A stretch of 64,000 nt of DNA from Sulfitobacter mediterraneus (GTDB lineage Bacteria > Pseudomonadota > Alphaproteobacteria > Rhodobacterales > Rhodobacteraceae): contig NZ_CP069004.1 in the NCBI RefSeq assembly GCF_016801775.1, positions 2,418,001-2,482,000 on the forward strand, given 5' to 3'. The notes under the pieces were generated by a model that saw nothing but the letters and a program-made list of their open reading frames with translations, was not told the DNA's origin and searched no databases. The position numbers and the translations under genes are program-made. This document shows, piece by piece, positions 1 to 64,000 of this stretch; the stretch's first letter is position 1, and each line of letters starts with the position of its first letter.

Positions 1-60
1 CCACGCCCACAGCAAGACATGCTGGCCGCCTTCCGCGCCGAAGGGTTGATCGACACATGA
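1..60 (+). CDS. 3' end of an unidentified upstream gene
   Basis: An open frame enters from the left edge and stops at TGA 58-60. Its last 19 residues end in the sequence AAFRAEGLIDT. The stop overlaps the start of the next gene in an ATGA arrangement, which is typical of co-translated genes in this window. Too little is visible to name the protein. Confidence 0.55.
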   Translation, partial: PRPQQDMLAAFRAEGLIDT

Positions 61-650
61 TTGAGGACGGACTCTACGATATTCCACCGGGCAAGGTGGC
101 AGCGGTCATGACGCATCTGGAAATGCTGACCCCTGCGCCTGAACGCCCTGTGCCTGCGCCGAAGGGCGTCACCTTTGAACAGATCAAACCTGACCTGGAC
201 CGGTATCGTGATCTGTTCAAACGGGTCGGCAGCTTTGATTGGCTCTGGCATGGACGGCTCAAGATGAAAGAGGCCGATCTGAACGCGATCCTTAACGATC
301 CGAAGGTCGCCTTTTACACTCTCAGCAAAAATGGCAAAGACGAAGCCTTGCTGGAGCTGGATTTTCGCCAAGACGGCGCATGCGAACTGGCCTATTTTGG
401 GCTGACTGCCAACCTCATCGGCAGTGGCGCAGGCCGGTTCTTGATGAACAAAGCGATCTCGCTCGCTTGGGCGCAAGACATCTCCCGCTTTCATGTCCAC
501 ACCTGTACAATGGACAGCCCACAAGCCCTGCCGTTCTATATCCGCAGCGGGTTTACTCCCTGTGATCTGAAGGTCGAGATTGGCGATGATCCCCGTTTGG
601 ACGGCACCCTGCCACGCAGTGCTGCCACACATGTCCCGATATTCGACTAG
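57..650 (+). CDS. GNAT family N-acetyltransferase
   Basis: This 197-residue protein looks like a GCN5-related acetyltransferase, which moves an acetyl group from acetyl-CoA to an amine. The C-terminal half carries the usual GNAT signals: a beta-strand ELAYFGLT, a GSGAGRFLMNKAI acetyl-CoA loop and helix, and a late ALPFYIRSGF segment matching the typical 'FY...GF' end of the fold. The ATG overlaps the stop of the upstream gene (ATGA), so the two are probably translated together. It ends against a convergent gene, with overlapping stop codons. The substrate cannot be told from sequence. Confidence 0.85.
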   Translation: MIEDGLYDIPPGKVAAVMTHLEMLTPAPERPVPAPKGVTFEQIKPDLDRYRDLFKRVGSFDWLWHGRLKMKEADLNAILNDPKVAFYTLSKNGKDEALLELDFRQDGACELAYFGLTANLIGSGAGRFLMNKAISLAWAQDISRFHVHTCTMDSPQALPFYIRSGFTPCDLKVEIGDDPRLDGTLPRSAATHVPIFD

Positions 651-1123
651 TCCAGCAGGCAGCTTTCCCCGCGAAAACACTGCTGGATCGTGTTGATCTG
701 ATCCTCGCTGGGGTTGGGGTAAACAAAGCCGCCGCATGGGTCGATTGTCATCGTGTAGCGGCCATCGGCCTTTTCGACAAAGGCCAGCACGCCCATGCCA
801 TCCACAGCACCGCCGCACCACGGGCCAAAGCAAAGCACCTCAAGCGTTATCTCGCGATCAAAGTGATGGATGAACCCTGCCATCGACAATGAAGTGCCGG
901 TGATCCGGGCCGGTAACTTTGTCTGTTTCGGCGGTGCGGGGTCCGTCATGCCCTTCGGCAATGCACCCTCATCAAAAGACAGCCGACCCCGTACAACGAC
1001 ATAGGTCTCGGGCGCGGCGCTGGCAGCGTGGAACCCGCGCGCAACGGAAGGTTCAGCACAAGACAGCGCAAGCGCAGGCAAAGGGGCGCAGATCGCAACG
1101 AGATATGCCAGAAGGCGGATCAC
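647..1123 (-). CDS. Hypothetical exported protein
   Basis: A 158-residue protein of unknown function. The first 20 or so residues form a signal peptide ([19 protein letters not shown]), with a cysteine just after the likely cleavage site. Further cysteines near the C-terminus suggest disulfides and a periplasmic location. The start is GTG at 1123, overlapping the RppH stop (GTGA), so it is the third gene of a three-gene minus-strand operon (GNAT, rppH, this gene). I recognise no catalytic motif. Confidence 0.75.
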
Positions 1124-1602
1124 AGATGCGGCTCGAACTCGGACAGAACCGTTTCATACACCGCACGCTTGAACGGCACGATTTGCGGCACCAGATCGGC
1201 GGTCGGCAGCCAGCGCCACTTCGAAAATTCTGGGTGCTCTGTTTCGATATTCACCTGATCGTCACGGCCTTCAAACCGCATCAGGAACCATTTCTGTTCC
1301 TGCCCCCGAAACCGGCCTTTCCATATATGGGGCACAATGTCGTGTGGCAAATCATAGGGCACCCAGCCAGCGGTTTCCGCCACCACCTGCACCAAATCAC
1401 GCGAGACACCCGTTTCTTCTTCCAACTCACGCAGCGCCGCCTCGCGGGGGTCTTCGCCCTTTTCCACACCGCCCTGCGGCATTTGCCATGCGTCCTGATC
1501 ACGGTCCTTGCGCTGTCCGACAAAGGCGGCACCATCGGCATTGATCAACATCACCCCCACACAGGGGCGATAGGGAAGTTTGGCAATTTCATCTGGCGTC
1601 AT
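1120..1602 (-). CDS. rppH: RNA pyrophosphohydrolase (Nudix)
   Basis: RppH removes pyrophosphate from 5'-triphosphorylated RNA, which opens transcripts to RNase E decay. The 160-residue length is normal for the family. The full Nudix box lies at residues 44-66: G44, E50, R58-E59 and E62-E63-x-G65 all sit at the expected spacing. The N-terminal [11 protein letters not shown] and the [10 protein letters not shown] stretch are typical of RppH/NudH. The ATG overlaps the stop of the upstream GNAT gene (ATGA), and its own stop overlaps the next gene (GTGA). Confidence 0.95.
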
Positions 1603-2069
1603 TGCAGGGGTTTCTCCATCTCGGCACGGTCGAGCGTTTCGCCATGCCGCGCCACGCTTTCATGCCGGATAACATGAAAGCCAACCGCCAGAAAGGCGGG
1701 CTGCGCCATCAGGCTGGCATGGGTCCAAAGCCGCTGATGCCCTTGGACCAGCGCCGCTGCCTCCAAATGATCGTAAAGCCGCCGAAACAGCCCCCGACCC
1801 TGTGCATCGCCCCGAACAAAGGCCATATCGACGTATCCGTCCTTTCGCAGGGTCAAAAAGGCGAGCGCGTTGCCGTCCTCTTCGGCCAGCCAAACATCCT
1901 GCTCGGCCAACCGTTCAGCCCATTTGGCACCGCTGTTCGGTGAGGATTGCCATGCCGCGCGTTGCGCTGCGGTGTATCTGCTGGCGCCACTATGGATCGC
2001 ATCGTACATCACCTGGCCCAGTGCGTCGGCATCCTGCGACTGTGCAAGCCGTATTTTCAGTTCTGTCAT
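1599..2069 (-). CDS. GNAT family N-acetyltransferase
   Basis: A 156-residue GNAT-type acetyltransferase and the first gene of the minus-strand set with rppH. The acetyl-CoA site is visible as [19 protein letters not shown], followed by the late strand and helix [17 protein letters not shown] that closes the fold. An AAGG ribosome site lies a few bases before the ATG. The substrate is unknown; similar small GNATs act on small amines or protein N-termini. Confidence 0.88.
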
Positions 2070-2116
2070 TCTACCTTGCCTCTGATCCTTCCTTGGCGTC
2101 CAATCGCGAAAGGTGA

Positions 2117-4222
<2,106 letters not shown>

Positions 4223-4235
4223 CCAGATGACAATC

Positions 4236-4260
4236 GGTGGCGGGCCTAGTCCCCGCCACC
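4236..4260. terminator. Perfect 9-bp hairpin after fadH
   Basis: GGTGGCGGG (4236-4244) and CCCGCCACC (4252-4260) form a perfect stem with a 7-base loop just after the fadH stop. No T-run follows, so it may be a rho-assisted terminator or transcript stabiliser. Read on the plus strand from an ATG at 4237 it encodes the peptide MAGLVPATA. I recognise this kind of peptide as a recurrent spurious N-terminus produced by alphaproteobacterial palindromic repeats. Confidence 0.6.
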
Positions 4261-4299
4261 GCCATTGCAAGCATCCAGCTTCCCTTGCAAGGTAGATGC

Positions 4300-5241
4300 A
4301 TGGCTATTTGCGTCTTTGATATCTATCCCGATGGGACCACCAAACCGGCAGATGATACTGCGCTGACGGGGGGTGGCACTTATCGTTGGTGGCATTTTGA
4401 TCTGAATGATCCGGCGCTGACCGAATGGTTGCCCGAACATTTGCCTGCCATTCCTGCCGGCGCCTTGATCCAGCCAGAAACCCGCCCCCGATGCGATGCC
4501 TATGAAGACGGTCTGATGTTGAACCTGCGGGGCATCAACCTGAACGCGGGGCAACCGGCCGATCAGATGGTATCGGTGCGGATGTGGGTCGATGATGATG
4601 TGGTCATCACGGTGCGCATGCGCAAAGTCTTTGCCCTGGAGGATATCCGCCAAGGTATCGAAGCAGGTGCCGCGCCCGCAACACCGGCCGCTTTTGTCGA
4701 GGCCCTGGTGTCACGCCTGACCACGCGCGTACAGGAAGAGGTAATGGAGATTGCCAAACTGGCCGAGTATTACGAAGCGGATCTGGATGACGACACCACG
4801 CCGCCGCCCAAAGACCTACCCGCCACACGGCGGCGTGTGATCCGCTTGCGCCGCTATCTGGAGCCGCAGCGCACCGCATTGACCAAGCTGGCGGCAGTTG
4901 ATCTGCCTTTGATGCCCGAACCTGACGGTCTGCGCCTGCGCGAACTTGCGAACCGCACCACACTGGCGGTTGAGGAACTCGATGCGCTGCGCGACCGGCT
5001 TTTGACGGTGCAAGACGATCACGATCTCTTTGTCGCACGCACGCAGGCCCGGCATGGGTACCGGTTGTCTGTGGCTGCGGGGGTGTTCTTGCCGCTTGGG
5101 TTTCTGACCGGGCTGTTTGGCGTCAACATCGGCGGCATGCCGGGGCTGGACAACCCGATGGCCTTTGCCTGGCTATGCCTCTCGATGGCTGCACTTGCCC
5201 TCGTGATGCTGCTGATTCTCAAACTTACCAGATGGCTTTGA
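4300..5241 (+). CDS. zntB: ZntB/CorA-family divalent metal transporter
   Basis: An inner-membrane pentameric channel-type transporter of the CorA superfamily, ZntB branch (zinc). It has a large soluble N-terminal domain (about residues 1-250), a helical segment rich in Arg and Leu, and two C-terminal membrane helices. The loop between them reads GVNIGGMPG, the ZntB variant of the CorA GMN signature. I chose ATG 4300 because the longer frame from 4237 runs through the hairpin and only adds repeat-derived residues. The length from 4300 is 313 residues, normal for ZntB. Whether it imports or exports zinc cannot be told here. Confidence 0.85.
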   Translation: MAICVFDIYPDGTTKPADDTALTGGGTYRWWHFDLNDPALTEWLPEHLPAIPAGALIQPETRPRCDAYEDGLMLNLRGINLNAGQPADQMVSVRMWVDDDVVITVRMRKVFALEDIRQGIEAGAAPATPAAFVEALVSRLTTRVQEEVMEIAKLAEYYEADLDDDTTPPPKDLPATRRRVIRLRRYLEPQRTALTKLAAVDLPLMPEPDGLRLRELANRTTLAVEELDALRDRLLTVQDDHDLFVARTQARHGYRLSVAAGVFLPLGFLTGLFGVNIGGMPGLDNPMAFAWLCLSMAALALVMLLILKLTRWL

Positions 5242-5386
5242 CTCCGGGTGAGAAACAGCTGTTTCCATGTTTCCATGCCATGAACGATCCCGCAATTACC
5301 ACGCAACTGTCCCACCCCTGCCCCGTTCCTGCCTGAATTGCGCGTCATACCTTTTCCTTGAAACAAGTATTTTGAAGGAAGCCCAA

Positions 5387-6292
5387 ATGGACCGCCTCAC
5401 AGAAATGGAAGCTTTTGCCACCGTGGTGGATCAGGGTGGCTTTACCGATGCCGCCAAGAAGATGGGGATATCCAAATCCGCCGTCTCAAAACACGTCTCA
5501 TCGCTTGAGGCACGCCTTGGCGCACGGCTTTTGAACCGGACAACCCGGCGGGTCTCGCCCACTGAAATTGGCCTTGCCTATTATGACCGCGCCCGCCGCG
5601 TTCTGAACGATGCCGGCGAAGCGGATGCATTGGTCACATCCATGCAATCGGCACCTTCGGGGCTGCTGCGTATTTCGGTGGCCACGGATTTTGGGGTCAA
5701 TCACCTCTCACCGGCCCTGTCGGAATTCCTCAGCGACTTCCCGGACATTACGGTGAACATGGTGCTGAACAACCGCTATGTTGAGCTGATCAGTGAAGGC
5801 TTTGACATGGCCGTCCGCATCGGTGAGCTGGAAGACAGCACCTTGCGGGCGCGCAAGCTGACGGAAACCACCAAACGCATGATCGCCAGCCCGAAGTATT
5901 TTGAAGAATACGGCCGGCCCGAAAAGATCGACGATCTGAATGATCACAAGCTGCTGCATTATTCCAACCAATCGTCGGGAAATGTCTGGAAACTGACCGC
6001 CCCATCTGGCGAGAAACGCCAGGTGCGCACCGCGGGCTGGCTGTCTGTGAACGACGGGCAGAGCCTCTTGAACGCGGCGATCTCGGGTCTCGGCATCGCC
6101 TATTTGCCAAGCTTCCTTTACTCCGACGCGATGGCGCAAGGTCTGGTCGAGGACGCAATCCCCGATCTGCCAATGGAAACCCAAGGCATCTACGCGGTCT
6201 ACCCACCCGGCCGGTTTACCCAGCCCAAGGTCCGCGCCTTTATCGATTTTCTGGTCCATGCCTTTGCCGAAAAAGGCCCAAGCGACTGGTAA
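5387..6292 (+). CDS. LysR-family transcriptional regulator
   Basis: A 301-residue LysR-type regulator. The N-terminal winged helix-turn-helix (MDRLTEMEAFATVVDQGGF to about residue 60) contains the usual SKSAVSKHVSSLEARLG recognition helix. The rest is the periplasmic-binding-like effector domain. ATG 5387 is preceded by a good GAAGGAAG ribosome site (5374-5381); the longer frame from 5267 lacks one and would add 40 residues foreign to the family. It is transcribed alone and ends in a strong terminator. The sequence resembles the LysR subgroup that often regulates quinone, aldehyde or detoxification genes, but the target is unknown. Confidence 0.92.
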   Translation: MDRLTEMEAFATVVDQGGFTDAAKKMGISKSAVSKHVSSLEARLGARLLNRTTRRVSPTEIGLAYYDRARRVLNDAGEADALVTSMQSAPSGLLRISVATDFGVNHLSPALSEFLSDFPDITVNMVLNNRYVELISEGFDMAVRIGELEDSTLRARKLTETTKRMIASPKYFEEYGRPEKIDDLNDHKLLHYSNQSSGNVWKLTAPSGEKRQVRTAGWLSVNDGQSLLNAAISGLGIAYLPSFLYSDAMAQGLVEDAIPDLPMETQGIYAVYPPGRFTQPKVRAFIDFLVHAFAEKGPSDW

Positions 6293-6322
6293 CGAAACAC
6301 CAATCCCCTCGGTGAAACTTCG

Positions 6323-6357
6323 CCCGGCATCCATCCACTGGTTGCCGGGCCTTTTTG
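6323..6357 (+). terminator. Rho-independent terminator of the LysR gene
   Basis: The stem CCCGGCA (6323-6329) pairs with TGCCGGG (6343-6349) and is followed by CCTTTTT. It lies 30 bases after the LysR stop and just before the end of the convergent OmpA-like gene. Confidence 0.8.
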
Positions 6358-6362
6358 TCTGC

Positions 6363-7337
6363 TCAATTGGGCGCAGGCAGCAGCACCGCCTCGACACGGC
6401 GATTGTGGGTGCGCCCCGCTTCGGTCCGGTTTGTGGCGATGGGGGAAAGATAACCGACGGCCTCCGCCTCCAGCCGTGAGGGAGAGATGCTGTGCACGTC
6501 GATCAGCCGCTGCCGCACCGATTGTGCCCGTTCCCGTGAGATATTGATGTTGGCCTGCAATCCACCAACAGAATCCGTATGTCCCACCAGTGCCAGCCTG
6601 AGATCCGGTTGATCGCGCATCAATTCTGCCAAGGCCTGCAGGCTTGCGAACGGCCCTTGCCCCAATGACGTTGTCCCGGTGTCAAAATCGAGATCTGACA
6701 AAACGGCATGACCCGCGTTCAGCAGGGCAGAGGCCAGATCCCCTTGAGCAGTTGGACGAGAAGGTCCAGCCTCTCCTACGGGTACAGGCACCTCGGCCTT
6801 GGCCGTGACGCTTGTGGTCCGCTCTGCCAAAGCGCCCGCTTGAATAATCTGGATATAGGCAGATGTGGCAGACGTGCTGCTGAGAACGGTCACAACTTCC
6901 TGCACCGTGCCATTTGCTTTGCGTACCGCCGTGACAAAGTGAAATGCCCTGATGTTCACATACATATTTGGTCCGGGCAGGGTTTCTGTGGCGAACCGGA
7001 AATCGAACCCGCCGCATGCGGCGCTGGCACAATCCAGCAGTATTTCAAATCCGGCATCGACAAGCTGTCTGCGCAGCGGGACAATCACCTGCAATGGCGT
7101 CAACCCAGGTGAGCCAAGCCGCCAGGCACCGCGCCGCACATCACCTTCGACCGACAGCACAGGCACCTTTCCGGCCTCAAACACCCCAATGGGGGCGGCG
7201 TAAAGATCGGGTGATGTATTCCGCTCAACCGTGGGGCGGGCGTTGACGGGCAAAGCCAGATCAAGCGCAAGCACCGGCCCGGCCATCAATGCCGCACAAA
7301 ACGCGGCACCGATAAGACAGGCAAAGCGCCGCGTCAT
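6363..7337 (-). CDS. OmpA-family outer-membrane/periplasmic protein
   Basis: A 324-residue exported protein with a signal peptide (first 24 residues). Its C-terminal OmpA-like domain, about residues 205-324, binds peptidoglycan. The signatures are the FDTGTTSLG strand, LALVGHTDSVGG, the NINISRERAQSVRQRL helix and the closing NRRVEAVL. The N-terminal 200 residues are a separate domain I do not recognise, with two close cysteines (CASAAC). The ATG overlaps the stop of the AhpD-like gene, making it the last gene of a four-gene operon. Likely role: anchoring the envelope to the wall. Confidence 0.88.
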   Translation of the reverse strand: MTRRFACLIGAAFCAALMAGPVLALDLALPVNARPTVERNTSPDLYAAPIGVFEAGKVPVLSVEGDVRRGAWRLGSPGLTPLQVIVPLRRQLVDAGFEILLDCASAACGGFDFRFATETLPGPNMYVNIRAFHFVTAVRKANGTVQEVVTVLSSTSATSAYIQIIQAGALAERTTSVTAKAEVPVPVGEAGPSRPTAQGDLASALLNAGHAVLSDLDFDTGTTSLGQGPFASLQALAELMRDQPDLRLALVGHTDSVGGLQANINISRERAQSVRQRLIDVHSISPSRLEAEAVGYLSPIATNRTEAGRTHNRRVEAVLLPAPN

Positions 7338-7903
7338 CGCGCCTGCGCGTGGTATTCTTCGTTGGGGCGCATATCCGACGCGCTTGCCACGCGGTTGGTC
7401 ATGTTAAAGAACGCCGCAACGCTGGCGATGTCCCAAATGTCCCGATCGGAAAAACCGGCATCGCGCAGGGCTTGACGGTCTGCCTCAACCACATTGGCGC
7501 TCTCCTTGGTAAGCTTGACTGCGAAGTCCAGCATCGCACGCTGTTTGTCCGTGACCTTGGCTACCTTGTAATTCATCACCAGCGCCTCGCCCAATTGCGG
7601 ATCACCCGACAATTCACGCACCGCAGCCCCATGCGCCACAAGGCAGTAGTAGCATTTGTTGACCGAAGACACCGCCACCGCGATCATCTCCCGCTCCAGC
7701 TTGGACAGTGCAGAGGCCCCCAGCATCAGATCGTTGTACATCGCGGTAAAGCTGTTCAGCTTTTCAATATCAAAGGCATAGGCCCGAAGGACATTCGGAA
7801 TCATGCCCAGCTTTTCCTGACACACATCGAAATATTTCTGCGTGGCCTCGGGCAATGGATCAACCATCGGCAGGTCAAGGGCGGTCGGCATTTCATTGGC
7901 CAT
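7334..7903 (-). CDS. AhpD/CMD-like peroxidase-related protein
   Basis: A 189-residue all-helical protein of the carboxymuconolactone decarboxylase/AhpD superfamily. The redox motif CxxCxxxH is present (NKCYYCLVAHG), as in peroxidase-related enzymes that reduce alkyl hydroperoxides. I place the start at ATG 7903 because a clear GAGGAG ribosome site precedes it; the longer frame to 7996 would overlap the upstream GNAT gene. It lies between that GNAT and the OmpA-like gene in one operon. The natural reductant is not shown. Confidence 0.88.
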   Translation of the reverse strand: MANEMPTALDLPMVDPLPEATQKYFDVCQEKLGMIPNVLRAYAFDIEKLNSFTAMYNDLMLGASALSKLEREMIAVAVSSVNKCYYCLVAHGAAVRELSGDPQLGEALVMNYKVAKVTDKQRAMLDFAVKLTKESANVVEADRQALRDAGFSDRDIWDIASVAAFFNMTNRVASASDMRPNEEYHAQAR

Positions 7904-7916
7904 CTGCGGTAACTCC

Positions 7917-8636
7917 TCAGGCAGGGTATTGGCGGTAATGATAACCGCCTGCCGGGGCAAAGCCCAGTGCGCGATATAACGCATTGGCCCCTTCATTCTG
8001 CTTGACGCAAAGCACCGCCAGATGGCTTGCCCCCTGTTCCTGACCCCAGAACGCCGCCTTGCGCATCATCCAGTCGGCAACACCCTGACGGCGCTGTTCG
8101 GGGCGCACTTCGACAGCATGGACCATGCAGATCCCGTCATGGACGGCGGCAAAAGCCACACCGCCGGGCATCTCGTTCCAACGCGAAAAAATACCGGTTT
8201 TGACCTTAGCCCGCGCCATCACATCCAAACGCGCCGGACCAATCCCGCCCGCGGCCCAGATTTCGGTCATGATCGCCAGGGGTTCCCAGACGGCAAAGGC
8301 GGTCACGCGCGGGATCGGCTTGTCCGTCAGTCGCTCGATCGGGAGCGTATAGATTGTGACCGGATCAACGACATCATATCCTTTGCCAGCCAACAACCCG
8401 TCCAGCCGGTCCTCATCCTCACGCAACATGAAAAGCGGGGTCTGGCCAATGCTTCGCATCGCATCCTCTGCCGCTTCGATGTCCGCCTCTGTCACCGGAC
8501 CGTTGGCCGTGGCTGCTGACACACGTTTGCCGCCACCCTTGCCCTCGCGCAAGGTCCATGGACCTTGGCTCCAGACCCTTGCCGCAGGCCAGGTCTCGTC
8601 GCTGGCCCTGAACAATTGTTCCGTTGTCGGTGTCAT
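7917..8636 (-). CDS. GNAT family N-acetyltransferase
   Basis: A 239-residue protein with a C-terminal GNAT domain. The acetyl-CoA loop reads VRPEQRRQGVADWMMRKAAF and the closing element is NEGANALYRALGF. The first 110 residues form a degenerate second GNAT-like half, as in some two-domain family members. Its ATG overlaps the TGA of the CinA-like gene upstream (ATGA), so the two are translationally coupled. Substrate unknown. Confidence 0.86.
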   Translation of the reverse strand: MTPTTEQLFRASDETWPAARVWSQGPWTLREGKGGGKRVSAATANGPVTEADIEAAEDAMRSIGQTPLFMLREDEDRLDGLLAGKGYDVVDPVTIYTLPIERLTDKPIPRVTAFAVWEPLAIMTEIWAAGGIGPARLDVMARAKVKTGIFSRWNEMPGGVAFAAVHDGICMVHAVEVRPEQRRQGVADWMMRKAAFWGQEQGASHLAVLCVKQNEGANALYRALGFAPAGGYHYRQYPA

Positions 8637-9352
8637 CTAAATATCGCCTCAAGCTCGGCAATGGCCGCATCCACCGCATCCGGATCATTGCCGCGGATCA
8701 CCACATGTGCACCATATTTGCCGTCTTTCTGAAACGGGTAAGATCCCATGGACAGCAACGGGAATTTCTCTGCCAGCTCACCCAAAGGTCCGGCAATATC
8801 CCCTTCGCCCCGGTCCACACGCAGTGTCTTGCTGATCAAGGGTGCACCGCCGGTTAATGTGGGCAGAACCGATTGCACCATCGCCTGAAACACCGAAGGG
8901 ACACCAGCCATCACATGCACATTTTCAAGCTTGAACCCCGGCGCGGCCGAAACCGGATTTTCGATCAACTCCGCCCCGTCGGGGATACGCGCCATGCGCA
9001 GCCGCGCAGAGTTCAGCTCGGTTCCGGATTTGGCGTAATGTTCCGCCAGGATGGCCCGCGCGTCATCCCGCACATCAATCGCGCGATCAAAAGCCGCCGC
9101 AATGCAATCCGCGGTGATGTCATCGTGGGTTGGGCCGATACCGCCAGAGGTAAAGACATAGTCATGCGCATTGGACAGCGCCTGCACCGCTGCGATGATG
9201 GTCCCGCGCTCGTCCCCGACCACTCGAACCTCTTTGAGGTCGATGCCGGCGTTGGTCAGTTCTCCTGCCAGATGATACATGTTTGAATCGCGGGTGCGGC
9301 CAGACAGAATTTCATCTCCGATCACCAGCATCGCGGCTGTTGGGTTGGTCAT
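8633..9352 (-). CDS. CinA/MoaB-type molybdopterin-binding domain protein
   Basis: This 239-residue protein corresponds to the N-terminal half of CinA (competence/damage-inducible protein A) without the C-terminal nicotinamide-nucleotide amidase domain. The MoaB/MogA fold signatures are clear: LVIGDEILSGRTRDSN at the N-terminus and TSGGIGPTHDDIT near residue 70. ATG 9352 follows an AAGGAA ribosome site; a TTG two codons earlier is less likely. It is the first gene of the minus operon leading to the OmpA-like gene. Proposed functions of stand-alone versions include ADP-ribose pyrophosphatase activity; I cannot confirm it here. Confidence 0.88.
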   Translation of the reverse strand: MTNPTAAMLVIGDEILSGRTRDSNMYHLAGELTNAGIDLKEVRVVGDERGTIIAAVQALSNAHDYVFTSGGIGPTHDDITADCIAAAFDRAIDVRDDARAILAEHYAKSGTELNSARLRMARIPDGAELIENPVSAAPGFKLENVHVMAGVPSVFQAMVQSVLPTLTGGAPLISKTLRVDRGEGDIAGPLGELAEKFPLLSMGSYPFQKDGKYGAHVVIRGNDPDAVDAAIAELEAIFR

Positions 9353-9399
9353 GGGCAAGTTCCTTGAGCATGTGCTCTTGTCGGTATAGGCCCGCGTAC

Positions 9400-10116
9400 A
9401 TGCGCTTTCAAACCGATCTTGTCCCCGCCCGCCTGATCCGCCGTTACAAAAGGTTTCTGGCCGATTGTACCTTGGAGGAATCGGGGGCCGAGGTAACGGC
9501 CCATTGTGCCAATCCCGGCTCCATGATGGGTCTGGCCGAACCCGGAAGCCGCATCTGGCTTGAACCCAACGATGATCCCAAGAAAAAGCTGAAATTCGGT
9601 TGGCGCCTTGTAGATCATGAAAACGGCCATTTCACCGGCGTCGATACCGCATTGCCGAACCGCGCAGTGCGGGCCGCTTTGCAAGGCGGGCAGATCGCAG
9701 CGCTGGCGGATTACACTAACGTGCGGGCCGAAGTGAAATATGGCGAGAAATCCCGCATAGACTTTCTGCTGAGCGAAAGCGGCCTGCCCGATGCCTATGT
9801 CGAGGTCAAAAGCGTGACCCTATCGCGCCAATCGGGACTGGCGGAATTTCCTGACAGTGTCACGGCAAGGGGAACCAAACATCTGGGTGAACTGGCGCAA
9901 ATGGCCCGCCAGGGGCACCGTGCGGTCCTGCTTTATCTGGTGCAACGGACCGATTGCACCCATGTCGCGATGGCAGGTGACATCGACCCCGCCTATGCCG
10001 CCGCCCATGCAGAGGCTACCGAGGCCGGGGTGGAAACCCTGTGCATCGGCACCCATATCACCCCCCAAGAGGTAACTCTTGCCGCGCCTCTGGCCCTTGG
10101 CCGCCCGGCGATGTAA
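9400..10116 (+). CDS. sfsA: SfsA-family protein (sugar fermentation stimulation)
   Basis: A 238-residue SfsA homologue. The family combines an N-terminal OB-like DNA-binding part (MRFQTDLVPARLIRRYKRF, CANPGSMMGL) with a C-terminal nuclease-like fold (RIDFLL, AYVEVKSVTL, ending in KHLGELAQMA). The D/E-x-K arrangement around DAYVEVKS resembles restriction-enzyme cores, though enzymatic activity in SfsA is not settled. I use ATG 9400, which gives the normal family N-terminus; the upstream extension to 9283 overlaps the divergent CinA gene. Map follows 20 bases later. Confidence 0.93.
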   Translation: MRFQTDLVPARLIRRYKRFLADCTLEESGAEVTAHCANPGSMMGLAEPGSRIWLEPNDDPKKKLKFGWRLVDHENGHFTGVDTALPNRAVRAALQGGQIAALADYTNVRAEVKYGEKSRIDFLLSESGLPDAYVEVKSVTLSRQSGLAEFPDSVTARGTKHLGELAQMARQGHRAVLLYLVQRTDCTHVAMAGDIDPAYAAAHAEATEAGVETLCIGTHITPQEVTLAAPLALGRPAM

Positions 10117-10135
10117 GAGAGGCCGACCCTAAAAG

Positions 10136-10960
10136 ATGGAGAAACCGGTGAACGACCAACACCGTGGCCGCCAGACGAAAGACGGCATTCGCATTTACGA
10201 CCCTTCGGATTTCGCCGGCATGCATGCCGCGGGCAAACTGGCGGCGACCATTCTCGATGAGATCGCCGAACATGTGACCGTTGGCCAAACCACGGGCGAA
10301 CTGGACCGGATCATCGAAGATAAGGTCAAGGCCGCAGGCGCCAAATCCGCCACCATCGGTTACAAGGGCTACAAACACGCCAGCTGTATCTCGGTCAATC
10401 ACGTGGTCTGCCACGGCATTCCGGGCGACAAAAAGCTGAAAGACGGGGACATCCTGAACATCGACGTGACCGTGATCGTGGACGGCTGGTACGGTGACAC
10501 CTCGCGGATGTATGTCGCGGGCAAACTGCCGCGCAAGGCCGAACGGCTGATCGAGGTGACCCACGACAGCCTGATGCGCGGGATTTCTGTCGTGAAACCG
10601 GGCAATACCTTTGGTGATATCGGCCACGCGATCCAAAGCTTTGTCGAAGGTCACCGGATGAGCGTTGTGACCGATTTCTGCGGTCATGGTCTGGGCCGGG
10701 TGTTCCATTCGCCGCCCAACGTTCTGCATTATGGTCGCCCCGGCACGGGCGCGGTTTTGGAACCGGGCATGTTCTTTACCATTGAGCCGATGGTCAATCT
10801 GGGCCGTGCCGAAACCAAGACGTTGGCCGATGATTGGACCGCCGTGACACGTGATAAATCACTGTCAGCGCAATTTGAACATTCGGTGGGCGTGACCGAA
10901 GACGGGGTTGAGATTTTCACCCTGTCACCGGCCAACAAGTTTCACCCAACCTACGGCTAA
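10136..10960 (+). CDS. map: Type I methionine aminopeptidase
   Basis: Map removes the initiator methionine from nascent proteins. The 274 residues include the expected metal ligands: DVTVIVDGWYGDTSRM carries two Asp ligands, CGHGLGRVFHSPP the His, and FFTIEPMV and FEHSVGV the two Glu. An HASCISVNHVVCHGIPG segment typical of type I enzymes lies near residue 85. An in-frame GTG at 10148, preceded by GGAGAAA, is an alternative start. The gene follows sfsA closely and ends in a strong terminator. Confidence 0.96.
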   Translation: MEKPVNDQHRGRQTKDGIRIYDPSDFAGMHAAGKLAATILDEIAEHVTVGQTTGELDRIIEDKVKAAGAKSATIGYKGYKHASCISVNHVVCHGIPGDKKLKDGDILNIDVTVIVDGWYGDTSRMYVAGKLPRKAERLIEVTHDSLMRGISVVKPGNTFGDIGHAIQSFVEGHRMSVVTDFCGHGLGRVFHSPPNVLHYGRPGTGAVLEPGMFFTIEPMVNLGRAETKTLADDWTAVTRDKSLSAQFEHSVGVTEDGVEIFTLSPANKFHPTYG

Positions 10961-10982
10961 GTCCCGTCAGACCAAGTTTTCG

Positions 10983-11013
10983 AAATGCCGCGCCCATCAA
11001 AGCGCGGCATTTT
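10983..11013 (+). terminator. Rho-independent terminator of map
   Basis: AAATGCCGCGC (10983-10993) pairs with GCGCGGCATTT (11002-11012) around an 8-base loop, and the right arm runs into TTTT. Confidence 0.85.
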
Positions 11014-11102
11014 GCATTTGTGGTTTTCTCGCCTCTTTAGGTAAGAAATGTTGCCATAATTATAGAATCGTGTTCATTTGCCGAAAATTGGGAGAACGTC
11101 AC

Positions 11103-12314
11103 ATGAATTGGCAGGACATTTTTGCAACCCGCATGGACCGGATGAAGGCCAGCGAGATCCGTGAATTGCTCAAGCTGTTGGATCAGCCGGACATCATTTC
11201 CTTTGCCGGCGGCATTCCCGATCCAGCGCTGTTCCCGACCGAGGCCTTTCAAAAGGCGCTTGGCAATGCGCTGTCGACCGAGAACCAAAGCACCGCTTTG
11301 CAATATTCGGTTTCCGAAGGTTACGGCTCGCTGCGCGACTGGATTGTGGGAAAAATGACCGAAATCGGCGTGCCCTGTACCCGCGACAACGTCCTGATCA
11401 CCTCCGGCTCGCAACAGGCGCTGGATTATCTGGGCAAACTGATGCTGTCCCCCAATGACACCGCCCTACTGGGTTGGCCGACCTATCTGGGCGCATTGGG
11501 AGCGTTCAACGCTTATGAGCCGCATTATGACCGGCTGATCCCCGGCGGTAACCGATCCGCCGAGGACTACGCCCAAACCGCCAAAGACAACGGCGGGCGG
11601 GTCAAATTTGCCTATATGTCCGTGGATTTTGCCAACCCGACCGGCGAAACGCTTGACCAAACGGCCCGTGAGAACATTCTGGATCTGGCCGATGATCTGG
11701 ACATTGCGGTGATCGAAGATGCCGCCTATCAGGCGCTGCGCTTTGACGGCGATCCGATTCCGCCGGTGCTGGCTTTGGAAGTGGCACGCAAGGGCTCGAT
11801 AGACGCCTGCCGGACCCTTTATTGCGGCAGCTTCTCCAAATCGCTTGCCCCCGGATTGCGGGTTGGCTGGATCTGCGGTGCGGCAGATGTCATCTCGCGG
11901 CTGGTGCTGATGAAACAGGCCAGCGATCTGCATTCATCTACCATCAACCAAATGGCGATCGCGGAGGTTGCCAACACGATTTTCGAGGAACACACCGCAA
12001 AGCTGCGCCAGACCTACACCGCCCGCCGCGATGCGATGCTTTCCGCACTGGAGGCACAGATGCCCGATGGTGTGACATGGACCAAACCCGAAGGCGGCAT
12101 GTTTGTCTGGCTCACCTTGCCCAAGCACATGGACGGCGGCGAACTGTTGCGCCAATCGCTTGAGACACAGCGCGTGGCCTTTGTCCCGGGCCAGGCATTC
12201 TTTGCGGATCGGTCCGGCAAGAACACCCTCCGGCTTAGTTTCTCTCTGGCCGATGACGCCCAGATCGCCGAAGGAATCACCCGGCTCGGCGCGGCCATTC
12301 GCGCAGCGCTTTAA
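11103..12314 (+). CDS. PLP-dependent aminotransferase (LysN/MocR-like class I)
   Basis: A 403-residue fold-type I aminotransferase. The start MNWQDIFATRMDRMKASEIRELL and the segment ISFAGGIPDPALFP are typical of the 2-aminoadipate/aromatic aminotransferase group related to MocR proteins. The PLP-lysine lies in CGSFSKSLAPGLRVGW, and the NPTGETLD and EDAAYQALRF motifs bind the cofactor. ATG 11103 has a good GGGAGAA ribosome site at 11090-11096; the longer frame from 10908 runs back through map and its terminator. It is monocistronic. The amino donor cannot be fixed from sequence. Confidence 0.9.
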   Translation: MNWQDIFATRMDRMKASEIRELLKLLDQPDIISFAGGIPDPALFPTEAFQKALGNALSTENQSTALQYSVSEGYGSLRDWIVGKMTEIGVPCTRDNVLITSGSQQALDYLGKLMLSPNDTALLGWPTYLGALGAFNAYEPHYDRLIPGGNRSAEDYAQTAKDNGGRVKFAYMSVDFANPTGETLDQTARENILDLADDLDIAVIEDAAYQALRFDGDPIPPVLALEVARKGSIDACRTLYCGSFSKSLAPGLRVGWICGAADVISRLVLMKQASDLHSSTINQMAIAEVANTIFEEHTAKLRQTYTARRDAMLSALEAQMPDGVTWTKPEGGMFVWLTLPKHMDGGELLRQSLETQRVAFVPGQAFFADRSGKNTLRLSFSLADDAQIAEGITRLGAAIRAAL

Positions 12315-12871
12315 CCTGCCACCACGTGGCGCAGCAACGTCACGTGGGTATCACCATATTTGCGTTTGTCGATCCGCTCAAACCCCTCGGGCGCGTTCAT
12401 CGGGGCGTTTTCCTCCCAGACGATCATCGCATCGGGGGCCAGCCACCCCCCTGTACGCGCAGCCGCCAGCGCGGTCTGGCCCATGCCCTTGCCATAGGGC
12501 GGATCCAGAAACACCAGATCAAACCGGGCATTGGGCCAAGGGCCGAGCCGTGTTGCGTCGTTGCGCATGAGGGTTGTCTCTCCCTCCGCCCGGAGTTTTT
12601 CAATGTTCTCGCGTAGAAGCTTTTGCCCGGCGCGGCCATTCTCCACAAAACAGACCTCTGCCGCACCGCGCGACAAGGCCTCTAGCCCCAAGGCTCCGGT
12701 GCCCGCAAAAAGGTCAAGCACCCGCGCTCCATGAATCACGTCATGATGGGTCAGCATTGAAAACAGGCTTTCCCGCACCCTGTCTGAGGTCGGACGCAAA
12801 TGCGCCGCGGCATCCCCCTTGCCAACATTGGCCAGCGCTGTGCCCCGAAATTTGCCCGCGATGATCCTCAC
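12311..12871 (-). CDS. rsmD: 16S rRNA (guanine966-N2)-methyltransferase
   Basis: RsmD methylates G966 of 16S rRNA using SAM. The 186 residues start MRIIAGKFRG, the family hallmark, with LRPTSDRVRESLF soon after. The SAM site is VLDLFAGTGALGLEALSRGA, and the catalytic LDPPYG motif is present near residue 122. The start is GTG 12871, overlapping the TGA of the upstream ferredoxin reductase gene (GTGA). Its 3' end overlaps the convergent aminotransferase by three bases. Confidence 0.95.
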   Translation of the reverse strand: MRIIAGKFRGTALANVGKGDAAAHLRPTSDRVRESLFSMLTHHDVIHGARVLDLFAGTGALGLEALSRGAAEVCFVENGRAGQKLLRENIEKLRAEGETTLMRNDATRLGPWPNARFDLVFLDPPYGKGMGQTALAAARTGGWLAPDAMIVWEENAPMNAPEGFERIDKRKYGDTHVTLLRHVVAG

Positions 12872-14076
12872 GCTTTCAAAAGCGCCTTCAGATTGGTCGC
12901 TGGATCTTCGATCAGGGCCGGATCAGGGGATTTGCCGCCCTCAATCAGGCGTTTCCCAACCATATAGCCGCGCGGATCGTTCATCGCATCCACTGCCAAA
13001 AGCTGATCGCCCTGATAATACCAAAAGCTGACGCTGTCTTCATCGGCGCGCCGCGTGACGACCCTGTCATACCCCGTGTTCAGCCCGCCGATCTGCAATT
13101 TCACGTCATATTGGTCCGACCAGAACCACGGCTTTGCCAGGTAATCCTCGCCTGCGCCCATGATGTTCTGCGCGACGCATTCTGCTTGTTCAATTGCGTT
13201 GGGCACCGATTCCAGCCGGATACGTCCGCCTTGATAAGGGAAAGACGTGCAATCCCCGGCCGCCCAGACATGCGCAGCGGAGGTTCGCCCATGCGCATCC
13301 ACCTTGATCCCGTTGTCGATCTCAATGCCTGCCGCCGCGGCCAATGCGGTGCCGGGGCGTATGCCGACGCCCACAATCACAAAATCCGCCGCGATCTCGG
13401 AGCCATCGGTCAGCTTCGCCCCGCTCACCGCGCCGGTTCCGGTCAGATGATCCAATCCCACACCCTCAAGAATTTCGACCCCATGCGAGCGATGCAGATC
13501 ACGGAAGAAATCGCTGGTCTCGGGCGCGGCGACCCGTTGTAGGATGCGGTCGGCCATTTCGACCAATGTCACCTTGAGCCCCAGCTTGGCCGCCACCGCC
13601 GCCGCTTCAAGCCCGATATATCCACCCCCGACAATCAGCACCCGCGCCCCTTCGGTAAATCGCGGTGCCATGGCGTCCACGTCCGCCAAATCACGCACGG
13701 TGAACACCCCATCCAGATCGCCACCAATGGCCGTAGGCAAACGGTTCGGAACAGACCCAGTGGTCAGCACCAGATCGTCGTAGGGCAGCACTTCATCGCC
13801 CAGTGTCACGGTTTGAGCGGCGGTATCAATCGCATCCACACTCTGTCCCATACGCAGAGTGATATCTTGCTCCCCGTAGAAGGTCTCTGGCCGCAGGAAA
13901 AGGCGGTCCAAACTCATTTCTCCCAGCAAATAGGCCTTGCTTAGCGGTGGCCGTTGATAGGGCGGCACCGGCTCGGCCCCGATGAGTGTGATGCCCCCTT
14001 CAAAGCCATTGTTGCGCAGCTTGGCCACGCAAGAGGCACCTGCCTGCCCTGCTCCGATCACGATTACTTGGCCCAT
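12868..14076 (-). CDS. FAD-dependent ferredoxin/rubredoxin-type reductase
   Basis: A 402-residue NAD(P)H-dependent flavoprotein of the oxygenase-coupled reductase family (rhodocoxin or putidaredoxin reductase type). The N-terminal FAD motif is VIVIGAGQAGASC, the NAD(P)H site is VLIVGGGYIGLEAAAVA near residue 147, and the second FAD motif is VWAAGDCTSFP near 269. The PPYQRPPLSKAYLLG stretch is diagnostic of this family. It is coupled to rsmD by GTGA and lies head-to-head with a peroxiredoxin gene. No ferredoxin or P450 partner is adjacent, so its acceptor is unknown. Confidence 0.9.
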   Translation of the reverse strand: MGQVIVIGAGQAGASCVAKLRNNGFEGGITLIGAEPVPPYQRPPLSKAYLLGEMSLDRLFLRPETFYGEQDITLRMGQSVDAIDTAAQTVTLGDEVLPYDDLVLTTGSVPNRLPTAIGGDLDGVFTVRDLADVDAMAPRFTEGARVLIVGGGYIGLEAAAVAAKLGLKVTLVEMADRILQRVAAPETSDFFRDLHRSHGVEILEGVGLDHLTGTGAVSGAKLTDGSEIAADFVIVGVGIRPGTALAAAAGIEIDNGIKVDAHGRTSAAHVWAAGDCTSFPYQGGRIRLESVPNAIEQAECVAQNIMGAGEDYLAKPWFWSDQYDVKLQIGGLNTGYDRVVTRRADEDSVSFWYYQGDQLLAVDAMNDPRGYMVGKRLIEGGKSPDPALIEDPATNLKALLKA

Positions 14077-14166
14077 GGTTTCATTCTCCCAAATTCGCTG
14101 GTCGCCTGTCGCCGGAAACCTATATTGAGCGACATAGCAAACGCAATGTCATGAAAGGTCTAGCTG

Positions 14167-14655
14167 ATGACAATCTCACAAGGGGACACGCTGCCCGACG
14201 CCACGCTGGTGCAAATGGGCGCTGAGGGGCCAACGCCCGTGAAAATGGCCGACAAAGTCAAGGGACGTAAGGTTGTGATCTTTGCTGTGCCCGGTGCCTT
14301 TACCCCGACATGCCATTCCGCACATGTTCCCAGCTTTGTGCGCACCAAGGATCAATACGATGCCAAAGGCGTGGATGAGATCATCTGCGTGTCCTGTAAC
14401 GATCCTTTTGTGATGCAAGCCTGGGGCGAGGCAACGGGTGCCACGGCTGCTGGGATCACCATGCTGGCCGATGCGCAATCTGAATTTACCAAGGCCATCG
14501 GCATGGAATTTGACGCCGCTCCAGCCGGGCTGATGTCACGCTCCAAGCGTTACGCGATGCTGGTCGATGACGGCAAGGTGACGCTGTTCCAGCCCGAGAT
14601 TCAGGCCGGTGTCTGCGATCTGTCAGGTGGCGAAGGCCTGCTGGAAAACATGTAA
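14167..14655 (+). CDS. Peroxiredoxin (Prx5-type)
   Basis: A 162-residue thiol peroxidase that reduces hydrogen peroxide and organic hydroperoxides. The peroxidatic cysteine sits in the Prx5 signature PGAFTPTCH near residue 49, after KVVIFAVPG. Another Cys in VCDLSGG near the C-terminus matches a resolving position in some Prx5 proteins. The conserved Arg lies in MSRSKRYAML. It is transcribed divergently from the flavin reductase gene, with 90 bases between them, which invites a shared redox-linked promoter. Confidence 0.93.
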   Translation: MTISQGDTLPDATLVQMGAEGPTPVKMADKVKGRKVVIFAVPGAFTPTCHSAHVPSFVRTKDQYDAKGVDEIICVSCNDPFVMQAWGEATGATAAGITMLADAQSEFTKAIGMEFDAAPAGLMSRSKRYAMLVDDGKVTLFQPEIQAGVCDLSGGEGLLENM

Positions 14656-14687
14656 AGAAAAACGGGGCGCAGTTTGCCTGCGCCCCG
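14656..14687. terminator. Bidirectional terminator between peroxiredoxin and mscS
   Basis: CGGGGCGCAG (14663-14672) pairs with CTGCGCCCCG (14678-14687). The A-rich tract to its left (14656-14662) becomes a T-run on the minus strand, so it best terminates the minus-strand mscS transcript. It may also stop the convergent peroxiredoxin message. Confidence 0.75.
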
Positions 14688-14710
14688 ATGCTTGTGGCTT
14701 GTCCGGCGTA

Positions 14711-15556
14711 TCATTCCGCCGCTTGAACAATCGTCCGGGTTGGGAACGGGATATCGACACCGCCCTCGTCCATCGCCTCTTTGACTTTGCGGGTCATGTC
14801 GGCCTTGAACGCAAAGTAATCGGATGCATCGCACCAAACCCGCACCAGAAAATCAACCGAACTGTCGCCCAGATTTGTCACCTGAATGAACGGTTCGGGG
14901 TCTGAGTGAGACCGGCTGTCGCCCATGATCGTATCGCGGATGATCCCCTCTGCGGTCTTGAGATTGGCACCATAGCCCACACCAAAGGTCCACTCGGCGC
15001 GGCGCTTTTGATTGACGGAATAATTGGTGATCACATTGCCCCAAACTTCGGAATTGGGCACGATCACCTGCACGTTGCTGAGGTCGGCCAGTTCGGTAAA
15101 ATTCAGGTTGATCTGTTTCACTGTCCCCATCTCGCCTGCGACCTCGACAAAATCGCCGATCTTGATCGGACGGAACAGGATCAGCATCACGCCCGCCGCA
15201 ACATTGGACAGAGTGCCCTGCAGCGCCAGCCCGATGGCCAGACCCGCAGCACCGATGACCGCGACAACTGAAGTTGTCTGCACGCCAAACGTGTTGAGAA
15301 CAAACAGGACGGTAAAGCCAAGCACAACATAGCGCACGATCGAGGCGAGGAAATCAAACAGCATCTCATCGAGATGCTTGTTGTTCTTGCCCAGCTGTTG
15401 CACCCGGCCCTGAAGCCATTTCGACACGATCCAACCCAAAAGCAGGATCGCAAGTGCGCCCATGACTGAGCCGATCGCGCTGGCCAGAAATTCGATGGTC
15501 AGCAAATCACCAATGGTTTTGCCTTGCCAAACTTCGGTGTTCATCAGGTTTTCCAT
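14711..15556 (-). CDS. mscS: Small-conductance mechanosensitive channel (MscS family)
   Basis: A 281-residue MscS-type channel that opens under membrane tension to release osmolytes. Three membrane helices occupy about residues 20-125. The pore-lining TM3 is readable as GAAGLAIGLALQGTLSNVAAG near 100-120, followed by the beta domain (IGDFVEVAGEMGTV) and the C-terminal alpha-beta vestibule. I start at ATG 15556, which has an AGGGGG site; the longer frame overlaps the upstream gene. It is the last gene of the ridA-to-mscS run. Confidence 0.93.
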   Translation of the reverse strand: MENLMNTEVWQGKTIGDLLTIEFLASAIGSVMGALAILLLGWIVSKWLQGRVQQLGKNNKHLDEMLFDFLASIVRYVVLGFTVLFVLNTFGVQTTSVVAVIGAAGLAIGLALQGTLSNVAAGVMLILFRPIKIGDFVEVAGEMGTVKQINLNFTELADLSNVQVIVPNSEVWGNVITNYSVNQKRRAEWTFGVGYGANLKTAEGIIRDTIMGDSRSHSDPEPFIQVTNLGDSSVDFLVRVWCDASDYFAFKADMTRKVKEAMDEGGVDIPFPTRTIVQAAE

Positions 15557-15566
15557 TTCAGACCCC

Positions 15567-15875
15567 CTATCCGTTGTCAGGCGCAAACAGGCCGTCCATC
15601 TTGCGTGCGAGCTTGGCGTCAAGCGTGCTGAGACCATCCACGCTATGTGTGGTCAACGTCACCGTCACACGATTGTAGGTGTTCTGCCATTCGGGATGGT
15701 GATCCCACTTCTCCGACCAAAACGCCGCGCGGGTCATCCAGCCAAATGCATCGGTAAAATCAGGGAATTTGAAGGTTTTGCAGATCGCATCGCGTCCGTC
15801 GACCATCGCCCATCCTGTATCAAAAAGCGGCTGCAACACGGTCTTGCGTGTTTCTTCGCTTAGTCGTTCTGTCAT
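15567..15875 (-). CDS. phhB: Pterin-4a-carbinolamine dehydratase
   Basis: A 102-residue enzyme that dehydrates 4a-hydroxytetrahydrobiopterin, regenerating the pterin cofactor of aromatic amino acid hydroxylases. The active-site signature [20 protein letters not shown] is intact. The ATG overlaps the stop of the upstream FemAB-like gene (ATGA), and its own stop is 10 bases from the mscS start. No phenylalanine hydroxylase is present in this window. Confidence 0.93.
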
Positions 15876-17059
15876 TCCTGTTCCTCAATCTGGACCTGTT
15901 TGAAAGGTCCGTAGTCCGTCAGTATTTCAATCTCGCGGTCCACCGCATCGCGTTCCGCCTCAAGGTATTCACCAACTGCATTTGCAAACCCTTCGTCGCG
16001 CAGCCAGTGCACCGACCATGTCGGCGTCGGCAAATAGCCGCGCGCCAGCTTGTGTTCGCCCTGTGCGCCCGCCTCTACCGTGGCCAACCTATTTGCAATC
16101 GCAAAATCAATGGCTTGGTAATAACAAAGCTCAAAATGCAGACAGGGGTGATGCTCTGCACACCCCCAATACCTTCCGTACAACGCATCAGCGCCGATAA
16201 AGTTCAATGCACCCGCCACCCAGCGCCCGTCGCGCCGCGCCAGAACCAGCGCGATGTCGTCCCGCAAGGTCTCGTGCGCGATGTCAAAAAATGCTCGCGT
16301 TAGATAGGGTGATCCCCACTTGCGCGCCCCGGTGTCTTGGTAAAACTGCCAGAACGCATCCCAGTGCTCCGGTTCGATCTGATCCCCGGTGAAGGTCTCA
16401 ATCGTGCCGCCAAAGGCTTGCGCCTGTTTGCGCTCCTTGCGGATATTCTTGCGCTTGCGTGAATTCAGGCTGGCAAGGAAGTCGTCAAAATTACAATAGC
16501 TGTCATTGCGCCAATGAAACTGCTGGTTCTTGCGCACCATCAGCCCCATTCCCTGCGCACGCAGCGCCTCGTCTCTGGTGCAAAACGTGGCATGCAGCGA
16601 GGACAAATGGTTATTCTCGGTCAGCTGCACCGCGCCCTGTACCAAGGCCGCCATGCCCGTGTCCTCAAAACCCGGGCGGGTCAGAAACCGGCGTCCGGTC
16701 GCGGGGGTATGCGGCACCGCGATCTGTAGCTTGGGATAATACCGGCCCCCTGCACGCTCATAGGCATGGGCCCAGTTGTGATCAAAGATGTACTCACCCT
16801 GGCTGTGCGATTTGGCATAAAGCGGTGCCACCGCAATGATCTGCCCGCCCACAGCCGCCGTCAGGTACTGCGGTTGCCAACCCGTGCCGGGACCAACACT
16901 GCCGCTTTCCTCCAACGCCAACAGAAACCGGTAAGTTGTGAATGGGTCAACCGGTCGCGCACCCTCCGCCGCTTCGGGGCAGGCGCATGCATCCCATTGT
17001 TCCTGGCCGATCTCGGCCAGATGCGGCACCACGGTGATCTCGATTTCTTGCGCGCTCAT
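15872..17059 (-). CDS. DUF482/FemAB-like acyltransferase
   Basis: A 395-residue protein of the GNAT-fold 'peptidogalycan biosynthesis' (DUF482) family, distantly related to FemAB aminoacyl or acyl transferases. Typical features are the N-terminal QEQWDACA...[14 protein letters not shown], the basic [13 protein letters not shown] stretch near residue 200, and the C-terminal [19 protein letters not shown] signature. ATG 17059 is chosen over 17110 because the family starts close to this point. The actual substrate is not established. It lies between GDPD and phhB in a co-directional run. Confidence 0.88.
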
Positions 17060-17106
17060 GTTCTGCCCTTTGCCTTTGATCCAATGTGTGGCTTTCGCAG
17101 CAGGGA

Positions 17107-17868
17107 TCAAGCATCAAGCGCGGCGATGTACCCTTCAAAGGTGATGTTGTCCGCAATCTGGCGGGCCTCATTCTCAACATCGACGCTGCAAACCGTCCAG
17201 CAACAGATCATCGCACCCTGCGCTTTCAACTCTGCCACGCGAGGGCGGTCCAGATCATCGACCTCATGGCTGATGAAACACGAACCCGTCCGGTCATAGT
17301 CGGGAATATCACGCAGTTGGTCACAGGTGGCCTTGGGCAGCGGCCATTCGTCATAGCGATAGGCGCTGGTCACAATCCCGCGCGGCACGTCCGGCAACAG
17401 GTCGCGCATCATTGCCACGGAATGGGGATTGAATGACATCACCGCAACCGGACCCTTGTAATGGTTAAGCGCAGCAGCCGTAGCTTGCTCCAGCGGACCC
17501 AGATCATCGCCCATCGCGCCATCCTGATCCTTCAACTCGATCAGCAGCGGCACTTGTCCGGCGACCAACCGCAACACTTCGGGTAGGTCGGGGATACCCT
17601 CATCCCCGCCCTTTAGCGGCACCGCCTTCAGTTCATCAGCACTGTGCAAACGCACTGCGCCGCTGTTGTGGGTCAGGCGGTCCAGCGCGTAGTCATGAAA
17701 CACCATTGCCGCGCCATCGGCACTGAGCTGGACATCAATCTCAATGCCATACCCTGCCGCAATTGCGGCACGGATGGCTGCCCGGCTGTTTTCGGGCCGC
17801 CCCCGCGCCACATCATGCAATGCACGATGCGCCAGTGGAACTTCATAAAAGGCGCGCGGCAGGGTCAT
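17107..17868 (-). CDS. Glycerophosphodiester phosphodiesterase
   Basis: A 253-residue GDPD enzyme that hydrolyses glycerophosphodiesters to glycerol-3-phosphate and an alcohol. It has the TIM-barrel active-site set: LAHRALHD with PENS, IEIDVQLSADG, and FHDYALDRLT. No signal peptide is evident, so it is probably cytoplasmic like UgpQ. The ATG overlaps the RidA-family stop (ATGA). It lacks an adjacent G3P transporter here. Confidence 0.92.
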   Translation of the reverse strand: MTLPRAFYEVPLAHRALHDVARGRPENSRAAIRAAIAAGYGIEIDVQLSADGAAMVFHDYALDRLTHNSGAVRLHSADELKAVPLKGGDEGIPDLPEVLRLVAGQVPLLIELKDQDGAMGDDLGPLEQATAAALNHYKGPVAVMSFNPHSVAMMRDLLPDVPRGIVTSAYRYDEWPLPKATCDQLRDIPDYDRTGSCFISHEVDDLDRPRVAELKAQGAMICCWTVCSVDVENEARQIADNITFEGYIAALDA

Positions 17869-18323
17869 TTGATTTCAAAGATGCCTTCGATCTCAACCGC
17901 AACGCCAAGCGGCAAAGAAACCGCAGACACCGCCGAACGGGCATGCCGACCTGCATCCCCCAAAGCCTCGACCATAAAGTCGGACGCGCCGTTGATCACT
18001 TTGGGTTGGTCAGCGAAATCGGCCGTGGAGTTCACAAAGCCGACCAATTTGACGACACGGACAAGCCGTTCAATGTCGCCGCCACAAGCCGCCTTGACCT
18101 GCGCCAGCAGGCTGATCGCGCAGGTCAAGGCGGCTTGCGCCCCGGCGGCAACATCCATATCCGCGCCCAGCTTGCCGGTGATCAACCCATCCGGGCCCAT
18201 CGAGATTTGACCCGACACATGGACAAGATTTCCAACCCGCACAAACGGCACGTAATTCGCCGCAGGCGCAGGTGCATCAGGAAGGGTCACACCCAGTTCG
18301 GACAGACGTGCGGTAAAGCTCAT
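17865..18323 (-). CDS. RidA family protein
   Basis: A 152-residue member of the RidA/YjgF superfamily, in the YjgH/Rid subgroup with the TARLSELGVTLPDAPAPAANYVPF start. Canonical RidA deaminates reactive enamines and imines from PLP enzymes. A GQISMGPDGLITGKLG segment and a C-terminal VEIEGIFEI close the chorismate-mutase-like fold. The canonical catalytic Arg of RidA is replaced in many members of this subgroup, so its activity is uncertain. The start ATG 18323 has an AGGAATTACTCC leader. It is the first gene of the co-translated chain. Confidence 0.88.
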   Translation of the reverse strand: MSFTARLSELGVTLPDAPAPAANYVPFVRVGNLVHVSGQISMGPDGLITGKLGADMDVAAGAQAALTCAISLLAQVKAACGGDIERLVRVVKLVGFVNSTADFADQPKVINGASDFMVEALGDAGRHARSAVSAVSLPLGVAVEIEGIFEIK

Positions 18324-18393
18324 GGAGTAATTCCTCAAAATGGTTTTCACGCGGGACGCTAGTCATTTTCAGCGCTGCAGAAAAGAGGCGACA

Positions 18394-19689
18394 TCAACTT
18401 TCGCGCCAGGCCCGCACGAAATAGTCGGTGAGCGGTTTCACAAGATAAGACATCGCAGATCTGGGCGCTTGAATTACAAAAACTTCGACCGGCATCCCCG
18501 GCAACAGCGGTATATCGGACGCCAATTGCTGTGACGCTCCTGCTGGCAACTGCACCGAGATGTTGTAGTGGCTCTGCATTCCATTCTGGCCCGTGATCCT
18601 ATCCGGCGAAACATGCACCACCTGACCCGTGAGTTCCGGAGTTTCCGGCCGGTTGTAGCCCGTCAACCTCAAGCGGGCGGTTTGGCCAACATGGACTTGG
18701 TCTACCGCTCTGGGTGCGACCCGCGCGATGACGGTCATTGGTCTGTCTTGCGGCACAATATGCATCAACGTTTCGCCCCCGCGGACCACCGCACCTTGGT
18801 TTTTCACGACTAACCGGTGCACAATCCCGGAGACAGGTGCGCGGATCGACAACCTGTTCAGATCTTGCAAAACAGCCTCCCTTGCGCCCGTCAGCCGCAA
18901 CAGTTCACTTGAGACCTTATTAAGTTGCGCGATGATCTCTTCCCTACGGGTCTCCTTTTGGTGCAACGCATCCAAATTCAGACCAGTGATCCTTTTCCGT
19001 GCGGCCGCCTCGGCGCTGCGCAACTCGCCTTGATGTCCGGTCAACCGGGCATGTTCTCGCCTCAAGGCCAGCACGGATGCAGCCGGTGCCAACCCCCGCG
19101 CGCGCAATGCTTCTTGCGCGGCCAGTTGCTCTGCAATGAGGTCGATTTGCAAAACGACCGAAGCACGCTGCGCCTGAATACCCGTTATCTGCGCTCTGAT
19201 CTGATCCTTGGCGGTGGCGATCTGTGCCTGCCCGTCCAGAAACATCGCTTTGCGAACCTCCAGATGGCGGCGCTCGCCTTCTTTGATGCGGGCGATTTCC
19301 TGCGGATCCACATTGCCTGCGACAAACGGAAAGTCGATCCGTACCATGCCATCCTGCTCTGCCCAAAGGCGCGCACGGCGCAAGGTGAGTTCGGCGATTT
19401 TTTCGTTAATCGCGTCCTCTCGCAATTGCTCGGCGCCGCGATCGAGTTGAAACAACAAATCGCCACCCCGCACATGATCCCCTTCGGCAACATGCACACC
19501 TGTGATGCGTCCGCCGGTTTCGGACTGCACAATCTGGTTGCTCCGCTCGATCTCGAGCTGTCCTTGCACCACAATTGCGCCGGTAATCTCGACCTGAACC
19601 GCCCAAACCACCACACCGCCCAAAAGAGCGCAGATCACAGCGATGCCTGTGATCACAAGGCGGTGGCATGCAAGGCCTGCCCGCGTCAT
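18394..19689 (-). CDS. HlyD-type membrane fusion protein of a type I secretion system
   Basis: A 431-residue periplasmic adaptor. One membrane helix lies near residues 10-32 (LVITGIAVICALLGGVVVWA), then a biotinyl-lipoyl half (GGRITGVHVAEGDHVRGGDLLFQLD), a long helical hairpin of about 200 residues, the second lipoyl half (IRAPVSGIVHRL) and a beta-barrel. ATG 19689 overlaps the TGA of the ABC transporter gene (ATGA), so the two are co-translated. An outer-membrane TolC partner and a substrate are not present in the window. Confidence 0.92.
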   Translation of the reverse strand: MTRAGLACHRLVITGIAVICALLGGVVVWAVQVEITGAIVVQGQLEIERSNQIVQSETGGRITGVHVAEGDHVRGGDLLFQLDRGAEQLREDAINEKIAELTLRRARLWAEQDGMVRIDFPFVAGNVDPQEIARIKEGERRHLEVRKAMFLDGQAQIATAKDQIRAQITGIQAQRASVVLQIDLIAEQLAAQEALRARGLAPAASVLALRREHARLTGHQGELRSAEAAARKRITGLNLDALHQKETRREEIIAQLNKVSSELLRLTGAREAVLQDLNRLSIRAPVSGIVHRLVVKNQGAVVRGGETLMHIVPQDRPMTVIARVAPRAVDQVHVGQTARLRLTGYNRPETPELTGQVVHVSPDRITGQNGMQSHYNISVQLPAGASQQLASDIPLLPGMPVEVFVIQAPRSAMSYLVKPLTDYFVRAWRES

Positions 19690-21431
19690 CCCAGCCCACC
19701 TGCCTGTGCTGGCACCTGCTGAATTGCGCCCGCATTCTTGACCATCCCGGCCAACACCTCGTTCTTTGGGCCAAAGGCAACGCGCATTCCGCCATCCAGA
19801 ACCAGCAGCATATCGCATTCCTGTATGGCGGCAGGCCGATGCGCCATGATCAAGACGGCCCTGCCCGCCTCCTTCATCCGGCGCACCGCATGGTTCAGGG
19901 CCAATGAACCGCTGTTGTCGAGATTTGCATTGGGTTCATCCAGAATCAGGATCACCGGATCGTCATAAAGCGCCCGTGCCAAGCCGATCCGCTGTATCTG
20001 TCCGCCCGACAGTCGCACCTGCCCGGCGTCGATCACAGTGTCATATCCTTGTGGCAGGGCCAATATCATCTCATGCGCCGCGGCCTTTTGCGCAGCGGAC
20101 ACAACCTTGCTGTCATCAGCATCCCGCCTCAGCCGCGCAATGTTTTCCGCGATTGTACCGTCAAACAGCGTCGGTTTCTGCGGCAGGTATCCGATATACC
20201 GCCCCAACGATTGTGGCCCGTATTGCCCAACCGTTGCCCCGTCTAGCCGCACATGACCTCCGGCCACTGGCCAGGCCCCCATCACGGCGCGCGCCAGAGT
20301 TGATTTTCCGCTGGCAGATGGCCCGATAACGCCAACCGCCTGACCCGGCATCATTTCAAAACTAACCGATTTTAGCGTTGCGCGTTTTTCTCCCGGCGGC
20401 ACAACAGTCAGGGCTTCCACGCTCAACCGGGCAGCAGGTTCAGGCAGATCGATGCGAACCGGCGCTGCGCCGACCTCTCCCAACAGCGCCGCCAGACTGC
20501 ACCATCCCTTGCGTCCCTGTTGCAAGACCGGCCAATGGTTCAGCAAGGCCTCGACCGGTGCGAGCGCCCGCCCCATCAAAACCGAACCGGCAATCATCGC
20601 GCCGCCCGACATCTGCCCTTGCAGCACCAGCCAAGCGCCAAGACCCAGCATCACAGATTGTAACGCGAGCCGAAGCGTGCGTGTTAAGACACTGAAACCG
20701 CCTCCAATATCCGCCACCGCCAACTGGCTTGCCGATGCGACGGTCCGCGCCCCTTGCCAACGATGATATCCGGCTTCCGCCATACCAAGGGCGTGAACGA
20801 TCTCTGCCTCGCGCTGCAATTGCCCTTGGATCACACTCGCCCCCTGCGCAGCGATATCCGCCCTGGCTTGTGGATCGCGAGACAGAATTTGATTTGCTAC
20901 CGTGATTGCGACCAGCAACATTGCCCCAAAGAGCGCCCCAAGCCCCAACAGCGGGTGAAAGGCAAAGATCGCCACAAAAAAGACCGGCGTCCAAGGCAGG
21001 TCACAGAACGCAATCAGCACGGGCGAAGCAATCAGCCGCTGCACCGCATCGAGATCGCGAAGCCCCTGCCCGTCACCGTCATCCGGCAACAACGCCGATT
21101 TGCGCAATATTGCATCGAACACACGCTTTTCCAGATCCGCCTGAAACCGCAGACCAATCCGGGTCATGATCCGGTCACGCAGAAAGTCCAGCAGGCCCAA
21201 AACGACGAACAGAAAAATCACCAAGCCGGACAGGGCAACCAATGTTTCTTGGGACCCTGACCCAAGCACGCGGTCGTAAACCTGAAGCATGAACACCGGA
21301 CCGGTCAGCAACAGGAGATTTGCGAAGAGGCTGAACACTGCGACAGCACAATAAAGAGGCCGGCTTTGCCTGCCCATACGGCGCAGCTCTGCCTCGCCGC
21401 GTTTGATCGCCCCGGATTCCAATTGGCACAC
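19686..21431 (-). CDS. Type I secretion ABC transporter (PrtD/HlyB-like)
   Basis: A 581-residue inner-membrane permease-ATPase of the PrtD type, exporting an unfolded protein substrate in one step. Six membrane helices lie in residues 25-300. The nucleotide domain has Walker A GPSASGKS at 370-377, LSGGQ at 474-478 and Walker B ILILDEP at 494-500. There is no C39-like domain. The start is probably GTG 21431 (or TTG shortly after), because the GEAELRRMGRQSR motif typical of the family precedes the first ATG at 21377. It is co-translated with the HlyD gene. Confidence 0.92.
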   Translation of the reverse strand: MCQLESGAIKRGEAELRRMGRQSRPLYCAVAVFSLFANLLLLTGPVFMLQVYDRVLGSGSQETLVALSGLVIFLFVVLGLLDFLRDRIMTRIGLRFQADLEKRVFDAILRKSALLPDDGDGQGLRDLDAVQRLIASPVLIAFCDLPWTPVFFVAIFAFHPLLGLGALFGAMLLVAITVANQILSRDPQARADIAAQGASVIQGQLQREAEIVHALGMAEAGYHRWQGARTVASASQLAVADIGGGFSVLTRTLRLALQSVMLGLGAWLVLQGQMSGGAMIAGSVLMGRALAPVEALLNHWPVLQQGRKGWCSLAALLGEVGAAPVRIDLPEPAARLSVEALTVVPPGEKRATLKSVSFEMMPGQAVGVIGPSASGKSTLARAVMGAWPVAGGHVRLDGATVGQYGPQSLGRYIGYLPQKPTLFDGTIAENIARLRRDADDSKVVSAAQKAAAHEMILALPQGYDTVIDAGQVRLSGGQIQRIGLARALYDDPVILILDEPNANLDNSGSLALNHAVRRMKEAGRAVLIMAHRPAAIQECDMLLVLDGGMRVAFGPKNEVLAGMVKNAGAIQQVPAQAGGLG

Positions 21432-21452
21432 CCTGACTTAGCGTTCCCGCGC

Positions 21453-21474
21453 CCCGGCCCAAAACGGGGCCGGG
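21453..21474. other. GC-rich hairpin between PhzF and the ABC gene
   Basis: CCCGGCCC (21453-21460) pairs with GGGCCGGG (21467-21474) around a 6-base loop. There is no T-run on either side. It might separate the phzF transcript from the secretion operon. Confidence 0.4.
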
Positions 21475-21515
21475 ACGTGGGATTGGACCACAGGGTGTTT
21501 AATATCTTGTTGCTG

Positions 21516-22364
21516 TTATTGGCTCGCGTTCATCCAGCGTGCTGCACCGCTGACCCGAACCGACCCGCCTTTTGTGCCGGTCACCTCGACAGTCAGTTCC
21601 GATGGCATGCCCATATCCTCCCCCTGCGAGATGGAGAATTGGCCGCCCTCTTGCAGACCGTCCCATTCCAGATCGACCAATGCCCCGCCAAGCGCCGCCG
21701 CCGCTGCACCTGTTGCAGGGTCTTCAACCACGCCGCCACTGGCAAAAGCATTGCGGGACGTGATGGCGCGGGGCGACCTGAAATGCAGCAGGCTCACGGT
21801 GACCAGATCATGGTCCAGCATCAAGGCCTGCATCGCATCAAAAGGATAGGACATAGCAGCCAGTTTGCTGCGATCTTTCAGCGCCAGAATGCCGTGGCGC
21901 ACCCCGGCAAAGCCAAGCGTCGGCGGAAATGCCGGGTCAAGATCATCCTGTGACAGTCCGAAATAGCTCAGCAACGCCAGCAACAAATCCTCTGCCATCG
22001 GCTTTGACCATGTTGCCGGAGATTGCAGTGCCGCGTGCCAATCTGTGCCAACCTGCATCGCCTCAACCGTGATATCGTCGTCGCGCAGATGAAGATCATA
22101 GCGACCAGCGCCGTTCTGTTGGCCCAATGCCGCGCCCAGCGCGATGGTCGCGTGGCCGCAGAAGGCAACCTCACCTACGGGCGCATAATAGCGGACCTTC
22201 CAGCCCCCGCCCTGAGGCGCGGCAAAGGTGGTTTCGGAATAACCGAGTTCCCTTGCGATTTGCTGCATGGTGTCGGGATCTGGCAGGCGATCAGAAATGA
22301 CCACCCCTGCCGGATTGCCGCCGCTGTCGCCGCGAGAAAAAGAGGAGATATGTAAGGGAGTCAT
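21516..22364 (-). CDS. PhzF family epimerase/isomerase
   Basis: A 282-residue PhzF-like protein with the duplicated diaminopimelate-epimerase fold. The family's GGNPAGVV and SETTFA start, the APVGEVAFCGHATIALG segment and the second-half EDPATGAAAAALG are all present. Members include the phenazine enzyme PhzF and many uncharacterised isomerases; no phenazine genes are nearby, so the role is open. ATG 22364 has an AAAGGTG ribosome site, better than the longer frame to 22400. Confidence 0.9.
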   Translation of the reverse strand: MTPLHISSFSRGDSGGNPAGVVISDRLPDPDTMQQIARELGYSETTFAAPQGGGWKVRYYAPVGEVAFCGHATIALGAALGQQNGAGRYDLHLRDDDITVEAMQVGTDWHAALQSPATWSKPMAEDLLLALLSYFGLSQDDLDPAFPPTLGFAGVRHGILALKDRSKLAAMSYPFDAMQALMLDHDLVTVSLLHFRSPRAITSRNAFASGGVVEDPATGAAAAALGGALVDLEWDGLQEGGQFSISQGEDMGMPSELTVEVTGTKGGSVRVSGAARWMNASQ

Positions 22365-22481
22365 GTTGCACCTTTCCAATGTGTCTGCCGAAGCTGACAC
22401 ATAAGACGATGAAACAAAAATGAATGAATGTGAGCTATTCCATCAGCTATCGGAATGCCCGCGCCACCCAGGGTCAGGGCC

Positions 22482-24695
22482 CTAACGATCTCCGCCCTCC
22501 GGGTTCGGAGCATTTGATCCTGATCCGCTTTTCCCGAATATCTCGTTCAGGATCTGATCAATGACGGTTCCTGCGCCGCCTCCGTTCCCCGTGAGATTGG
22601 TGCCCTGGCTCTCGTCAGAAAAATCGCTCAACGGCGCTGGCGCTGACATCGGCAAATCCTTGAGCGGCAGACCCTCATGAACACGGCTCATCACTTCGCG
22701 CCAGATGTCTGTGGGCAGACCGCCACCCGTCACACCGCTCAGCGGGGTGTTGTCATCATACCCCATCCAGACGCCCGCAACATAATCGGCAGAAAAACCG
22801 ATAAACCACGCGTCTTTCGCCGCCGATGTTGTGCCGGTCTTACCCGCCAGCTGCCGTCCGCCGAATTGGCCACGCTGGCCAGAGCCTTCGGAGATGACCT
22901 TTTCCATCATGTAAACCAACTGCCGCGCAGCGCTTTCCTGAATGACACGTTCGCCGATCCCGCCACCGGTGCCCATCAGGGGCTCTTCATCGCCCTGCAA
23001 CCGCAGTTCGACCAGACCATAGGGTGTCACCGAAGAACCGCCATTGAGAATGCCCGCATAGGCACCGGCCATCTCGATCAAGGTGCTTTCAGATGCGCCC
23101 AGAGCCAAGGCCGGCCCTGCGGCAAGATCGCTTTGAATGCCGAACTGACTTGCCACCTGGCTGACCAGATCACGGCCAACGCTCTCCGAGATTTTCACGG
23201 CCGGCACATTCAACGAATCCTTCAAGGCCTGGGTCATCGTGACCATACCTTCAAAGCGCTTGGTATAGTTTTTGGGACACCATTCACCCGATCCGGGGAT
23301 CGTCATGCAAAACGGAGAATCGTCAATCAGATCATTGGGCGAATAGCCAAGATCCAAAGCGGCGGCATAGACAAACGGCTTGAACGCTGATCCGGTTTGC
23401 CTCAGCGCCTGCGTGGCGCGGTTAAAGGCACCCGCAACCTTGGTCTTGCGCCCGCCAACCATGGCGCGCACGGCGCCGTCCGCAGACATCACAACGATCG
23501 CCGCCTGCGCTTTGGATCCTTCACGCACCTTGTTATCGAACACCCACTTCAGACCTTCTTCGGCAGCCTTCTGCATCCTCTGGTCCAAAGTGGTCTTGAT
23601 GATCACATCCTCGGTGGTGTTTCGGGTGAAAAACTCCGGCCCGGTGGACATCACCCAATCGGCGAAATATCCACCCGCCTTGGCCTCTGCCGCTTCGGAA
23701 AGTTCTGCCGGATTGGCCTGTGCTTGCGCTGCCTCGTCCTCTGTCAGATAGCCCTGTTCCCGCATCAACCGGATCACAGTAGCCGCGCGGCTTTGCGACC
23801 GATCCAGATTGTTGGTGGGCGAAAGGGTTGTGGGCGCTGTTAGAAGACCGGCCAGCATGGCCCCCTCCGCCGCATTCACCGCTGCGGCAGGTTTGCCAAA
23901 GAACCGCTGCGCCGCCGCTTCGGCCCCAAAGGCACCCCCGCCCATATAGGCGCGGTTCAGATAGATAGAGAGGATATCGTTCTTGGTGTATTTCACCTCC
24001 ATCGCCATGGAGAACAACGCCTCTTTCGCCTTGCGTTGCAGGGACGTCCGGCGACAAGCGGATTCGTATTCCTTTTCGGTCAGGCCCGCATTCGGGTCAA
24101 ACGGTTCGCCAAGACACAATAGTTTCGCCACCTGCTGTGTGATGGTAGACCCGCCATGCCCCTGCAACGGGCCGCGCCCCTCGCTGAGGTTGATGCGCAC
24201 CGCAGAGGCGATGCCGCGTGGGCTGATCCCGAAATGGCGGTAAAAGCGTTTGTCCTCGGTCGCGATCACCGCATTCTTCAAGTGGCGTGACACGCTGTCT
24301 GCAGTCACCACACCGCCAAACTGGTCCCCGCGCCATGCAAAAACATCGCCGTAACGATCCTGCATCGTCACTGAGCCGCGCGCGCGTCCATCCAACAGCG
24401 CCTCAAGCGGCGGCAACGTGGTGTAGAAATAACCGACAGCCAATGACAGCACCAGAACCGCGACAGCGGTGATCCGCCATGTGATTTTCCAAATCAGCCG
24501 AAAGATCCACCGGAACAAAGCCGAGAACAATCCGATGATCCCGCCCCGCTTGGCACGTTTAGGCGCGGCCTTGCGTTTGGTCGCGGGTTTCTTCGGCGTA
24601 GGTTTCTTGGCCGGCTTTTTCGCCGCCACCTTGCCCTTGCTCGGATAGCGTTTGTCAGCCACCAACGGGCGTTTGCGCTTGGAACTGTCACTCAT
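22482..24695 (-). CDS. mrcA: Penicillin-binding protein 1A (bifunctional)
   Basis: A 737-residue class A PBP that polymerises and cross-links peptidoglycan. A very basic, Lys/Pro-rich cytoplasmic tail (residues 1-50) precedes one membrane helix (about 70-92). The transglycosylase has its catalytic Glu147 in TEDKRFYRH and GGSTITQQ at 181-188. The transpeptidase has S436-x-x-K439, S494-x-N496 and K619-T-G. All catalytic residues are intact. A short disordered acidic/Gly tail ends the protein. It is probably monocistronic and divergent from glnK. Confidence 0.95.
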   Translation of the reverse strand: MSDSSKRKRPLVADKRYPSKGKVAAKKPAKKPTPKKPATKRKAAPKRAKRGGIIGLFSALFRWIFRLIWKITWRITAVAVLVLSLAVGYFYTTLPPLEALLDGRARGSVTMQDRYGDVFAWRGDQFGGVVTADSVSRHLKNAVIATEDKRFYRHFGISPRGIASAVRINLSEGRGPLQGHGGSTITQQVAKLLCLGEPFDPNAGLTEKEYESACRRTSLQRKAKEALFSMAMEVKYTKNDILSIYLNRAYMGGGAFGAEAAAQRFFGKPAAAVNAAEGAMLAGLLTAPTTLSPTNNLDRSQSRAATVIRLMREQGYLTEDEAAQAQANPAELSEAAEAKAGGYFADWVMSTGPEFFTRNTTEDVIIKTTLDQRMQKAAEEGLKWVFDNKVREGSKAQAAIVVMSADGAVRAMVGGRKTKVAGAFNRATQALRQTGSAFKPFVYAAALDLGYSPNDLIDDSPFCMTIPGSGEWCPKNYTKRFEGMVTMTQALKDSLNVPAVKISESVGRDLVSQVASQFGIQSDLAAGPALALGASESTLIEMAGAYAGILNGGSSVTPYGLVELRLQGDEEPLMGTGGGIGERVIQESAARQLVYMMEKVISEGSGQRGQFGGRQLAGKTGTTSAAKDAWFIGFSADYVAGVWMGYDDNTPLSGVTGGGLPTDIWREVMSRVHEGLPLKDLPMSAPAPLSDFSDESQGTNLTGNGGGAGTVIDQILNEIFGKSGSGSNAPNPEGGDR

Positions 24696-24913
24696 TTTGT
24701 TGCCTGCCCGGCCTGATTTTTTCTTACTTTACCTTGGCGGCCTCCGATTGTTTAGCACCGTCAGCCGCTTTCAACATCAAATTTTCGCCCACTTTTTAGG
24801 CAAGATGTCTCATGCGCACAAATTTTGGGCGCCGACAGGCGAATGCAACACCGGATTCGCCTGCGACTCCTTCCATTACCGCCGCTTCTTCCGATTTTCT
24901 GCACCTGCACAAT

Positions 24914-24928
24914 GCAGGGCAACCCTGC
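24914..24928 (+). promoter_or_regulatory. Leader hairpin just before glnK
   Basis: GCAGGG (24914-24919) and CCCTGC (24923-24928) form a perfect 6-bp stem with a 3-base loop, a few bases before the GAAGAGGG ribosome site of glnK. The rest of the 254-base gap between mrcA and glnK is AT-richer near 24710-24800. I found no convincing NtrC or sigma-54 site in it. Confidence 0.4.
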
Positions 24929-24949
24929 CAACCGGAAGAGGGCCATAAG

Positions 24950-25288
24950 GTGAAACTCATCATTGCAACGATCAAACCATTCAAACTGGAACAGGTCCGC
25001 GAAGCGCTGACCGAAGCGGGCATTCGCGGTTTGATGGTCACAGAAGTCAAAGGCTTTGGCGCACAGTCAGGCCATACCGAAATCTATCGCGGCGCCGAAT
25101 ACGTCGTGAACTTTGTCCCAAAAGTAAAACTGGAACTGGTCGTCGCCGACAGCATGGCCGACCAGATCGTCGAGGTGATCTCGACCTCCGCCCGCACGGG
25201 CAAGATTGGCGACGGTAAAATCTTTGTTCTCGACGTCAATCAAACCGTGCGCGTGCGCACCGGTGAAACCGGCGAAGACGCCATCTGA
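24950..25288 (+). CDS. glnK: Nitrogen regulatory protein P-II
   Basis: A 112-residue PII trimer subunit that senses 2-oxoglutarate, ATP/ADP and glutamine state. The T-loop carries the uridylylation site Tyr51 in the [12 protein letters not shown] stretch. The family signatures [15 protein letters not shown] and the C-terminal [17 protein letters not shown] are intact. The start is GTG 24950, which gives the standard [15 protein letters not shown]-terminus; the longer frame from 24812 is not supported. It lies 30 bases upstream of amtB, the usual glnK-amtB pair, where it plugs the transporter in nitrogen excess. Confidence 0.96.
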
Positions 25289-25318
25289 TCTCCTCCCCGA
25301 TCAAAAGGAAACCCATCC

Positions 25319-26626
25319 ATGACCAAGATCAAATATCTACCATTGGCCGCCGCGATTGCCATGGTCCCGACATTGGGCGCCGCGCAAGACGCCGAATTTG
25401 CCACGCTCGAACAAACAACATTCATTTTTAACACACTGCTGTTTCTCATCGGCGGCTTTCTGGTGTTCTGGATGGCCGCAGGCTTTGCCATGCTCGAAGC
25501 CGGGCTAGTCCGGTCCAAAAACGTCACAACCCAGCTGACCAAGAACATGGGCCTGTTTGGCATTGCCGCCATCATGTATTGGCTCATTGGCTATAACATC
25601 ATGTATCCCGGCGATGGCAATTGGATCATCGAAGGGGTGTTTGGCACCATCTCACCCAAAGACATCAAGACTGACATTGATGCAGGCGGCTATTCCAACG
25701 CCTCTGATTTCTTCTTTCAGTTGATGTTCTGCGCCACCACGGCTTCCATTGTGTCTGGCACCATGGCTGAACGGGTCAAACTGTGGCCCTTCCTGATCTT
25801 TGTAGTTGTGCTCACAGGTATCATCTATCCGATCGAAGCCAGCTGGCAGTGGGGTGGCGGCTTCCTGAGCGCCATGGGCTTTAGCGATTTTGCCGGCTCG
25901 ACCCTCGTACATGCCGCCGGTGGCTTTGCCGCACTGGCCGGTGCCATCATCCTCGGACCACGTCTGGGCAAATACAGCAAAGAAGGCCGTGTGATCCCGC
26001 TGCCGGGCTCCAACCTGGCGCTGGCCACCTTGGGCACATTCATCCTCTGGATGGGCTGGTTCGGGTTTAACGGCGCATCACAGCTGGCCATGGGCACGCT
26101 CGAAGATGTCGATGCCGTCGCGCAGATCTTCGCCAACACCAACATGGCCGCTGCAGCGGGCGCTATTGCCGCGCTGATCCTGACGCAGGTGATGTATGGC
26201 AAGGTTGACCTGACAATGGTCCTCAACGGTGCGCTGGCCGGTCTGGTCTCCATCACCGCCGGGCCGCTTGATCCGACGCTCTTTGGGGCGCTTTGGATTG
26301 GTGCTGTTGGCGGTGTGATCGTGGTATTTGCCGTGCCCTTCCTCGACAAGCTGAAGATCGACGATGTTGTGGGCGCTATCCCGGTTCACCTGATCGCGGG
26401 TTTCTGGGGCACACTCGTCGTGCCGGTCTATACCGAAGGCACATCCTTTGTGACCCAGATCATCGGCTTTGCCGCAGTGGGCATCTTTGTCTTCGTGATC
26501 AGCCTGATCGCTTGGATGATCCTCAAGGCAACAGTAGGTATCCGTGCCAGCGAAGAGGCCGAGATCAACGGTTTGGACACATCCGAGCTGGGCATGGAAG
26601 CCTATCCGGAGTTCTCCAACGGCTAA
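25319..26626 (+). CDS. amtB: Ammonium transporter
   Basis: A 435-residue Amt channel with a cleavable N-terminal signal (PLAAAIAMVPTLGAAQ) and eleven membrane helices. The two conserved pore histidines are expected in the LVHAAGGFAALAGA segment (about residue 198) and in IPVHLIAGFWGTL (about 352). It follows glnK in one operon and is closed by a strong terminator. Regulation is likely by nitrogen status through PII. Confidence 0.97.
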   Translation: MTKIKYLPLAAAIAMVPTLGAAQDAEFATLEQTTFIFNTLLFLIGGFLVFWMAAGFAMLEAGLVRSKNVTTQLTKNMGLFGIAAIMYWLIGYNIMYPGDGNWIIEGVFGTISPKDIKTDIDAGGYSNASDFFFQLMFCATTASIVSGTMAERVKLWPFLIFVVVLTGIIYPIEASWQWGGGFLSAMGFSDFAGSTLVHAAGGFAALAGAIILGPRLGKYSKEGRVIPLPGSNLALATLGTFILWMGWFGFNGASQLAMGTLEDVDAVAQIFANTNMAAAAGAIAALILTQVMYGKVDLTMVLNGALAGLVSITAGPLDPTLFGALWIGAVGGVIVVFAVPFLDKLKIDDVVGAIPVHLIAGFWGTLVVPVYTEGTSFVTQIIGFAAVGIFVFVISLIAWMILKATVGIRASEEAEINGLDTSELGMEAYPEFSNG

Positions 26627-26647
26627 ACTGCAACCATAAAAACCAAA

Positions 26648-26673
26648 AGCCCGGTCAATCGACCGGGCTTTTT
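26648..26673 (+). terminator. Rho-independent terminator of glnK-amtB
   Basis: AGCCCGGTC (26648-26656) pairs with GACCGGGCT (26661-26669) around AATC, followed by a run of five T. Confidence 0.9.
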
Positions 26674-26789
26674 CTATTCCATCAATCCCATTGGCTTGGT
26701 TTCAAAAGTCGAGCACTGCCCTTGGCTTCATTTGGCAAGAAAAACTCAATCCCCGCCCATCAACCCGCGACGCCCTTGGGACAAACGCC

Positions 26790-27974
26790 TCAAACGCCCG
26801 CGTCAATGATCGCCTTGGCCAAGACGGGCACTGTGTCAGCATTCAAACCCGCGATGTTCATGCGGCTGTCGCCCACCATATAGATCCCGTGTTCCTTGCG
26901 CAGCAGTTCAACCTTTTCGGGTGACGTTCCCAGAAGCGAGAACATGCCGCGGTGCTGGGCCAAAAACCCGAACCGGTCCGACCCTGAAAGCCGCTGCAAT
27001 TCCGCTGCCAACTGCTGCCGCAGATCCAGCATGCCAAGGCGCACCTCTTCAAGCTCCGCCATCCAATCGCTGCGCAGCGCATCATCGGTGAGGATCGTGG
27101 TGACGATCCGTGCACCATGATCGGGCGGAAAGCTGTAGTTCTGGCGGTTCAGATAGGCCAGCGTGCTTTGGTTCAACGTATGCGCCGCAGGGTCCGCTGC
27201 GATGGCCATCAACAGGCCTGTGCGTTCGCGGTAGATGCCGAAGTTCTTGGAACAACTCGCCGCGATCAGGCACTCCGGAACTGCCGCAACCAATTTGCGC
27301 GTGGCCGCCGCATCTTCGGCCAGCCCGTCCCCAAAGCCTTGATAGGCAATGTCGATCATCGGGGTTGCGCCGGTTTCCAGCAAGACCTCGATCACCGCAT
27401 CCCATTCTGCCGCGTTCAGGTTCGCGCCGGTTGGGTTGTGACAACAGCCATGCAGCAAAACCACATCACCCTTTTTGGCGGTCTTCAGATCGGCCAGCAT
27501 GCCATCAAAATCAACGCCGCGCGTTTCACCGTCGAAATAGCGGTAGGGCACCGCTTCGATACCAAGATACGACAGGATCGAGAGGTGGTTTGGCCATGTC
27601 GGGTTGGATACGAACACCCGCGCCTTTGCATTGGCCATACGGATCATTTCAAACGCCTGGCGCACCGCACCGGTGCCACCGGGCGTTGCCGCCGCCGCAA
27701 TGGTGTTCCGCGCTACTGCGCCGTTCAGCACCAGTTCAATCATCGCATCCGAATAGGCCGGATCACCAATCAGCCCGGTATAGACCTTGGTATCCTGGGT
27801 TTCCCAGATCTTCTGCTCGGCCGCTTTCACCGCCCGCATCACCGGCGTCAGCCCCGTTGCATCTTTATAAACGCCAACACCCAGATCGACCTTCGTATCG
27901 CGCGGGTCTTCGCGGTACATCTGCATCAGTGCAAGGATCTTGTCCGCTGGTTGGGTTTTCAATGTCTCGAACAT
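26790..27974 (-). CDS. Aspartate/aromatic amino acid aminotransferase
   Basis: A 394-residue class I aminotransferase of the AspC/TyrB group. The PLP-lysine motif SCSKNFGIYRERTG is present near residue 246, with GCCHNPTGANL near 182 and the C-terminal SRMNIAGLN substrate-binding Arg. The start ATG 27974 shares one base with the TAA of sseA (TAATG), so translation is coupled. Enzymes of this type can transaminate cysteine to 3-mercaptopyruvate, the substrate of the sseA product; the pairing suggests that route alongside aromatic or aspartate metabolism. Confidence 0.93.
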   Translation of the reverse strand: MFETLKTQPADKILALMQMYREDPRDTKVDLGVGVYKDATGLTPVMRAVKAAEQKIWETQDTKVYTGLIGDPAYSDAMIELVLNGAVARNTIAAAATPGGTGAVRQAFEMIRMANAKARVFVSNPTWPNHLSILSYLGIEAVPYRYFDGETRGVDFDGMLADLKTAKKGDVVLLHGCCHNPTGANLNAAEWDAVIEVLLETGATPMIDIAYQGFGDGLAEDAAATRKLVAAVPECLIAASCSKNFGIYRERTGLLMAIAADPAAHTLNQSTLAYLNRQNYSFPPDHGARIVTTILTDDALRSDWMAELEEVRLGMLDLRQQLAAELQRLSGSDRFGFLAQHRGMFSLLGTSPEKVELLRKEHGIYMVGDSRMNIAGLNADTVPVLAKAIIDAGV

Positions 27975-28828
27975 TAGGCTTCTCCGGTTGCCACAGGAAC
28001 GGTGGGGAACATCCCCCATTCCGACCATGATCCATCATAAAGGGACCAAGAATGATGCCCCATCCGCTCAAGCGCGAGCGCCAATACCGACGCCGTGACG
28101 CCTGACCCGCATGAGGTGATGACGGGTTTTTCCAGATCCACACCCGCCGCTTCAAAAACGGCGCGGGTCTCGTCCGGAGTTTTCATCGTTTTGTCGTCAT
28201 TGAGCAGGGTGCTAAAAGGCACGTTGCGCGAACCCGGAATATGGCCAGCGCGCAATCCTTCACGCGGCTCAGGCGCATCGCCGCGGAACCGTGCAGCGGC
28301 GCGGGCATCCACGATCTGCGGATCACCCAGCTTGGAGGCATGCGCCACCTGCGTGACATCGCGCACCAACTGGTTCTGAAACCGAACCGTCATATGGCGA
28401 TCACGCGGGATCGGCGGCATGTCTTCGGTCGGATGTCCCTCGGCCACCCATTTGGGAAGACCGCCATCCAGCACAGCAACGTTTTCCTGCCCCATGAGAC
28501 GGAACAGCCACCAGACACGCGCGGCAGAGAAAAGGCCAGCCCCATCATAGACCACTACCTGATGCCCGTCGCCAACGCCCATCGCCCGCATCCGTGACAT
28601 GAACTTTTCCACCGGCGGTGCCATATGTGGCAAGTCCGACCGAGCATCGGAAATCTCGTCTATGTCGAAGAACCGTGCGCCGGGGATATGCGCAGCGTCA
28701 TATTCGGCTTTGGCATCGCGGCCCTCATCGGGCAAATACCATGACGCATCCAAAAGCCGCAGATCGGGATCTTTCAGGTGTTTGGCCAACCATGCGGTCG
28801 ACACCAGTGTTTTGGGATCATCAGCCAT
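27974..28828 (-). CDS. sseA: 3-mercaptopyruvate sulfurtransferase
   Basis: A 284-residue double-rhodanese enzyme that moves sulfur from 3-mercaptopyruvate to an acceptor or releases sulfide. The second rhodanese domain bears the active-site loop CGSGVTA, the mercaptopyruvate-type signature, near residue 237. The first domain has the inactive-type Asp in VVYDGAGLFSAAR. ATG 28828 has an AAGGATT ribosome site. It is immediately followed by the aminotransferase gene (TAATG). Confidence 0.95.
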   Translation of the reverse strand: MADDPKTLVSTAWLAKHLKDPDLRLLDASWYLPDEGRDAKAEYDAAHIPGARFFDIDEISDARSDLPHMAPPVEKFMSRMRAMGVGDGHQVVVYDGAGLFSAARVWWLFRLMGQENVAVLDGGLPKWVAEGHPTEDMPPIPRDRHMTVRFQNQLVRDVTQVAHASKLGDPQIVDARAAARFRGDAPEPREGLRAGHIPGSRNVPFSTLLNDDKTMKTPDETRAVFEAAGVDLEKPVITSCGSGVTASVLALALERMGHHSWSLYDGSWSEWGMFPTVPVATGEA

Positions 28829-28915
28829 CGGGAATCCTTTGCAAAACAGGTCGCACACTGCCTATCTCCGCAGACGCAGACTGGCAAGGTGGTAGCATGC
28901 AGCAAGGGTCTTGAA

Positions 28916-29560
28916 CTATTGGTCTGGAAAGGGATCCGTCTCCCGTAAAGAGGGGTGATTTGAAATCTCATCCCACCACGCGCTTAACGCAGTGTAATGC
29001 CGCAACAAATCAGCAGCTTCAGGCACCCTGACGAAATAATCAATCATCGGGGCCAAATGCAGATCGGCAAGGCTGATGTCCCGCCCGCCAAGCTGCAATC
29101 CGCCCGCGGCAATGTTGTTGAGCGCCCGCAACGGCGCTTGGGACAGGGCCAATCCCTCTGCCACAACCGAAGAATCGCCCTCCTCACCCACCGCGGCTTG
29201 GTAAAACCCGTGAGAGAACACTTTGCGCACCAAAGGTTGGTAGACATAGGCATCCACGATTCCCATCACCTGCGCCATCCGCGCGGCGGCCTGCGGATCG
29301 GGGGGGATCAGGCTGGCCTTGGGGCCAAGATCATTGAGATACCGCAAAATCGCGGCAGTTTCCGTAAGCACGAAATCCCCATGTTGCAACACAGGCACCC
29401 GCCCAAGCGGTGTCATTGCGGCCAAAACCGGATCAGGCTCAGCCGCAAAGGGGTTCGCCTCAACGTAGGTTGCTGTCAGCCCGGTCTCGATCAGGCCCAT
29501 GCGGGCAATCCGCGTATAAACCGAATGGCGAAAGCCGAGCAGGTTCAAAGGCTCAGCCAT
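28916..29560 (-). CDS. Glutathione S-transferase family protein
   Basis: A 214-residue GST. The thioredoxin-like N-terminal domain (residues 1-80) has a serine in HSVYTR at the usual catalytic position, [23 protein letters not shown] with the cis-Pro and the ES/ET glutathione-binding pair, and then a helical C-terminal domain. The start overlaps the end of smpB by eight bases. Substrate unknown. Confidence 0.92.
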
Positions 29561-30041
29561 GGTCTTTCAACAAACGTGATTTCTGCCGCGACCAATCGCG
29601 TTTGGCCGCTGTTTCGCGCTTGTCATGATTTTTCTTGCCCTTGGCGATGCCGAGTTTGATTTTTGCCATTCCGCGATGGTTGAAATACATCACCAGTGGC
29701 ACAAGGGTCATGCCCTTGCGCTGGGTTTCGTTCCAAAGGTTCGACAATTCCTTGCGCGACACCATCAACTTGCGGCGACGGCGTTCTTCGTGACCAAAGG
29801 TTTTGGCCTGCGCGTAGGGCGCGATATAGCTGTTCACCAGCCACAACTCACCATCCTCAACCGCGGCATAGCTTTCCGCAATATTGGCTCCGCCTTGGCG
29901 CAGTGATTTGACCTCGGACCCTTCCAGAATGATTCCGCACTCGATGTCGTCTTCAATAGCATAATCATACCGCGCCCGGCGGTTTTCAGCGATCACCTTG
30001 TAGTTCGGATCGGATTTTGAAGAGGATTTGACCTGTGACAT
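29553..30041 (-). CDS. smpB: SsrA-binding protein
   Basis: SmpB delivers tmRNA to stalled ribosomes for trans-translation. The 162 residues include the core [14 protein letters not shown], the [13 protein letters not shown] motif and the basic C-terminal tail [10 protein letters not shown], all diagnostic. No tmRNA gene is seen next to it. The gst gene overlaps its 3' end and is probably co-transcribed. Confidence 0.97.
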
Positions 30042-30180
30042 GCACAGGGATGTAGATCTTGAACGTCAGCCACGCAAGGCACGAGCAATCTTTTAAATTA
30101 TCGAAGGTCAGATCACCATGCGGTCTTAATAACGCCCCATTTCGCCATAAGGTTGCATTTCAAACAACAAAGGCACCACC

Positions 30181-31836
30181 ATGCGATCAATTTTCTTTCT
30201 CACCTGTGCTGTTCTATGGGCAAGCCTATGCAACGCACAAGATATCACCCCCTCCAAGGTTCGAGCGGCAATTATTGCCCGCGATTTTGAAAAAGTTGAT
30301 CACCTGCTGGAAACGGCACAGGCCGATTATCTGGCTGGTAACCGGGATGCAGATAACATTCGGGCGCTCTACATCACCCTGTCGCGATCACACCCCGCTG
30401 CTGTCCAATTTGTCTCTGACTGGCTCGAGAAAGATCCGGAAAACCACAAGGCACAGATCTCAAGGGCTTGGAGCCTCTACAACGCCGCAAATTATGTGCA
30501 GTGGGGACGGAACACCTATTCCAACGAGGTGGCGCACCATATGCATCGCCAGATTTTTGACCTGGTGGCAGCAGCTTACCGGAGCAGCCCGGATCTTATT
30601 CCTGTATCAGATGCGGTCGTGCGGGAGCTAGGTCGCAATAACTTTGGCATTCCTTCTTCGCTCGAGGCCTTTGACTTGGTGATGAAAGATAGACCGAACT
30701 GGGGAACGCTGCAAAGAACACTCCCAACCGTTTATCATCTGTCTTTCGAAATGATCATGTCCTTTTGCAAGTCGGCAAGTGAGAATTTTCCGACCCGCTA
30801 CATGCACAGGATAATCGAACATCGCTGCATTCTTCAGGCCGCCAACCAATCGAAGAGCTCCGATCTCAGAGCGAAAGCCACAAAATTACTTTGGAAAATT
30901 GAAGATCCTGCACTCGTGATGGATCAGTTGGATTTTCTGATCAGAACCAAAACCTATCAAGACTGGACAAAAAAGGAGATCGCCTGGGCCAAGGCGCAAC
31001 TGCTGACGGCGCCCGTCGATCAGTTTGAACTGGCCCATTTTCGATTTCTGGCCGAGCGCCTCGCTTTTATTGCTCGCACATCACATGGGGACCGCGATCC
31101 ATTCTTTGAGCGCTTTAGGTGGGCCAGGCTCGACCAAGCGAAGGCGTTTCTGGATCACGACCCCTACAATCTGGATCTGCTTGAATTGATCGATGGCGTT
31201 GAATTTGGGCAGAAAGTTGCAACGGAAACGGATGCAGACAACCAAACCAGCCACCGCCTTGTCCCAAATCACCTGACCAAAGAACAACGCCACGCCCGTG
31301 ACTCGCAAAACGATGATTTTGCAATGCGCCGCCTGCGGGCCTCGCCGTATTCACCGTACCATTGGGCAAAAGTTGCCACCATCGTCAGCAAAAGAAACAT
31401 TCCTGAGAGCACTTTTTCCGGTGATCTTGCGATGCGTAACTCAATTGTCTTTTCAGATGATCCCGCAGCGTCGCTCCTCCAAATGATGAGGTATAAGCTC
31501 AACCAATATCAAACCTACTCCAAGGCTTCTGATATATCCGCCGAGGATCTGGCCCGACTTCCAAATTGGCGACGCTTCCTGCAGCAAACCAATCTCGCCG
31601 ATCAAATCCTTTGTCCCTATCTCAGAGCCTATCTGTTGTACCAAACGAGCTGCGAGCATTATTCACCAGACGCCAAACAGTGCCGAGAACTCAGGGGAGA
31701 AGAAGCCACCGCTCACGCCTCCCTGCGCGAACTGGCAAACAATGAGCCGGCCTGCGCGGGATATCTCAATGCCTCTATCGAAGAGCTTTGGTATGATCCC
31801 GCAAGTTTTGCTGAAGCAACGGAGCAGCTTGAATAA
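30181..31836 (+). CDS. Exported helical-repeat protein, DUF4034-like, function unknown
   Basis: A 551-residue protein with a clear signal peptide (MRSIFFLTCAVLWASLCNA). The body is helical with TPR-like spacing, for example DWLEKDPENHKAQISRAWSLYNAANY near residue 83 and FLDHDPYNLDLLELIDGVEFG near 330. The first part resembles DUF4034 proteins, which I offer as a weak match only. An AAAGG site precedes the ATG. The codon and base use is more AT-rich than the neighbours, suggesting accessory or acquired DNA. It may act as a periplasmic scaffold. Confidence 0.75.
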   Translation: MRSIFFLTCAVLWASLCNAQDITPSKVRAAIIARDFEKVDHLLETAQADYLAGNRDADNIRALYITLSRSHPAAVQFVSDWLEKDPENHKAQISRAWSLYNAANYVQWGRNTYSNEVAHHMHRQIFDLVAAAYRSSPDLIPVSDAVVRELGRNNFGIPSSLEAFDLVMKDRPNWGTLQRTLPTVYHLSFEMIMSFCKSASENFPTRYMHRIIEHRCILQAANQSKSSDLRAKATKLLWKIEDPALVMDQLDFLIRTKTYQDWTKKEIAWAKAQLLTAPVDQFELAHFRFLAERLAFIARTSHGDRDPFFERFRWARLDQAKAFLDHDPYNLDLLELIDGVEFGQKVATETDADNQTSHRLVPNHLTKEQRHARDSQNDDFAMRRLRASPYSPYHWAKVATIVSKRNIPESTFSGDLAMRNSIVFSDDPAASLLQMMRYKLNQYQTYSKASDISAEDLARLPNWRRFLQQTNLADQILCPYLRAYLLYQTSCEHYSPDAKQCRELRGEEATAHASLRELANNEPACAGYLNASIEELWYDPASFAEATEQLE

Positions 31837-31950
31837 TGCCGGGGCCAGACAACGTACAAAGCTAAACGAAACAGAGCGTGAATTGCCTCCACATTGCTGC
31901 CGCATTAATTTGCAATTCGAATGACCAATGATGCAGTTAAGGTCCATAAG

Positions 31951-32634
31951 ATGCACAATATTGCGGCACGATCCCTTCTAGTTCTTGCGCTTTTCTTGCC
32001 CAGCTCCAGCTTGGCCAAAGACCCGCTTCGCATCCTTGTCATGGGCGATTCTTTCATGACTTCAAATGGCTCTGCCGGATCGGCAGTGCCTAGCCTGCTG
32101 CGCCGTGACCTGCAGGCCAACGTCCAAAGCCGCGCGGTCACGGGGGCGCGGTTTGTCTACCGCCTGCCGATCACCGGGGCATTGGGCATGAACATCGCCA
32201 AGCAATATCGCCCCGGCCCGTGGGATTTTGTCGTGATGAACGGCGGCGGCAACGATCTGTGGATGGGCTGCGGCTGCACACGATGCCGCAAGCGGTTGAA
32301 CCGGTTGATTTCCCCGGACGGACGCAAAGGTGAAATCCCCAGCGCCGTAAACACTGCCCGCAAAAGCGGCGCCAAGGTCATCTATGTCGGTTACTTGCGC
32401 AGCCCCGGCCTTGGCTCTCCCATCGAGCACTGCCGCAAAGTGGGTGACGCATTGGAGGCCCGGATCAACGTGATGGCGAAACAGGACGCTGGCATCAGCT
32501 TTGTCTCACTGGCGGACATGGTGCCGCATGGCGATCGCAGTTTTCACGCCGCTGACATGATCCACCCCTCGCCCAAAGGCAGCGCCGCCGCGACCAAGAG
32601 GATCGCCCAAGCCATTCGAAACATTAAGAAGTAA
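31951..32634 (+). CDS. SGNH/GDSL-like hydrolase, exported
   Basis: A 227-residue esterase-like protein. From ATG 31951 there is a signal peptide (SLLVLALFLPSSSLA), then the block I motif MGDS with the nucleophile Ser34, block III GGGND with Asn101, and block V DMIHP with Asp192 and His195. The triad is complete. ATG 31951 has an AAGG site at 31939-31942; an in-frame ATG at 31921 is possible. Four cysteines in CGCTRC and EHC may form disulfides. It may deacylate a cell-surface polymer, given the neighbouring glycosyltransferase and sulfotransferase. Confidence 0.85.
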   Translation: MHNIAARSLLVLALFLPSSSLAKDPLRILVMGDSFMTSNGSAGSAVPSLLRRDLQANVQSRAVTGARFVYRLPITGALGMNIAKQYRPGPWDFVVMNGGGNDLWMGCGCTRCRKRLNRLISPDGRKGEIPSAVNTARKSGAKVIYVGYLRSPGLGSPIEHCRKVGDALEARINVMAKQDAGISFVSLADMVPHGDRSFHAADMIHPSPKGSAAATKRIAQAIRNIKK

Positions 32635-32637
32635 CGA

Positions 32638-33456
32638 TCAATCGCCCAACTTGGCATGGACCTCATCAAGATCAATCTCGCCCACAGGCATTTTGTTTCC
32701 GGGGTTGTCAAAATCATATTTGAACAAGGTGAAATCGCGCTTGTAGATCTCACGCACCAGATGCATCGAAAGATCATCAAAATAGTCTTCCACCGGATGC
32801 GCCCTTTTGGGCCCGTGCCCTTCGCTTTCGTTAAACCGTGGAATATCCGCCAGTTTCACCGAATGCGGGGTCTGGATTGAATCCAGAACGCTCTGCATGC
32901 CGTCGTTGAAGCTTTCGGTCCAAACGATCTTGTCATATTTGCCGCCGTTCACAATGAACGTGCTGACATGCCCTGCCTGCGCAGACCAGTGAATGTCAGG
33001 GTCCATCGGCCGCCGCCAGCGGATCGTGTCACGGGCAAACAACAAAAACCGGCGGAAGCTGGCGATCTGGTCAAACTCCTGTTTGCCATCCTCGCCGCCT
33101 ACCTCAATCCCGTATTTCTGGATCAGCAGCGGCACCAGGTTGCCGCGATACCGCCGCCCGTTGCGTTGAATGCCGCAAATCTTGTCAAAGAACGAAGACA
33201 GGACACGGGTGTAAGGGTTGCGCACACAGGTAAAGGCAAAGGATTTATGCGCCGTCACGTTGCGGGTGATCGGATCTTGTGACGCATCCAGTGCCCACTT
33301 GTGCAACCCGGACTGGGCATCATGGATATCGCCGTCAAAAAACGCCCCATGATCAGAGTAATACATGATTTGCCCGATGGTTGAGCAGGCACATTTTGGC
33401 ACCACCCGATAGACCACGCTTTCGCTTTCCGTCATCCATGTTCCGGGAAACCCCAT
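32638..33456 (-). CDS. Sulfotransferase family 2 protein
   Basis: A 272-residue PAPS-dependent sulfotransferase related to carbohydrate sulfotransferases (HNK-1/chondroitin type). The 5'-phosphosulfate loop VPKCACSTIGQ starts at residue 19, and the 3'-phosphate motif CVRNPYTRVLSSF runs from 77. It has no signal peptide, so it is likely cytoplasmic and acts on a nucleotide- or lipid-linked sugar or polymer. It is divergent from the GT14 glycosyltransferase gene, an arrangement that suggests one surface-glycan pathway. Confidence 0.88.
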   Translation of the reverse strand: MGFPGTWMTESESVVYRVVPKCACSTIGQIMYYSDHGAFFDGDIHDAQSGLHKWALDASQDPITRNVTAHKSFAFTCVRNPYTRVLSSFFDKICGIQRNGRRYRGNLVPLLIQKYGIEVGGEDGKQEFDQIASFRRFLLFARDTIRWRRPMDPDIHWSAQAGHVSTFIVNGGKYDKIVWTESFNDGMQSVLDSIQTPHSVKLADIPRFNESEGHGPKRAHPVEDYFDDLSMHLVREIYKRDFTLFKYDFDNPGNKMPVGEIDLDEVHAKLGD

Positions 33457-33482
33457 AGCGTTCCTGCCTCCTGCCGGCTGCG

Positions 33483-33499
33483 ACTGTTTTCACAACAGT
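33483..33499. promoter_or_regulatory. Palindrome between sulfotransferase and GT14 genes
   Basis: ACTGTT (33483-33488) and AACAGT (33494-33499) flank a 5-base centre in the 144-base divergent intergenic region. It lies close to the sulfotransferase start and could be an operator serving either gene, or a leader hairpin of the sulfotransferase transcript. Confidence 0.4.
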
Positions 33500-33600
33500 T
33501 TCGCGATAACCCCAAAAAAGGGATAAATTCTGTTTATTCAATCCACCTTCACCATTATCTAGGTAAACAAACAGAGGTAAAGAGGCAGTTCGTTTCAGGT

Positions 33601-35178
33601 ATGGCAAAAATCGCCTACATCTTGCTGTGTCACAAAGACCCGGCTGCCATCATTCGGCAGGCCGAGCGGTTGACGGCAGCCGGTGATTATATGTCAATCC
33701 ACTTTGACGCCTCTGCAGATGCCGATGCTTTTCGCGAGATCCAGGCGGCCCTCGCCGACAATCCCAACGTCACCTTTGCACACAAACGGATCAAATGTGG
33801 CTGGGGTGAATGGTCCCTGGTCCAGGCAACGATCTATGCCGTTCAATCCGCGGTCGATGCCTTCCCCAGAGCCACGCACTTCTACATGCTCTCGGGCGAT
33901 TGCATGGCCATCAAGACCGCCGAATACACCCACAGGTTTCTTGACGACAACGATGCCGATTTCATCGAGAGCTTTGATTATTTCGAAAGCGATTGGATCA
34001 AGACCGGTTGGCGTGAGGAACGTCTGATCTACCGCCACTACGTCAACGAACGGACCCACAAAAAACTGTTCTACGCGATGTTCGAGGCCCAAAAACGCTT
34101 TGGTCTCAAACGGAAAATTCCGGCAGATCTGCAAATCCAGATTGGCAGCCAATGGTGGTGCCTACGCCGAAACACCGTTGAATCGGTACTGGAATTCATC
34201 CAGAAACGCCGCGATGTACTACGGTTTTTTCGCACCACATGGATCCCGGATGAAACCTTTTTTCAGACCCTCGTCCGGCATCTGGTGCCGGAGAACGAGA
34301 TTCGCGCCCGCACTCTGACCTTCCTGATGTTCACCGACTACGGGATGCCGGTCACTTTCTACAATGATCACTACGATCTTCTGCTCAGCCAGGATTACCT
34401 CTTTGCCCGCAAAATCAGCCCCGAAGCGCAGGATCTCAAACGCAGGCTCGGCCTGCTCTATGCGGCAGAAGGTGTGGATTTCCAGATTAGCAACGAAGGC
34501 CGCAGCCTGTTCAAATTTCTCAGTGGCCGTGGCCGCGTTGGTCGCCGTTTTGCGACCCGTTTCTGGGAAACCGAAAGCACGCTTGGCCGTGAACGCGAAC
34601 TGCTGATCGTGGTGTGCAAAAAGTGGCACGTGGCCAAACGGGTGCTTGAACGCATCCGGCAAGTGACCAATGTTCCCGCCATTGAATACCTCTTTAACGA
34701 AGAAGACACACCGCTGCCCGATCTTGGCGGCATTCAAAATACGCTGGAAAAACGCACGCGCCACCGCCGCGCGCTGATGCGCATGCTGTTTGACTATTTC
34801 GAAACCGACCGCCTGATCGTTTGCATGGACCCCAGCAATCTGGACCTACTGAATGACTTTGCCTCGGACCGGTCCGTCACCCGCATCCTGGAAATCGAAT
34901 GCCAGTTCTCGGACGATTACCTGATTGGCCATGCCATGCGGGTCGGCCTTGCAGGCGATCAAACCTCCAAAGACACGCTGGCCCGGCTGCTGCCCACCAT
35001 CCGCAATGACATGTTGCACGAACGTGATCAGCTCAACGATGCCGAGTTTGAGAACCACTGCCGGATGCGCGAAACCGCCGGCGCGGACGAAAATGCGCAG
35101 GAACTTGGCCATTTCCTGAACATCCCCACGGACAAAGCCGCCGAGGTGGCACAAACTGACCACCTCTTTGCCGACTGA
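33601..35178 (+). CDS. GT14 beta-1,6-N-acetylglucosaminyltransferase with DUF5928
   Basis: A 525-residue protein. Residues 1-290 form a Core-2/I-branching (GT14) glycosyltransferase: IAYILLCHKDP, SIHFDASAD, WGEWSLVQATI, FYMLSGDCMAIK and GSQWWCLRR are all family motifs. The C-terminal 230 residues match the DUF5928 extension that I know from Roseobacter-group bacteria; their role is unknown. It likely adds N-acetylglucosamine or a related sugar to a surface polysaccharide. It is divergent from the sulfotransferase gene, with a palindrome between them, and is followed by a dispersed repeat. Confidence 0.9.
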   Translation: MAKIAYILLCHKDPAAIIRQAERLTAAGDYMSIHFDASADADAFREIQAALADNPNVTFAHKRIKCGWGEWSLVQATIYAVQSAVDAFPRATHFYMLSGDCMAIKTAEYTHRFLDDNDADFIESFDYFESDWIKTGWREERLIYRHYVNERTHKKLFYAMFEAQKRFGLKRKIPADLQIQIGSQWWCLRRNTVESVLEFIQKRRDVLRFFRTTWIPDETFFQTLVRHLVPENEIRARTLTFLMFTDYGMPVTFYNDHYDLLLSQDYLFARKISPEAQDLKRRLGLLYAAEGVDFQISNEGRSLFKFLSGRGRVGRRFATRFWETESTLGRERELLIVVCKKWHVAKRVLERIRQVTNVPAIEYLFNEEDTPLPDLGGIQNTLEKRTRHRRALMRMLFDYFETDRLIVCMDPSNLDLLNDFASDRSVTRILEIECQFSDDYLIGHAMRVGLAGDQTSKDTLARLLPTIRNDMLHERDQLNDAEFENHCRMRETAGADENAQELGHFLNIPTDKAAEVAQTDHLFAD

Positions 35179-35187
35179 CCCTCTGCC

Positions 35188-35241
35188 CTTTTTGGCCCCT
35201 AAATACTCCAGGGGGAGTTTGAGGGGGCATGAAGCCCCCTC
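35188..35241 (+). repeat. Dispersed palindromic repeat, copy A
   Basis: The element begins CTTTTTGGCCCC, continues TAAATACTCC, then a GGGGGAGTTTGAGGGGG block, and ends in a GGGGGC...GCCCCC hairpin (35223-35239). It lies between two convergent genes, where it may act as a terminator. Copies B (40569), C (46834) and D (53462) share the same order of blocks. Confidence 0.7.
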
Positions 35242-35282
35242 ATCAGCCCAGATATCGCATGCGGCAACGCCGCCCGATCAGG

Positions 35283-35918
35283 TTAACTCTTGTCTTTGGC
35301 ACGCCATGTGCCGATCCAGCGGCTGAAACGCCCCCGCTTTTCGACCAGATCGTCCTCGATGGCTTCCAATGTCGGGTCGATCCGCGCCATGCGGAACCGT
35401 CGCCAGCGCACCCAGATGGCATAGGCGATGGCAAAGAACACCACGAGAATAAAGATGTTCAACCATGGAATACCTTTCGCCGCATCCGGTCCGTCCACCG
35501 CCCGGATCGAAATGGCATTGGGAAAGATCGACAGGAATTCATTACGCCAGCCATAATGTTTGATCGCAACATATTTTGCCGCCTCGCCTGTGGATTTGGC
35601 ATCGGCCGCCTCAGCCTGCAGATTGGAGGTGTCGAATTTGAAATAGGGCGGCCAGCCCCAGCCCGTGTCCTCATTGCGGTAAACCATGACATCGCCTTTG
35701 GCCCGCCGCGTCTGGATAAAGAACACATCGCGGTTCACCGCCGTGCCATCGCTGCCCACATCCGCCTGCGCCCAAAAGATCGAGTTCTCGCCAAAATCGA
35801 TCCGCTTTTCATAGGTGTCTGTCACCCGCACGATATCGACCTGCGGCAAAGTGTAGTGAAAGAAACACCCCACCAGCACCCAGAAGGTGATCCAGAAAAC
35901 CCATTTGATAATCGCCAT
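35283..35918 (-). CDS. DUF1523 family membrane protein
   Basis: A 211-residue protein of unknown function. A membrane helix at residues 4-25 (KWVFWITFWVLVGCFFHYT) and another near 150-170 (PWLNIFILVVFFAIAYAIWV) flank a periplasmic domain of about 125 residues; the tail is basic and cytoplasmic. I recognise the DUF1523 family. It is the last gene of the minus-strand cassette starting at 43075, 12 bases after the 88-residue membrane protein gene. Confidence 0.82.
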   Translation of the reverse strand: MAIIKWVFWITFWVLVGCFFHYTLPQVDIVRVTDTYEKRIDFGENSIFWAQADVGSDGTAVNRDVFFIQTRRAKGDVMVYRNEDTGWGWPPYFKFDTSNLQAEAADAKSTGEAAKYVAIKHYGWRNEFLSIFPNAISIRAVDGPDAAKGIPWLNIFILVVFFAIAYAIWVRWRRFRMARIDPTLEAIEDDLVEKRGRFSRWIGTWRAKDKS

Positions 35919-35930
35919 CTGATGGCTCCT

Positions 35931-36197
35931 TCAGGAAAAATTGGTGAGGTAGATGATCACGCCGACCACCACCACCGGAACAACATAAACACCCAGGATC
36001 AGCTTGCGCCGGATAGATCCATCGTATTTCTCAAGCCCGCGCTGCACGAAGGTTTCGCGGTCCACTTTCTGCGGTCCGTCCTGCCACTTCTGCCGCAGCT
36101 TTCCCTTGCGCACCGCGCGGGAGTAAAACGACAGGCAGACATAGATCACCGTCAGAACGACAAATCCAACCACCACGAGCCGTGCCAATGCGAACAT
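35931..36197 (-). CDS. Small two-helix membrane protein, unknown
   Basis: An 88-residue protein with membrane helices at about residues 5-25 (LARLVVVGFVVLTVIYVCLS) and 64-85 (KLILGVYVVPVVVVGVIIYL), joined by a basic loop of about 38 residues. The ATG lies one base after the stop of the DUF6638 gene. No family known to me. Its place between DUF6638 and DUF1523 suggests a shared membrane complex. Confidence 0.78.
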   Translation of the reverse strand: MFALARLVVVGFVVLTVIYVCLSFYSRAVRKGKLRQKWQDGPQKVDRETFVQRGLEKYDGSIRRKLILGVYVVPVVVVGVIIYLTNFS

Positions 36198-36198
36198 C

Positions 36199-37554
36199 TT
36201 ATCGCCTCCTTACCGCGCCCCAGGGGCCAACCCGCGCGATCATCTCTGACACCGGATCGGGCCTGGCCCTGCGCGGCTCTTCCATCGGCGCATCATGCCC
36301 GAAAAGCGCGGCCCGCGCACCGGCTTTGTCCACCTGATACTCGGCCACAAGAAAATCGGCAACATAGGCCTTCTTGGTCTCGGCCCAGCCTGCATAGGTG
36401 CGATAGAACAGTTCCTTGTGGCAAATGAACATCTGCCGTGCATCCTTGGGTGCCAGTTCCGCCAAGAGCATATTCACCAGTGCCGCATCCTTGGTGTCCG
36501 ACGCCCGAAGCGTATAGAAATAGGCCGGATGATCCGAAGTGATCCGAGGCCATGCCCCGCCATTCTCGGCCCAGCGCACCAAAGCGCCCAGCGCATGAAA
36601 CTCCGGCGGCAGTTTGTCCCCGTGATGCCGCGCCAGCCTGCGCATATCCGCCCGATTGGCCCCAGAAAGATCCACGCCCAGATCAGCCACCGCATCCACC
36701 AGAATGAAATCCATCTTCTGCCGCAGGATCGCCGCCGCATCCACGCCCCGCGCCTTCACAATCGGCTCCACCAGATCGTTGTATTCAAAAAACTTAGCGA
36801 TCTGGTTTCGGTTGCCCCCATCAAACACGTATTTTATCGGCAGATCTTCCAGCCCATCCTTGCCCGCAGGGGCAATCAGCGCCGGATGATCAAGATCCTG
36901 AAACAGATACAGCCCGCCAAAATGCGCGGTCCAGAAATTGCGCTGATCAAATCCCATCTGCTTGAGCTTGACCGGATTGCGGATCACGTCCCCGGTCTTG
37001 CCTGCCAGCGTGATCATCTCGGCAATCAGCACGTCATCAAACCAACCATCCGGCTCGCTCTTGAACCGGTCCACCAAACCGCCCAGCTTCTCCGCATCCC
37101 GCAAGGTGCCGCCCGTGGTATCCGCCTCAATCTCGACCCGGCGAATATCAAACAGCCGCGCCGGGGTGCTGACGTCATAAACCGAATTCACCAACTCCCC
37201 CGTCACCGCATCCCGCGCAGTCAGGGCAAAGAGCTGCGCCTCATTGGCATCCATGAACTGCTGCAGGATCTCCCGCGAGGTGGAGAATTTGGTGTTCAAC
37301 AAAGGACATCTGCGTTGCTCCATGCTCAGCAGGATAAACTGCCGGTTCACCCCCGCATGGTTGAGATAGAGATGATCCTCCAGCTCATCGCCGACCTCTG
37401 GGGAATAGCCGGAGATGTCGATGTGAAAGTCGCTCAGTTCCGTGCGCTTGCCCGTGAGGTGCTCAAGCGCCCGATTGTAACGCTCCACCAAGGCAGGGCT
37501 GTCCACATGGAACAGATTGCCGAACATGAGGCCGTGTCTGATCAAGCGATGCAT
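36199..37554 (-). CDS. DUF6638 family protein
   Basis: A 451-residue soluble protein matching the DUF6638 family of Rhodobacterales, function unknown. It starts MHRLIRHGLMFGNLFHVDSPALVERYN. It has no signal peptide or membrane helix, and no catalytic motif that I recognise; a short Arg-rich tail ends it. It follows the Mrr-type endonuclease gene after a 131-base gap holding two tandem hairpins, so its expression may be partly uncoupled from the upstream genes. Confidence 0.8.
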   Translation of the reverse strand: MHRLIRHGLMFGNLFHVDSPALVERYNRALEHLTGKRTELSDFHIDISGYSPEVGDELEDHLYLNHAGVNRQFILLSMEQRRCPLLNTKFSTSREILQQFMDANEAQLFALTARDAVTGELVNSVYDVSTPARLFDIRRVEIEADTTGGTLRDAEKLGGLVDRFKSEPDGWFDDVLIAEMITLAGKTGDVIRNPVKLKQMGFDQRNFWTAHFGGLYLFQDLDHPALIAPAGKDGLEDLPIKYVFDGGNRNQIAKFFEYNDLVEPIVKARGVDAAAILRQKMDFILVDAVADLGVDLSGANRADMRRLARHHGDKLPPEFHALGALVRWAENGGAWPRITSDHPAYFYTLRASDTKDAALVNMLLAELAPKDARQMFICHKELFYRTYAGWAETKKAYVADFLVAEYQVDKAGARAALFGHDAPMEEPRRARPDPVSEMIARVGPWGAVRRR

Positions 37555-37591
37555 CTGCGCCTCCCGCCATGCTGCACTGTCAGTCTGCCCT

Positions 37592-37643
37592 GCATCTGCA
37601 AAGCAGATGCGCGCCCTTCCCTTCCCCCCCTGGGGAAGGGCGC
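37592..37643. promoter_or_regulatory. Two tandem perfect hairpins before the DUF6638 gene
   Basis: GCATCTGC (37592-37599) pairs with GCAGATGC (37603-37610). Immediately next to it, GCGCCCTTCCC (37611-37621) pairs with GGGAAGGGCGC (37633-37643). On the minus strand they lie downstream of the endonuclease gene and upstream of the DUF6638 gene. They may terminate or process the transcript at this junction. Confidence 0.65.
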
Positions 37644-37685
37644 TGGACTGAAGCTAACCGGGAGATTTTGGGTAGCGCGGTTCAT

Positions 37686-38615
37686 TTAAATTCCCTCGAA
37701 CCACTTACTGTTAATATGAACACGCTCAACCATTTCTGTCGTTACGCCAAGCCCATTCACTTTGAGTAGTTCGCAAAGACGATATCCATCAATCAAGTCG
37801 ATAGCGGTGGCGCCATCCCTTGTTGCCTCTTCATTAGCTTGAGCCGTGTAGTGTCCTGTTGTAATAAACAATCCCTTGTCTGCCCGACCTTGCATTGCGC
37901 CACGGAAATCCCGAATTTCATGGGCTGATACCCCTCCAGTATAGCGTTTACATTGGAAATAGACTTGGAAAGAAACAAGGTTTACGCGAAGTACGCCAAC
38001 GCCATCGATCCCTCCGTCACCCGATTTTCCTCGGACCTCTACTTTTGTGAAACCAGCTTCCCGGAGAAGCCTTTGGGCTAGTCTCTCAAATGCCGAAGGA
38101 TCTAACTTTCGCAAAACTGAAAGCAGTCGATCATCCCAGTTGAGTTGTGCGTCAGCTTCTTCTTCCGACTCGCCGGTATCAAAGATTCCGTCATCCTTTG
38201 ACGTATTTGCACTTTGCGCTTGAGCCTTGGCTTGACGTCGTAGCTTTGCTTTCTCTTTTTCTTCTTCAATAACTTGATCATAAATTATTTTGCAGTCCCC
38301 GATGGTCGAAATCTTTGCTCCAATCTCAGTAAGAGCCCAGACACCCCTACTAGAGTTCTCGACAGCTTCACCACGACGCAAATAAGTCCGGGCCCATGCT
38401 AGATAGTAGTTCAATCGTGGTTGGGCGCTGTTTTTCCCCACCATCATGTACGACTGTTCCTCCTCAGTAACATTTTCGAGTTCGGCTACTTTTTCATCGA
38501 GTTCATGAATGGTGGCAGATCCACCGACTTCCCTGAGTGCCTCAACAGTGGCCAGCATCATTCCTGGCATCTCAGGGAAACCCTCGGCTTCAATTCTGAA
38601 CTTACGACTACTCAC
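37686..38615 (-). CDS. Mrr-type restriction endonuclease
   Basis: A 309-residue nuclease. Residues 1-100 form a winged-helix Mrr_N-like DNA-binding domain (MPGMMLATVEALREVGGSATIHELDEKV is its start). An acidic/basic linker covers about 112-155. The C-terminal Mrr_cat domain has the PD-(D/E)xK core: FERLAQRLL helix, Asp204 in GGIDGVG and Gln221-x-Lys223 in QCKRY. Mrr proteins cut methylated DNA or act under stress. The start is GTG 38615, overlapping the AAA+ gene stop (GTGA). The base use is clearly more AT-rich than the flanking genes, a sign of acquisition. Confidence 0.88.
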   Translation of the reverse strand: MSSRKFRIEAEGFPEMPGMMLATVEALREVGGSATIHELDEKVAELENVTEEEQSYMMVGKNSAQPRLNYYLAWARTYLRRGEAVENSSRGVWALTEIGAKISTIGDCKIIYDQVIEEEKEKAKLRRQAKAQAQSANTSKDDGIFDTGESEEEADAQLNWDDRLLSVLRKLDPSAFERLAQRLLREAGFTKVEVRGKSGDGGIDGVGVLRVNLVSFQVYFQCKRYTGGVSAHEIRDFRGAMQGRADKGLFITTGHYTAQANEEATRDGATAIDLIDGYRLCELLKVNGLGVTTEMVERVHINSKWFEGI

Positions 38616-40552
38616 CCCTCACCCCCAGACAAATACCGCCGTTTGGCCTCTTCCATCCGGCCCATCTCGCGCACGGCGTTTTCAATCGCCACCTCATCGG
38701 ACTTATCTGCATAGCGGAATTCGCTGTCGGCATAGCGGTTGATCTCCTGCACCACCATCTCCACCGTGATCGGCTGGCGCATCTCGTTGATCATCGCCTT
38801 CTTGGTCTCGTAATCCTTGAACAGGAACAGATCGGGCTCCTCCATCCATTCATCGGGCAGTTCAAAATCCATCGCGCGCACCTTCACCGCGTCGGTGATG
38901 TTCTTGATCGCCCGCCCGGTGAACCGCGGATCAGCCTCCTGAATACCCTTGAGATAGGTGCCCAGCTTGTTGATCGTGTCCAGCTCCCCAATCTCGCCCA
39001 TCACCGCCTCATAGACCTTCAGCAGCCCGTCCTCATGGGGCCGCGAGTGGCTTTCAAAGGACGCCGCCACCGCCTTTTTGATCTCCTGCGCCTCGAACAC
39101 ATTGTGATCGCCCAAGGGGATGTCATGGTTCTTACCCATCAACAGATAGAGGATATCAACGTAATCCTCCCGCGTTTGCGGCCCATCGACCAAGAAACGC
39201 GCCCCGGCACGCTGGCGCAAGGCATCATCGACGTTTTCGGGATAGTTCGAGAACATCCCAAAGGTGCAGTTCCCCCGCACAACGGTATTGGCCCCGGCAA
39301 AGCTCTCCATCAGAACCGCCGTGATCTCAAGCTGGCCCGCTGAGGACTGCCTGTCACCGCGTTTGCCCGCCAGCTGGTCAATATCATCAATCGTGCCAAA
39401 GCCAATAACCGAGGGATCAATGATATTGTTGATAAACGCCTTGGCGTTCTGCCCCGATTTACCCTGATAACTGTCGATATTATCGGTGCTCAGGTTCTGA
39501 TACCGAAACGGATATCCGGCATTGCTGCAATACTCCGAAATCAACCCCGCCATCATCTGGATCAGCGTGGTTTTCCCCGTCCCGGGTGCGCCATCCCCCA
39601 TAAAGGTAAAGATAAAACCGCCCAATTCGGCAAAGGGGTTCAGTCGCCGGTCAAAATCATAAGCCATCAACATCTTGGCCAGCTTCATCGCTTGGTATTT
39701 GGCGATGTGGTTGCCGACCACCTCATTGGGCTTTTTGAAGGTCATGGTCAGCGTGGTTGATTTCGCCTTGGAGGCCGGGCTGAACCCACGCACGGTGAAA
39801 TCATCCGCCTCAACCCGCCAGGCGGCAGATTTGAATCCTTCCAGGCGCGGCGCGGTCTGGGCACGCAGGGCAACCTTTTCCATCAGGCTCTCGGCAAAGG
39901 CCGCCACCGTCGCCACCAGCCGCGCATCATCCTGCGCATGGGCGGCGATGTCCTGATCCAACTCCCACAATGCGCCGTGCAGTGCGACCTGTCCGTTGTC
40001 GGTCAAGACCTCATCGACCTCGCCCACCTCCACAGTGGTCTCAGTCAGATGCGACGACATCAGATAGGCCGTGGCATTGCCCAACACATAGAGCGTCACC
40101 AGGGCCTCCGCCGACAGAAGCTCGCTGAACTCGCTCTTGCGGGCCGCCGGCAATGAGCCCTCCAGATTGGCGCGTTTGAGATCGCCCAGCCCCGATTGCT
40201 CCGCCACGTTTTCCGCCACCGCCAAGGCAATCGCTATCGCGCGGCGTAACACATGCAGCACCGTCGCCTGCATCGGGCTGATCAACGTATCGCCTTCATC
40301 CGCGCCTTCAATCCGCGCAATCAATTGCACTGCCCCGGTCGGCACCCTGCGCCGTGTCACTAGCCCCGGTGTGGTGGTGCGAAACCGCCGCCGCGTGCCA
40401 AGGCCCGATGATTGCTCTGCCACGCTGTCATCGCCGGTGGCCTTGCCAATCCGCGGCGCGTGATCAAACCCGTCCAACATCGCCTGCGCCATCGGCACAT
40501 GTTTGTGAATATCCTCCTCACGGAGTTCCATCGCATCTGAAATCTGGCTCAT
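38612..40552 (-). CDS. AAA+ ATPase with large N-terminal domain
   Basis: A 646-residue AAA+ protein. The first 300 residues are an unrecognised helical domain. The ATPase core has Walker A GAPGTGKTT at 321-329, a Walker B with unusual wording, GFGTIDDID at 384-392, sensor 1 near Asn436 (MFSNYPENVDDALRQRAGARF), and candidate arginine fingers at 446-452. The substrate is unknown. It sits between the 373-residue protein gene and the Mrr gene, and repeat copy B abuts its 5' end. It is probably the motor of the 35-43 kb cassette. Confidence 0.88.
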   Translation of the reverse strand: MSQISDAMELREEDIHKHVPMAQAMLDGFDHAPRIGKATGDDSVAEQSSGLGTRRRFRTTTPGLVTRRRVPTGAVQLIARIEGADEGDTLISPMQATVLHVLRRAIAIALAVAENVAEQSGLGDLKRANLEGSLPAARKSEFSELLSAEALVTLYVLGNATAYLMSSHLTETTVEVGEVDEVLTDNGQVALHGALWELDQDIAAHAQDDARLVATVAAFAESLMEKVALRAQTAPRLEGFKSAAWRVEADDFTVRGFSPASKAKSTTLTMTFKKPNEVVGNHIAKYQAMKLAKMLMAYDFDRRLNPFAELGGFIFTFMGDGAPGTGKTTLIQMMAGLISEYCSNAGYPFRYQNLSTDNIDSYQGKSGQNAKAFINNIIDPSVIGFGTIDDIDQLAGKRGDRQSSAGQLEITAVLMESFAGANTVVRGNCTFGMFSNYPENVDDALRQRAGARFLVDGPQTREDYVDILYLLMGKNHDIPLGDHNVFEAQEIKKAVAASFESHSRPHEDGLLKVYEAVMGEIGELDTINKLGTYLKGIQEADPRFTGRAIKNITDAVKVRAMDFELPDEWMEEPDLFLFKDYETKKAMINEMRQPITVEMVVQEINRYADSEFRYADKSDEVAIENAVREMGRMEEAKRRYLSGGEG

Positions 40553-40568
40553 CTAAATACGGGCCTTC

Positions 40569-40606
40569 CCTTTTTGGCTCTAAATATTCCCGCCGGAGGC
40601 ATAAAT
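40569..40606 (+). repeat. Dispersed palindromic repeat, copy B (degenerate)
   Basis: The CCTTTTTGGCTC and TAAATATTCC blocks match the other copies; the G-rich part is degenerate (CGCCGGAGG). It lies inside the minus-strand operon, between the 373-residue protein gene and the AAA+ gene. The complement of its first block, with adjoining bases, gives the AAGGGAAGG that is the only ribosome-site-like sequence before the AAA+ start. Confidence 0.6.
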
Positions 40607-41728
40607 CTAATAGCGCAGCACCTGCCCCGACGCGCTCACCACGAATTTACGCACTGCGGCAAATCCCGGTGGATCTTGTTCTTCCAACACCTGATAGGGC
40701 CGTTGCGGCAAGATGATGCTGCGTTCTTGGCGGGTGGCGCCCAGATCGGCGCCCTTGCCACCAAACGGATCCAGCGCAAAAACCTCACGCTCAACCGTCG
40801 AGAACCACCCGGATTTTTCTTCGATCACACGGTCACTGACCAATTCCTCTTCGGTCCAGACCAATGCCCAGTCCTGCCCCTCGGGCGCCTTGGCATCGGC
40901 CAGCACATTGCGAAGTGGACCGGCCTGCCGGGTGAAGGCATGGCTGTACATCGGACCCACATGGAACCGCCGCAACCGCTTGGGGTGCAAGTCATCAAAG
41001 TCCTGATCAAAGCCCCGTGCAATCGTCACCAGCTTCAGTCCGCCCAGCGCCTGCGCCGACAGATGCGCCTGTACCTCCGGCCAGCGCCGTTCATCTTTGG
41101 GTAGCCCAACCTTGCCGCTGTCCTCCAACTCCATCAGATAGATCACCGGCAAATTCACCTGACTGTCATAGGTCGCCCAATGCAGCCGGAAGGTGCGCCG
41201 TCCGTCGCTCAGGTTTCCGGTCCAGTCGGCCTGCGGATCGTTCTGCACCCAGAACAGACCCCCTTTGATCAACTCCTCATAATACAGCCGCTGGGACAGG
41301 GCGAATTGCAGTTTGGTCGGCACCTGCCTGTCGCCCAGGATCATCTGCACCATTTCGTTTTTGAGCGTGGCAACCGAAGGCATGTTTTCCAGATGTTTGG
41401 CCGCTTGCTGTGCATCATTGGCCATCGTCATCAGCTCTTCGGCCACCGGGAAACCACTGTCACGGTTGTCGATACTGAGCGAGCCAAAGAACCGCCCTGT
41501 TTCCCGCCCCACCAACAGATACTTGAGGCTCAGCGCCTTGAACGTGTGGGTCAACATCACCGCATAGCGGGTCAGGATTTCCACCTCATCCCGGTTCAAC
41601 TTGCTTTCCGCCTCCATCACTCCGGCCACCCGCAGCATATGTTGCATGATGCCCTCGAACTTGCGGAAATACCGGCGCGAGGCAAAGGTATCCATAAGGC
41701 CGACGTGGTCGCGGGCGGGGTCAGTCAT
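40607..41728 (-). CDS. Conserved hypothetical protein of the AAA+ cassette
   Basis: A 373-residue soluble protein that I cannot assign to a named family. The first 150 residues are mostly helical (KFEGIMQHMLRVAGVMEAES, NDAQQAAKHLENMPSV), and the rest mixes strands and helices with a conserved-looking RRFHVGPMYSHAF stretch. No signal peptide. The start ATG 41728 has a good AAAGG ribosome site lying within the overlapping small membrane-protein gene. The position immediately before the AAA+ gene suggests an adaptor or regulator of the ATPase. Confidence 0.8.
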   Translation of the reverse strand: MTDPARDHVGLMDTFASRRYFRKFEGIMQHMLRVAGVMEAESKLNRDEVEILTRYAVMLTHTFKALSLKYLLVGRETGRFFGSLSIDNRDSGFPVAEELMTMANDAQQAAKHLENMPSVATLKNEMVQMILGDRQVPTKLQFALSQRLYYEELIKGGLFWVQNDPQADWTGNLSDGRRTFRLHWATYDSQVNLPVIYLMELEDSGKVGLPKDERRWPEVQAHLSAQALGGLKLVTIARGFDQDFDDLHPKRLRRFHVGPMYSHAFTRQAGPLRNVLADAKAPEGQDWALVWTEEELVSDRVIEEKSGWFSTVEREVFALDPFGGKGADLGATRQERSIILPQRPYQVLEEQDPPGFAAVRKFVVSASGQVLRY

Positions 41729-42002
41729 GATGTACCTTTGCTATCCAAATCCGAACGCTGGTGCAGGCAATCGAAAATATGAGCAATTCCAAAAGCCAAT
41801 CCATGCGCAACAGCCAAACACCATAAGGGCTATATAAAACGCCCCAGACCAATACGGGTAAGCCAGCAAGAATCCATCGGTCAGCGCGGCCAATGAACAA
41901 TGCCACCAAAACGCCGAAAAATTGAACCATGAGCCGCCCAACAGGTCTTCCCGGATGATATGGTTGAGGTCGCAATTTCAGCCTGCCTTCACCGGGCCTC
42001 AA
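41721..42002 (-). CDS. Small membrane protein of the AAA+ cassette
   Basis: Up to 93 residues. It has two or three hydrophobic segments (VQFFGVLVALFIG, WILAGLPVLVWGVLY, LLELLIFSIACTSVRIWI). The longest frame starts at TTG 42002, overlapping the coiled-coil gene stop (TTGA); an internal ATG at 41930 would give 69 residues and keeps all helices. It overlaps the next gene by eight bases. Position and hydrophobicity support a real gene, but its start is uncertain and no family is recognised. Confidence 0.65.
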   Translation of the reverse strand: MRPGEGRLKLRPQPYHPGRPVGRLMVQFFGVLVALFIGRADRWILAGLPVLVWGVLYSPYGVWLLRMDWLLELLIFSIACTSVRIWIAKVHHD

Positions 42003-43075
42003 GCCCCATATTGATTGCTGTCATGCTTCTCGATGATCTTCTGGAACCGGCGGGCGAAACGCTCATCCGCCTTGGCTTTGGCCTCCAGCACTTCGCGGGC
42101 AAAGACCATGTGATCTTCGTGTTTCTCCATCATCTCCGCCATCCGCGCATTGGTGGCGGCACCAATCCCCGCCATGGCAGATTGCGCCTCTTGGTCGGTT
42201 TTTACGCCGATCTCGTTGATCCGGTGGGCGACGTCCTGCTGCTGTGCTGTCTTGAGCGATTTGGTCAGCGCATCATAGAGCACGACCCGTTGTTTGGTGT
42301 CGGTCTGCAGCTTGTTGATCAAGACCATCTGTGTCGCCGCCTGGTTCTGCAGGGAATCGATCCAGGTCTTGCCCTTTTCGATATAGCGCTCGAGCGTCTG
42401 CGACTTGGCCAGCTTGACCTGCTCTTCCTGCACCAGCGCATTGTAGCGGGTGTTCATCTCGGCCAGTTCGGTTTCCAGCTTGGTGCGCTTTGCGGCATCG
42501 GTCTCGCTGGCGATCGCATTTTCCAGCTTGATAATATCGGGGTCCATCCCGCCAATATCGCTGCGAATGGTTTCCAGTTCTCCCACCGTCATCTCGCGCT
42601 CGTCCAGTGTTTCGGTCAGGTTGCTTTCGACCTTGACCTTCTGCTCTTCCAGCATCGCCAGCTGCCCTTCGAGCAGTTGCACAATTACGTCGGACTTGCT
42701 GATCAAATCCTGCAATTTGTCGTCGATAGAGGCGGACCTCACCCGTTCCTGCCGCATGCTATCCGACTTCGCCCCTGAGAAGATCCCGACAAAGGTTTCC
42801 CAACCGGTCTTGTTGCGCATCTCGTCAAAGTCACGGCTGAATCCGGCGGTCACATCGTCCAGTCCCATGATCAACTCGGCGATGTTAGCGTTCATCACCT
42901 CTGTATGGGCATGCACATCTTCGAGTGTGGCATTTTCAATGTCGATCATCGCATCGTCGCCAGCTTTCAATTTGGCACGTGCTGTTTCGATCCGGCCCGT
43001 CAACTCGGCAATCTTGCTTTGCGCTTCGGCGACTTGCGCCTGGGATTCTTTTACCTGTGCATCCAAATTGGCCAT
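41999..43075 (-). CDS. Long coiled-coil protein, first gene of the AAA+ cassette
   Basis: A 358-residue, strongly charged coiled-coil protein without signal or membrane helix. Heptad-rich stretches fill residues 1-45, 115-230 and 280-345, broken by a short GWETFVGIFSGAKSD segment near 90-105. The general plan recalls TelA-type toxic-anion resistance proteins and other coiled-coil membrane-stress proteins; this is a resemblance, not an assignment. ATG 43075 follows a GAGGATC site; a TTG one codon earlier is less likely. The promoter region upstream holds a Crp/Fnr-like palindrome. Confidence 0.82.
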   Translation of the reverse strand: MANLDAQVKESQAQVAEAQSKIAELTGRIETARAKLKAGDDAMIDIENATLEDVHAHTEVMNANIAELIMGLDDVTAGFSRDFDEMRNKTGWETFVGIFSGAKSDSMRQERVRSASIDDKLQDLISKSDVIVQLLEGQLAMLEEQKVKVESNLTETLDEREMTVGELETIRSDIGGMDPDIIKLENAIASETDAAKRTKLETELAEMNTRYNALVQEEQVKLAKSQTLERYIEKGKTWIDSLQNQAATQMVLINKLQTDTKQRVVLYDALTKSLKTAQQQDVAHRINEIGVKTDQEAQSAMAGIGAATNARMAEMMEKHEDHMVFAREVLEAKAKADERFARRFQKIIEKHDSNQYGA

Positions 43076-43096
43076 CAAACGATCCTCTATATCAAT

Positions 43097-43141
43097 ATCT
43101 TAGCCCATATATAGGCAATGTTACGCTGATTTACATCAGCG
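43097..43141 (-). promoter_or_regulatory. Predicted promoter with Crp/Fnr-like palindrome for the AAA+ cassette
   Basis: CGCTGAT (43124-43130) and ATCAGCG (43135-43141) form a perfect inverted repeat around TTAC, giving the core TGAT-N4-ATCA. On the minus strand a TAAGAT -10 hexamer lies at 43102-43097, predicting a start near 43090. The palindrome would then be centred near -42, the class II activator position of Crp/Fnr-family regulators. No strong -35 hexamer is present at the right distance, as expected for an activated promoter. Confidence 0.55.
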
Positions 43142-43195
43142 CGTTCAAAACTTTTCTCGATTGTGCCAAATGCCCCTGACCTTGAAAAGGGCAGA

Positions 43196-44413
43196 TCAAT
43201 CTGTCTGCCTCTCCTGCTGCACACCGGCCCACCTTAGGGTCAGCAACAGCACCATCAGGCACAAAATGCCTACCAACGCGTACCAGCCCAAGGTCAGGCG
43301 GATATCATCATAAGCCATAGCCGTTCGATCCGAAACCTGCACCGACGCGAGCAGCAAACTGCCCGCAAACAGCAGCCTGCCTGCGAAACTCTGCACAGAC
43401 AGGAACGTGGCGCGCCCTGCGTCGCTCAGCAAAGGTTGCATACGCGCGATGATAAAGGGCCGCGACAGGGAATTGGGCACCATACGCAAGAACAATACCG
43501 CGATGGCAAAGATACTGTTGGTCACGGCCAATGTCGCAATCAACCCCACCTGAATCCCAAAGGCCAGCATCAATAGCACCGCCAGACCAAACCGCCTGCG
43601 CAGCCGCAGCGCAAACAGAGTGGCGATAGCGGACACCAACATCATAATCGCGGAAACACCACCACTGACCATCGGCGCGTCGCCGTGTAGTCCTATATTG
43701 CGCAGGGCTTCGGCGATGAAAGGTTGGCCAAAAACAAAGGGAATATGACTAAGTCCATACATCAACACCGATAGCGTAAACAGCCAGACCAAAACCGGCA
43801 CACCCATGGCAGAACGAAACAGCCGCGCCTGGAACACCGGACCGGCGGTCTCGGTCCGGTTCATCTCATGCGGCGGCTCACAAAACCGCACTGCCACGAT
43901 AAAACAAGCCATCTGAGCCACTGCACCCGCAGCGAAGGCCAGCCAATAGCCCCATTGCGCCATCACCCCGCCCGTGAACGCAGACAGGGCAAGCCCGATC
44001 AACGAAAACTGCCAACTGCGGGTTTCCTGCGCCTCGGTTTCTGCTTCCCGGCCATCTGCTGCGAGCGATTCATACAAAAACGCATTGTCGGTTCCCGATG
44101 CAAAAGCCGCACCGGCCCCCAACAAAATCTGCGCGCAGGCAAAGGTCGCAAAGCCATCGCCAAAGGCGATCAACGCCGCACCGGCACTGGCCGCAATACC
44201 TGACGCAATCAGCGTCCGCCTCCGGCCCAATCGATCAGACATATAGCCTGAAGGAACCTCCATCGCGGTCGTGCCAACATCATAGATGGCATAAAGCATG
44301 ATCGCCTCGGCGCCCGACAACTCCTTTTGAAAGAACAAGAACCAGATCGCCTGCCAGAACACGAGGTTCTGAAAGAACTTGAACCATGGGTACAACGCAA
44401 CGTTGCGCGCCAT
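43196..44413 (-). CDS. MFS transporter
   Basis: A roughly 405-residue 12-helix major facilitator. The loop 2-3 signature SGYMSDRLGRRRTL is present near residue 60. The N-terminal ARNVALYPWFKFFQNLVFWQAIWF is typical of an uncharacterised MFS subgroup. I use ATG 44413; a GTG at 44431 overlaps the stop of the upstream hydrolase gene (GTGA) and is a real alternative. Substrate unknown. Confidence 0.88.
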   Translation of the reverse strand: MARNVALYPWFKFFQNLVFWQAIWFLFFQKELSGAEAIMLYAIYDVGTTAMEVPSGYMSDRLGRRRTLIASGIAASAGAALIAFGDGFATFACAQILLGAGAAFASGTDNAFLYESLAADGREAETEAQETRSWQFSLIGLALSAFTGGVMAQWGYWLAFAAGAVAQMACFIVAVRFCEPPHEMNRTETAGPVFQARLFRSAMGVPVLVWLFTLSVLMYGLSHIPFVFGQPFIAEALRNIGLHGDAPMVSGGVSAIMMLVSAIATLFALRLRRRFGLAVLLMLAFGIQVGLIATLAVTNSIFAIAVLFLRMVPNSLSRPFIIARMQPLLSDAGRATFLSVQSFAGRLLFAGSLLLASVQVSDRTAMAYDDIRLTLGWYALVGILCLMVLLLTLRWAGVQQERQTD

Positions 44414-44427
44414 CGGTGTGGCCGCGA

Positions 44428-45216
44428 TCACCAGCTGACCAAAATATTGGTCAACTCATGCTCAGGATCTGCCAGCGCATCGATCACATCAAAATGGTGC
44501 TTGCCCGCATCCACCACCTGCCGTGCACCCCAAGACCGTGACAGGGCTTCGGCTTGCTCAAGGAACACGGGGCGCTCTTCCGCGCCAACCCAAACCGTCA
44601 CGGCAACCCCATGCGGCGGGATCATATTGACCGGGCTTTCGGCCATGGCCTCTGCCTCATCCAGCCGTAGATCAACGTTCATCGAGGTTTGCAACAAAGG
44701 CATCAGATCCGCCACGGGCGAGATCGGCACAACCGTCTTGATCCGGCTCCGCACATCGCCCGGCAACACCAGCGGATCCATCATCCGCGCCACGAGATGC
44801 CCGCCGGCAGAATGGCCCGCCAAGGCAATTGGCCCAAAAGTCCGGTTGGCAATATGGCGCACTGCCGCGGCAATCTGGGCCGTGATTTCACTGATCCGCA
44901 CCTGCGGACATAATATATAGCTGGGCATGGCAACCGCCCAGCCCCGCGCCAACGCCCCGGCGGCCAAATGGGACCACGAACTCTTGTCAAATGCCTTCCA
45001 ATAGCCGCCATGCACAAAGATCAGCGTGCCGCGCGACACGCCCTCGGGCTGGAAAAAATCATAAGCCTCCCGATCCGATCCGCCATAGGAAACATCAACC
45101 TGCGCCCGCGCGCCAAGTTCGGCGCGAAAAGCAGCCGCAGCCGCAGCCCAGCGCGGCGGATATTCGTCAGCGCCATCAATGTAGGCACCATTGGCATAGG
45201 CATCATCAAGCTTCAT
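44428..45216 (-). CDS. Alpha/beta hydrolase, kynurenine-formamidase-like
   Basis: A 262-residue alpha/beta hydrolase. The oxyanion motif HGGYW lies at residues 69-73 and the nucleophile Ser136 in GHSAGG; the acid and His occur in the C-terminal VWVGAEERPVF and KHHFDVIDAL stretches. The HGGYW form is typical of arylformamidases in the kynurenine pathway. No other kynurenine genes are close, so related esterase roles remain open. ATG 45216 has a CAGGAG site. It is co-oriented and nearly overlapping with the MFS gene. Confidence 0.88.
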   Translation of the reverse strand: MKLDDAYANGAYIDGADEYPPRWAAAAAAFRAELGARAQVDVSYGGSDREAYDFFQPEGVSRGTLIFVHGGYWKAFDKSSWSHLAAGALARGWAVAMPSYILCPQVRISEITAQIAAAVRHIANRTFGPIALAGHSAGGHLVARMMDPLVLPGDVRSRIKTVVPISPVADLMPLLQTSMNVDLRLDEAEAMAESPVNMIPPHGVAVTVWVGAEERPVFLEQAEALSRSWGARQVVDAGKHHFDVIDALADPEHELTNILVSW

Positions 45217-45312
45217 TTGTGGCTCCTGTAGGTATTCAGCCCATAAACTGGACCTAGACAATCATAGACTTACTTGCTTTGGGTAGCACAACCAAAACGC
45301 GGAGACACCCAA

Positions 45313-46785
45313 ATGACCGACGCTACAACGAATCTCAAATCCCTGCTCAAAGATCCCAGCCTGCTCGAAACCCGCGCCTATATCGGCGGTAAATGGGTGG
45401 ATGGCGAAGATGGCACCTTTGACGTGACAAACCCGGCCCGCGGCGATGTGATCGCCAAGGTGGCCAACCTCAGCCGCGCCCAGGTGGCCGGCGCCATCGC
45501 CCAAGCCGAAGCGGCCCAGAAAGAATGGGCCAGCTGGACCGGCAAGGAACGCGCAGGCGTTCTGCGCAAATGGTTCGACCTGATGATGGCAAACCAGGAC
45601 GATCTGGGCGCGATCCTGACCGCAGAGCAAGGCAAACCACTGGCCGAAGCCAAAGGCGAAGTGGCCTATGGTGCCTCCTTCATCGAGTTTTTTGGCGAAG
45701 AGGCCAAACGCATCTACGGTGAGACCATCCCCGGCCACCAGCGCGACAAACGGATCACGGTGCTGAAACAGCCTATCGGCGTGGCGGCCTCAATCACGCC
45801 GTGGAACTTCCCCAACGCAATGATCACCCGCAAGGCCGCGCCCGCGCTGGCCGCCGGTTGTTCTTTCGTCGCCCGCCCTGCCGCTGAAACACCGCTTTCC
45901 GCTATCGTGATGGGCGTGCTGGCCGAACGCGCAGGCATCCCCGCAGGCGTCTTCAACGTGGTGCCGTCCTCCTCGTCCTCTGCAGTGGGCAAGGAGTTCT
46001 GTGAAAACCCTGCCGTGCGCAAACTGACTTTCACTGGATCCACCGAAGTGGGACGGATCTTGCTCAAGCAGGCCGCCGATCAGGTGATGAAGTGTTCGAT
46101 GGAGCTGGGCGGCAACGCCCCCTTCATCGTGTTTGACGATGCCGATCTTGATGCGGCGGTCGAAGGCGCCATCATGTGCAAATTCCGCAACAACGGCCAA
46201 ACCTGCGTCTGCGCCAACCGCATCTATGTGCAATCCGGCGTCTACGACACCTTTGCCGAAAAACTCAAAGCCCGCGTGGAACAGATGAAAATCGGTGATG
46301 GCTTTGAAGAAGGCGTGGACCTCGGTCCGCTCATCAACCCCGCCGCCGGCGAAAAAGTCAAAGAGCACATCGACGACGCGATCAGCAAGGGCGCAACCGT
46401 GATTCTCGGCGGCAACGGCGCGATGGACGGCAATTTCCTTCCCCCCACCATCGTCACCGGCGTCACCCAAGACATGCAGGTCGCGCAGGACGAAACCTTT
46501 GGCCCCTTCGCCCCCCTGTTCAAGTTCGAGGACGAAGACGAGGTGATCGCAATGGCCAATGACACGATCTTTGGTCTGGCATCCTATTTCTACGCCAACG
46601 ACCTCAGCCGGGTCTACAAAGTGGCCGAAGCGCTGGAATACGGGATCGTGGGCGTGAACACCGGCATCATCTCAACCGAGGTCGCCCCCTTTGGCGGCGT
46701 CAAACAATCCGGCCTCGGCCGCGAAGGCAGCCACCACGGCATCGAAGACTATCTGGAGATGAAATACATCTGCATGAGCGTCTGA
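45313..46785 (+). CDS. gabD: NAD(P)-dependent succinate-semialdehyde dehydrogenase
   Basis: A 490-residue aldehyde dehydrogenase of the GabD type, oxidising succinate semialdehyde to succinate. The catalytic Glu is in MELGGNAPFIVFDDADLD and the catalytic Cys in NNGQTCVCANR, with a second Cys two residues later as in redox-sensitive SSADHs. The cofactor loop FTGSTEVGR and the C-terminal GVKQSGLGREGS signature are intact. ATG 45313 has a GGAG site; the longer frame from 45274 is not needed. A GABA aminotransferase is not adjacent. Confidence 0.94.
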   Translation: MTDATTNLKSLLKDPSLLETRAYIGGKWVDGEDGTFDVTNPARGDVIAKVANLSRAQVAGAIAQAEAAQKEWASWTGKERAGVLRKWFDLMMANQDDLGAILTAEQGKPLAEAKGEVAYGASFIEFFGEEAKRIYGETIPGHQRDKRITVLKQPIGVAASITPWNFPNAMITRKAAPALAAGCSFVARPAAETPLSAIVMGVLAERAGIPAGVFNVVPSSSSSAVGKEFCENPAVRKLTFTGSTEVGRILLKQAADQVMKCSMELGGNAPFIVFDDADLDAAVEGAIMCKFRNNGQTCVCANRIYVQSGVYDTFAEKLKARVEQMKIGDGFEEGVDLGPLINPAAGEKVKEHIDDAISKGATVILGGNGAMDGNFLPPTIVTGVTQDMQVAQDETFGPFAPLFKFEDEDEVIAMANDTIFGLASYFYANDLSRVYKVAEALEYGIVGVNTGIISTEVAPFGGVKQSGLGREGSHHGIEDYLEMKYICMSV

Positions 46786-46801
46786 CCGCAGCGCCCAAAC
46801 A

Positions 46802-46831
46802 GGGTCCGACCATATTGGCCGGACCCCTTCT
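46802..46831 (+). terminator. Terminator-like hairpin after gabD
   Basis: GGGTCCG (46802-46808) pairs with CGGACCC (46820-46826), extended inside by CC/GG, and is followed by CTTCTTC rather than a full T-run. It lies 16 bases after the gabD stop. Confidence 0.6.
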
Positions 46832-46833
46832 TC

Positions 46834-46879
46834 ACTGGCACTATAAACTCCGGGGAGTTTGAGGGGCTGGCCCCTCAAG
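46834..46879 (+). repeat. Dispersed palindromic repeat, copy C, overlapping a TetR gene
   Basis: The blocks GGCACTATAAACTCC, GGGGAGTTTGAGGGG and the hairpin GAGGGGC-TG-GCCCCTC match copies A and D. On the minus strand this sequence supplies the last 13 codons and the stop of the TetR gene. Confidence 0.65.
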
Positions 46880-47467
46880 CCCTCTGGCAAGTGCATCCAG
46901 CAGCGCATCCACTTCCGCATGCAGCATCTCCTTGGGCACGCCCACATAACGCCCGTGGATCGACATTGAGACCACCCCGTGCACCGCAGCATAAAGCGTG
47001 CGCGCCCGGATCGTCAGGGCCTCTTCCTCAAGCTCGGGCAGCAGTTCCGACAGCGGCGCGATGATTTGCTCAATCAGAACCGGGTAATCTGCCTTGTGCC
47101 AATCGGGAAACTCCCGCCCCTCTGGCAATTGCTGGTAAAAGATCGCCGCCCAAAGCCGGGTGTGATCCAAAGCAAAGCTGACATAGGCGGCCGCCAAGGC
47201 CCGCAACGCATCAACCGGCCGCCCGCCTTTGGGGAGTGCTTCGCGCAAAGAGGCCCCCATCCGGCGCAGGGTGCGCGAATTCACATGGGTGATCAAATCA
47301 TCCAGATCCTCAACCACCGTATAAAGCGCACCAAGCGCGCAGCCTGCCTTGGTCGCAATGTCCCGTGCCTTGAGGCTGCGCAAGCCCCGCTGCGCCACCT
47401 CGGCCTCGGCGGCGTCAATTAGACGTTCAAGCAGATCCTGCTTCTTTTTGCTCAAATTCGTTTTCAT
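46841..47467 (-). CDS. TetR-family transcriptional regulator
   Basis: A 208-residue TetR regulator. The N-terminal helix-turn-helix spans about residues 8-55 (LIDAAEAEVAQRGLRSLKARDIATKAG then ALGALYTVVEDLDDL). The ligand-binding region contains the WAAIFYQQLPEG stretch of the WHG-type (TetR_C_33-like) group. ATG 47467 has a GAGGTGGGG site. The last 13 residues (from GLEGPAPQT) come from repeat copy C. It is divergent from a PspA-YiaAB operon, with three matching palindromes between, and most likely represses both itself and that operon. Confidence 0.9.
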   Translation of the reverse strand: MKTNLSKKKQDLLERLIDAAEAEVAQRGLRSLKARDIATKAGCALGALYTVVEDLDDLITHVNSRTLRRMGASLREALPKGGRPVDALRALAAAYVSFALDHTRLWAAIFYQQLPEGREFPDWHKADYPVLIEQIIAPLSELLPELEEEALTIRARTLYAAVHGVVSMSIHGRYVGVPKEMLHAEVDALLDALARGLEGPAPQTPRSL

Positions 47468-47484
47468 CCCCACCTCGAAAAAAA

Positions 47485-47556
47485 TTGAACAACGTTCAAA
47501 AAAGGACTTGAACATTGTTCACACTTCACCCATGTTCCCATCGTGAACAGTGTTCA
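47485..47556. promoter_or_regulatory. Three TGAAC-N3-GTTCA operators between tetR and pspA-like gene
   Basis: Near-identical inverted repeats lie at 47485-47499 (TTGAAC-AAC-GTTCAA), 47509-47521 (TGAAC-ATT-GTTCA) and 47544-47556 (TGAAC-AGT-GTTCA). Centres are about 23 and 35 bases apart. A possible plus-strand promoter (TTGAAC 47508-47513, 17-base spacer, CATGTT) uses the middle site as its -35. These are the likely binding sites of the adjacent TetR protein. Confidence 0.75.
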
Positions 47557-47575
47557 TGTATCGGAGAACCAACCT

Positions 47576-48259
47576 ATGCTCAAACAACTTTTTACACTTG
47601 CACGCGGTCAAACTGTCGATCGCACCCAATCATTTCTTGATGCCAATGCCCTCACGCTGCTGCGCCAGCAAATGCGTGAGGCCGCCGAAAGCGTTAGCCG
47701 CGCGCGCAAAGCGGTTGCTGTTGCGATGGCCTATGAGGCCCGCGAACGCAAAGCGCTTGAGGCGCTTGAAGCGCAACTGGCCGATCTTGAAACCCGCGCG
47801 CGGGCTGCATTGGAACAGGGGCGCGAAGACCTCGCGGCCGAAGCCGCGTCGGCAATTGCGGGCCTTGAGGCGGAACGCGCTTCTCTGCGCAAGGTGGTTC
47901 AAACCTACGCCCAGGATATCGCCGCCCTGCGCCAGGTTTTGCGCCAAAGTGAGGCCCAATTGGCCGAGCTAAAACGCGGTCAACGACTGGCTGAAGCCAC
48001 CGGAAAAACCCAATCCATGCGCGCCAGCGCGCGGGTTTCTGCACGCAGCCCACTGGCGGATGCGGCCAGCACACTCACCCGGCTGCAAGAGCGCCAGAAA
48101 CTCGCGGATGCCACCCTGCAAGCCATGTCAGATCTGTCGTCTGAAACCAGCGCAGAAGCGCTGAGTGATCGTCTCGCCGCCGCTGGCATGGGCGCGGCCA
48201 AAACAACATCAGCCGAGGATGTGCTCGCCCGGCTGAAAAAAGACATCAATTCCAATTAA
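47576..48259 (+). CDS. PspA/IM30-family phage shock protein
   Basis: A 227-residue coiled-coil protein of the PspA/Vipp1 (ESCRT-III-like) family, which coats and repairs stressed membranes. The start MLKQLFTLARG with an amphipathic first helix, the long Ala/Glu/Arg-rich helices and the total length fit. ATG 47576 follows a GGAG site at 47563. It is the first gene of a two-gene operon with a YiaAB protein, under the divergent TetR. No PspF/sigma-54 control is seen, so regulation differs from the classical Psp system. Confidence 0.87.
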   Translation: MLKQLFTLARGQTVDRTQSFLDANALTLLRQQMREAAESVSRARKAVAVAMAYEARERKALEALEAQLADLETRARAALEQGREDLAAEAASAIAGLEAERASLRKVVQTYAQDIAALRQVLRQSEAQLAELKRGQRLAEATGKTQSMRASARVSARSPLADAASTLTRLQERQKLADATLQAMSDLSSETSAEALSDRLAAAGMGAAKTTSAEDVLARLKKDINSN

Positions 48260-48278
48260 CTTTGTTAGGAGACATAAG

Positions 48279-48557
48279 ATGAACGCTTACGCCAACAAAC
48301 CTTCGTCCAGCTGGACCCTTTTTACCTATCTTCAGTTTGCCGTGGCCGCCGGCATGATGGCCGGGGGGATCTATTTCCTCGAAGCCAGCTTTGCCGCCAA
48401 GGGCTTTTACGCCATGGCAGCGATCATGCTGGTCAGCGCGACGGTAGCGATCACCAAATCCCTGCGCGATGTGGAAGAATCCGACCGCATACACAACAAG
48501 ATCGAAGATGCCCGCACGGAGCGCCTCCTGGCTGATGCAGGAGAGGAATTGATCTAA
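48279..48557 (+). CDS. YiaA/YiaB family inner-membrane protein
   Basis: A 92-residue protein with the two-helix YiaAB domain: helices at about residues 14-33 (LFTYLQFAVAAGMMAGGIYFL) and 41-60 (GFYAMAAIMLVSATVAITKS), followed by a charged tail. A TTAGGAGA site precedes the ATG. It is encoded 19 bases after the PspA-like gene and probably acts with it at the inner membrane under envelope stress. The biochemical role of YiaAB proteins is not known. Confidence 0.88.
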   Translation: MNAYANKPSSSWTLFTYLQFAVAAGMMAGGIYFLEASFAAKGFYAMAAIMLVSATVAITKSLRDVEESDRIHNKIEDARTERLLADAGEELI

Positions 48558-48575
48558 ACCTCAGCGCAAAGCAAA

Positions 48576-48603
48576 GGCGGCCACCGTACTGCTGGTGGCC
48601 GCC
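48576..48603 (+). terminator. Hairpin ending the pspA-yiaAB operon
   Basis: GGCGGCCACC (48576-48585) and GGTGGCCGCC (48594-48603) form a perfect 10-bp stem with an 8-base loop. Only a weak T-rich tail follows. It lies between convergent genes. Confidence 0.65.
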
Positions 48604-48658
48604 GCTTCTGGTTCAGCGAAGTATCTTAAGCGCCCTTGGTGCTCGCGGCTCCTAACGC

Positions 48659-49129
48659 TCAGTTGACAGACTTGGCCTCGACCACGTCCTTGTCCAGAAC
48701 CGCACGGTCAGAGGCGATCTGGATCTGCCGCGGTTTCAGGGCTTCTGGCATTTGCCGTTCCAGATCAATGTGCAGCATCCCATCGGCATGGGCGGCCCCG
48801 GTCACATGCACATGATCGGCCAGATGGAACCGGCGCTCAAAGGCGCGGGTTGCAATGCCGCGATGCAGATAGGTCTTTTCTTCGTCTTCGTCCGCCTTGC
48901 GGGCCGAAACAATCAGCGATTTTTCCCGCACCTCGACACTCAGATCACTGTCCGAGAATCCGGCAACCGCGATGGAAATCCGATAGGCATCATCGGCGGT
49001 TTTTTCAATGTTGTAAGGGGGGTAGCTGGGTGTGGCACCATCATTGCTCAGCACACGATCCATCATGTTGGCGATCTGGTCGAACCCGACTGTGGAACGG
49101 TAAAGCGGTGCAAAATCATAACTACGCAT
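48659..49129 (-). CDS. Small heat-shock protein (Hsp20/IbpA-like)
   Basis: A 156-residue holdase chaperone. The N-terminus MRSYDFAPLYRSTVGFDQI matches the class A rhizobial/IbpA type. The alpha-crystallin domain (about residues 36-130) includes YRISIAVAGFSDSDL and HRGIATRAFERRFHLADHV, and an IQI anchor motif follows near 137. It is monocistronic. The 129-base upstream gap holds no sigma-32 promoter or ROSE-type thermometer that I could identify with confidence. Confidence 0.94.
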   Translation of the reverse strand: MRSYDFAPLYRSTVGFDQIANMMDRVLSNDGATPSYPPYNIEKTADDAYRISIAVAGFSDSDLSVEVREKSLIVSARKADEDEEKTYLHRGIATRAFERRFHLADHVHVTGAAHADGMLHIDLERQMPEALKPRQIQIASDRAVLDKDVVEAKSVN

Positions 49130-49258
49130 TTGGTCATCCTCATCTTAGAGCGATTGAACTTCAGGGCCTTCCACCATTGGACAGGCCCGTTTTTCATTGC
49201 CCAAGACCCTCACTAGGCGCCTTGGACATCACTCATGTGGGAATGGTTATCCGGCCTT

Positions 49259-50089
49259 TCAAGACCCTTTTGCGGTCACAAACTTTGCCCCTGTGCCATC
49301 TTTGTTGCCGCCCACGGTCAAACGTTTCACCCGTGCGCGGGGCGCAGGTTTATTGGCCCGCATCTGTCGCTTCAACGCGCCGACAACTTCTGGCAAAACC
49401 ATACCCAGGGCCACTTCCTGCCCGCCCCATGATCCACCGCCAGAGATAAGCGCGACAATCTGGCCGCGCCCGTTCAAATGGGTAAACACAGGCGCACCGC
49501 TGGACCCGAAGGTCAGATCGCAGTCAAGGCCGAGCAGACCGGAATGCGCATGCACCACCTGGCATTGATCCTGCCGGGAAAGCGCCTCTGACCGGCCTTT
49601 GCCGTAGGAGACAACGCTTACCGGTCCTCTGGGCAATTGCCCCGAATAAACCCGAAACGGATCAAGCTCGTGGGTTGGAATACTCTCAGCCAAACGGACA
49701 AGTGCAACATCGGTGCGGATATTTTTTGCGCTCATGCCATCAGAAGGATCGTAGGTATTGAGCACTTCAATCTGCGAGATCGGACGTTTGGCCGCAGCTG
49801 TTCCGTGGGTCAGCCCCGCCTGAAACGTCAGATCGGAGGGGTCGACCAGATCATTGCCTGCAAAAACACAATGCGCGGCCGTCAAGACCAGATCAGGTGA
49901 GATCAGCGTGCCCGTGCAATAGCTGCCCTTGGCGCTGTCCAACCGGCCGACCGCCTGCCAGACCATTGCTTCGTTTTTGGTGTCCAGGGACCGCAGATTT
50001 GATGAAGGATTATTTTGTGCGGCTGCGCCGCCAGCAGATAGACCAAGCGCCAATACAGCGCAGGTGATAGGCCGCGACAGCCCCATCAT
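49259..50089 (-). CDS. Trypsin-like serine protease, exported (second of pair)
   Basis: A 276-residue S1/V8-like protease with a signal peptide (first 24 residues). The triad is complete: His73 in LTAAHC, Asp127 in RTDVAL and Ser197 in GSSGAP. Cysteine pairs (58 with 74, 166 with 190) are placed as in chymotrypsin folds. The ATG overlaps the stop of the upstream paralogue (ATGA). Both end in a similar short tail with GAKFV, which may be a sorting or interaction motif. Confidence 0.92.
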   Translation of the reverse strand: MMGLSRPITCAVLALGLSAGGAAAQNNPSSNLRSLDTKNEAMVWQAVGRLDSAKGSYCTGTLISPDLVLTAAHCVFAGNDLVDPSDLTFQAGLTHGTAAAKRPISQIEVLNTYDPSDGMSAKNIRTDVALVRLAESIPTHELDPFRVYSGQLPRGPVSVVSYGKGRSEALSRQDQCQVVHAHSGLLGLDCDLTFGSSGAPVFTHLNGRGQIVALISGGGSWGGQEVALGMVLPEVVGALKRQMRANKPAPRARVKRLTVGGNKDGTGAKFVTAKGS

Positions 50090-50901
50090 GGTTTCACAAA
50101 TTTTGCGCCGGTGCGGCGGTTGGCATCACCCGCCACGATCCGCTGTGGCGCAGCGTCGGAGGATGAATAGACGCCCTTTCCCGCAACCAATTCGGCCCGC
50201 AACACGGCCAGTGGCGCACCCAGGGAGGTCCCCAAAGAAACATCAGACCCTTCAACCTCGGCTTTGGCCGAAACAACTGAAACGATCTGCGGCGCGCCAT
50301 TTGCGAAGGTAAAGATCGGAGCCCCGCTTGACCCGAAATCAACCGCACATGAGGTGACAAGCACACCTTCCTGCTGCGCCAGAACGTTGCACCGTTCCTG
50401 AAGCGAAGGCGCCTCGGACCGGTCGCGGGCGTAGCTAACCACGCCGACAGGATCTCCCGGGCGGGGCCGTGCCGCGGTGGCGAAGGGGGTAATTGTTGTG
50501 TTGTTGATCGGGCGTTGCAGTTCCAGTAGGGCCAGATCATTGCGCACTCGCTGCGAAGAAACCTCGCCATCATAGACGTAATCGGGGTGCACAACGGCCC
50601 GCCTAACATCGCGGTACGCACCTGCACGCCCGTTGCGGAACCCGGCGAGGAATTGCACGTTGCCGTGATCAATCCGCTGTTTTGTCTCTTTGTCATAGAG
50701 GCAATGTGCAGCAGTCAAAACCAGCCGTGGTGCGATCAATGCGCCAGTGCAGAATCCGCGCCCGTCAATGTCCAGACGTCCGACGGCTTCCCAGGCTTTT
50801 CCCGTCACTCCGGTTTCCAACCGTTTGAGCCGCGAATCCTGTGCATATGCTGCCGAAGTGACAACAAGAGCCATGAGTGAAAGAGCCATCCAGCGCCGCA
50901 A
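50086..50901 (-). CDS. Trypsin-like serine protease, exported (first of pair)
   Basis: A 271-residue paralogue of the next gene. Signal peptide MRRWMALSLMALVVTSAAYA, then the triad His66 (LTAAHC), Asp122 (RNDLAL) and Ser192 (GSSGAP). The C-terminus ends RRTGAKFVKP, echoing the downstream protein's GTGAKFV end. It is the promoter-proximal member of a two-gene operon. Probably periplasmic or secreted; substrate unknown. Confidence 0.92.
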   Translation of the reverse strand: MRRWMALSLMALVVTSAAYAQDSRLKRLETGVTGKAWEAVGRLDIDGRGFCTGALIAPRLVLTAAHCLYDKETKQRIDHGNVQFLAGFRNGRAGAYRDVRRAVVHPDYVYDGEVSSQRVRNDLALLELQRPINNTTITPFATAARPRPGDPVGVVSYARDRSEAPSLQERCNVLAQQEGVLVTSCAVDFGSSGAPIFTFANGAPQIVSVVSAKAEVEGSDVSLGTSLGAPLAVLRAELVAGKGVYSSSDAAPQRIVAGDANRRTGAKFVKP

Positions 50902-50969
50902 AAGACCATCCCCGTTCTTGTCTATACTTAGGCACTACGGGGCAGATACGGCAAAATTGCGGCAATTTT

Positions 50970-52301
50970 TCAACGCAAGCGTGGCACGCCTTGATTGTGC
51001 GCATTTCCGCCGGTCATCGCAGGTGGTTTGGGTCCACCGGTGGCCCAATCAAGCAGCTCGACCGTGTGCACAATCGGCACCGACGCACCGGACCCGATCT
51101 GCATCATACAGCCGATATTGCCCGCTGCGATCACATCTGGGTTCTTGGCCTCAAGGGTTTTGATCTTGCGGTCTTTCAACTGCCCCGAAATCTCCGGTTG
51201 CAACAGGTTGTACGTCCCTGCCGATCCGCAGCACAGATGCGGATCGGCAGGTTCCACCACTGTGAACCCCACCCGCCTTAGCAGATCTTTGGGGAAAGTC
51301 TTGATCTGTTGCCCGTGTTGCAACGAACAGGCCGCATGATAGGCCACTGTCAGGGGCTCAGGCGGCGCTTGCACTTGCCTTTCGTCCAGCAAGTCGATCA
51401 GCACCTCAGACACGTCCTTTGCGATCTTGGACACCCGCGCGGCGTCCTTGGCCAGAGGCTCATTGCGGAACATATGCCCGTAGTCCTTGACCGTTGTTCC
51501 GCAGCCGGAGGTATTGATCACAATTGCATCCAACCCACCGGCATCCATCTGCGCGGTCCAGGCGCGGATATTCTTGGCAGCGGTGCGATGGCTCTCATCG
51601 GTTTTGCCCATGTGATGGGTCAATGCCCCGCAGCATCCTGCGCCCTCGGCCACCACCACCTCACAGCCCAGCCGGGTGAGCAAGCGAATGGTGGCATCGT
51701 TGATATCGGTGTTCAGCGCCTTCTGTGCGCACCCCGTCATAAGGGCCACCCGCTTGCGGCGCGGTCCCTCCGGCGCAAAACTCTGCGGATCATCGTTGCC
51801 GCTGACCGGCGGAATGGTCTTTGGCGCCATCTCCAGCATTGCCCGCAGCCGCGCATCCGGCATCATGCGCGCAAATGGCCGACCGATCTTGGCCCCCAAT
51901 AGCGCCAGTCGAAAGCGGGTCGGATAGGGCAAGATTCGCGCCAAAATCCAACGCAATGCACGATCCGAGAAGGGCCGTTTGTAGCGCTCTTCGATATACT
52001 CCCGCGCGTGATCCACCAAATGCATGTAGTGAACGCCGGACGGGCAGGTCGTCATACAGGCCAAGCAACTCAGACAACGATCAATGTGTTTGACCGTCTT
52101 GGCGTCCGGGTCACGGTTGTTCTCCAACATATCCTTAATCAGGTAGATCCGCCCGCGCGGGCTGTCCAATTCATCACCCAGCACCTGATAGGTTGGGCAG
52201 GTCGCCGTACAAAATCCGCAATGCACGCAAGCGCGCAGAATCTCATTGCTGCGGGCAATGGCGGGATTGTTCAATTGCTCGGGTGTAAAGGTGGTCTGCA
52301 T
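50970..52301 (-). CDS. glcF: Glycolate oxidase iron-sulfur subunit
   Basis: A 443-residue Fe-S subunit of glycolate dehydrogenase, passing electrons from GlcD/E flavins to the membrane quinone pool. Two 4Fe-4S motifs lie near residues 25-36 (CVHCGFCTATCP) and 76-86 (CLSCLACMTTCP). Two CCG-type cysteine-rich domains follow (GAGCCGAL, HLCCGSAGTY). It is the third gene of the glcDEF operon, 39 bases after glcE. Confidence 0.96.
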   Translation of the reverse strand: MQTTFTPEQLNNPAIARSNEILRACVHCGFCTATCPTYQVLGDELDSPRGRIYLIKDMLENNRDPDAKTVKHIDRCLSCLACMTTCPSGVHYMHLVDHAREYIEERYKRPFSDRALRWILARILPYPTRFRLALLGAKIGRPFARMMPDARLRAMLEMAPKTIPPVSGNDDPQSFAPEGPRRKRVALMTGCAQKALNTDINDATIRLLTRLGCEVVVAEGAGCCGALTHHMGKTDESHRTAAKNIRAWTAQMDAGGLDAIVINTSGCGTTVKDYGHMFRNEPLAKDAARVSKIAKDVSEVLIDLLDERQVQAPPEPLTVAYHAACSLQHGQQIKTFPKDLLRRVGFTVVEPADPHLCCGSAGTYNLLQPEISGQLKDRKIKTLEAKNPDVIAAGNIGCMMQIGSGASVPIVHTVELLDWATGGPKPPAMTGGNAHNQGVPRLR

Positions 52302-52340
52302 CGTGGTTCCGCCAATCTTAATCTTTGTCCCAGCGCAGTC

Positions 52341-53459
52341 TTACTGCGCCGCGCCCATCAGGCCGCTGTTGAAAATGCCGCGCGGATCAAACCGCGCTCT
52401 CAGGCCCGCCGTGAGCCGCGCCACACCAGGCGCTTCAGGTTGAAACACACCCAGCTTCGCGCGTGTTTCATCGGCCCCGCGCAGCAGTGTGGCGTGACCA
52501 TCAAACCCACTCATCCGTGCCCGCACATCCGTGCCGGCAACCGTGCGCATCCAGATCAGGCCTCCGGCCCAGTCATAACAATGTGCCTCCGCTGCCGCTT
52601 TGGCAGCCAGTGCCGGCGCATCCGATGGCTTGCACGACACCCGCCAAACATCACCTTCACCCTCAGCAAAAGCGGCAACATCCCGCTGCGACGTCCAGAA
52701 CGTTGCAGATGCGGCGGCATCCAATTCCGAGATCTCGCCGCCCGCATTTGCCAACAAATCTTTCAAACGCTGCATCCGGTAAGCCACGGAAGCCTCAAAC
52801 CCCTCAATGCGCATCACGGTCTGCCCGTTTGCCGGATCATGCGCCGCGCCAGTCACCTCGAACGGGCTGCCCATTCCGCGGGCTAGCGCCGCAATCGCTT
52901 GCACATCATCCATCCCATGCAACACAAGGCTCGCCTCGGTCTCCGGACAGGGCAAAACCTTGAACGACACCTCGGTCAACACAGCAAGCGTGCCAAAAGA
53001 CCCAGCCATCAGCTTGACCAAATCATAGCCGGTCACATTCTTCATAACCCGTCCGCCATTTTTCACCACCGCGCCAGCACCATCCACGAACCGCACCCCC
53101 AGAAGGAAGTCACGCGCCGCCCCAACGGCGATCCGGCGGGGTCCGCTGACATTGGCGGCAAAAATCCCTCCGATGGTTGGTGTGCCTGTGGTGCCGAGAA
53201 CACTGCGATGATCCATAGGCTCAAACGCCAACCGCTGGTTTTCTTTCGCCAGCGCCGCTTCGATCTCGGCCACGGGCGTTCCGGCCTGCGCCACCATGGT
53301 CAGGGCACCAGGCTCATAAAGCGTGATCCCGCTCAGCCCAGCCACGGACAGTTCTGCGCCAGCGGGCGCGAAGCCCCGCGTGTTGCCACCGGAAATGGCC
53401 ATAGGCCCATCCGCAGCCCGAACAGCCTCAACCAAGTCTTTCTCTGATGTGATCTTCAT
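52341..53459 (-). CDS. glcE: Glycolate oxidase FAD-binding subunit
   Basis: A 372-residue subunit with a PCMH-type FAD domain (AISGGNTRGFAPAG, then VLGTTGTPTIGGIFAANVSGP). It works with GlcD and GlcF to oxidise glycolate to glyoxylate. ATG 53459 lies directly against repeat copy D, whose complement provides the A/G-rich AAAAAGAA stretch just before the start in place of a normal ribosome site. Confidence 0.95.
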   Translation of the reverse strand: MKITSEKDLVEAVRAADGPMAISGGNTRGFAPAGAELSVAGLSGITLYEPGALTMVAQAGTPVAEIEAALAKENQRLAFEPMDHRSVLGTTGTPTIGGIFAANVSGPRRIAVGAARDFLLGVRFVDGAGAVVKNGGRVMKNVTGYDLVKLMAGSFGTLAVLTEVSFKVLPCPETEASLVLHGMDDVQAIAALARGMGSPFEVTGAAHDPANGQTVMRIEGFEASVAYRMQRLKDLLANAGGEISELDAAASATFWTSQRDVAAFAEGEGDVWRVSCKPSDAPALAAKAAAEAHCYDWAGGLIWMRTVAGTDVRARMSGFDGHATLLRGADETRAKLGVFQPEAPGVARLTAGLRARFDPRGIFNSGLMGAAQ

Positions 53460-53461
53460 TT

Positions 53462-53507
53462 CTTTTTGGCCTTAAATATTCCGGGGGTCCGGGGGCTGGC
53501 CCCCGAT
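53462..53507 (+). repeat. Dispersed palindromic repeat, copy D
   Basis: CTTTTTGGCCTTAAATATTCC followed by GGGGGTCC and the hairpin CGGGGGC-TG-GCCCCCG. It fills most of the 59-base gap between glcD and glcE inside the operon and touches the glcE start region. Confidence 0.7.
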
Positions 53508-53518
53508 CTTGGGCTGGA

Positions 53519-54967
53519 TCACTCCGCCGCCATTGGCGGGGCACGCCGTGCCTCGGAGGCGTCCAATGGAAACACCTTGGCAGGGTTCAGCAGCCAACCG
53601 GGGTCGAACACATCTTTCACTGCCATCTGCGCCTCAAGATCCGCAGGCGCATATTGCACATGCATCAGGTCGCGCTTTTCGATGCCCACACCATGCTCGC
53701 CGGTCAAACATCCACCCGCCTCAACGCAAAGCTTGAGGATCTCGGCGCCAAACGCCTCGCAAAGCTCAAGATCACCAGGCTTGTTGGCGTCAAACAGGAT
53801 CAGCGGATGCATATTGCCATCCCCTGCGTGAAACACATTGCCAACCTTCAGACCGAACTCTTCCGACATCTCGCCAATGCGCCGCAAAACCATCGGCAAA
53901 CTGCTGACCGGGATAGTGCCGTCCAGACACATGTAATCGTTGATCTGCCCCATCGCACCAAAGGCCGATTTCCGGCCCAGCCAAATCGCCGCGCTTTCCT
54001 CGGCCGATTTGCTTTCGCGCAATTCCACCGGATTGTGGCGGCGCGCGATCTCCATGATCAATGACAATTGGTGGTCAATTTCGGCTTCTGACCCTTCAAC
54101 CTCGACGATCAACAGCGCCTCGCACATGGGATAGCCCGCCTTGGCAAAGGCCTCCGTGGCCTCGATGCAGGGCCGGTCCATAAATTCAATCGCAACGGGC
54201 AAAACCCCCGCCTTGATGATGTCCGACACACAGGCCCCTGCCACTTCGTTGTCGTCAAACCCCATCAACACCGGGCGCGCGCCTTCCGGCTTTGGCAAGA
54301 TACGCAAAGTCGCTTCTGTAACGACGCCAAGCTGCCCTTCAGATCCGCAGATCAGGCCGAGCAGGTCCAGCCCGCTCGAATCCAGATGACCGCCGCCAAT
54401 CTCGACGATCTCGCCATCCATCATCACCATGGTCACGCCCATCAGATTGTTGGTCGTCACGCCATATTTGAGACAATGCGCCCCGCCCGAGTTCATCGCG
54501 ATGTTGCCGGCGATGGCACAGGCCAGCTGCGATGAAGGGTCCGGTGCATAGAAAAACCCGTCTTCTTCCACCGCGCCCGTCACGCTTAGATTGGTGCGTC
54601 CCGTTTGCACGCGGATCAACCGGTTTTGATAGTCGGTCTCGATCACATCATTCATCCGGGCGACGCCCAGAATAACACAGTCCGCCGTCGGCAGCGCCCC
54701 ACCCGCAAGCGACGTGCCAGACCCGCGCGGCACCACCGGCACACCCTCTTCGTGGCAGATCCGCAAAACCGCGGCGACCTCCTTGGTGTTCTGCGGCAGC
54801 ACCGCGACCATGGGCGGGCATTTGTATGCGGTCAGCGCATCACATTCATAGGCACGCGTTTCCCGCTCGTCATGGATGACGGCCGTATCTGGCAGAACCT
54901 CCCTCAAACGGGCCACAATCCGCGCTTTGCGCGAGAGGACTTCTTGATCGGGTTTTGGCATTTCCAT
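53519..54967 (-). CDS. glcD: Glycolate oxidase subunit, FAD-linked
   Basis: A 482-residue flavin subunit that oxidises glycolate (or D-lactate-like 2-hydroxyacids). The PCMH FAD site shows VPRGSGTSLAGGALP near residue 80 and AIAGNIAMNSGGAHCLKYG near 155, and the C-terminal FAD-oxidase domain includes HAGDGNMHP with EHGVG near 425. ATG 54967 has a GGAGG site. It is the first gene of glcDEF, with a promoter and operator upstream. Typical regulators are GntR proteins such as GlcC, none of which is encoded here. Confidence 0.95.
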   Translation of the reverse strand: MEMPKPDQEVLSRKARIVARLREVLPDTAVIHDERETRAYECDALTAYKCPPMVAVLPQNTKEVAAVLRICHEEGVPVVPRGSGTSLAGGALPTADCVILGVARMNDVIETDYQNRLIRVQTGRTNLSVTGAVEEDGFFYAPDPSSQLACAIAGNIAMNSGGAHCLKYGVTTNNLMGVTMVMMDGEIVEIGGGHLDSSGLDLLGLICGSEGQLGVVTEATLRILPKPEGARPVLMGFDDNEVAGACVSDIIKAGVLPVAIEFMDRPCIEATEAFAKAGYPMCEALLIVEVEGSEAEIDHQLSLIMEIARRHNPVELRESKSAEESAAIWLGRKSAFGAMGQINDYMCLDGTIPVSSLPMVLRRIGEMSEEFGLKVGNVFHAGDGNMHPLILFDANKPGDLELCEAFGAEILKLCVEAGGCLTGEHGVGIEKRDLMHVQYAPADLEAQMAVKDVFDPGWLLNPAKVFPLDASEARRAPPMAAE

Positions 54968-54982
54968 AGCGGTACCTCCAAT

Positions 54983-55019
54983 TTGGTAAATTTATATTAC
55001 CAATTTATCTATCTGGCAA
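54983..55019 (-). promoter_or_regulatory. glcDEF promoter with overlapping palindromic operator
   Basis: On the minus strand TTGCCA (55019-55014) and TATAAA (54996-54991) are separated by exactly 17 bases, a good sigma-70-type promoter. The -10 lies in the centre of the inverted repeat TTGGTAA-N7-TTACCAA (54983-55003). A regulator bound there would block RNA polymerase. The TTGGT/ACCAA half-sites recall GntR/FadR-family operators, though with a wider centre. Confidence 0.7.
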
Positions 55020-55048
55020 GTTCTATCCACACTCGCTATCACCCCGTC

Positions 55049-55741
55049 ATGGATTGGCCTGCACAACTCACCCTTTTTGAACCGCTCGACTTTGCCGCTG
55101 TCGCCATCAATCTGGCACTTTGGCTGATTGTCGGTTGGCGGGTGGAACATCCTACGGCGAAGCGGCCATCGGTCTCCAAGATCATGGCCGGATATCGCCG
55201 CGAATGGATGCGCCAGATGATCACCCGTGAGCCGCGCATCTTCGACGCGCAAACGGTCGCGACGCTGCGGCAGGGCACGTCTTTCTTTGCCTCCACCAGC
55301 GTTATCGCGATCGGCGGCACGCTTGCGCTGATGGGCAATGCCGACAGCCTTGCAAATGTCGCCCAAGACCTGACCACGGAGGCCCAGCCGCGCATTGTAT
55401 GGGAAATCAAGCTACTGCTTGTGGTGTTTTTCCTGACCAATGCGTTCTTGAAATTTGCATGGTCAAACCGTCTGTTTGGCTATTGTTCTGTCGTGATGGC
55501 AGCCGTTCCAAATGATCCCGGCCATAGCAATGCCATCCGGATGGCAGACAAGGCGGCGGAGCTGAACATAACAGCTGCACGCAGCTTTAACCGGGGTTTG
55601 CGATCTGTCTATTTCGCGTTGGCCAGTGTGGCATGGCTGGCGGGGGCCCTGCCTTTGATTATTGGTGCAATAATCACACTGATTGTGATCTGGCGGCGGG
55701 AATTCGCCTCCTTGTCACGTGAAATTCTTTTGAAAACTTGA
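55049..55741 (+). CDS. DUF599 family membrane protein
   Basis: A 230-residue membrane protein of the DUF599 family with about four helices: residues 12-30, 70-90, 112-132 and 188-218. The start MDWPAQLTLFEPLDFAAV and the segment NRGLRSVYFALASVAWL are typical. Function unknown. ATG 55049 is taken; the longer frame back to 54605 overlaps glcD. It is divergent from glcD and shares the intergenic region with the operator. Confidence 0.87.
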   Translation: MDWPAQLTLFEPLDFAAVAINLALWLIVGWRVEHPTAKRPSVSKIMAGYRREWMRQMITREPRIFDAQTVATLRQGTSFFASTSVIAIGGTLALMGNADSLANVAQDLTTEAQPRIVWEIKLLLVVFFLTNAFLKFAWSNRLFGYCSVVMAAVPNDPGHSNAIRMADKAAELNITAARSFNRGLRSVYFALASVAWLAGALPLIIGAIITLIVIWRREFASLSREILLKT

Positions 55742-55785
55742 AAAGAATACCTATATCAAGCTCGTTCCGAAACAATGGTGATACC

Positions 55786-56139
55786 ATGTTAAAACGCAGT
55801 TTGCTTGCCCTCGTGGCCTCGACATTTCCCGCCTTCGCTGATGCGCCGGTGATCAAGAACGTGAACGCAAAACTGGTCGGTGATCTTTGGACCTTTGACG
55901 TGACATTGCGCCATGGCGATACCGGCTGGGAAGACTATGCCGACGCTTGGCGTGTATTGGACAAAGACGGCAAGGTTTTGGGTCTGCGCAATCTCGCGCA
56001 TCCGCATGTAGATGAACAGCCCTTCACCCGGTCGCTGTCGGGCGTATCTATCCCGCGGGATGTGACCGAGGTTGCCGTGCAGGCCCGCGATTCGGTTGGC
56101 GGATGGTCCCCAACCACTGTCACAGTCAAATTACGCTAA
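55786..56139 (+). CDS. Small exported protein of unknown function
   Basis: A 117-residue protein with a signal peptide (MLKRSLLALVASTFPAFA). The mature part looks like a small beta-sandwich (DLWTFDVTLRHGDTGWEDYADAW). I do not recognise the family by name. ATG 55786 is 45 bases after DUF599 and probably in the same transcript. It ends against rlmH, with a hairpin between. Confidence 0.78.
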   Translation: MLKRSLLALVASTFPAFADAPVIKNVNAKLVGDLWTFDVTLRHGDTGWEDYADAWRVLDKDGKVLGLRNLAHPHVDEQPFTRSLSGVSIPRDVTEVAVQARDSVGGWSPTTVTVKLR

Positions 56140-56142
56140 AGC

Positions 56143-56613
56143 CTAGGTCCGGTGGTATGGTCCACCGGATAGGATCGACGCCGCACGGTACAATTGTTCT
56201 GACAGCATCACCCGCACCATCATATGCGGCCAAACCATCTTACCAAATGACAGGGAATGATCTGCCGTTCCGCGCAAAGCCGAATCAATTCCATCCGCGC
56301 CGCCGATCACAAAGGCCAGATCACCGCGCCCCATGTCGCGCCAATTGGCCAAACGGTTGGCAAAATCCGGTGACTTTTCAACCTTGCCGCGCTCATCCAG
56401 CACACAGATCAGCGCCCCTTGCGGGATCGCCTTTTGCAACAGCGCGGCCTCTGCCGCCATACCGCCGCCCTTTTTGTCCTCAACCTCAACGACCCGCGCC
56501 GGACCAAGGCCAAGGTTGCGGCCTGTCCGGTCAAAGCGGGTCAGATAATCATCAATGAGGGTTTTCTCGGGACCGGCACGCAGCCGCCCGACAGCACAGA
56601 TATGAACACGCAT
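56143..56613 (-). CDS. rlmH: 23S rRNA (pseudouridine1915-N3)-methyltransferase
   Basis: A 156-residue SPOUT methyltransferase that modifies 23S rRNA at position 1915 in helix 69. The knot region with VIGGADGID and the C-terminal [21 protein letters not shown] signature are diagnostic. It follows rsfS by 22 bases, a common rsfS-rlmH pairing of ribosome-associated genes. The last codons overlap a convergent hairpin. Confidence 0.96.
56148..56169. terminator. Hairpin between convergent genes, within the rlmH 3' end
   Basis: TCCGGTGG (56148-56155) pairs with CCACCGGA (56162-56169) around a 6-base loop. It lies just past the plus-strand gene stop (56139) and inside the last codons of rlmH. No T-run. 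Confidence 0.5.
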
Positions 56614-56635
56614 CAGCGGCGTTCAGTCAGCGGAA

Positions 56636-57001
56636 TCAGTTTTGCGGCGCGGGCGCATCGCCCCCAACCCACATCTTTTCCAACTGATAGAATTCACGCA
56701 CTTCAGGGCGGAAAACATGCACAATCACGTCGCCTGTGTCGATCAAGACCCAGTCGCCAATGTCCTTGCCTTCCACCTTGGGCGTCCGCCCGAATTCATC
56801 CTTGACGCGCTGAGCCAGCTTTTCGGAGATCGCGGAAACCTGACGGGTCGAACGGCCCGTACAAATAACCATGTAATCACCGATCTCCGTTTTGCCGCGC
56901 AGATTGATCTGCACGATGTCTTCGGCTTTGTCGTCTTCAAGGGATTTCAGGATTGTCGCCAAAAGCGCATCGCTTGTGGTCATCTCACCGGCAACAGACA
57001 T
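56636..57001 (-). CDS. rsfS: Ribosomal silencing factor RsfS
   Basis: RsfS binds L14 (uL14) on the 50S subunit and blocks subunit joining in slow growth. The core LLATILKSLEDDKAEDIVQINL, MVICTGRSTRQVSAISEKL and WVLIDTGDVIVHVF matches the family. From ATG 57001 it has 121 residues. An in-frame CTG at 57052 lies 8 bases after a perfect AGGAGG and would add 17 residues, so the true start is uncertain. A short out-of-frame ORF ends in TAATG over ATG 57001. Confidence 0.93.
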   Translation of the reverse strand: MSVAGEMTTSDALLATILKSLEDDKAEDIVQINLRGKTEIGDYMVICTGRSTRQVSAISEKLAQRVKDEFGRTPKVEGKDIGDWVLIDTGDVIVHVFRPEVREFYQLEKMWVGGDAPAPQN

Positions 57002-57057
57002 TACAGCCGCCCCGGTATCCGCAGCCGTGGCTGCGTTCGCTTGGATTGACAGGACAT
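57001..57057 (-). CDS. Possible 18-codon leader ORF before rsfS
   Basis: ATG 57057 begins an 18-residue peptide (MSCQSKRTQP..., Arg-rich) whose TAA overlaps rsfS ATG 57001 (TAATG). The AGGAGG at 57066-57061 is only 3 bases from this ATG, closer than ideal. It may be a translation-coupling leader or chance. Confidence 0.35.
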   Translation of the reverse strand: MSCQSKRTQPRLRIPGRL

Positions 57058-57106
57058 CGTCCTCCTTTTTGCGCGCCGCCGGACCCCCGGCGCTGGGGTT
57101 GGGTCC

Positions 57107-57135
57107 AAGATAGCAACGCCAAAGTGACAATTCAA
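57107..57135 (-). promoter_or_regulatory. Likely promoter of rsfS-rlmH
   Basis: On the minus strand TTGAAT (57135-57130) and TATCTT (57112-57107) are 17 bases apart. The predicted transcript would start near 57100 and include the AGGAGG at 57066-57061. The rest of the gap to 57214 holds nothing else I can name. Confidence 0.5.
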
Positions 57136-57214
57136 TGACAAGCGGCACCGGTGGCCAGAACCGGCCAATAGTTGTGACAATGTTGCTTGATCGGGGTGTT
57201 CGCCCAGCCAGAGA

Positions 57215-58576
57215 TCAGTCCAGCGCCTCGCCCACCGGTCTGCGCGACAGGGAAAGCTGGCTGTCTTCCAACATGCGCACTTCGCGCTGCGGGAAGGGGA
57301 TGGAAATGTCGTTTTCTTTGAAGATATCCCAGAGCGCGAGATATACGTTGCCGCGAATATTTGTCAGCCCCCCGGTCGGGTCTTTGATCCAGAACCGCAG
57401 AATGTAATCCACACTGCTGTCACCAAATCCAACGATATGACACACAGGCGCCTTGAAGCCGAGCACTCTGTCCACGCCTTTGGCCGCTTCGATGGCCAGT
57501 TTGCGCACCTTATGGGGATCGTCGGAATAAGCCGTGCCAAAATAGATATCGAGGCGCACAAAATCATTGGAATGCGACCAGTTAACCACTTGCCCGGTGA
57601 TCAGATCCTCATTCGGGATCAGGTATTCCTTTCCGTCCCGCGTCACCACAGAGGCATAGCGCGCGCCAAGGGTCTGGATCCAGCCGAAGGTCTCCCCAAG
57701 GCTGATCACATCACCGGGTTTGATGGATTTGTCGATAAGGATGATCACACCCGAAACCAGGTTCGACACCACCTTTTGCAGGCCAAAACCGAGGCCCACA
57801 CCAATCGCACCCGACAACACTGCAAGCCCGGTCAGATCAATGCCAACGGCCCGCACACCCATGAAGAAGGCGATACCATAGAGGAATATCTGCACCCCTT
57901 TGACAGCCAGCACCTGCATGGAGGGGCTGATATCTTCGTTGCGGCGGATGCTGGCAGCAGTGGTGGTGCTGACCAATCTGGCAAAGGTAAACAATACCCC
58001 GATCACCACCAAAGCCGTGATCATATCCAGCAAGGACAGGCGGAACTCCCCTATCTTGAGGGCGACCCCCTCAAGAAATTCGGAAACCTCGTCCGCGACA
58101 TTGAGGAAATACAGCGTTGCATAAATCCAAAGCGCCCATGTCACCATACGCCGTAAGAACCGGTTGCGAACCAATCGCACGGCAAAGGCGATCCCGACCC
58201 ATACAATCGCCAGTGTGGCTGCCAGCCCGATCAGATAGGATCGCGACGGCCAGGTCACATTCTGCATGACCAGATAAACACCCGCCGCCATGAGCGCGAA
58301 CCACATCAACCCCAAACGCCGGCGCACCTGCACCACAATACGCAGCTGCCATTTCGACCAGCCTTCACGCGAGCGCACCCAGTTTTGCAATGCAGTGTCT
58401 GACAGACGGTGCAAGCCCCAGGCAATCAATGCCAAGGCAATCAGGATCAGGATCTGATTCTGTCGCCATCCGGGGGTGATAACCCCCTCAAGGAAACTCA
58501 TTACGCTCGCAAACAGGGTTTGCAGCGACATCAGGAAATCCACGTAGGGATCAACAGGATCGGTTTCCGGCGTCAT
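57215..58576 (-). CDS. MscS-family mechanosensitive channel (larger type)
   Basis: A 453-residue MscS homologue with extra N-terminal helices (about residues 40-200) before the core. The pore helix reads GAIGVGLGFGLQKVVSNLVSG near 270-290, followed by KPGDVISLGETFGWI and the vestibule domain. ATG 58576 is used; the longer frame to 58681 lacks support. It is not closely similar to the 281-residue MscS encoded at 14711, so the two are probably distinct subfamilies with different gating thresholds. Confidence 0.92.
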   Translation of the reverse strand: MTPETDPVDPYVDFLMSLQTLFASVMSFLEGVITPGWRQNQILILIALALIAWGLHRLSDTALQNWVRSREGWSKWQLRIVVQVRRRLGLMWFALMAAGVYLVMQNVTWPSRSYLIGLAATLAIVWVGIAFAVRLVRNRFLRRMVTWALWIYATLYFLNVADEVSEFLEGVALKIGEFRLSLLDMITALVVIGVLFTFARLVSTTTAASIRRNEDISPSMQVLAVKGVQIFLYGIAFFMGVRAVGIDLTGLAVLSGAIGVGLGFGLQKVVSNLVSGVIILIDKSIKPGDVISLGETFGWIQTLGARYASVVTRDGKEYLIPNEDLITGQVVNWSHSNDFVRLDIYFGTAYSDDPHKVRKLAIEAAKGVDRVLGFKAPVCHIVGFGDSSVDYILRFWIKDPTGGLTNIRGNVYLALWDIFKENDISIPFPQREVRMLEDSQLSLSRRPVGEALD

Positions 58577-58708
58577 AATCAAAGACAACCACAGCCAAAG
58601 CCCAGCGGCAAGCCGCCGCTGCCCAAGTCCTGCTTTATTCGGTCGCGGCGCTTTGCCAACACGGCAATTCCCTTGAACCATGGGTCATTTCAGGCTAGTC
58701 CGCGATAC

Positions 58709-58795
58709 ATGACACAGGTGTTTGATCTGGACGACCGCGCACGCCTGCGCGAACGCTTTTTCGGAGCGCGGCACAGCGTGCTCGCTTTCCTATAA
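58709..58795 (+). CDS. Possible 28-residue leader peptide before leuC
   Basis: A short ORF starting MTQVFDLDDRARLRER and ending SVLAFL lies 54 bases before leuC. A weak promoter (TTGAAC 58673-58678, 17-base spacer, TAGTCC) would start transcription almost at its ATG, making it leaderless. It has five Leu, three in its last part or near it, and a small CGCT/AGCG stem inside. It may be a regulatory leader or a real micro-protein. Otherwise the 273-base gap before leuC shows nothing. Confidence 0.35.
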   Translation: MTQVFDLDDRARLRERFFGARHSVLAFL

Positions 58796-58849
58796 GCGAC
58801 CAACCCCCAGCCACATACCATCACCCAAACAATACGGGAGAGGACCATC

Positions 58850-60256
58850 ATGTCCCCCAAGACGATCTACGATAAAATCTGGGATGCCCATGTCGCGCAT
58901 GAAGCGGACGACGGCACCTGCCTTCTTTATATTGACCGCCACCTGGTGCACGAAGTGACCAGCCCGCAGGCCTTTGAAGGGCTGCGCATGACAGGCCGGA
59001 CAGTCCGCGCACCGGACAAGACCATCGCGGTGCCCGATCACAACGTTCCGACAACGCTGGACCGCGCCAATGCGGAAACCATGACCGAAGACAGCCGCAT
59101 TCAGGTTGAAGCGCTGGACAAGAACGCCAAGGACTTTGGCATTCACTACTACCCCGTGTCGGACGTGCGTCAGGGCATCGTTCACATCGTTGGCCCCGAA
59201 CAGGGCTGGACCTTGCCCGGCATGACCGTGGTCTGCGGCGACAGCCACACCGCCACCCACGGCGCCTTTGGCGCATTGGCCCACGGCATCGGCACCTCCG
59301 AGGTGGAGCATGTTCTGGCCACGCAGACGCTGATCCAGAAGAAATCCAAAAACATGAAGGTCGAGATCACCGGCAAGCTCAAGCCGGGTGTGACCGCCAA
59401 GGACATCACGCTGGCCGTGATTGGCGAAACCGGCACCGCAGGCGGCACCGGCTATGTGATCGAATATTGCGGCGAAGCGATCCGCGATCTGTCCATGGAA
59501 GGGCGGATGACCGTCTGCAACATGGCCATCGAAGGCGGCGCGCGCGCCGGTTTGATCGCGCCGGATGAAACCACCTATGAATACGTCAAAGGTCGCCCAC
59601 ACGCCCCCAAAGGCGCACAATGGGAAGCGGCGCTGGCGTGGTGGAAAACCCTTTATACCGATGAGGGTGCACATTTCGATAAGGTCATCACACTGCGCGG
59701 TGAAGACATTCAGCCCGTGGTCACATGGGGCACATCACCCGAAGATGTTCTGCCGATCACCGCAACAGTGCCCAGCCCGGAAGATTTCGAAGGCGGCAAG
59801 GTTGAAGCGGCGCGGCGGTCCATTGAATACATGGGCCTCAAGCCCGGTCAGAAGCTGACAGACATCGAAATCGACACGGTGTTCATCGGATCATGCACCA
59901 ATGGCCGGATCGAAGATCTGCGGGCCGCGGCCGCGATCCTCAAGGGCAAGAAGATCAAAGACGGAATGCGGGCAATGGTTGTTCCCGGCTCCGGCCTCGT
60001 CCGGGCGCAGGCCGAAGAAGAAGGCCTTGCCGACATTTTCAAGGAGGCCGGGTTCGAATGGCGTCTGGCGGGATGTTCCATGTGTCTGGCAATGAACCCC
60101 GACCAACTGGCCGAGGAAGAGCGCTGCGCATCCACATCCAACCGTAACTTCGAAGGCCGGCAGGGTTACAAAGGGCGCACGCACCTCGTCTCCCCCGGCA
60201 TGGCCGCCGCTGCCGCAATCACCGGCAAACTCACCGACGTCCGGGAGATGATGTAA
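58850..60256 (+). CDS. leuC: 3-isopropylmalate dehydratase large subunit
   Basis: LeuC with LeuD isomerises 2-isopropylmalate to 3-isopropylmalate in leucine synthesis. The 468 residues carry the three 4Fe-4S ligands Cys349 (SCTNGR), Cys409 and Cys412 (CSMC), and the N-terminal [15 protein letters not shown] and [14 protein letters not shown] motifs. A GGGAGAGGA site precedes the ATG. The TAA shares one base with the leuD start (TAATG). Confidence 0.97.
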
Positions 60257-60861
60257 TGGAAAAATTCGACAAACTCACCGGGATCGCTGCACCAATGCCG
60301 CTGGTCAATATCGATACAGATATGATCATCCCCAAGGTTTTCCTGAAAACCATCAAACGGTCCGGCCTCGGCGTGAACCTGTTTGACGAAATGCGCTATG
60401 ACCGTCAGGGCAACGAAATCGAAGATTTTGTGCTGAACAAGCCGCAGTACCGCGAGACAGAGATTCTTGTCGCGGGCGACAACTTCGGTTGTGGATCGTC
60501 GCGCGAACACGCCCCATGGGCGATCAAGGACTTTGGCATCAAATGTGTGATCTCCACATCCTTTGCCGACATCTTTTTCAACAACTGCTTCAAAAATGGC
60601 ATCCTGCCTATCGTCCTGCCGAAGGATCAGGTGGATGTTTTGATGCAGGACGCGGAGAAGGGTGCAAACGCCCGTGTGACCGTTGATCTCGAAGCGCAGA
60701 CCGTCACGACATCTGACGGTGAATGCTTCTCATTCGAGGTGGACTCGTTCAAAAAGCACTGCCTTATGAATGGCTTGGACGATATTGGCCTGACCATGGA
60801 AAAGGCCGCGTCCATCGACACATTTGAAGAGCAAGCAGCGCAAAGCCGCCCTTGGGTTTGA
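60256..60861 (+). CDS. leuD: 3-isopropylmalate dehydratase small subunit
   Basis: A 201-residue partner of LeuC. The signatures [35 protein letters not shown] and [13 protein letters not shown] are complete. Translation is coupled to leuC (TAATG). A 300-base structured gap follows before the next gene. Confidence 0.97.
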
Positions 60862-61162
60862 TACCTGCTCTTACGAATTAACAAATAAAACACATTTTTC
60901 AGTGTTCCTAGTGGGTGCCCTCGTGGCACCCACAACATCTTGGAAACTGCCTTCTTATGGTCATCAAAATGATGCAAGAAGGCACCACCTTCACCGTCAA
61001 AATGCCACAAGTCTTAGCTTCAATGCGTCTAGCGGCTTGAGAACTATGGCAAAAGAAGGCACAAATCGGGCAGAATTGAGGCGCCCCTGAAAAACAGTGG
61101 GCAACAAGTTGGAATAGGTCGCGGCAACGTATCGGGACTGGCCAGTTTGGAAAGGCGCAGTA
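60862..61162 (+). other. 300-base intergenic region with tandem hairpins
   Basis: No gene fits here. Three inverted repeats follow leuD: AACAC/GTGTT (60889-60906), the perfect 9-bp stem GTGGGTGCC/GGCACCCAC (60911-60933), and a nested hairpin with outer arms GCCTTCTT/AAGAAGGC (60949-60956, 60976-60983) and inner arms CATCA/TGATG (60962-60966, 60970-60974). None has a T-run. The region could end the leuCD transcript, stabilise it, or hold a small RNA. Confidence 0.5.
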
Positions 61163-62005
61163 GTGATTGGACGAATGACAGGCGCGGCAACGCGTGGCCT
61201 TTTGGTGGCGTTGCTGATTGCAACACCGGCATTGATCTTGCCCGGTGTCGCCGCAGACTCGACCCAAATCACCGCGCTGATGGCCCTGCTTGCCGGTTTC
61301 CTGACCTTCGTCGAATACAACTCCAGCTTTCCCAGCATTGTCGAATTCCGCGATGCCCCCCCATTCAACCGTCTGCGATTTATCGCCATGTTTGTGACCG
61401 TCTTGATGATCACCCAGGTGATCAAGAGCCATTCCGAAGTGACCCTGCTCAGCGGCGCGTTATTCTCATTGGGTACAATCATCGGCAATGCCCTCGATTT
61501 TCCCTATTCTCCGGTCCGACTTGCCGTCTTGATGCTGCCGGAAACGGCCAGCATTCAGTTGGTTGAAACCATCCGCGCAGCCGCTGGCCTTGCCTATCTG
61601 GTCGCCGCAATTGCGTTGATCGTTTTTGTGGTGATCGTGCGCGTTCTGGGTTGGCCCACCCGCCACGGCGCATTTAACGTCTGGGTGAACCTGCCTCTGT
61701 TTGATCCGACGGCAGGCGGTGACGTGATTTCTCGCCTACAGCGGGAAGCGAGGATCAATATTGCACTCGGCTTCTTGCTGCCATTCCTGATCCCTGCGAT
61801 GGTCAAGCTTGCGTCATATCTGATTGATCCGATTCCATTTGAGAACCCGCAAACATTGATCTGGACCGTAAGCGCATGGGCCTTTTTGCCAGCCAGTATG
61901 GTCATGCGAGGCATCGCCATGAACAGGGTTGCCGGCATGATCGAAGACAAGCGCCGCCGCACATATGCCGACGCGGAAACCGAAGCAGGTTTGCAAATCG
62001 CCTGA
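61163..62005 (+). CDS. Integral membrane protein of unknown function
   Basis: A 280-residue membrane protein with about six helices (residues 12-31, 37-50, 73-87, 95-108, 138-165, 200-222 and 234-252 are hydrophobic). I recognise no family or catalytic motif. The start is GTG 61163, 7 bases after an AAAGG site; ATG 61175 is an alternative. It lies between leuD and an endonuclease/phosphatase-like gene that overlaps its 3' end. Confidence 0.78.
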   Translation: MIGRMTGAATRGLLVALLIATPALILPGVAADSTQITALMALLAGFLTFVEYNSSFPSIVEFRDAPPFNRLRFIAMFVTVLMITQVIKSHSEVTLLSGALFSLGTIIGNALDFPYSPVRLAVLMLPETASIQLVETIRAAAGLAYLVAAIALIVFVVIVRVLGWPTRHGAFNVWVNLPLFDPTAGGDVISRLQREARINIALGFLLPFLIPAMVKLASYLIDPIPFENPQTLIWTVSAWAFLPASMVMRGIAMNRVAGMIEDKRRRTYADAETEAGLQIA

Positions 62006-62991
62006 TAGCACTCGCGGCGGCTCTGATTTGGACTTTGCCTGCTTGGGCAGACACCCTTCGGGTTGCGACCTTCAACACAGAACTGTCCCGCAATGGCCCC
62101 GGCCTGTTGCTACGCGATATCCTCAAGGGAACAGATGCACAAATCACTGCAGTGCTGGATCTGCTGGCGCAGACCAATGCCGATGTGATCACCTTGCAGG
62201 GGTTCGACTATGATTTCGAAAACCGCGCCCTCATGGCCTTTGCCAATGCTCTTGAGAAACGTGGGTTGCACTATCCTCATCTTTTCGCCGCGCCGCCCAA
62301 TGCCGGCTTCCGAACCGGGCTTGATCTGAACGGTGACGAACGCAGAGGCGGGCCAGATGACGCGCAAGGCTACGGGCGGTTTTTTGGCGCTGGCAGCATG
62401 GCGGTGCTGTCCCGATTTGTGATTGAAAGGGATCAGGTACAGGATTTCACGTCGCTGTTGTGGCGCGATCTGCCGGGGGCCGACCTGCCTCAGATCGATG
62501 GCAAACCTTTCCCAAGCGCCGAGGCCCAGGCCGTGCAACGCCTGTCGTCACGCGGTCATTGGGTGGTACCGATACTGCACCCCAAAATGGGCCGGGTTTC
62601 AATCCTGACCTTTCATGCCACACCGCCCGTTTTCGATGGACCCGAAGACCGTAATGGCAAACGCAATGCGGATGAAATCCGGTTCTGGCAACATTTCCTG
62701 GATGGGAAAATTGGCCAGGCGCCAGCAGCCCGGTTTGTTTTGGTAGGTGACGCGAACCTTGATCCTGATAGGGACGAAGGCGAGCACGAGGCCATCAAGG
62801 CATTGTTGGATCATCCCGCACTGGTTGATGCCATGTCAAAACTGCCAACGGTCGATTGGCCACAAACCGGGCCAATGCGGGTCAGCTACATCCTGCCCTC
62901 AACCGATTGGCATATTGTGGACGCTCAAGTTGTGCCTCAAATCGCCGCGGCCAGCCGCCATAATCTGCTTTGGGTGGACCTCAAACAGTAG
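61876..62991 (+). CDS. Exported endonuclease/exonuclease/phosphatase family protein
   Basis: A metal-dependent phosphoesterase-type protein. The core shows VATFNTELSRNGPG, DVITLQGFDYDF, the late LVGDANLDPDRD and a C-terminal RVSYILPSTDW. Some EEP residues are altered: the usual QE is QG, and the final DH pair is not obvious (SRHNLLWVDL). The only canonical start, ATG 61876, overlaps the upstream gene by 130 bases and adds a His/Arg-rich stretch. The signal peptide (LIALAAALIWTLPAWA) begins near 62002, where a CTG overlaps the upstream stop (CTGA). The true start may be non-canonical. Confidence 0.82.
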   Translation: MGLFASQYGHARHRHEQGCRHDRRQAPPHICRRGNRSRFANRLIALAAALIWTLPAWADTLRVATFNTELSRNGPGLLLRDILKGTDAQITAVLDLLAQTNADVITLQGFDYDFENRALMAFANALEKRGLHYPHLFAAPPNAGFRTGLDLNGDERRGGPDDAQGYGRFFGAGSMAVLSRFVIERDQVQDFTSLLWRDLPGADLPQIDGKPFPSAEAQAVQRLSSRGHWVVPILHPKMGRVSILTFHATPPVFDGPEDRNGKRNADEIRFWQHFLDGKIGQAPAARFVLVGDANLDPDRDEGEHEAIKALLDHPALVDAMSKLPTVDWPQTGPMRVSYILPSTDWHIVDAQVVPQIAAASRHNLLWVDLKQ

Positions 62992-63057
62992 GTTATCTTG
63001 ACCCTCCGGCATCCACGGGCTAGGCCGCTTCTGACAGTTTTTTGCAAGGAGCGCCCC

Positions 63058-64000
63058 ATGGCCAACCCAACTCTGCTTATCCTCGCCGGTGACGGCATCG
63101 GACCGGAAGTCATGGCGCAAGTCACCCGTGTCATCGACTGGTTTGGTGCCAAGCGTGATCTGACCTTCGATGTGGAGCATGATCTGGTCGGCGGCGCAGC
63201 TTACGACAAACACGGCACGCCCCTGCATGACGATACGATGGCCCGCGCGCTTGAGGCGGATGCGGTCCTGCTCGGTGCGGTTGGCGGCCCAAAATATGAC
63301 GATCTGGATTTCAGCGTAAAACCAGAGCGCGGCCTGCTGCGTCTGCGCAAGGAGATGGACCTTTATTCCAACCTGCGCCCCGCGCAGTGTTTTGATGCCC
63401 TGGCCGATTTTTCGTCTTTGAAGAAAGACATCGTTGCCGGCCTCGACATCATGATCGTGCGCGAACTGACCTCTGGCGTTTACTTCGGCGAGCCGCGCGG
63501 CATCTTCGAAGAGGGCAACGAACGGGTCGGCATCAACACGCAGCGTTATACCGAAAGCGAAATTGACCGTGTTGCCCGCTCTGCTTTTGAACTGGCTCGC
63601 CGCCGTGGCAACAAAGTCTGCTCTATGGAGAAGGCCAACGTGATGGAAAGCGGCATCTTGTGGCGCGAGGTGGTGCAGCGGGTGCATGACGCGGATTACC
63701 CCGATGTCGAGTTAAGCCATATGTACGCCGACAATGGCGCGATGCAGTTGGTACGCGCACCCAAACAGTTTGACGTGATCCTGACCGACAACCTGTTTGG
63801 TGACATCCTATCCGATTGCGCCGCGATGCTGACTGGCTCGCTTGGCATGTTGCCATCCGCCTCTCTTGGCGCCCCCAATGCCGACGGCCGCCCCAAAGCG
63901 CTCTATGAACCGGTCCACGGATCGGCGCCTGACATCACCGGTCAGGGCAAAGCAAACCCCATCGCCTGCATCCTGAGTTTTGCGATGGCACTGCGTTACT
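63058..64000 (+). CDS. leuB: 3-isopropylmalate dehydrogenase, 3' end beyond window
   Basis: LeuB oxidatively decarboxylates 3-isopropylmalate, the third step of leucine synthesis. About 314 of the roughly 367 expected residues are visible. Present are [21 protein letters not shown], the substrate arginines in [43 protein letters not shown] and the metal site [15 protein letters not shown] with [18 protein letters not shown]. An AAGGAG site precedes ATG 63058. It is separated from leuCD by two unrelated genes. Confidence 0.97.

Follow-up and report, generated by a model that had tools for sequence, protein, structure and literature searches.

A conserved AAA+ ATPase and coiled-coil operon with two gene-exchange slots in Sulfitobacter, a putative modular conflict locus

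Eight adjoining genes of Sulfitobacter mediterraneus raise the question of whether they constitute one system, and of what such a system might do. The genes lie in a 64,000-nt stretch of DNA (GCF_016801775.1, NZ_CP069004.1 positions 2,418,001-2,482,000, forward strand), which is referred to as the window. The initial annotation had placed eight genes here, and we confirmed all eight ORFs on the minus strand between positions 35283 and 43075. Adjoining genes overlap at three of the seven junctions, and the remaining four junctions are gaps of 54, 131, 1 and 12 bases. No tRNA or Rfam family was found in the window, and promoter and terminator scans of the window gave no more hits than did shuffled sequences. 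The features of the locus are listed below in the order of transcription, followed by the two stretches without homology to the closest relative found.

41999..43075, minus strand: CC, coiled-coil protein of 358 aa, first gene of the conserved core
41721..42002, minus strand: slot 1 occupant, 93-aa membrane protein with a TTG start
40607..41728, minus strand: P373, core protein of 373 residues
38612..40552, minus strand: AAA+ ATPase, 646 aa, core
37686..38615, minus strand: slot 2 occupant, Mrr-type restriction endonuclease, 309 aa, GTG start
36199..37554, minus strand: DUF6638 protein, 451 aa, last core gene (PF20343, 7e-240)
35931..36197, minus strand: 88-aa membrane protein (S88), a neighbour and not an obligatory part
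35283..35918, minus strand: DUF1523 membrane protein (PF07509, 6e-68), a neighbour and not an obligatory part
41741..41997, strand not applicable: slot 1, no homology to the closest relative found (blastn, window against L191)
37644..38616, strand not applicable: slot 2, no homology to the closest relative found (same blastn comparison)

The conserved core and its neighbours

Eighty relatives of the locus were gathered via the ATPase, and gene presence was scored by tblastn at E 1e-3. The ATPase was present in all 80, P373 in 79, CC in 77, DUF6638 in 75, DUF1523 in 73 and the 88-aa gene in 72, and gene order was identical in 80 of 80. All six genes were found in 69 of the 73 loci whose sequence extended to 19 kb or more, the exceptions being L056, L076, L084 and L097. 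The arrangement of these six of the eight genes is far beyond chance. By the same search, Mrr was detected in a single relative and the 93-aa protein in none.

The eight genes had been taken for one system, which they are not: the 93-aa and Mrr genes belong to exchangeable slots, and the final pair outlives loss of the core. The conserved unit consists of four genes, CC-P373-AAA-DUF6638, and occurs with its order unchanged in Rhodobacterales, Rhizobiaceae, one more alphaproteobacterial family, Vibrio and one genome outside Alphaproteobacteria. DUF6638 was also identified in the cassettes of S. meliloti (8e-76) and Vibrio (3e-59), and CC in 30 of 398 sampled Pseudomonadota genomes, four of which carry only a divergent form. 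Within the genus the core is in fixed chromosomal synteny, and CC is conserved at a level of at least 86% identity in the nine Sulfitobacter loci among the 80 relatives. Of the 58 genus genomes, 24 lack the core and one more has it in decayed form, so the core is not essential. At the core-free or decayed sites that were fetched, the 88-aa gene was still there in 8 of 10 and the DUF1523 gene in 10 of 10; these two genes are neighbours rather than obligatory parts of the system.

The initial annotation had made its proposal depend on co-occurrence of the genes elsewhere, and for the four-gene core such co-occurrence was found. The conserved AAA+/coiled-coil operon is real, and it is undescribed within the open-access PMC literature that we searched. 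That literature contained nothing on DUF6638 or putAbiC, its papers on DUF1523 and DUF2333 were unrelated by title, and combinations of AAA and coiled-coil with effector, defence or Roseobacter yielded nothing related by title. Searches of phage records for CC and of viral contigs for the ATPase found neither. Relatives from the plasmid collection were on records of 0.4-4.6 Mb. The record CP090106, named 'pSymB', was considered as a case of plasmid carriage and rejected; with genes for thymidine kinase and formate-THF ligase, it is apparently a chromosome under a wrong label, and nothing on mobility was drawn from it.

CC was predicted to be all helix with low confidence (AF2 mean pLDDT 68.4, pTM 0.48), and P373 was predicted to have a helical N part and a beta-rich C part (pLDDT 87.4, pTM 0.86). 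No convincing Pfam match was obtained for CC, P373 or the two small proteins. The ATPase matched Pfam AAA (2e-11) over a domain at about 320-455, its N half being free of Pfam matches. This domain is of the classical type, and its nearest solved structures by profile are i-AAA protease and proteasomal subunit 10B. A GDGxPGTGKT stretch and a DD pair, which we take to be Walker A and the DD of Walker B, are invariant in 7 of 7 aligned sequences. The DUF6638 match is full length, covering positions 1-439 of 439 of the PF20343 profile. A suspected duplication of the ATPase in L029 was dismissed: an in-frame stop interrupts that ATPase close to its start, and the ORF of 637 aa is none other than this ATPase. 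Because this ATPase scored as short, L029 was excluded from the slot-2 counts on families and junction gaps; its slot 2 was read in the genus set.

Wholesale gene replacement at two slots of an orthologous core

Slot 1 lies between CC and P373, and slot 2 between the ATPase and DUF6638. Gaps of at least 180 bp were present at these positions in 53 of 75 and 65 of 72 loci, respectively. The corresponding counts at the other junctions, which served as the control, were 6 of 75 between P373 and the ATPase, 0 of 72 between DUF6638 and S88, and 0 of 70 between S88 and DUF1523. In Rhodobacterales, 58 slot-1 ORFs fell into 42 families and 88 slot-2 ORFs into 39, and within the genus 13 slot-2 families were distributed over the 22 cassettes in which slot 2 was readable. 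One of these genus families (family 0) joins L003 to L007, by eye, through about 17 shared N-terminal residues only; the true number of genus families is therefore probably one higher.

Comparison with the closest genome found (G035) resolved the exchange at the DNA level. Its DNA is 88-91% identical to the window over positions 32020-46891, slots excepted, and its proteins are 97% (ATPase), 99% (CC), 98% (P373) and 97% (DUF6638) identical. The only stretches that did not align were the two slot intervals given above, 37644-38616 and 41741-41997, where G035 carries different genes; its slot 1 has an 83-aa ORF in place of the 93-aa membrane protein. Replacement at the two slots was wholesale while the core stayed orthologous.

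Traces of core genes were found inside several slots. In L044, 150 bp of the ATPase 3' end was left between two slot-2 ORFs, and in L035 and L042, 53-56 bp of the P373 start was left between two slot-1 ORFs; a footprint control with the ATPase end gave two matches, each of 20 bp, in 345 random stretches. Exchange probably proceeds by recombination for which the core genes on either side serve as anchors. Slot 2 was nearly empty (less than 50 bp) in L104, L105, L106, L147 and L148, and so cores without a slot-2 gene exist. The first slot-2 ORF overlapped the ATPase stop by four bases in 34 of 68 loci (a count with no shuffled control), as the start codon of Mrr overlaps it in the window. Such an overlap arises easily, since ATGA, GTGA or TTGA forms the end of 60 of the 78 ATPase genes.

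The two slots vary largely independently. No clear co-variation was found beyond a weak excess, in that 7 of 117 pairs co-varied where shuffles averaged 2.7 (15 of 500 shuffles reached 7), and five of these seven pairs were among Tateyamaria. A membrane helix was predicted in 51 of 58 slot-1 ORFs versus 17 of 86 flank controls.

Slot contents and the competing explanations

The slot-2 protein of the window has both Mrr_cat (PF04471, 4e-31) and Mrr_N (PF14338, 2e-15), and by eye it contains GDGGID and QCK stretches that are presumably catalytic. Mrr also occupies slot 2 of G016 and G064. Other slot-2 occupants are putAbiC, AbiJ_NTD4 and DUF2971, with HNH and HEPN below the cut-off, and DUF559 was found in four of six Rhizobiaceae loci; most slot-2 genes match no family. 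Among the 58 genus genomes, all three putAbiC matches were in slot 2, as were three of the four Mrr relatives with at least 66% identity. The fourth was in a genome without the core, on a contig of 25 kb, after ORFs that by eye appeared methylase- and helicase-like. Mrr-type matches numbered 11 in total, the eight found elsewhere than in slot 2 comprising one close match and seven that were partial or more distant, and AbiJ_NTD4 was in slot 2 for one of three matches.

Family scans covered 87 of the 102 slot-2 ORFs called (at least 95 aa, with one L071 ORF dropped). At 1e-3, Pfam named 10 families with one member each in six of these proteins, including the thioredoxin-like and HATPase families, which are not defence families. 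PADLOC enrichment was absent, with 19 families in 87 slot-2 proteins versus 25 in 86 length-matched flank proteins of the same loci, one of the 87 having no partner. The core did not correspond to a known system in PADLOC-DB 2.0.0 (2023): P373 and DUF6638 had no match, CC matched marginally (best 0.0033) and the ATPase weakly (TRIP13 5.5e-6, IetA 0.0095), and among the eight window proteins only Mrr matched strongly.

From these sequence comparisons we put at roughly 50% the probability that the locus is a modular conflict operon, probably anti-phage, with exchangeable effectors. The ATPase, its coiled-coil partner and two adaptor-like proteins would form an ATP-driven sensing or activating assembly. 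The slot-2 protein would be the exchangeable effector, here the Mrr nuclease and elsewhere putAbiC-type two-helix membrane proteins, AbiJ-type, DUF559 or weakly HNH- or HEPN-like proteins. Slot 1 would contribute a small membrane protein that might serve as an anchor, a brake or a further effector. Counting against this reading are the absence of PADLOC enrichment in slot 2 and of strong PADLOC matches in the core, the small number of defence families named by Pfam, the Mrr-type and AbiJ_NTD4 matches outside the slot, the stable synteny of a core that was found in neither phage records (CC) nor viral contigs (ATPase), the nearly empty slots 2 and the lack of clear co-variation between the slots. 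A more specific version, plausible although tentative, is that the core represents a new type of putative immune system in which the coiled-coil assembly licenses the slot-2 effector and the slot-1 membrane protein, such that slot swaps would change specificity or mode of killing while the machine stays constant.

The main rival, possible if rather doubtful, is that the core serves a housekeeping or stress role and that the slots are a mere landing site, whose independent defence and small membrane genes hitch-hike on the promoter and translation of the operon and do not work together with the core. The high conservation of CC and the fixed synteny in the genus are consistent with this explanation, as are cores without slot-2 genes in other lineages, the predominance of slot genes without any family, the largely independent variation of the slots and the occurrence of 8 of 11 Mrr-type matches elsewhere in the genus. 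However, the concentration of putAbiC (3/3) and close Mrr relatives (3/4) in one slot is more selective than expected of a neutral site, the junctions downstream of DUF6638, which belong to the same run of genes, stay closed in every locus scored, and loss of the core from so many genus genomes argues against an essential housekeeping role.

The initial annotation had favoured a membrane-tethered machine of the ESCRT-III/Vps4 or Ter/TelA type, in which CC would polymerise on the membrane and the ATPase would disassemble it. A classical-type AAA domain beside a long coiled-coil protein and the small membrane proteins of slot 1 fit this arrangement, but we consider it unlikely. Kinship of CC with ESCRT-III or TelA was not borne out, as the Pfam models of PspA, Snf7 and TelA gave no match to CC at E values up to 1. 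By hhalign, CC matched its own divergent relatives with 99.9% probability, versus 3.6% for 16 PspA proteins (E 0.012) and 9.5% for 10 TelA proteins (E 0.0034, over 48 columns of coil). A Foldseek search with the low-confidence CC model returned a designed helix bundle as the best match (E 0.012) together with many unrelated helical matches, and a pTM of 0.48 is too uncertain for assigning a polymer fold. The Pfam matches of the ATPase up to E 1 included the AAA domain but no Vps4-type MIT model. PspA and TelA are encoded by separate units elsewhere in the genome, and the slot membrane proteins are not conserved. The core may act in membrane remodelling, a role for which these comparisons gave nothing positive. 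A polymorphic toxin-immunity locus acting between bacteria, with the toxin in slot 2 and immunity in slot 1, would account for hypervariable slots with small membrane proteins but is very improbable, given that the families of the two slots are not tied to each other apart from a slight excess that comes mostly from closely related loci. General family scans of the 87 slot-2 proteins named no delivery domain or export signal.

Were the conflict-operon reading correct, a chromosomal immune system present in several proteobacterial families would be added to bacterial immunity, and the core would become a search tool, any gene between the ATPase and DUF6638 being a candidate effector, most of them without a family. 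CC, P373 and DUF6638, three uncharacterised families, would become testable machine parts. Even if the slots are a landing site, an operon that has taken up genes time and again at two precise positions, defence genes among them, makes an unusual exchange site, and the footprints offer a way to work out its mechanism.

Relation to known systems

In PMC11237479, PspA/ESCRT-III proteins of bacteria are paired with Vps4-type or other AAA+ proteins, and as here the AAA+ gene adjoins the coiled-coil gene. The CC protein of the window differs in showing no detectable relation to PspA or Snf7. TelA (toxic anion resistance, PF05816) is helical in nature, and CC resembles it as a protein of about 360-400 aa; however, its profile probability was only 9.5%, and the true TelA is encoded elsewhere in the genome. 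The slot-2 protein shares both Mrr domains with type IV restriction enzymes, whereas here Mrr represents just one of the 39 families of slot-2 ORFs, and the beginning of its gene overlaps the stop of the AAA+ gene. CBASS and Avs are anti-phage systems of modular build, in which effectors are exchanged around a core that is conserved. The present locus resembles them in that the sensing or motor genes are kept while the adjoining putative effector differs by strain, nucleases and membrane proteins being among the variants. It differs from them in that the core of the window is free of cyclase and STAND domains by Pfam, and in having two separate exchange slots at one chromosomal site in the genus.

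The conserved core and its neighbours

Eight minus-strand genes occupy 43075–35283, the layout claimed by the initial annotation. Pfam profiles label AAA, Mrr_cat plus Mrr_N, DUF6638 and DUF1523 among their products, and the remaining proteins have no Pfam name. An NCBIfam search of the cassette added nothing convincing, and PADLOC strongly recognized only Mrr. Among the matches listed, the closest named loci by ATPase identity were from Sulfitobacter. A Branch-type glycosyltransferase with a C-terminal DUF5928 (33601–35178, plus strand) has a match in all 58 genomes of the genus and adjoins the cassette site wherever examined. A PspA_IM30 gene (47543–48259, plus strand; E 2.7e-23) lies 4.5 kb outside the cassette in a unit of its own, near ORFs that are HSP20- and trypsin-like by eye.

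The window genes were placed by tblastn on 80 named loci, the best 80 of 580 confirmed to encode the ATPase. The ATPase (AAA) was found in 80, the 373-residue protein (P373) in 79, the 358-residue coiled-coil protein (CC) in 77 and DUF6638 in 75, followed by the downstream DUF1523 (73) and 88-residue protein (72); the flanking glycosyltransferase and MFS genes were found in 18 and 5. All six conserved genes were present in 69 of the 73 such loci with at least 19 kb of sequence. The exceptions were two loci missing DUF6638 and everything after it (L056 and L084), one with the ATPase only (L076) and one without the 88-residue gene (L097). Outside Rhodobacterales, CC, P373, AAA and DUF6638 kept their order in Sinorhizobium, Shinella, Rhizobium and Vibrio loci. 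The S. meliloti proteins, in that order, are 43, 30, 53 and 31% identical to those of the window, and the V. parahaemolyticus proteins 39, 29, 43 and 28%. Since the order is shared with other lineages, and Pfam confirms DUF6638 in both of these species, we define the core as these four genes. The neighbourhood comparison proposed in the initial annotation found the core genes together in most of the 80 loci and in these four genera. The eight-gene unit proposed there survives only in part: the four-gene core recurs in order, but Mrr was found in 1 and the 93-residue protein in 0 of the best 80 loci, and the last two genes outlive the core. One locus outside the class (L147, genome G130) has the complete six-gene arrangement, including the 88-residue and DUF1523 genes, which suggests transfer between classes.

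CC was found in 31 of the 58 genomes of the genus and DUF6638 in 33, with both in 30 and neither in 24. CC occurred without DUF6638 in one draft (G031), and DUF6638 without CC in two incomplete drafts (G004 and G006) and in G061, where DUF6638 is broken; in-gene stops interrupt DUF6638 in G030 and CC in G080. From the 25 genomes without a core or with a decayed one, ten sites were picked by hand. DUF1523 was kept at all ten and the 88-residue gene at eight, and all ten retained ORFs 44428–45261 and 45274–46785 on one side and 33601–35178 and 32638–33456 on the other. A fragment of the ATPase end and the broken DUF6638 remain in G061 (L144). We take the retained flanking ORFs and DUF1523, with these remnants, to mean that the core occupied a fixed site and was lost from it. 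The 88-residue and DUF1523 genes are neighbours of the core.

In the six loci assigned to Rhizobiaceae (L103, L105, L106, and L149, L150 and L155, the last three being genomes of one family), the downstream neighbour was DUF2333 in five; it was not found downstream in L106. The L103 record, CP090106.1, is labelled S. meliloti pSymB (3.7 Mb); it has genes for thymidine kinase and formate-THF ligase and looks like a mislabelled chromosome. In further genomes of the L149 family (L151, L152, L153 and L156), a divergent CC, a true relative by profile comparison (99.9%), adjoins DUF2333 with no other core gene within the 15–19 kb examined; this pair is possibly ancestral or stripped-down.

The ATPase has a single AAA domain (about 320–455), whose Walker A motif and Asp-Asp Walker B do not vary among seven sequences; in a profile search its nearest solved structures were the i-AAA protease and proteasomal ATPases. 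CC is predicted to be all-helical with low confidence, and kinship with TelA or PspA was undetectable by profile comparison. The P373 prediction was of good confidence (pLDDT 87, pTM 0.86) and gave no significant structural match. Sequence searches found no solved relatives of CC (best E 0.28), P373 (best E 0.19) or DUF6638 (none up to E 1).

Two exchange slots

Gap sizes between intact neighbours identified the gene insertion positions. Median gaps were 251 bp between CC and P373 (slot 1, holding the 93-residue membrane protein in the window) and 692 bp, with a maximum of 2382, between AAA and DUF6638 (slot 2, holding Mrr), and 70, 1 and 11 bp at the P373–AAA, DUF6638–88-residue and 88-residue–DUF1523 junctions. 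The P373–AAA junction is a third, rarely used slot, with a gap of at least 180 bp in 6 of 75 loci (L046, L050, L057 and L066 among them); some of these gaps hold ORFs of 99–152 aa.

Mechanical calling, in which some ORFs may be non-genes, gave 58 slot-1 ORFs of at least 60 aa (52 loci) in 42 families and 88 slot-2 ORFs of at least 90 aa (67 loci) in 39 families (blastp E < 1e-4). Simple counting by hydropathy assigned a membrane helix to 51 of 58 slot-1, 71 of 88 slot-2 and 17 of 86 flanking control ORFs. Genome G035 aligns with the window at 88–91% DNA identity over 32020–37643, 38617–41740 and 41998–46891, and the two unaligned holes are slots 2 and 1, where a 112-aa ORF replaces Mrr and an 83-aa ORF the 93-residue protein. 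G035 is the clearest case of slot exchange.

Junction traces were found in 3 of 75 loci (counting the window, which has none). In L044, two slot-2 ORFs are separated by a copy of the ATPase 3′ end (150 bp, 90%), and in L035 and L042 two slot-1 ORFs are separated by 53–56 bp (89%) of the P373 start; L035 also matches the CC end weakly over 49 bp. A control in which random stretches of the same loci were compared, using just the ATPase end, yielded 2 matches in 345, both of 20 bp. These footprints resemble scars left by recombination that was anchored in core genes. In a scan from 12 bases before the ATPase stop, made without a shuffled control, the first slot-2 ORF start overlaps that stop by 4 bases in 34 of 68 loci; the last four bases are ATGA, GTGA or TTGA in 60 of 78 ATPase genes. 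By eye, otherwise unlike slot-2 proteins of L023 (same genome as L003), L007 and L054 have about 17 N-terminal residues in common (KKGSSGAFPxRTGGA and variants), which may be a docking peptide or what is left of a junction.

Pfam at 1e-3 matched 10 families, one member each, among 87 slot-2 proteins (six proteins by count).

Pfam matches of slot-2 proteins, by locus
L045: Mrr
L030: putAbiC
L043: AbiJ_NTD4
L061: DUF2971
L095: HATPase
taken to be L092: thioredoxin-like protein

HNH (L074), HEPN_RiboL-PSP (L038) and DUF4145 (L094) fell below the cut-off. The 86 flanking control ORFs matched 64 families, of which the 25 listed were mostly metabolic and one came from a type I restriction enzyme. 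In the 22 cassettes of the genus whose slot could be read, there were 13 slot-2 families, with putAbiC (L006, L007 and L030), AbiJ_NTD4 (L016) and Mrr (L001 and L014) confirmed; a DUF559 gene occupied slot 2 in 4 of the 6 Rhizobiaceae loci. PADLOC counts in slot 2 were indistinguishable from controls, which argues against a simple claim of enrichment.

Module or landing site

The locus consists of a core and two slots whose occupants are swapped, and it has core-free counterparts. We give a probability of about one half to its being a module in which the core controls an exchangeable slot-2 effector. The core would detect a state of infection or damage and control the effector by hydrolysing ATP on a coiled-coil assembly, and the slot-1 membrane protein may be an anchor or modulator. 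The main alternative, plausible although we doubt it, is that defence genes hitch-hike on a housekeeping operon, a reading favoured by a chromosomal, highly conserved core and a nearly empty slot 2 in L104, L105, L106, L147 and L148. However, the closed neighbouring junctions favour a module, as does the presence in slot 2 of putAbiC and of most close Mrr genes: across the 58 whole genomes, all three putAbiC matches and three of four close Mrr genes were there. The fourth close Mrr lay outside, as did seven other Mrr matches that were more distant or partial, and one of three AbiJ_NTD4 matches was in slot 2. That fourth gene (L192; contig C4, 6044–6949, in core-free G013) lies on a 25-kb contig, preceded by ORFs that by eye resemble methylases and helicases, possibly a reservoir of slot genes.

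An open-access literature search found no paper naming DUF6638 or describing the CC-P373-AAA-DUF6638 operon. Modular systems whose effectors can be exchanged are already known as a kind; within the reach of this search, neither this core nor its arrangement with two slots nor its stable residence on the chromosome has been described.
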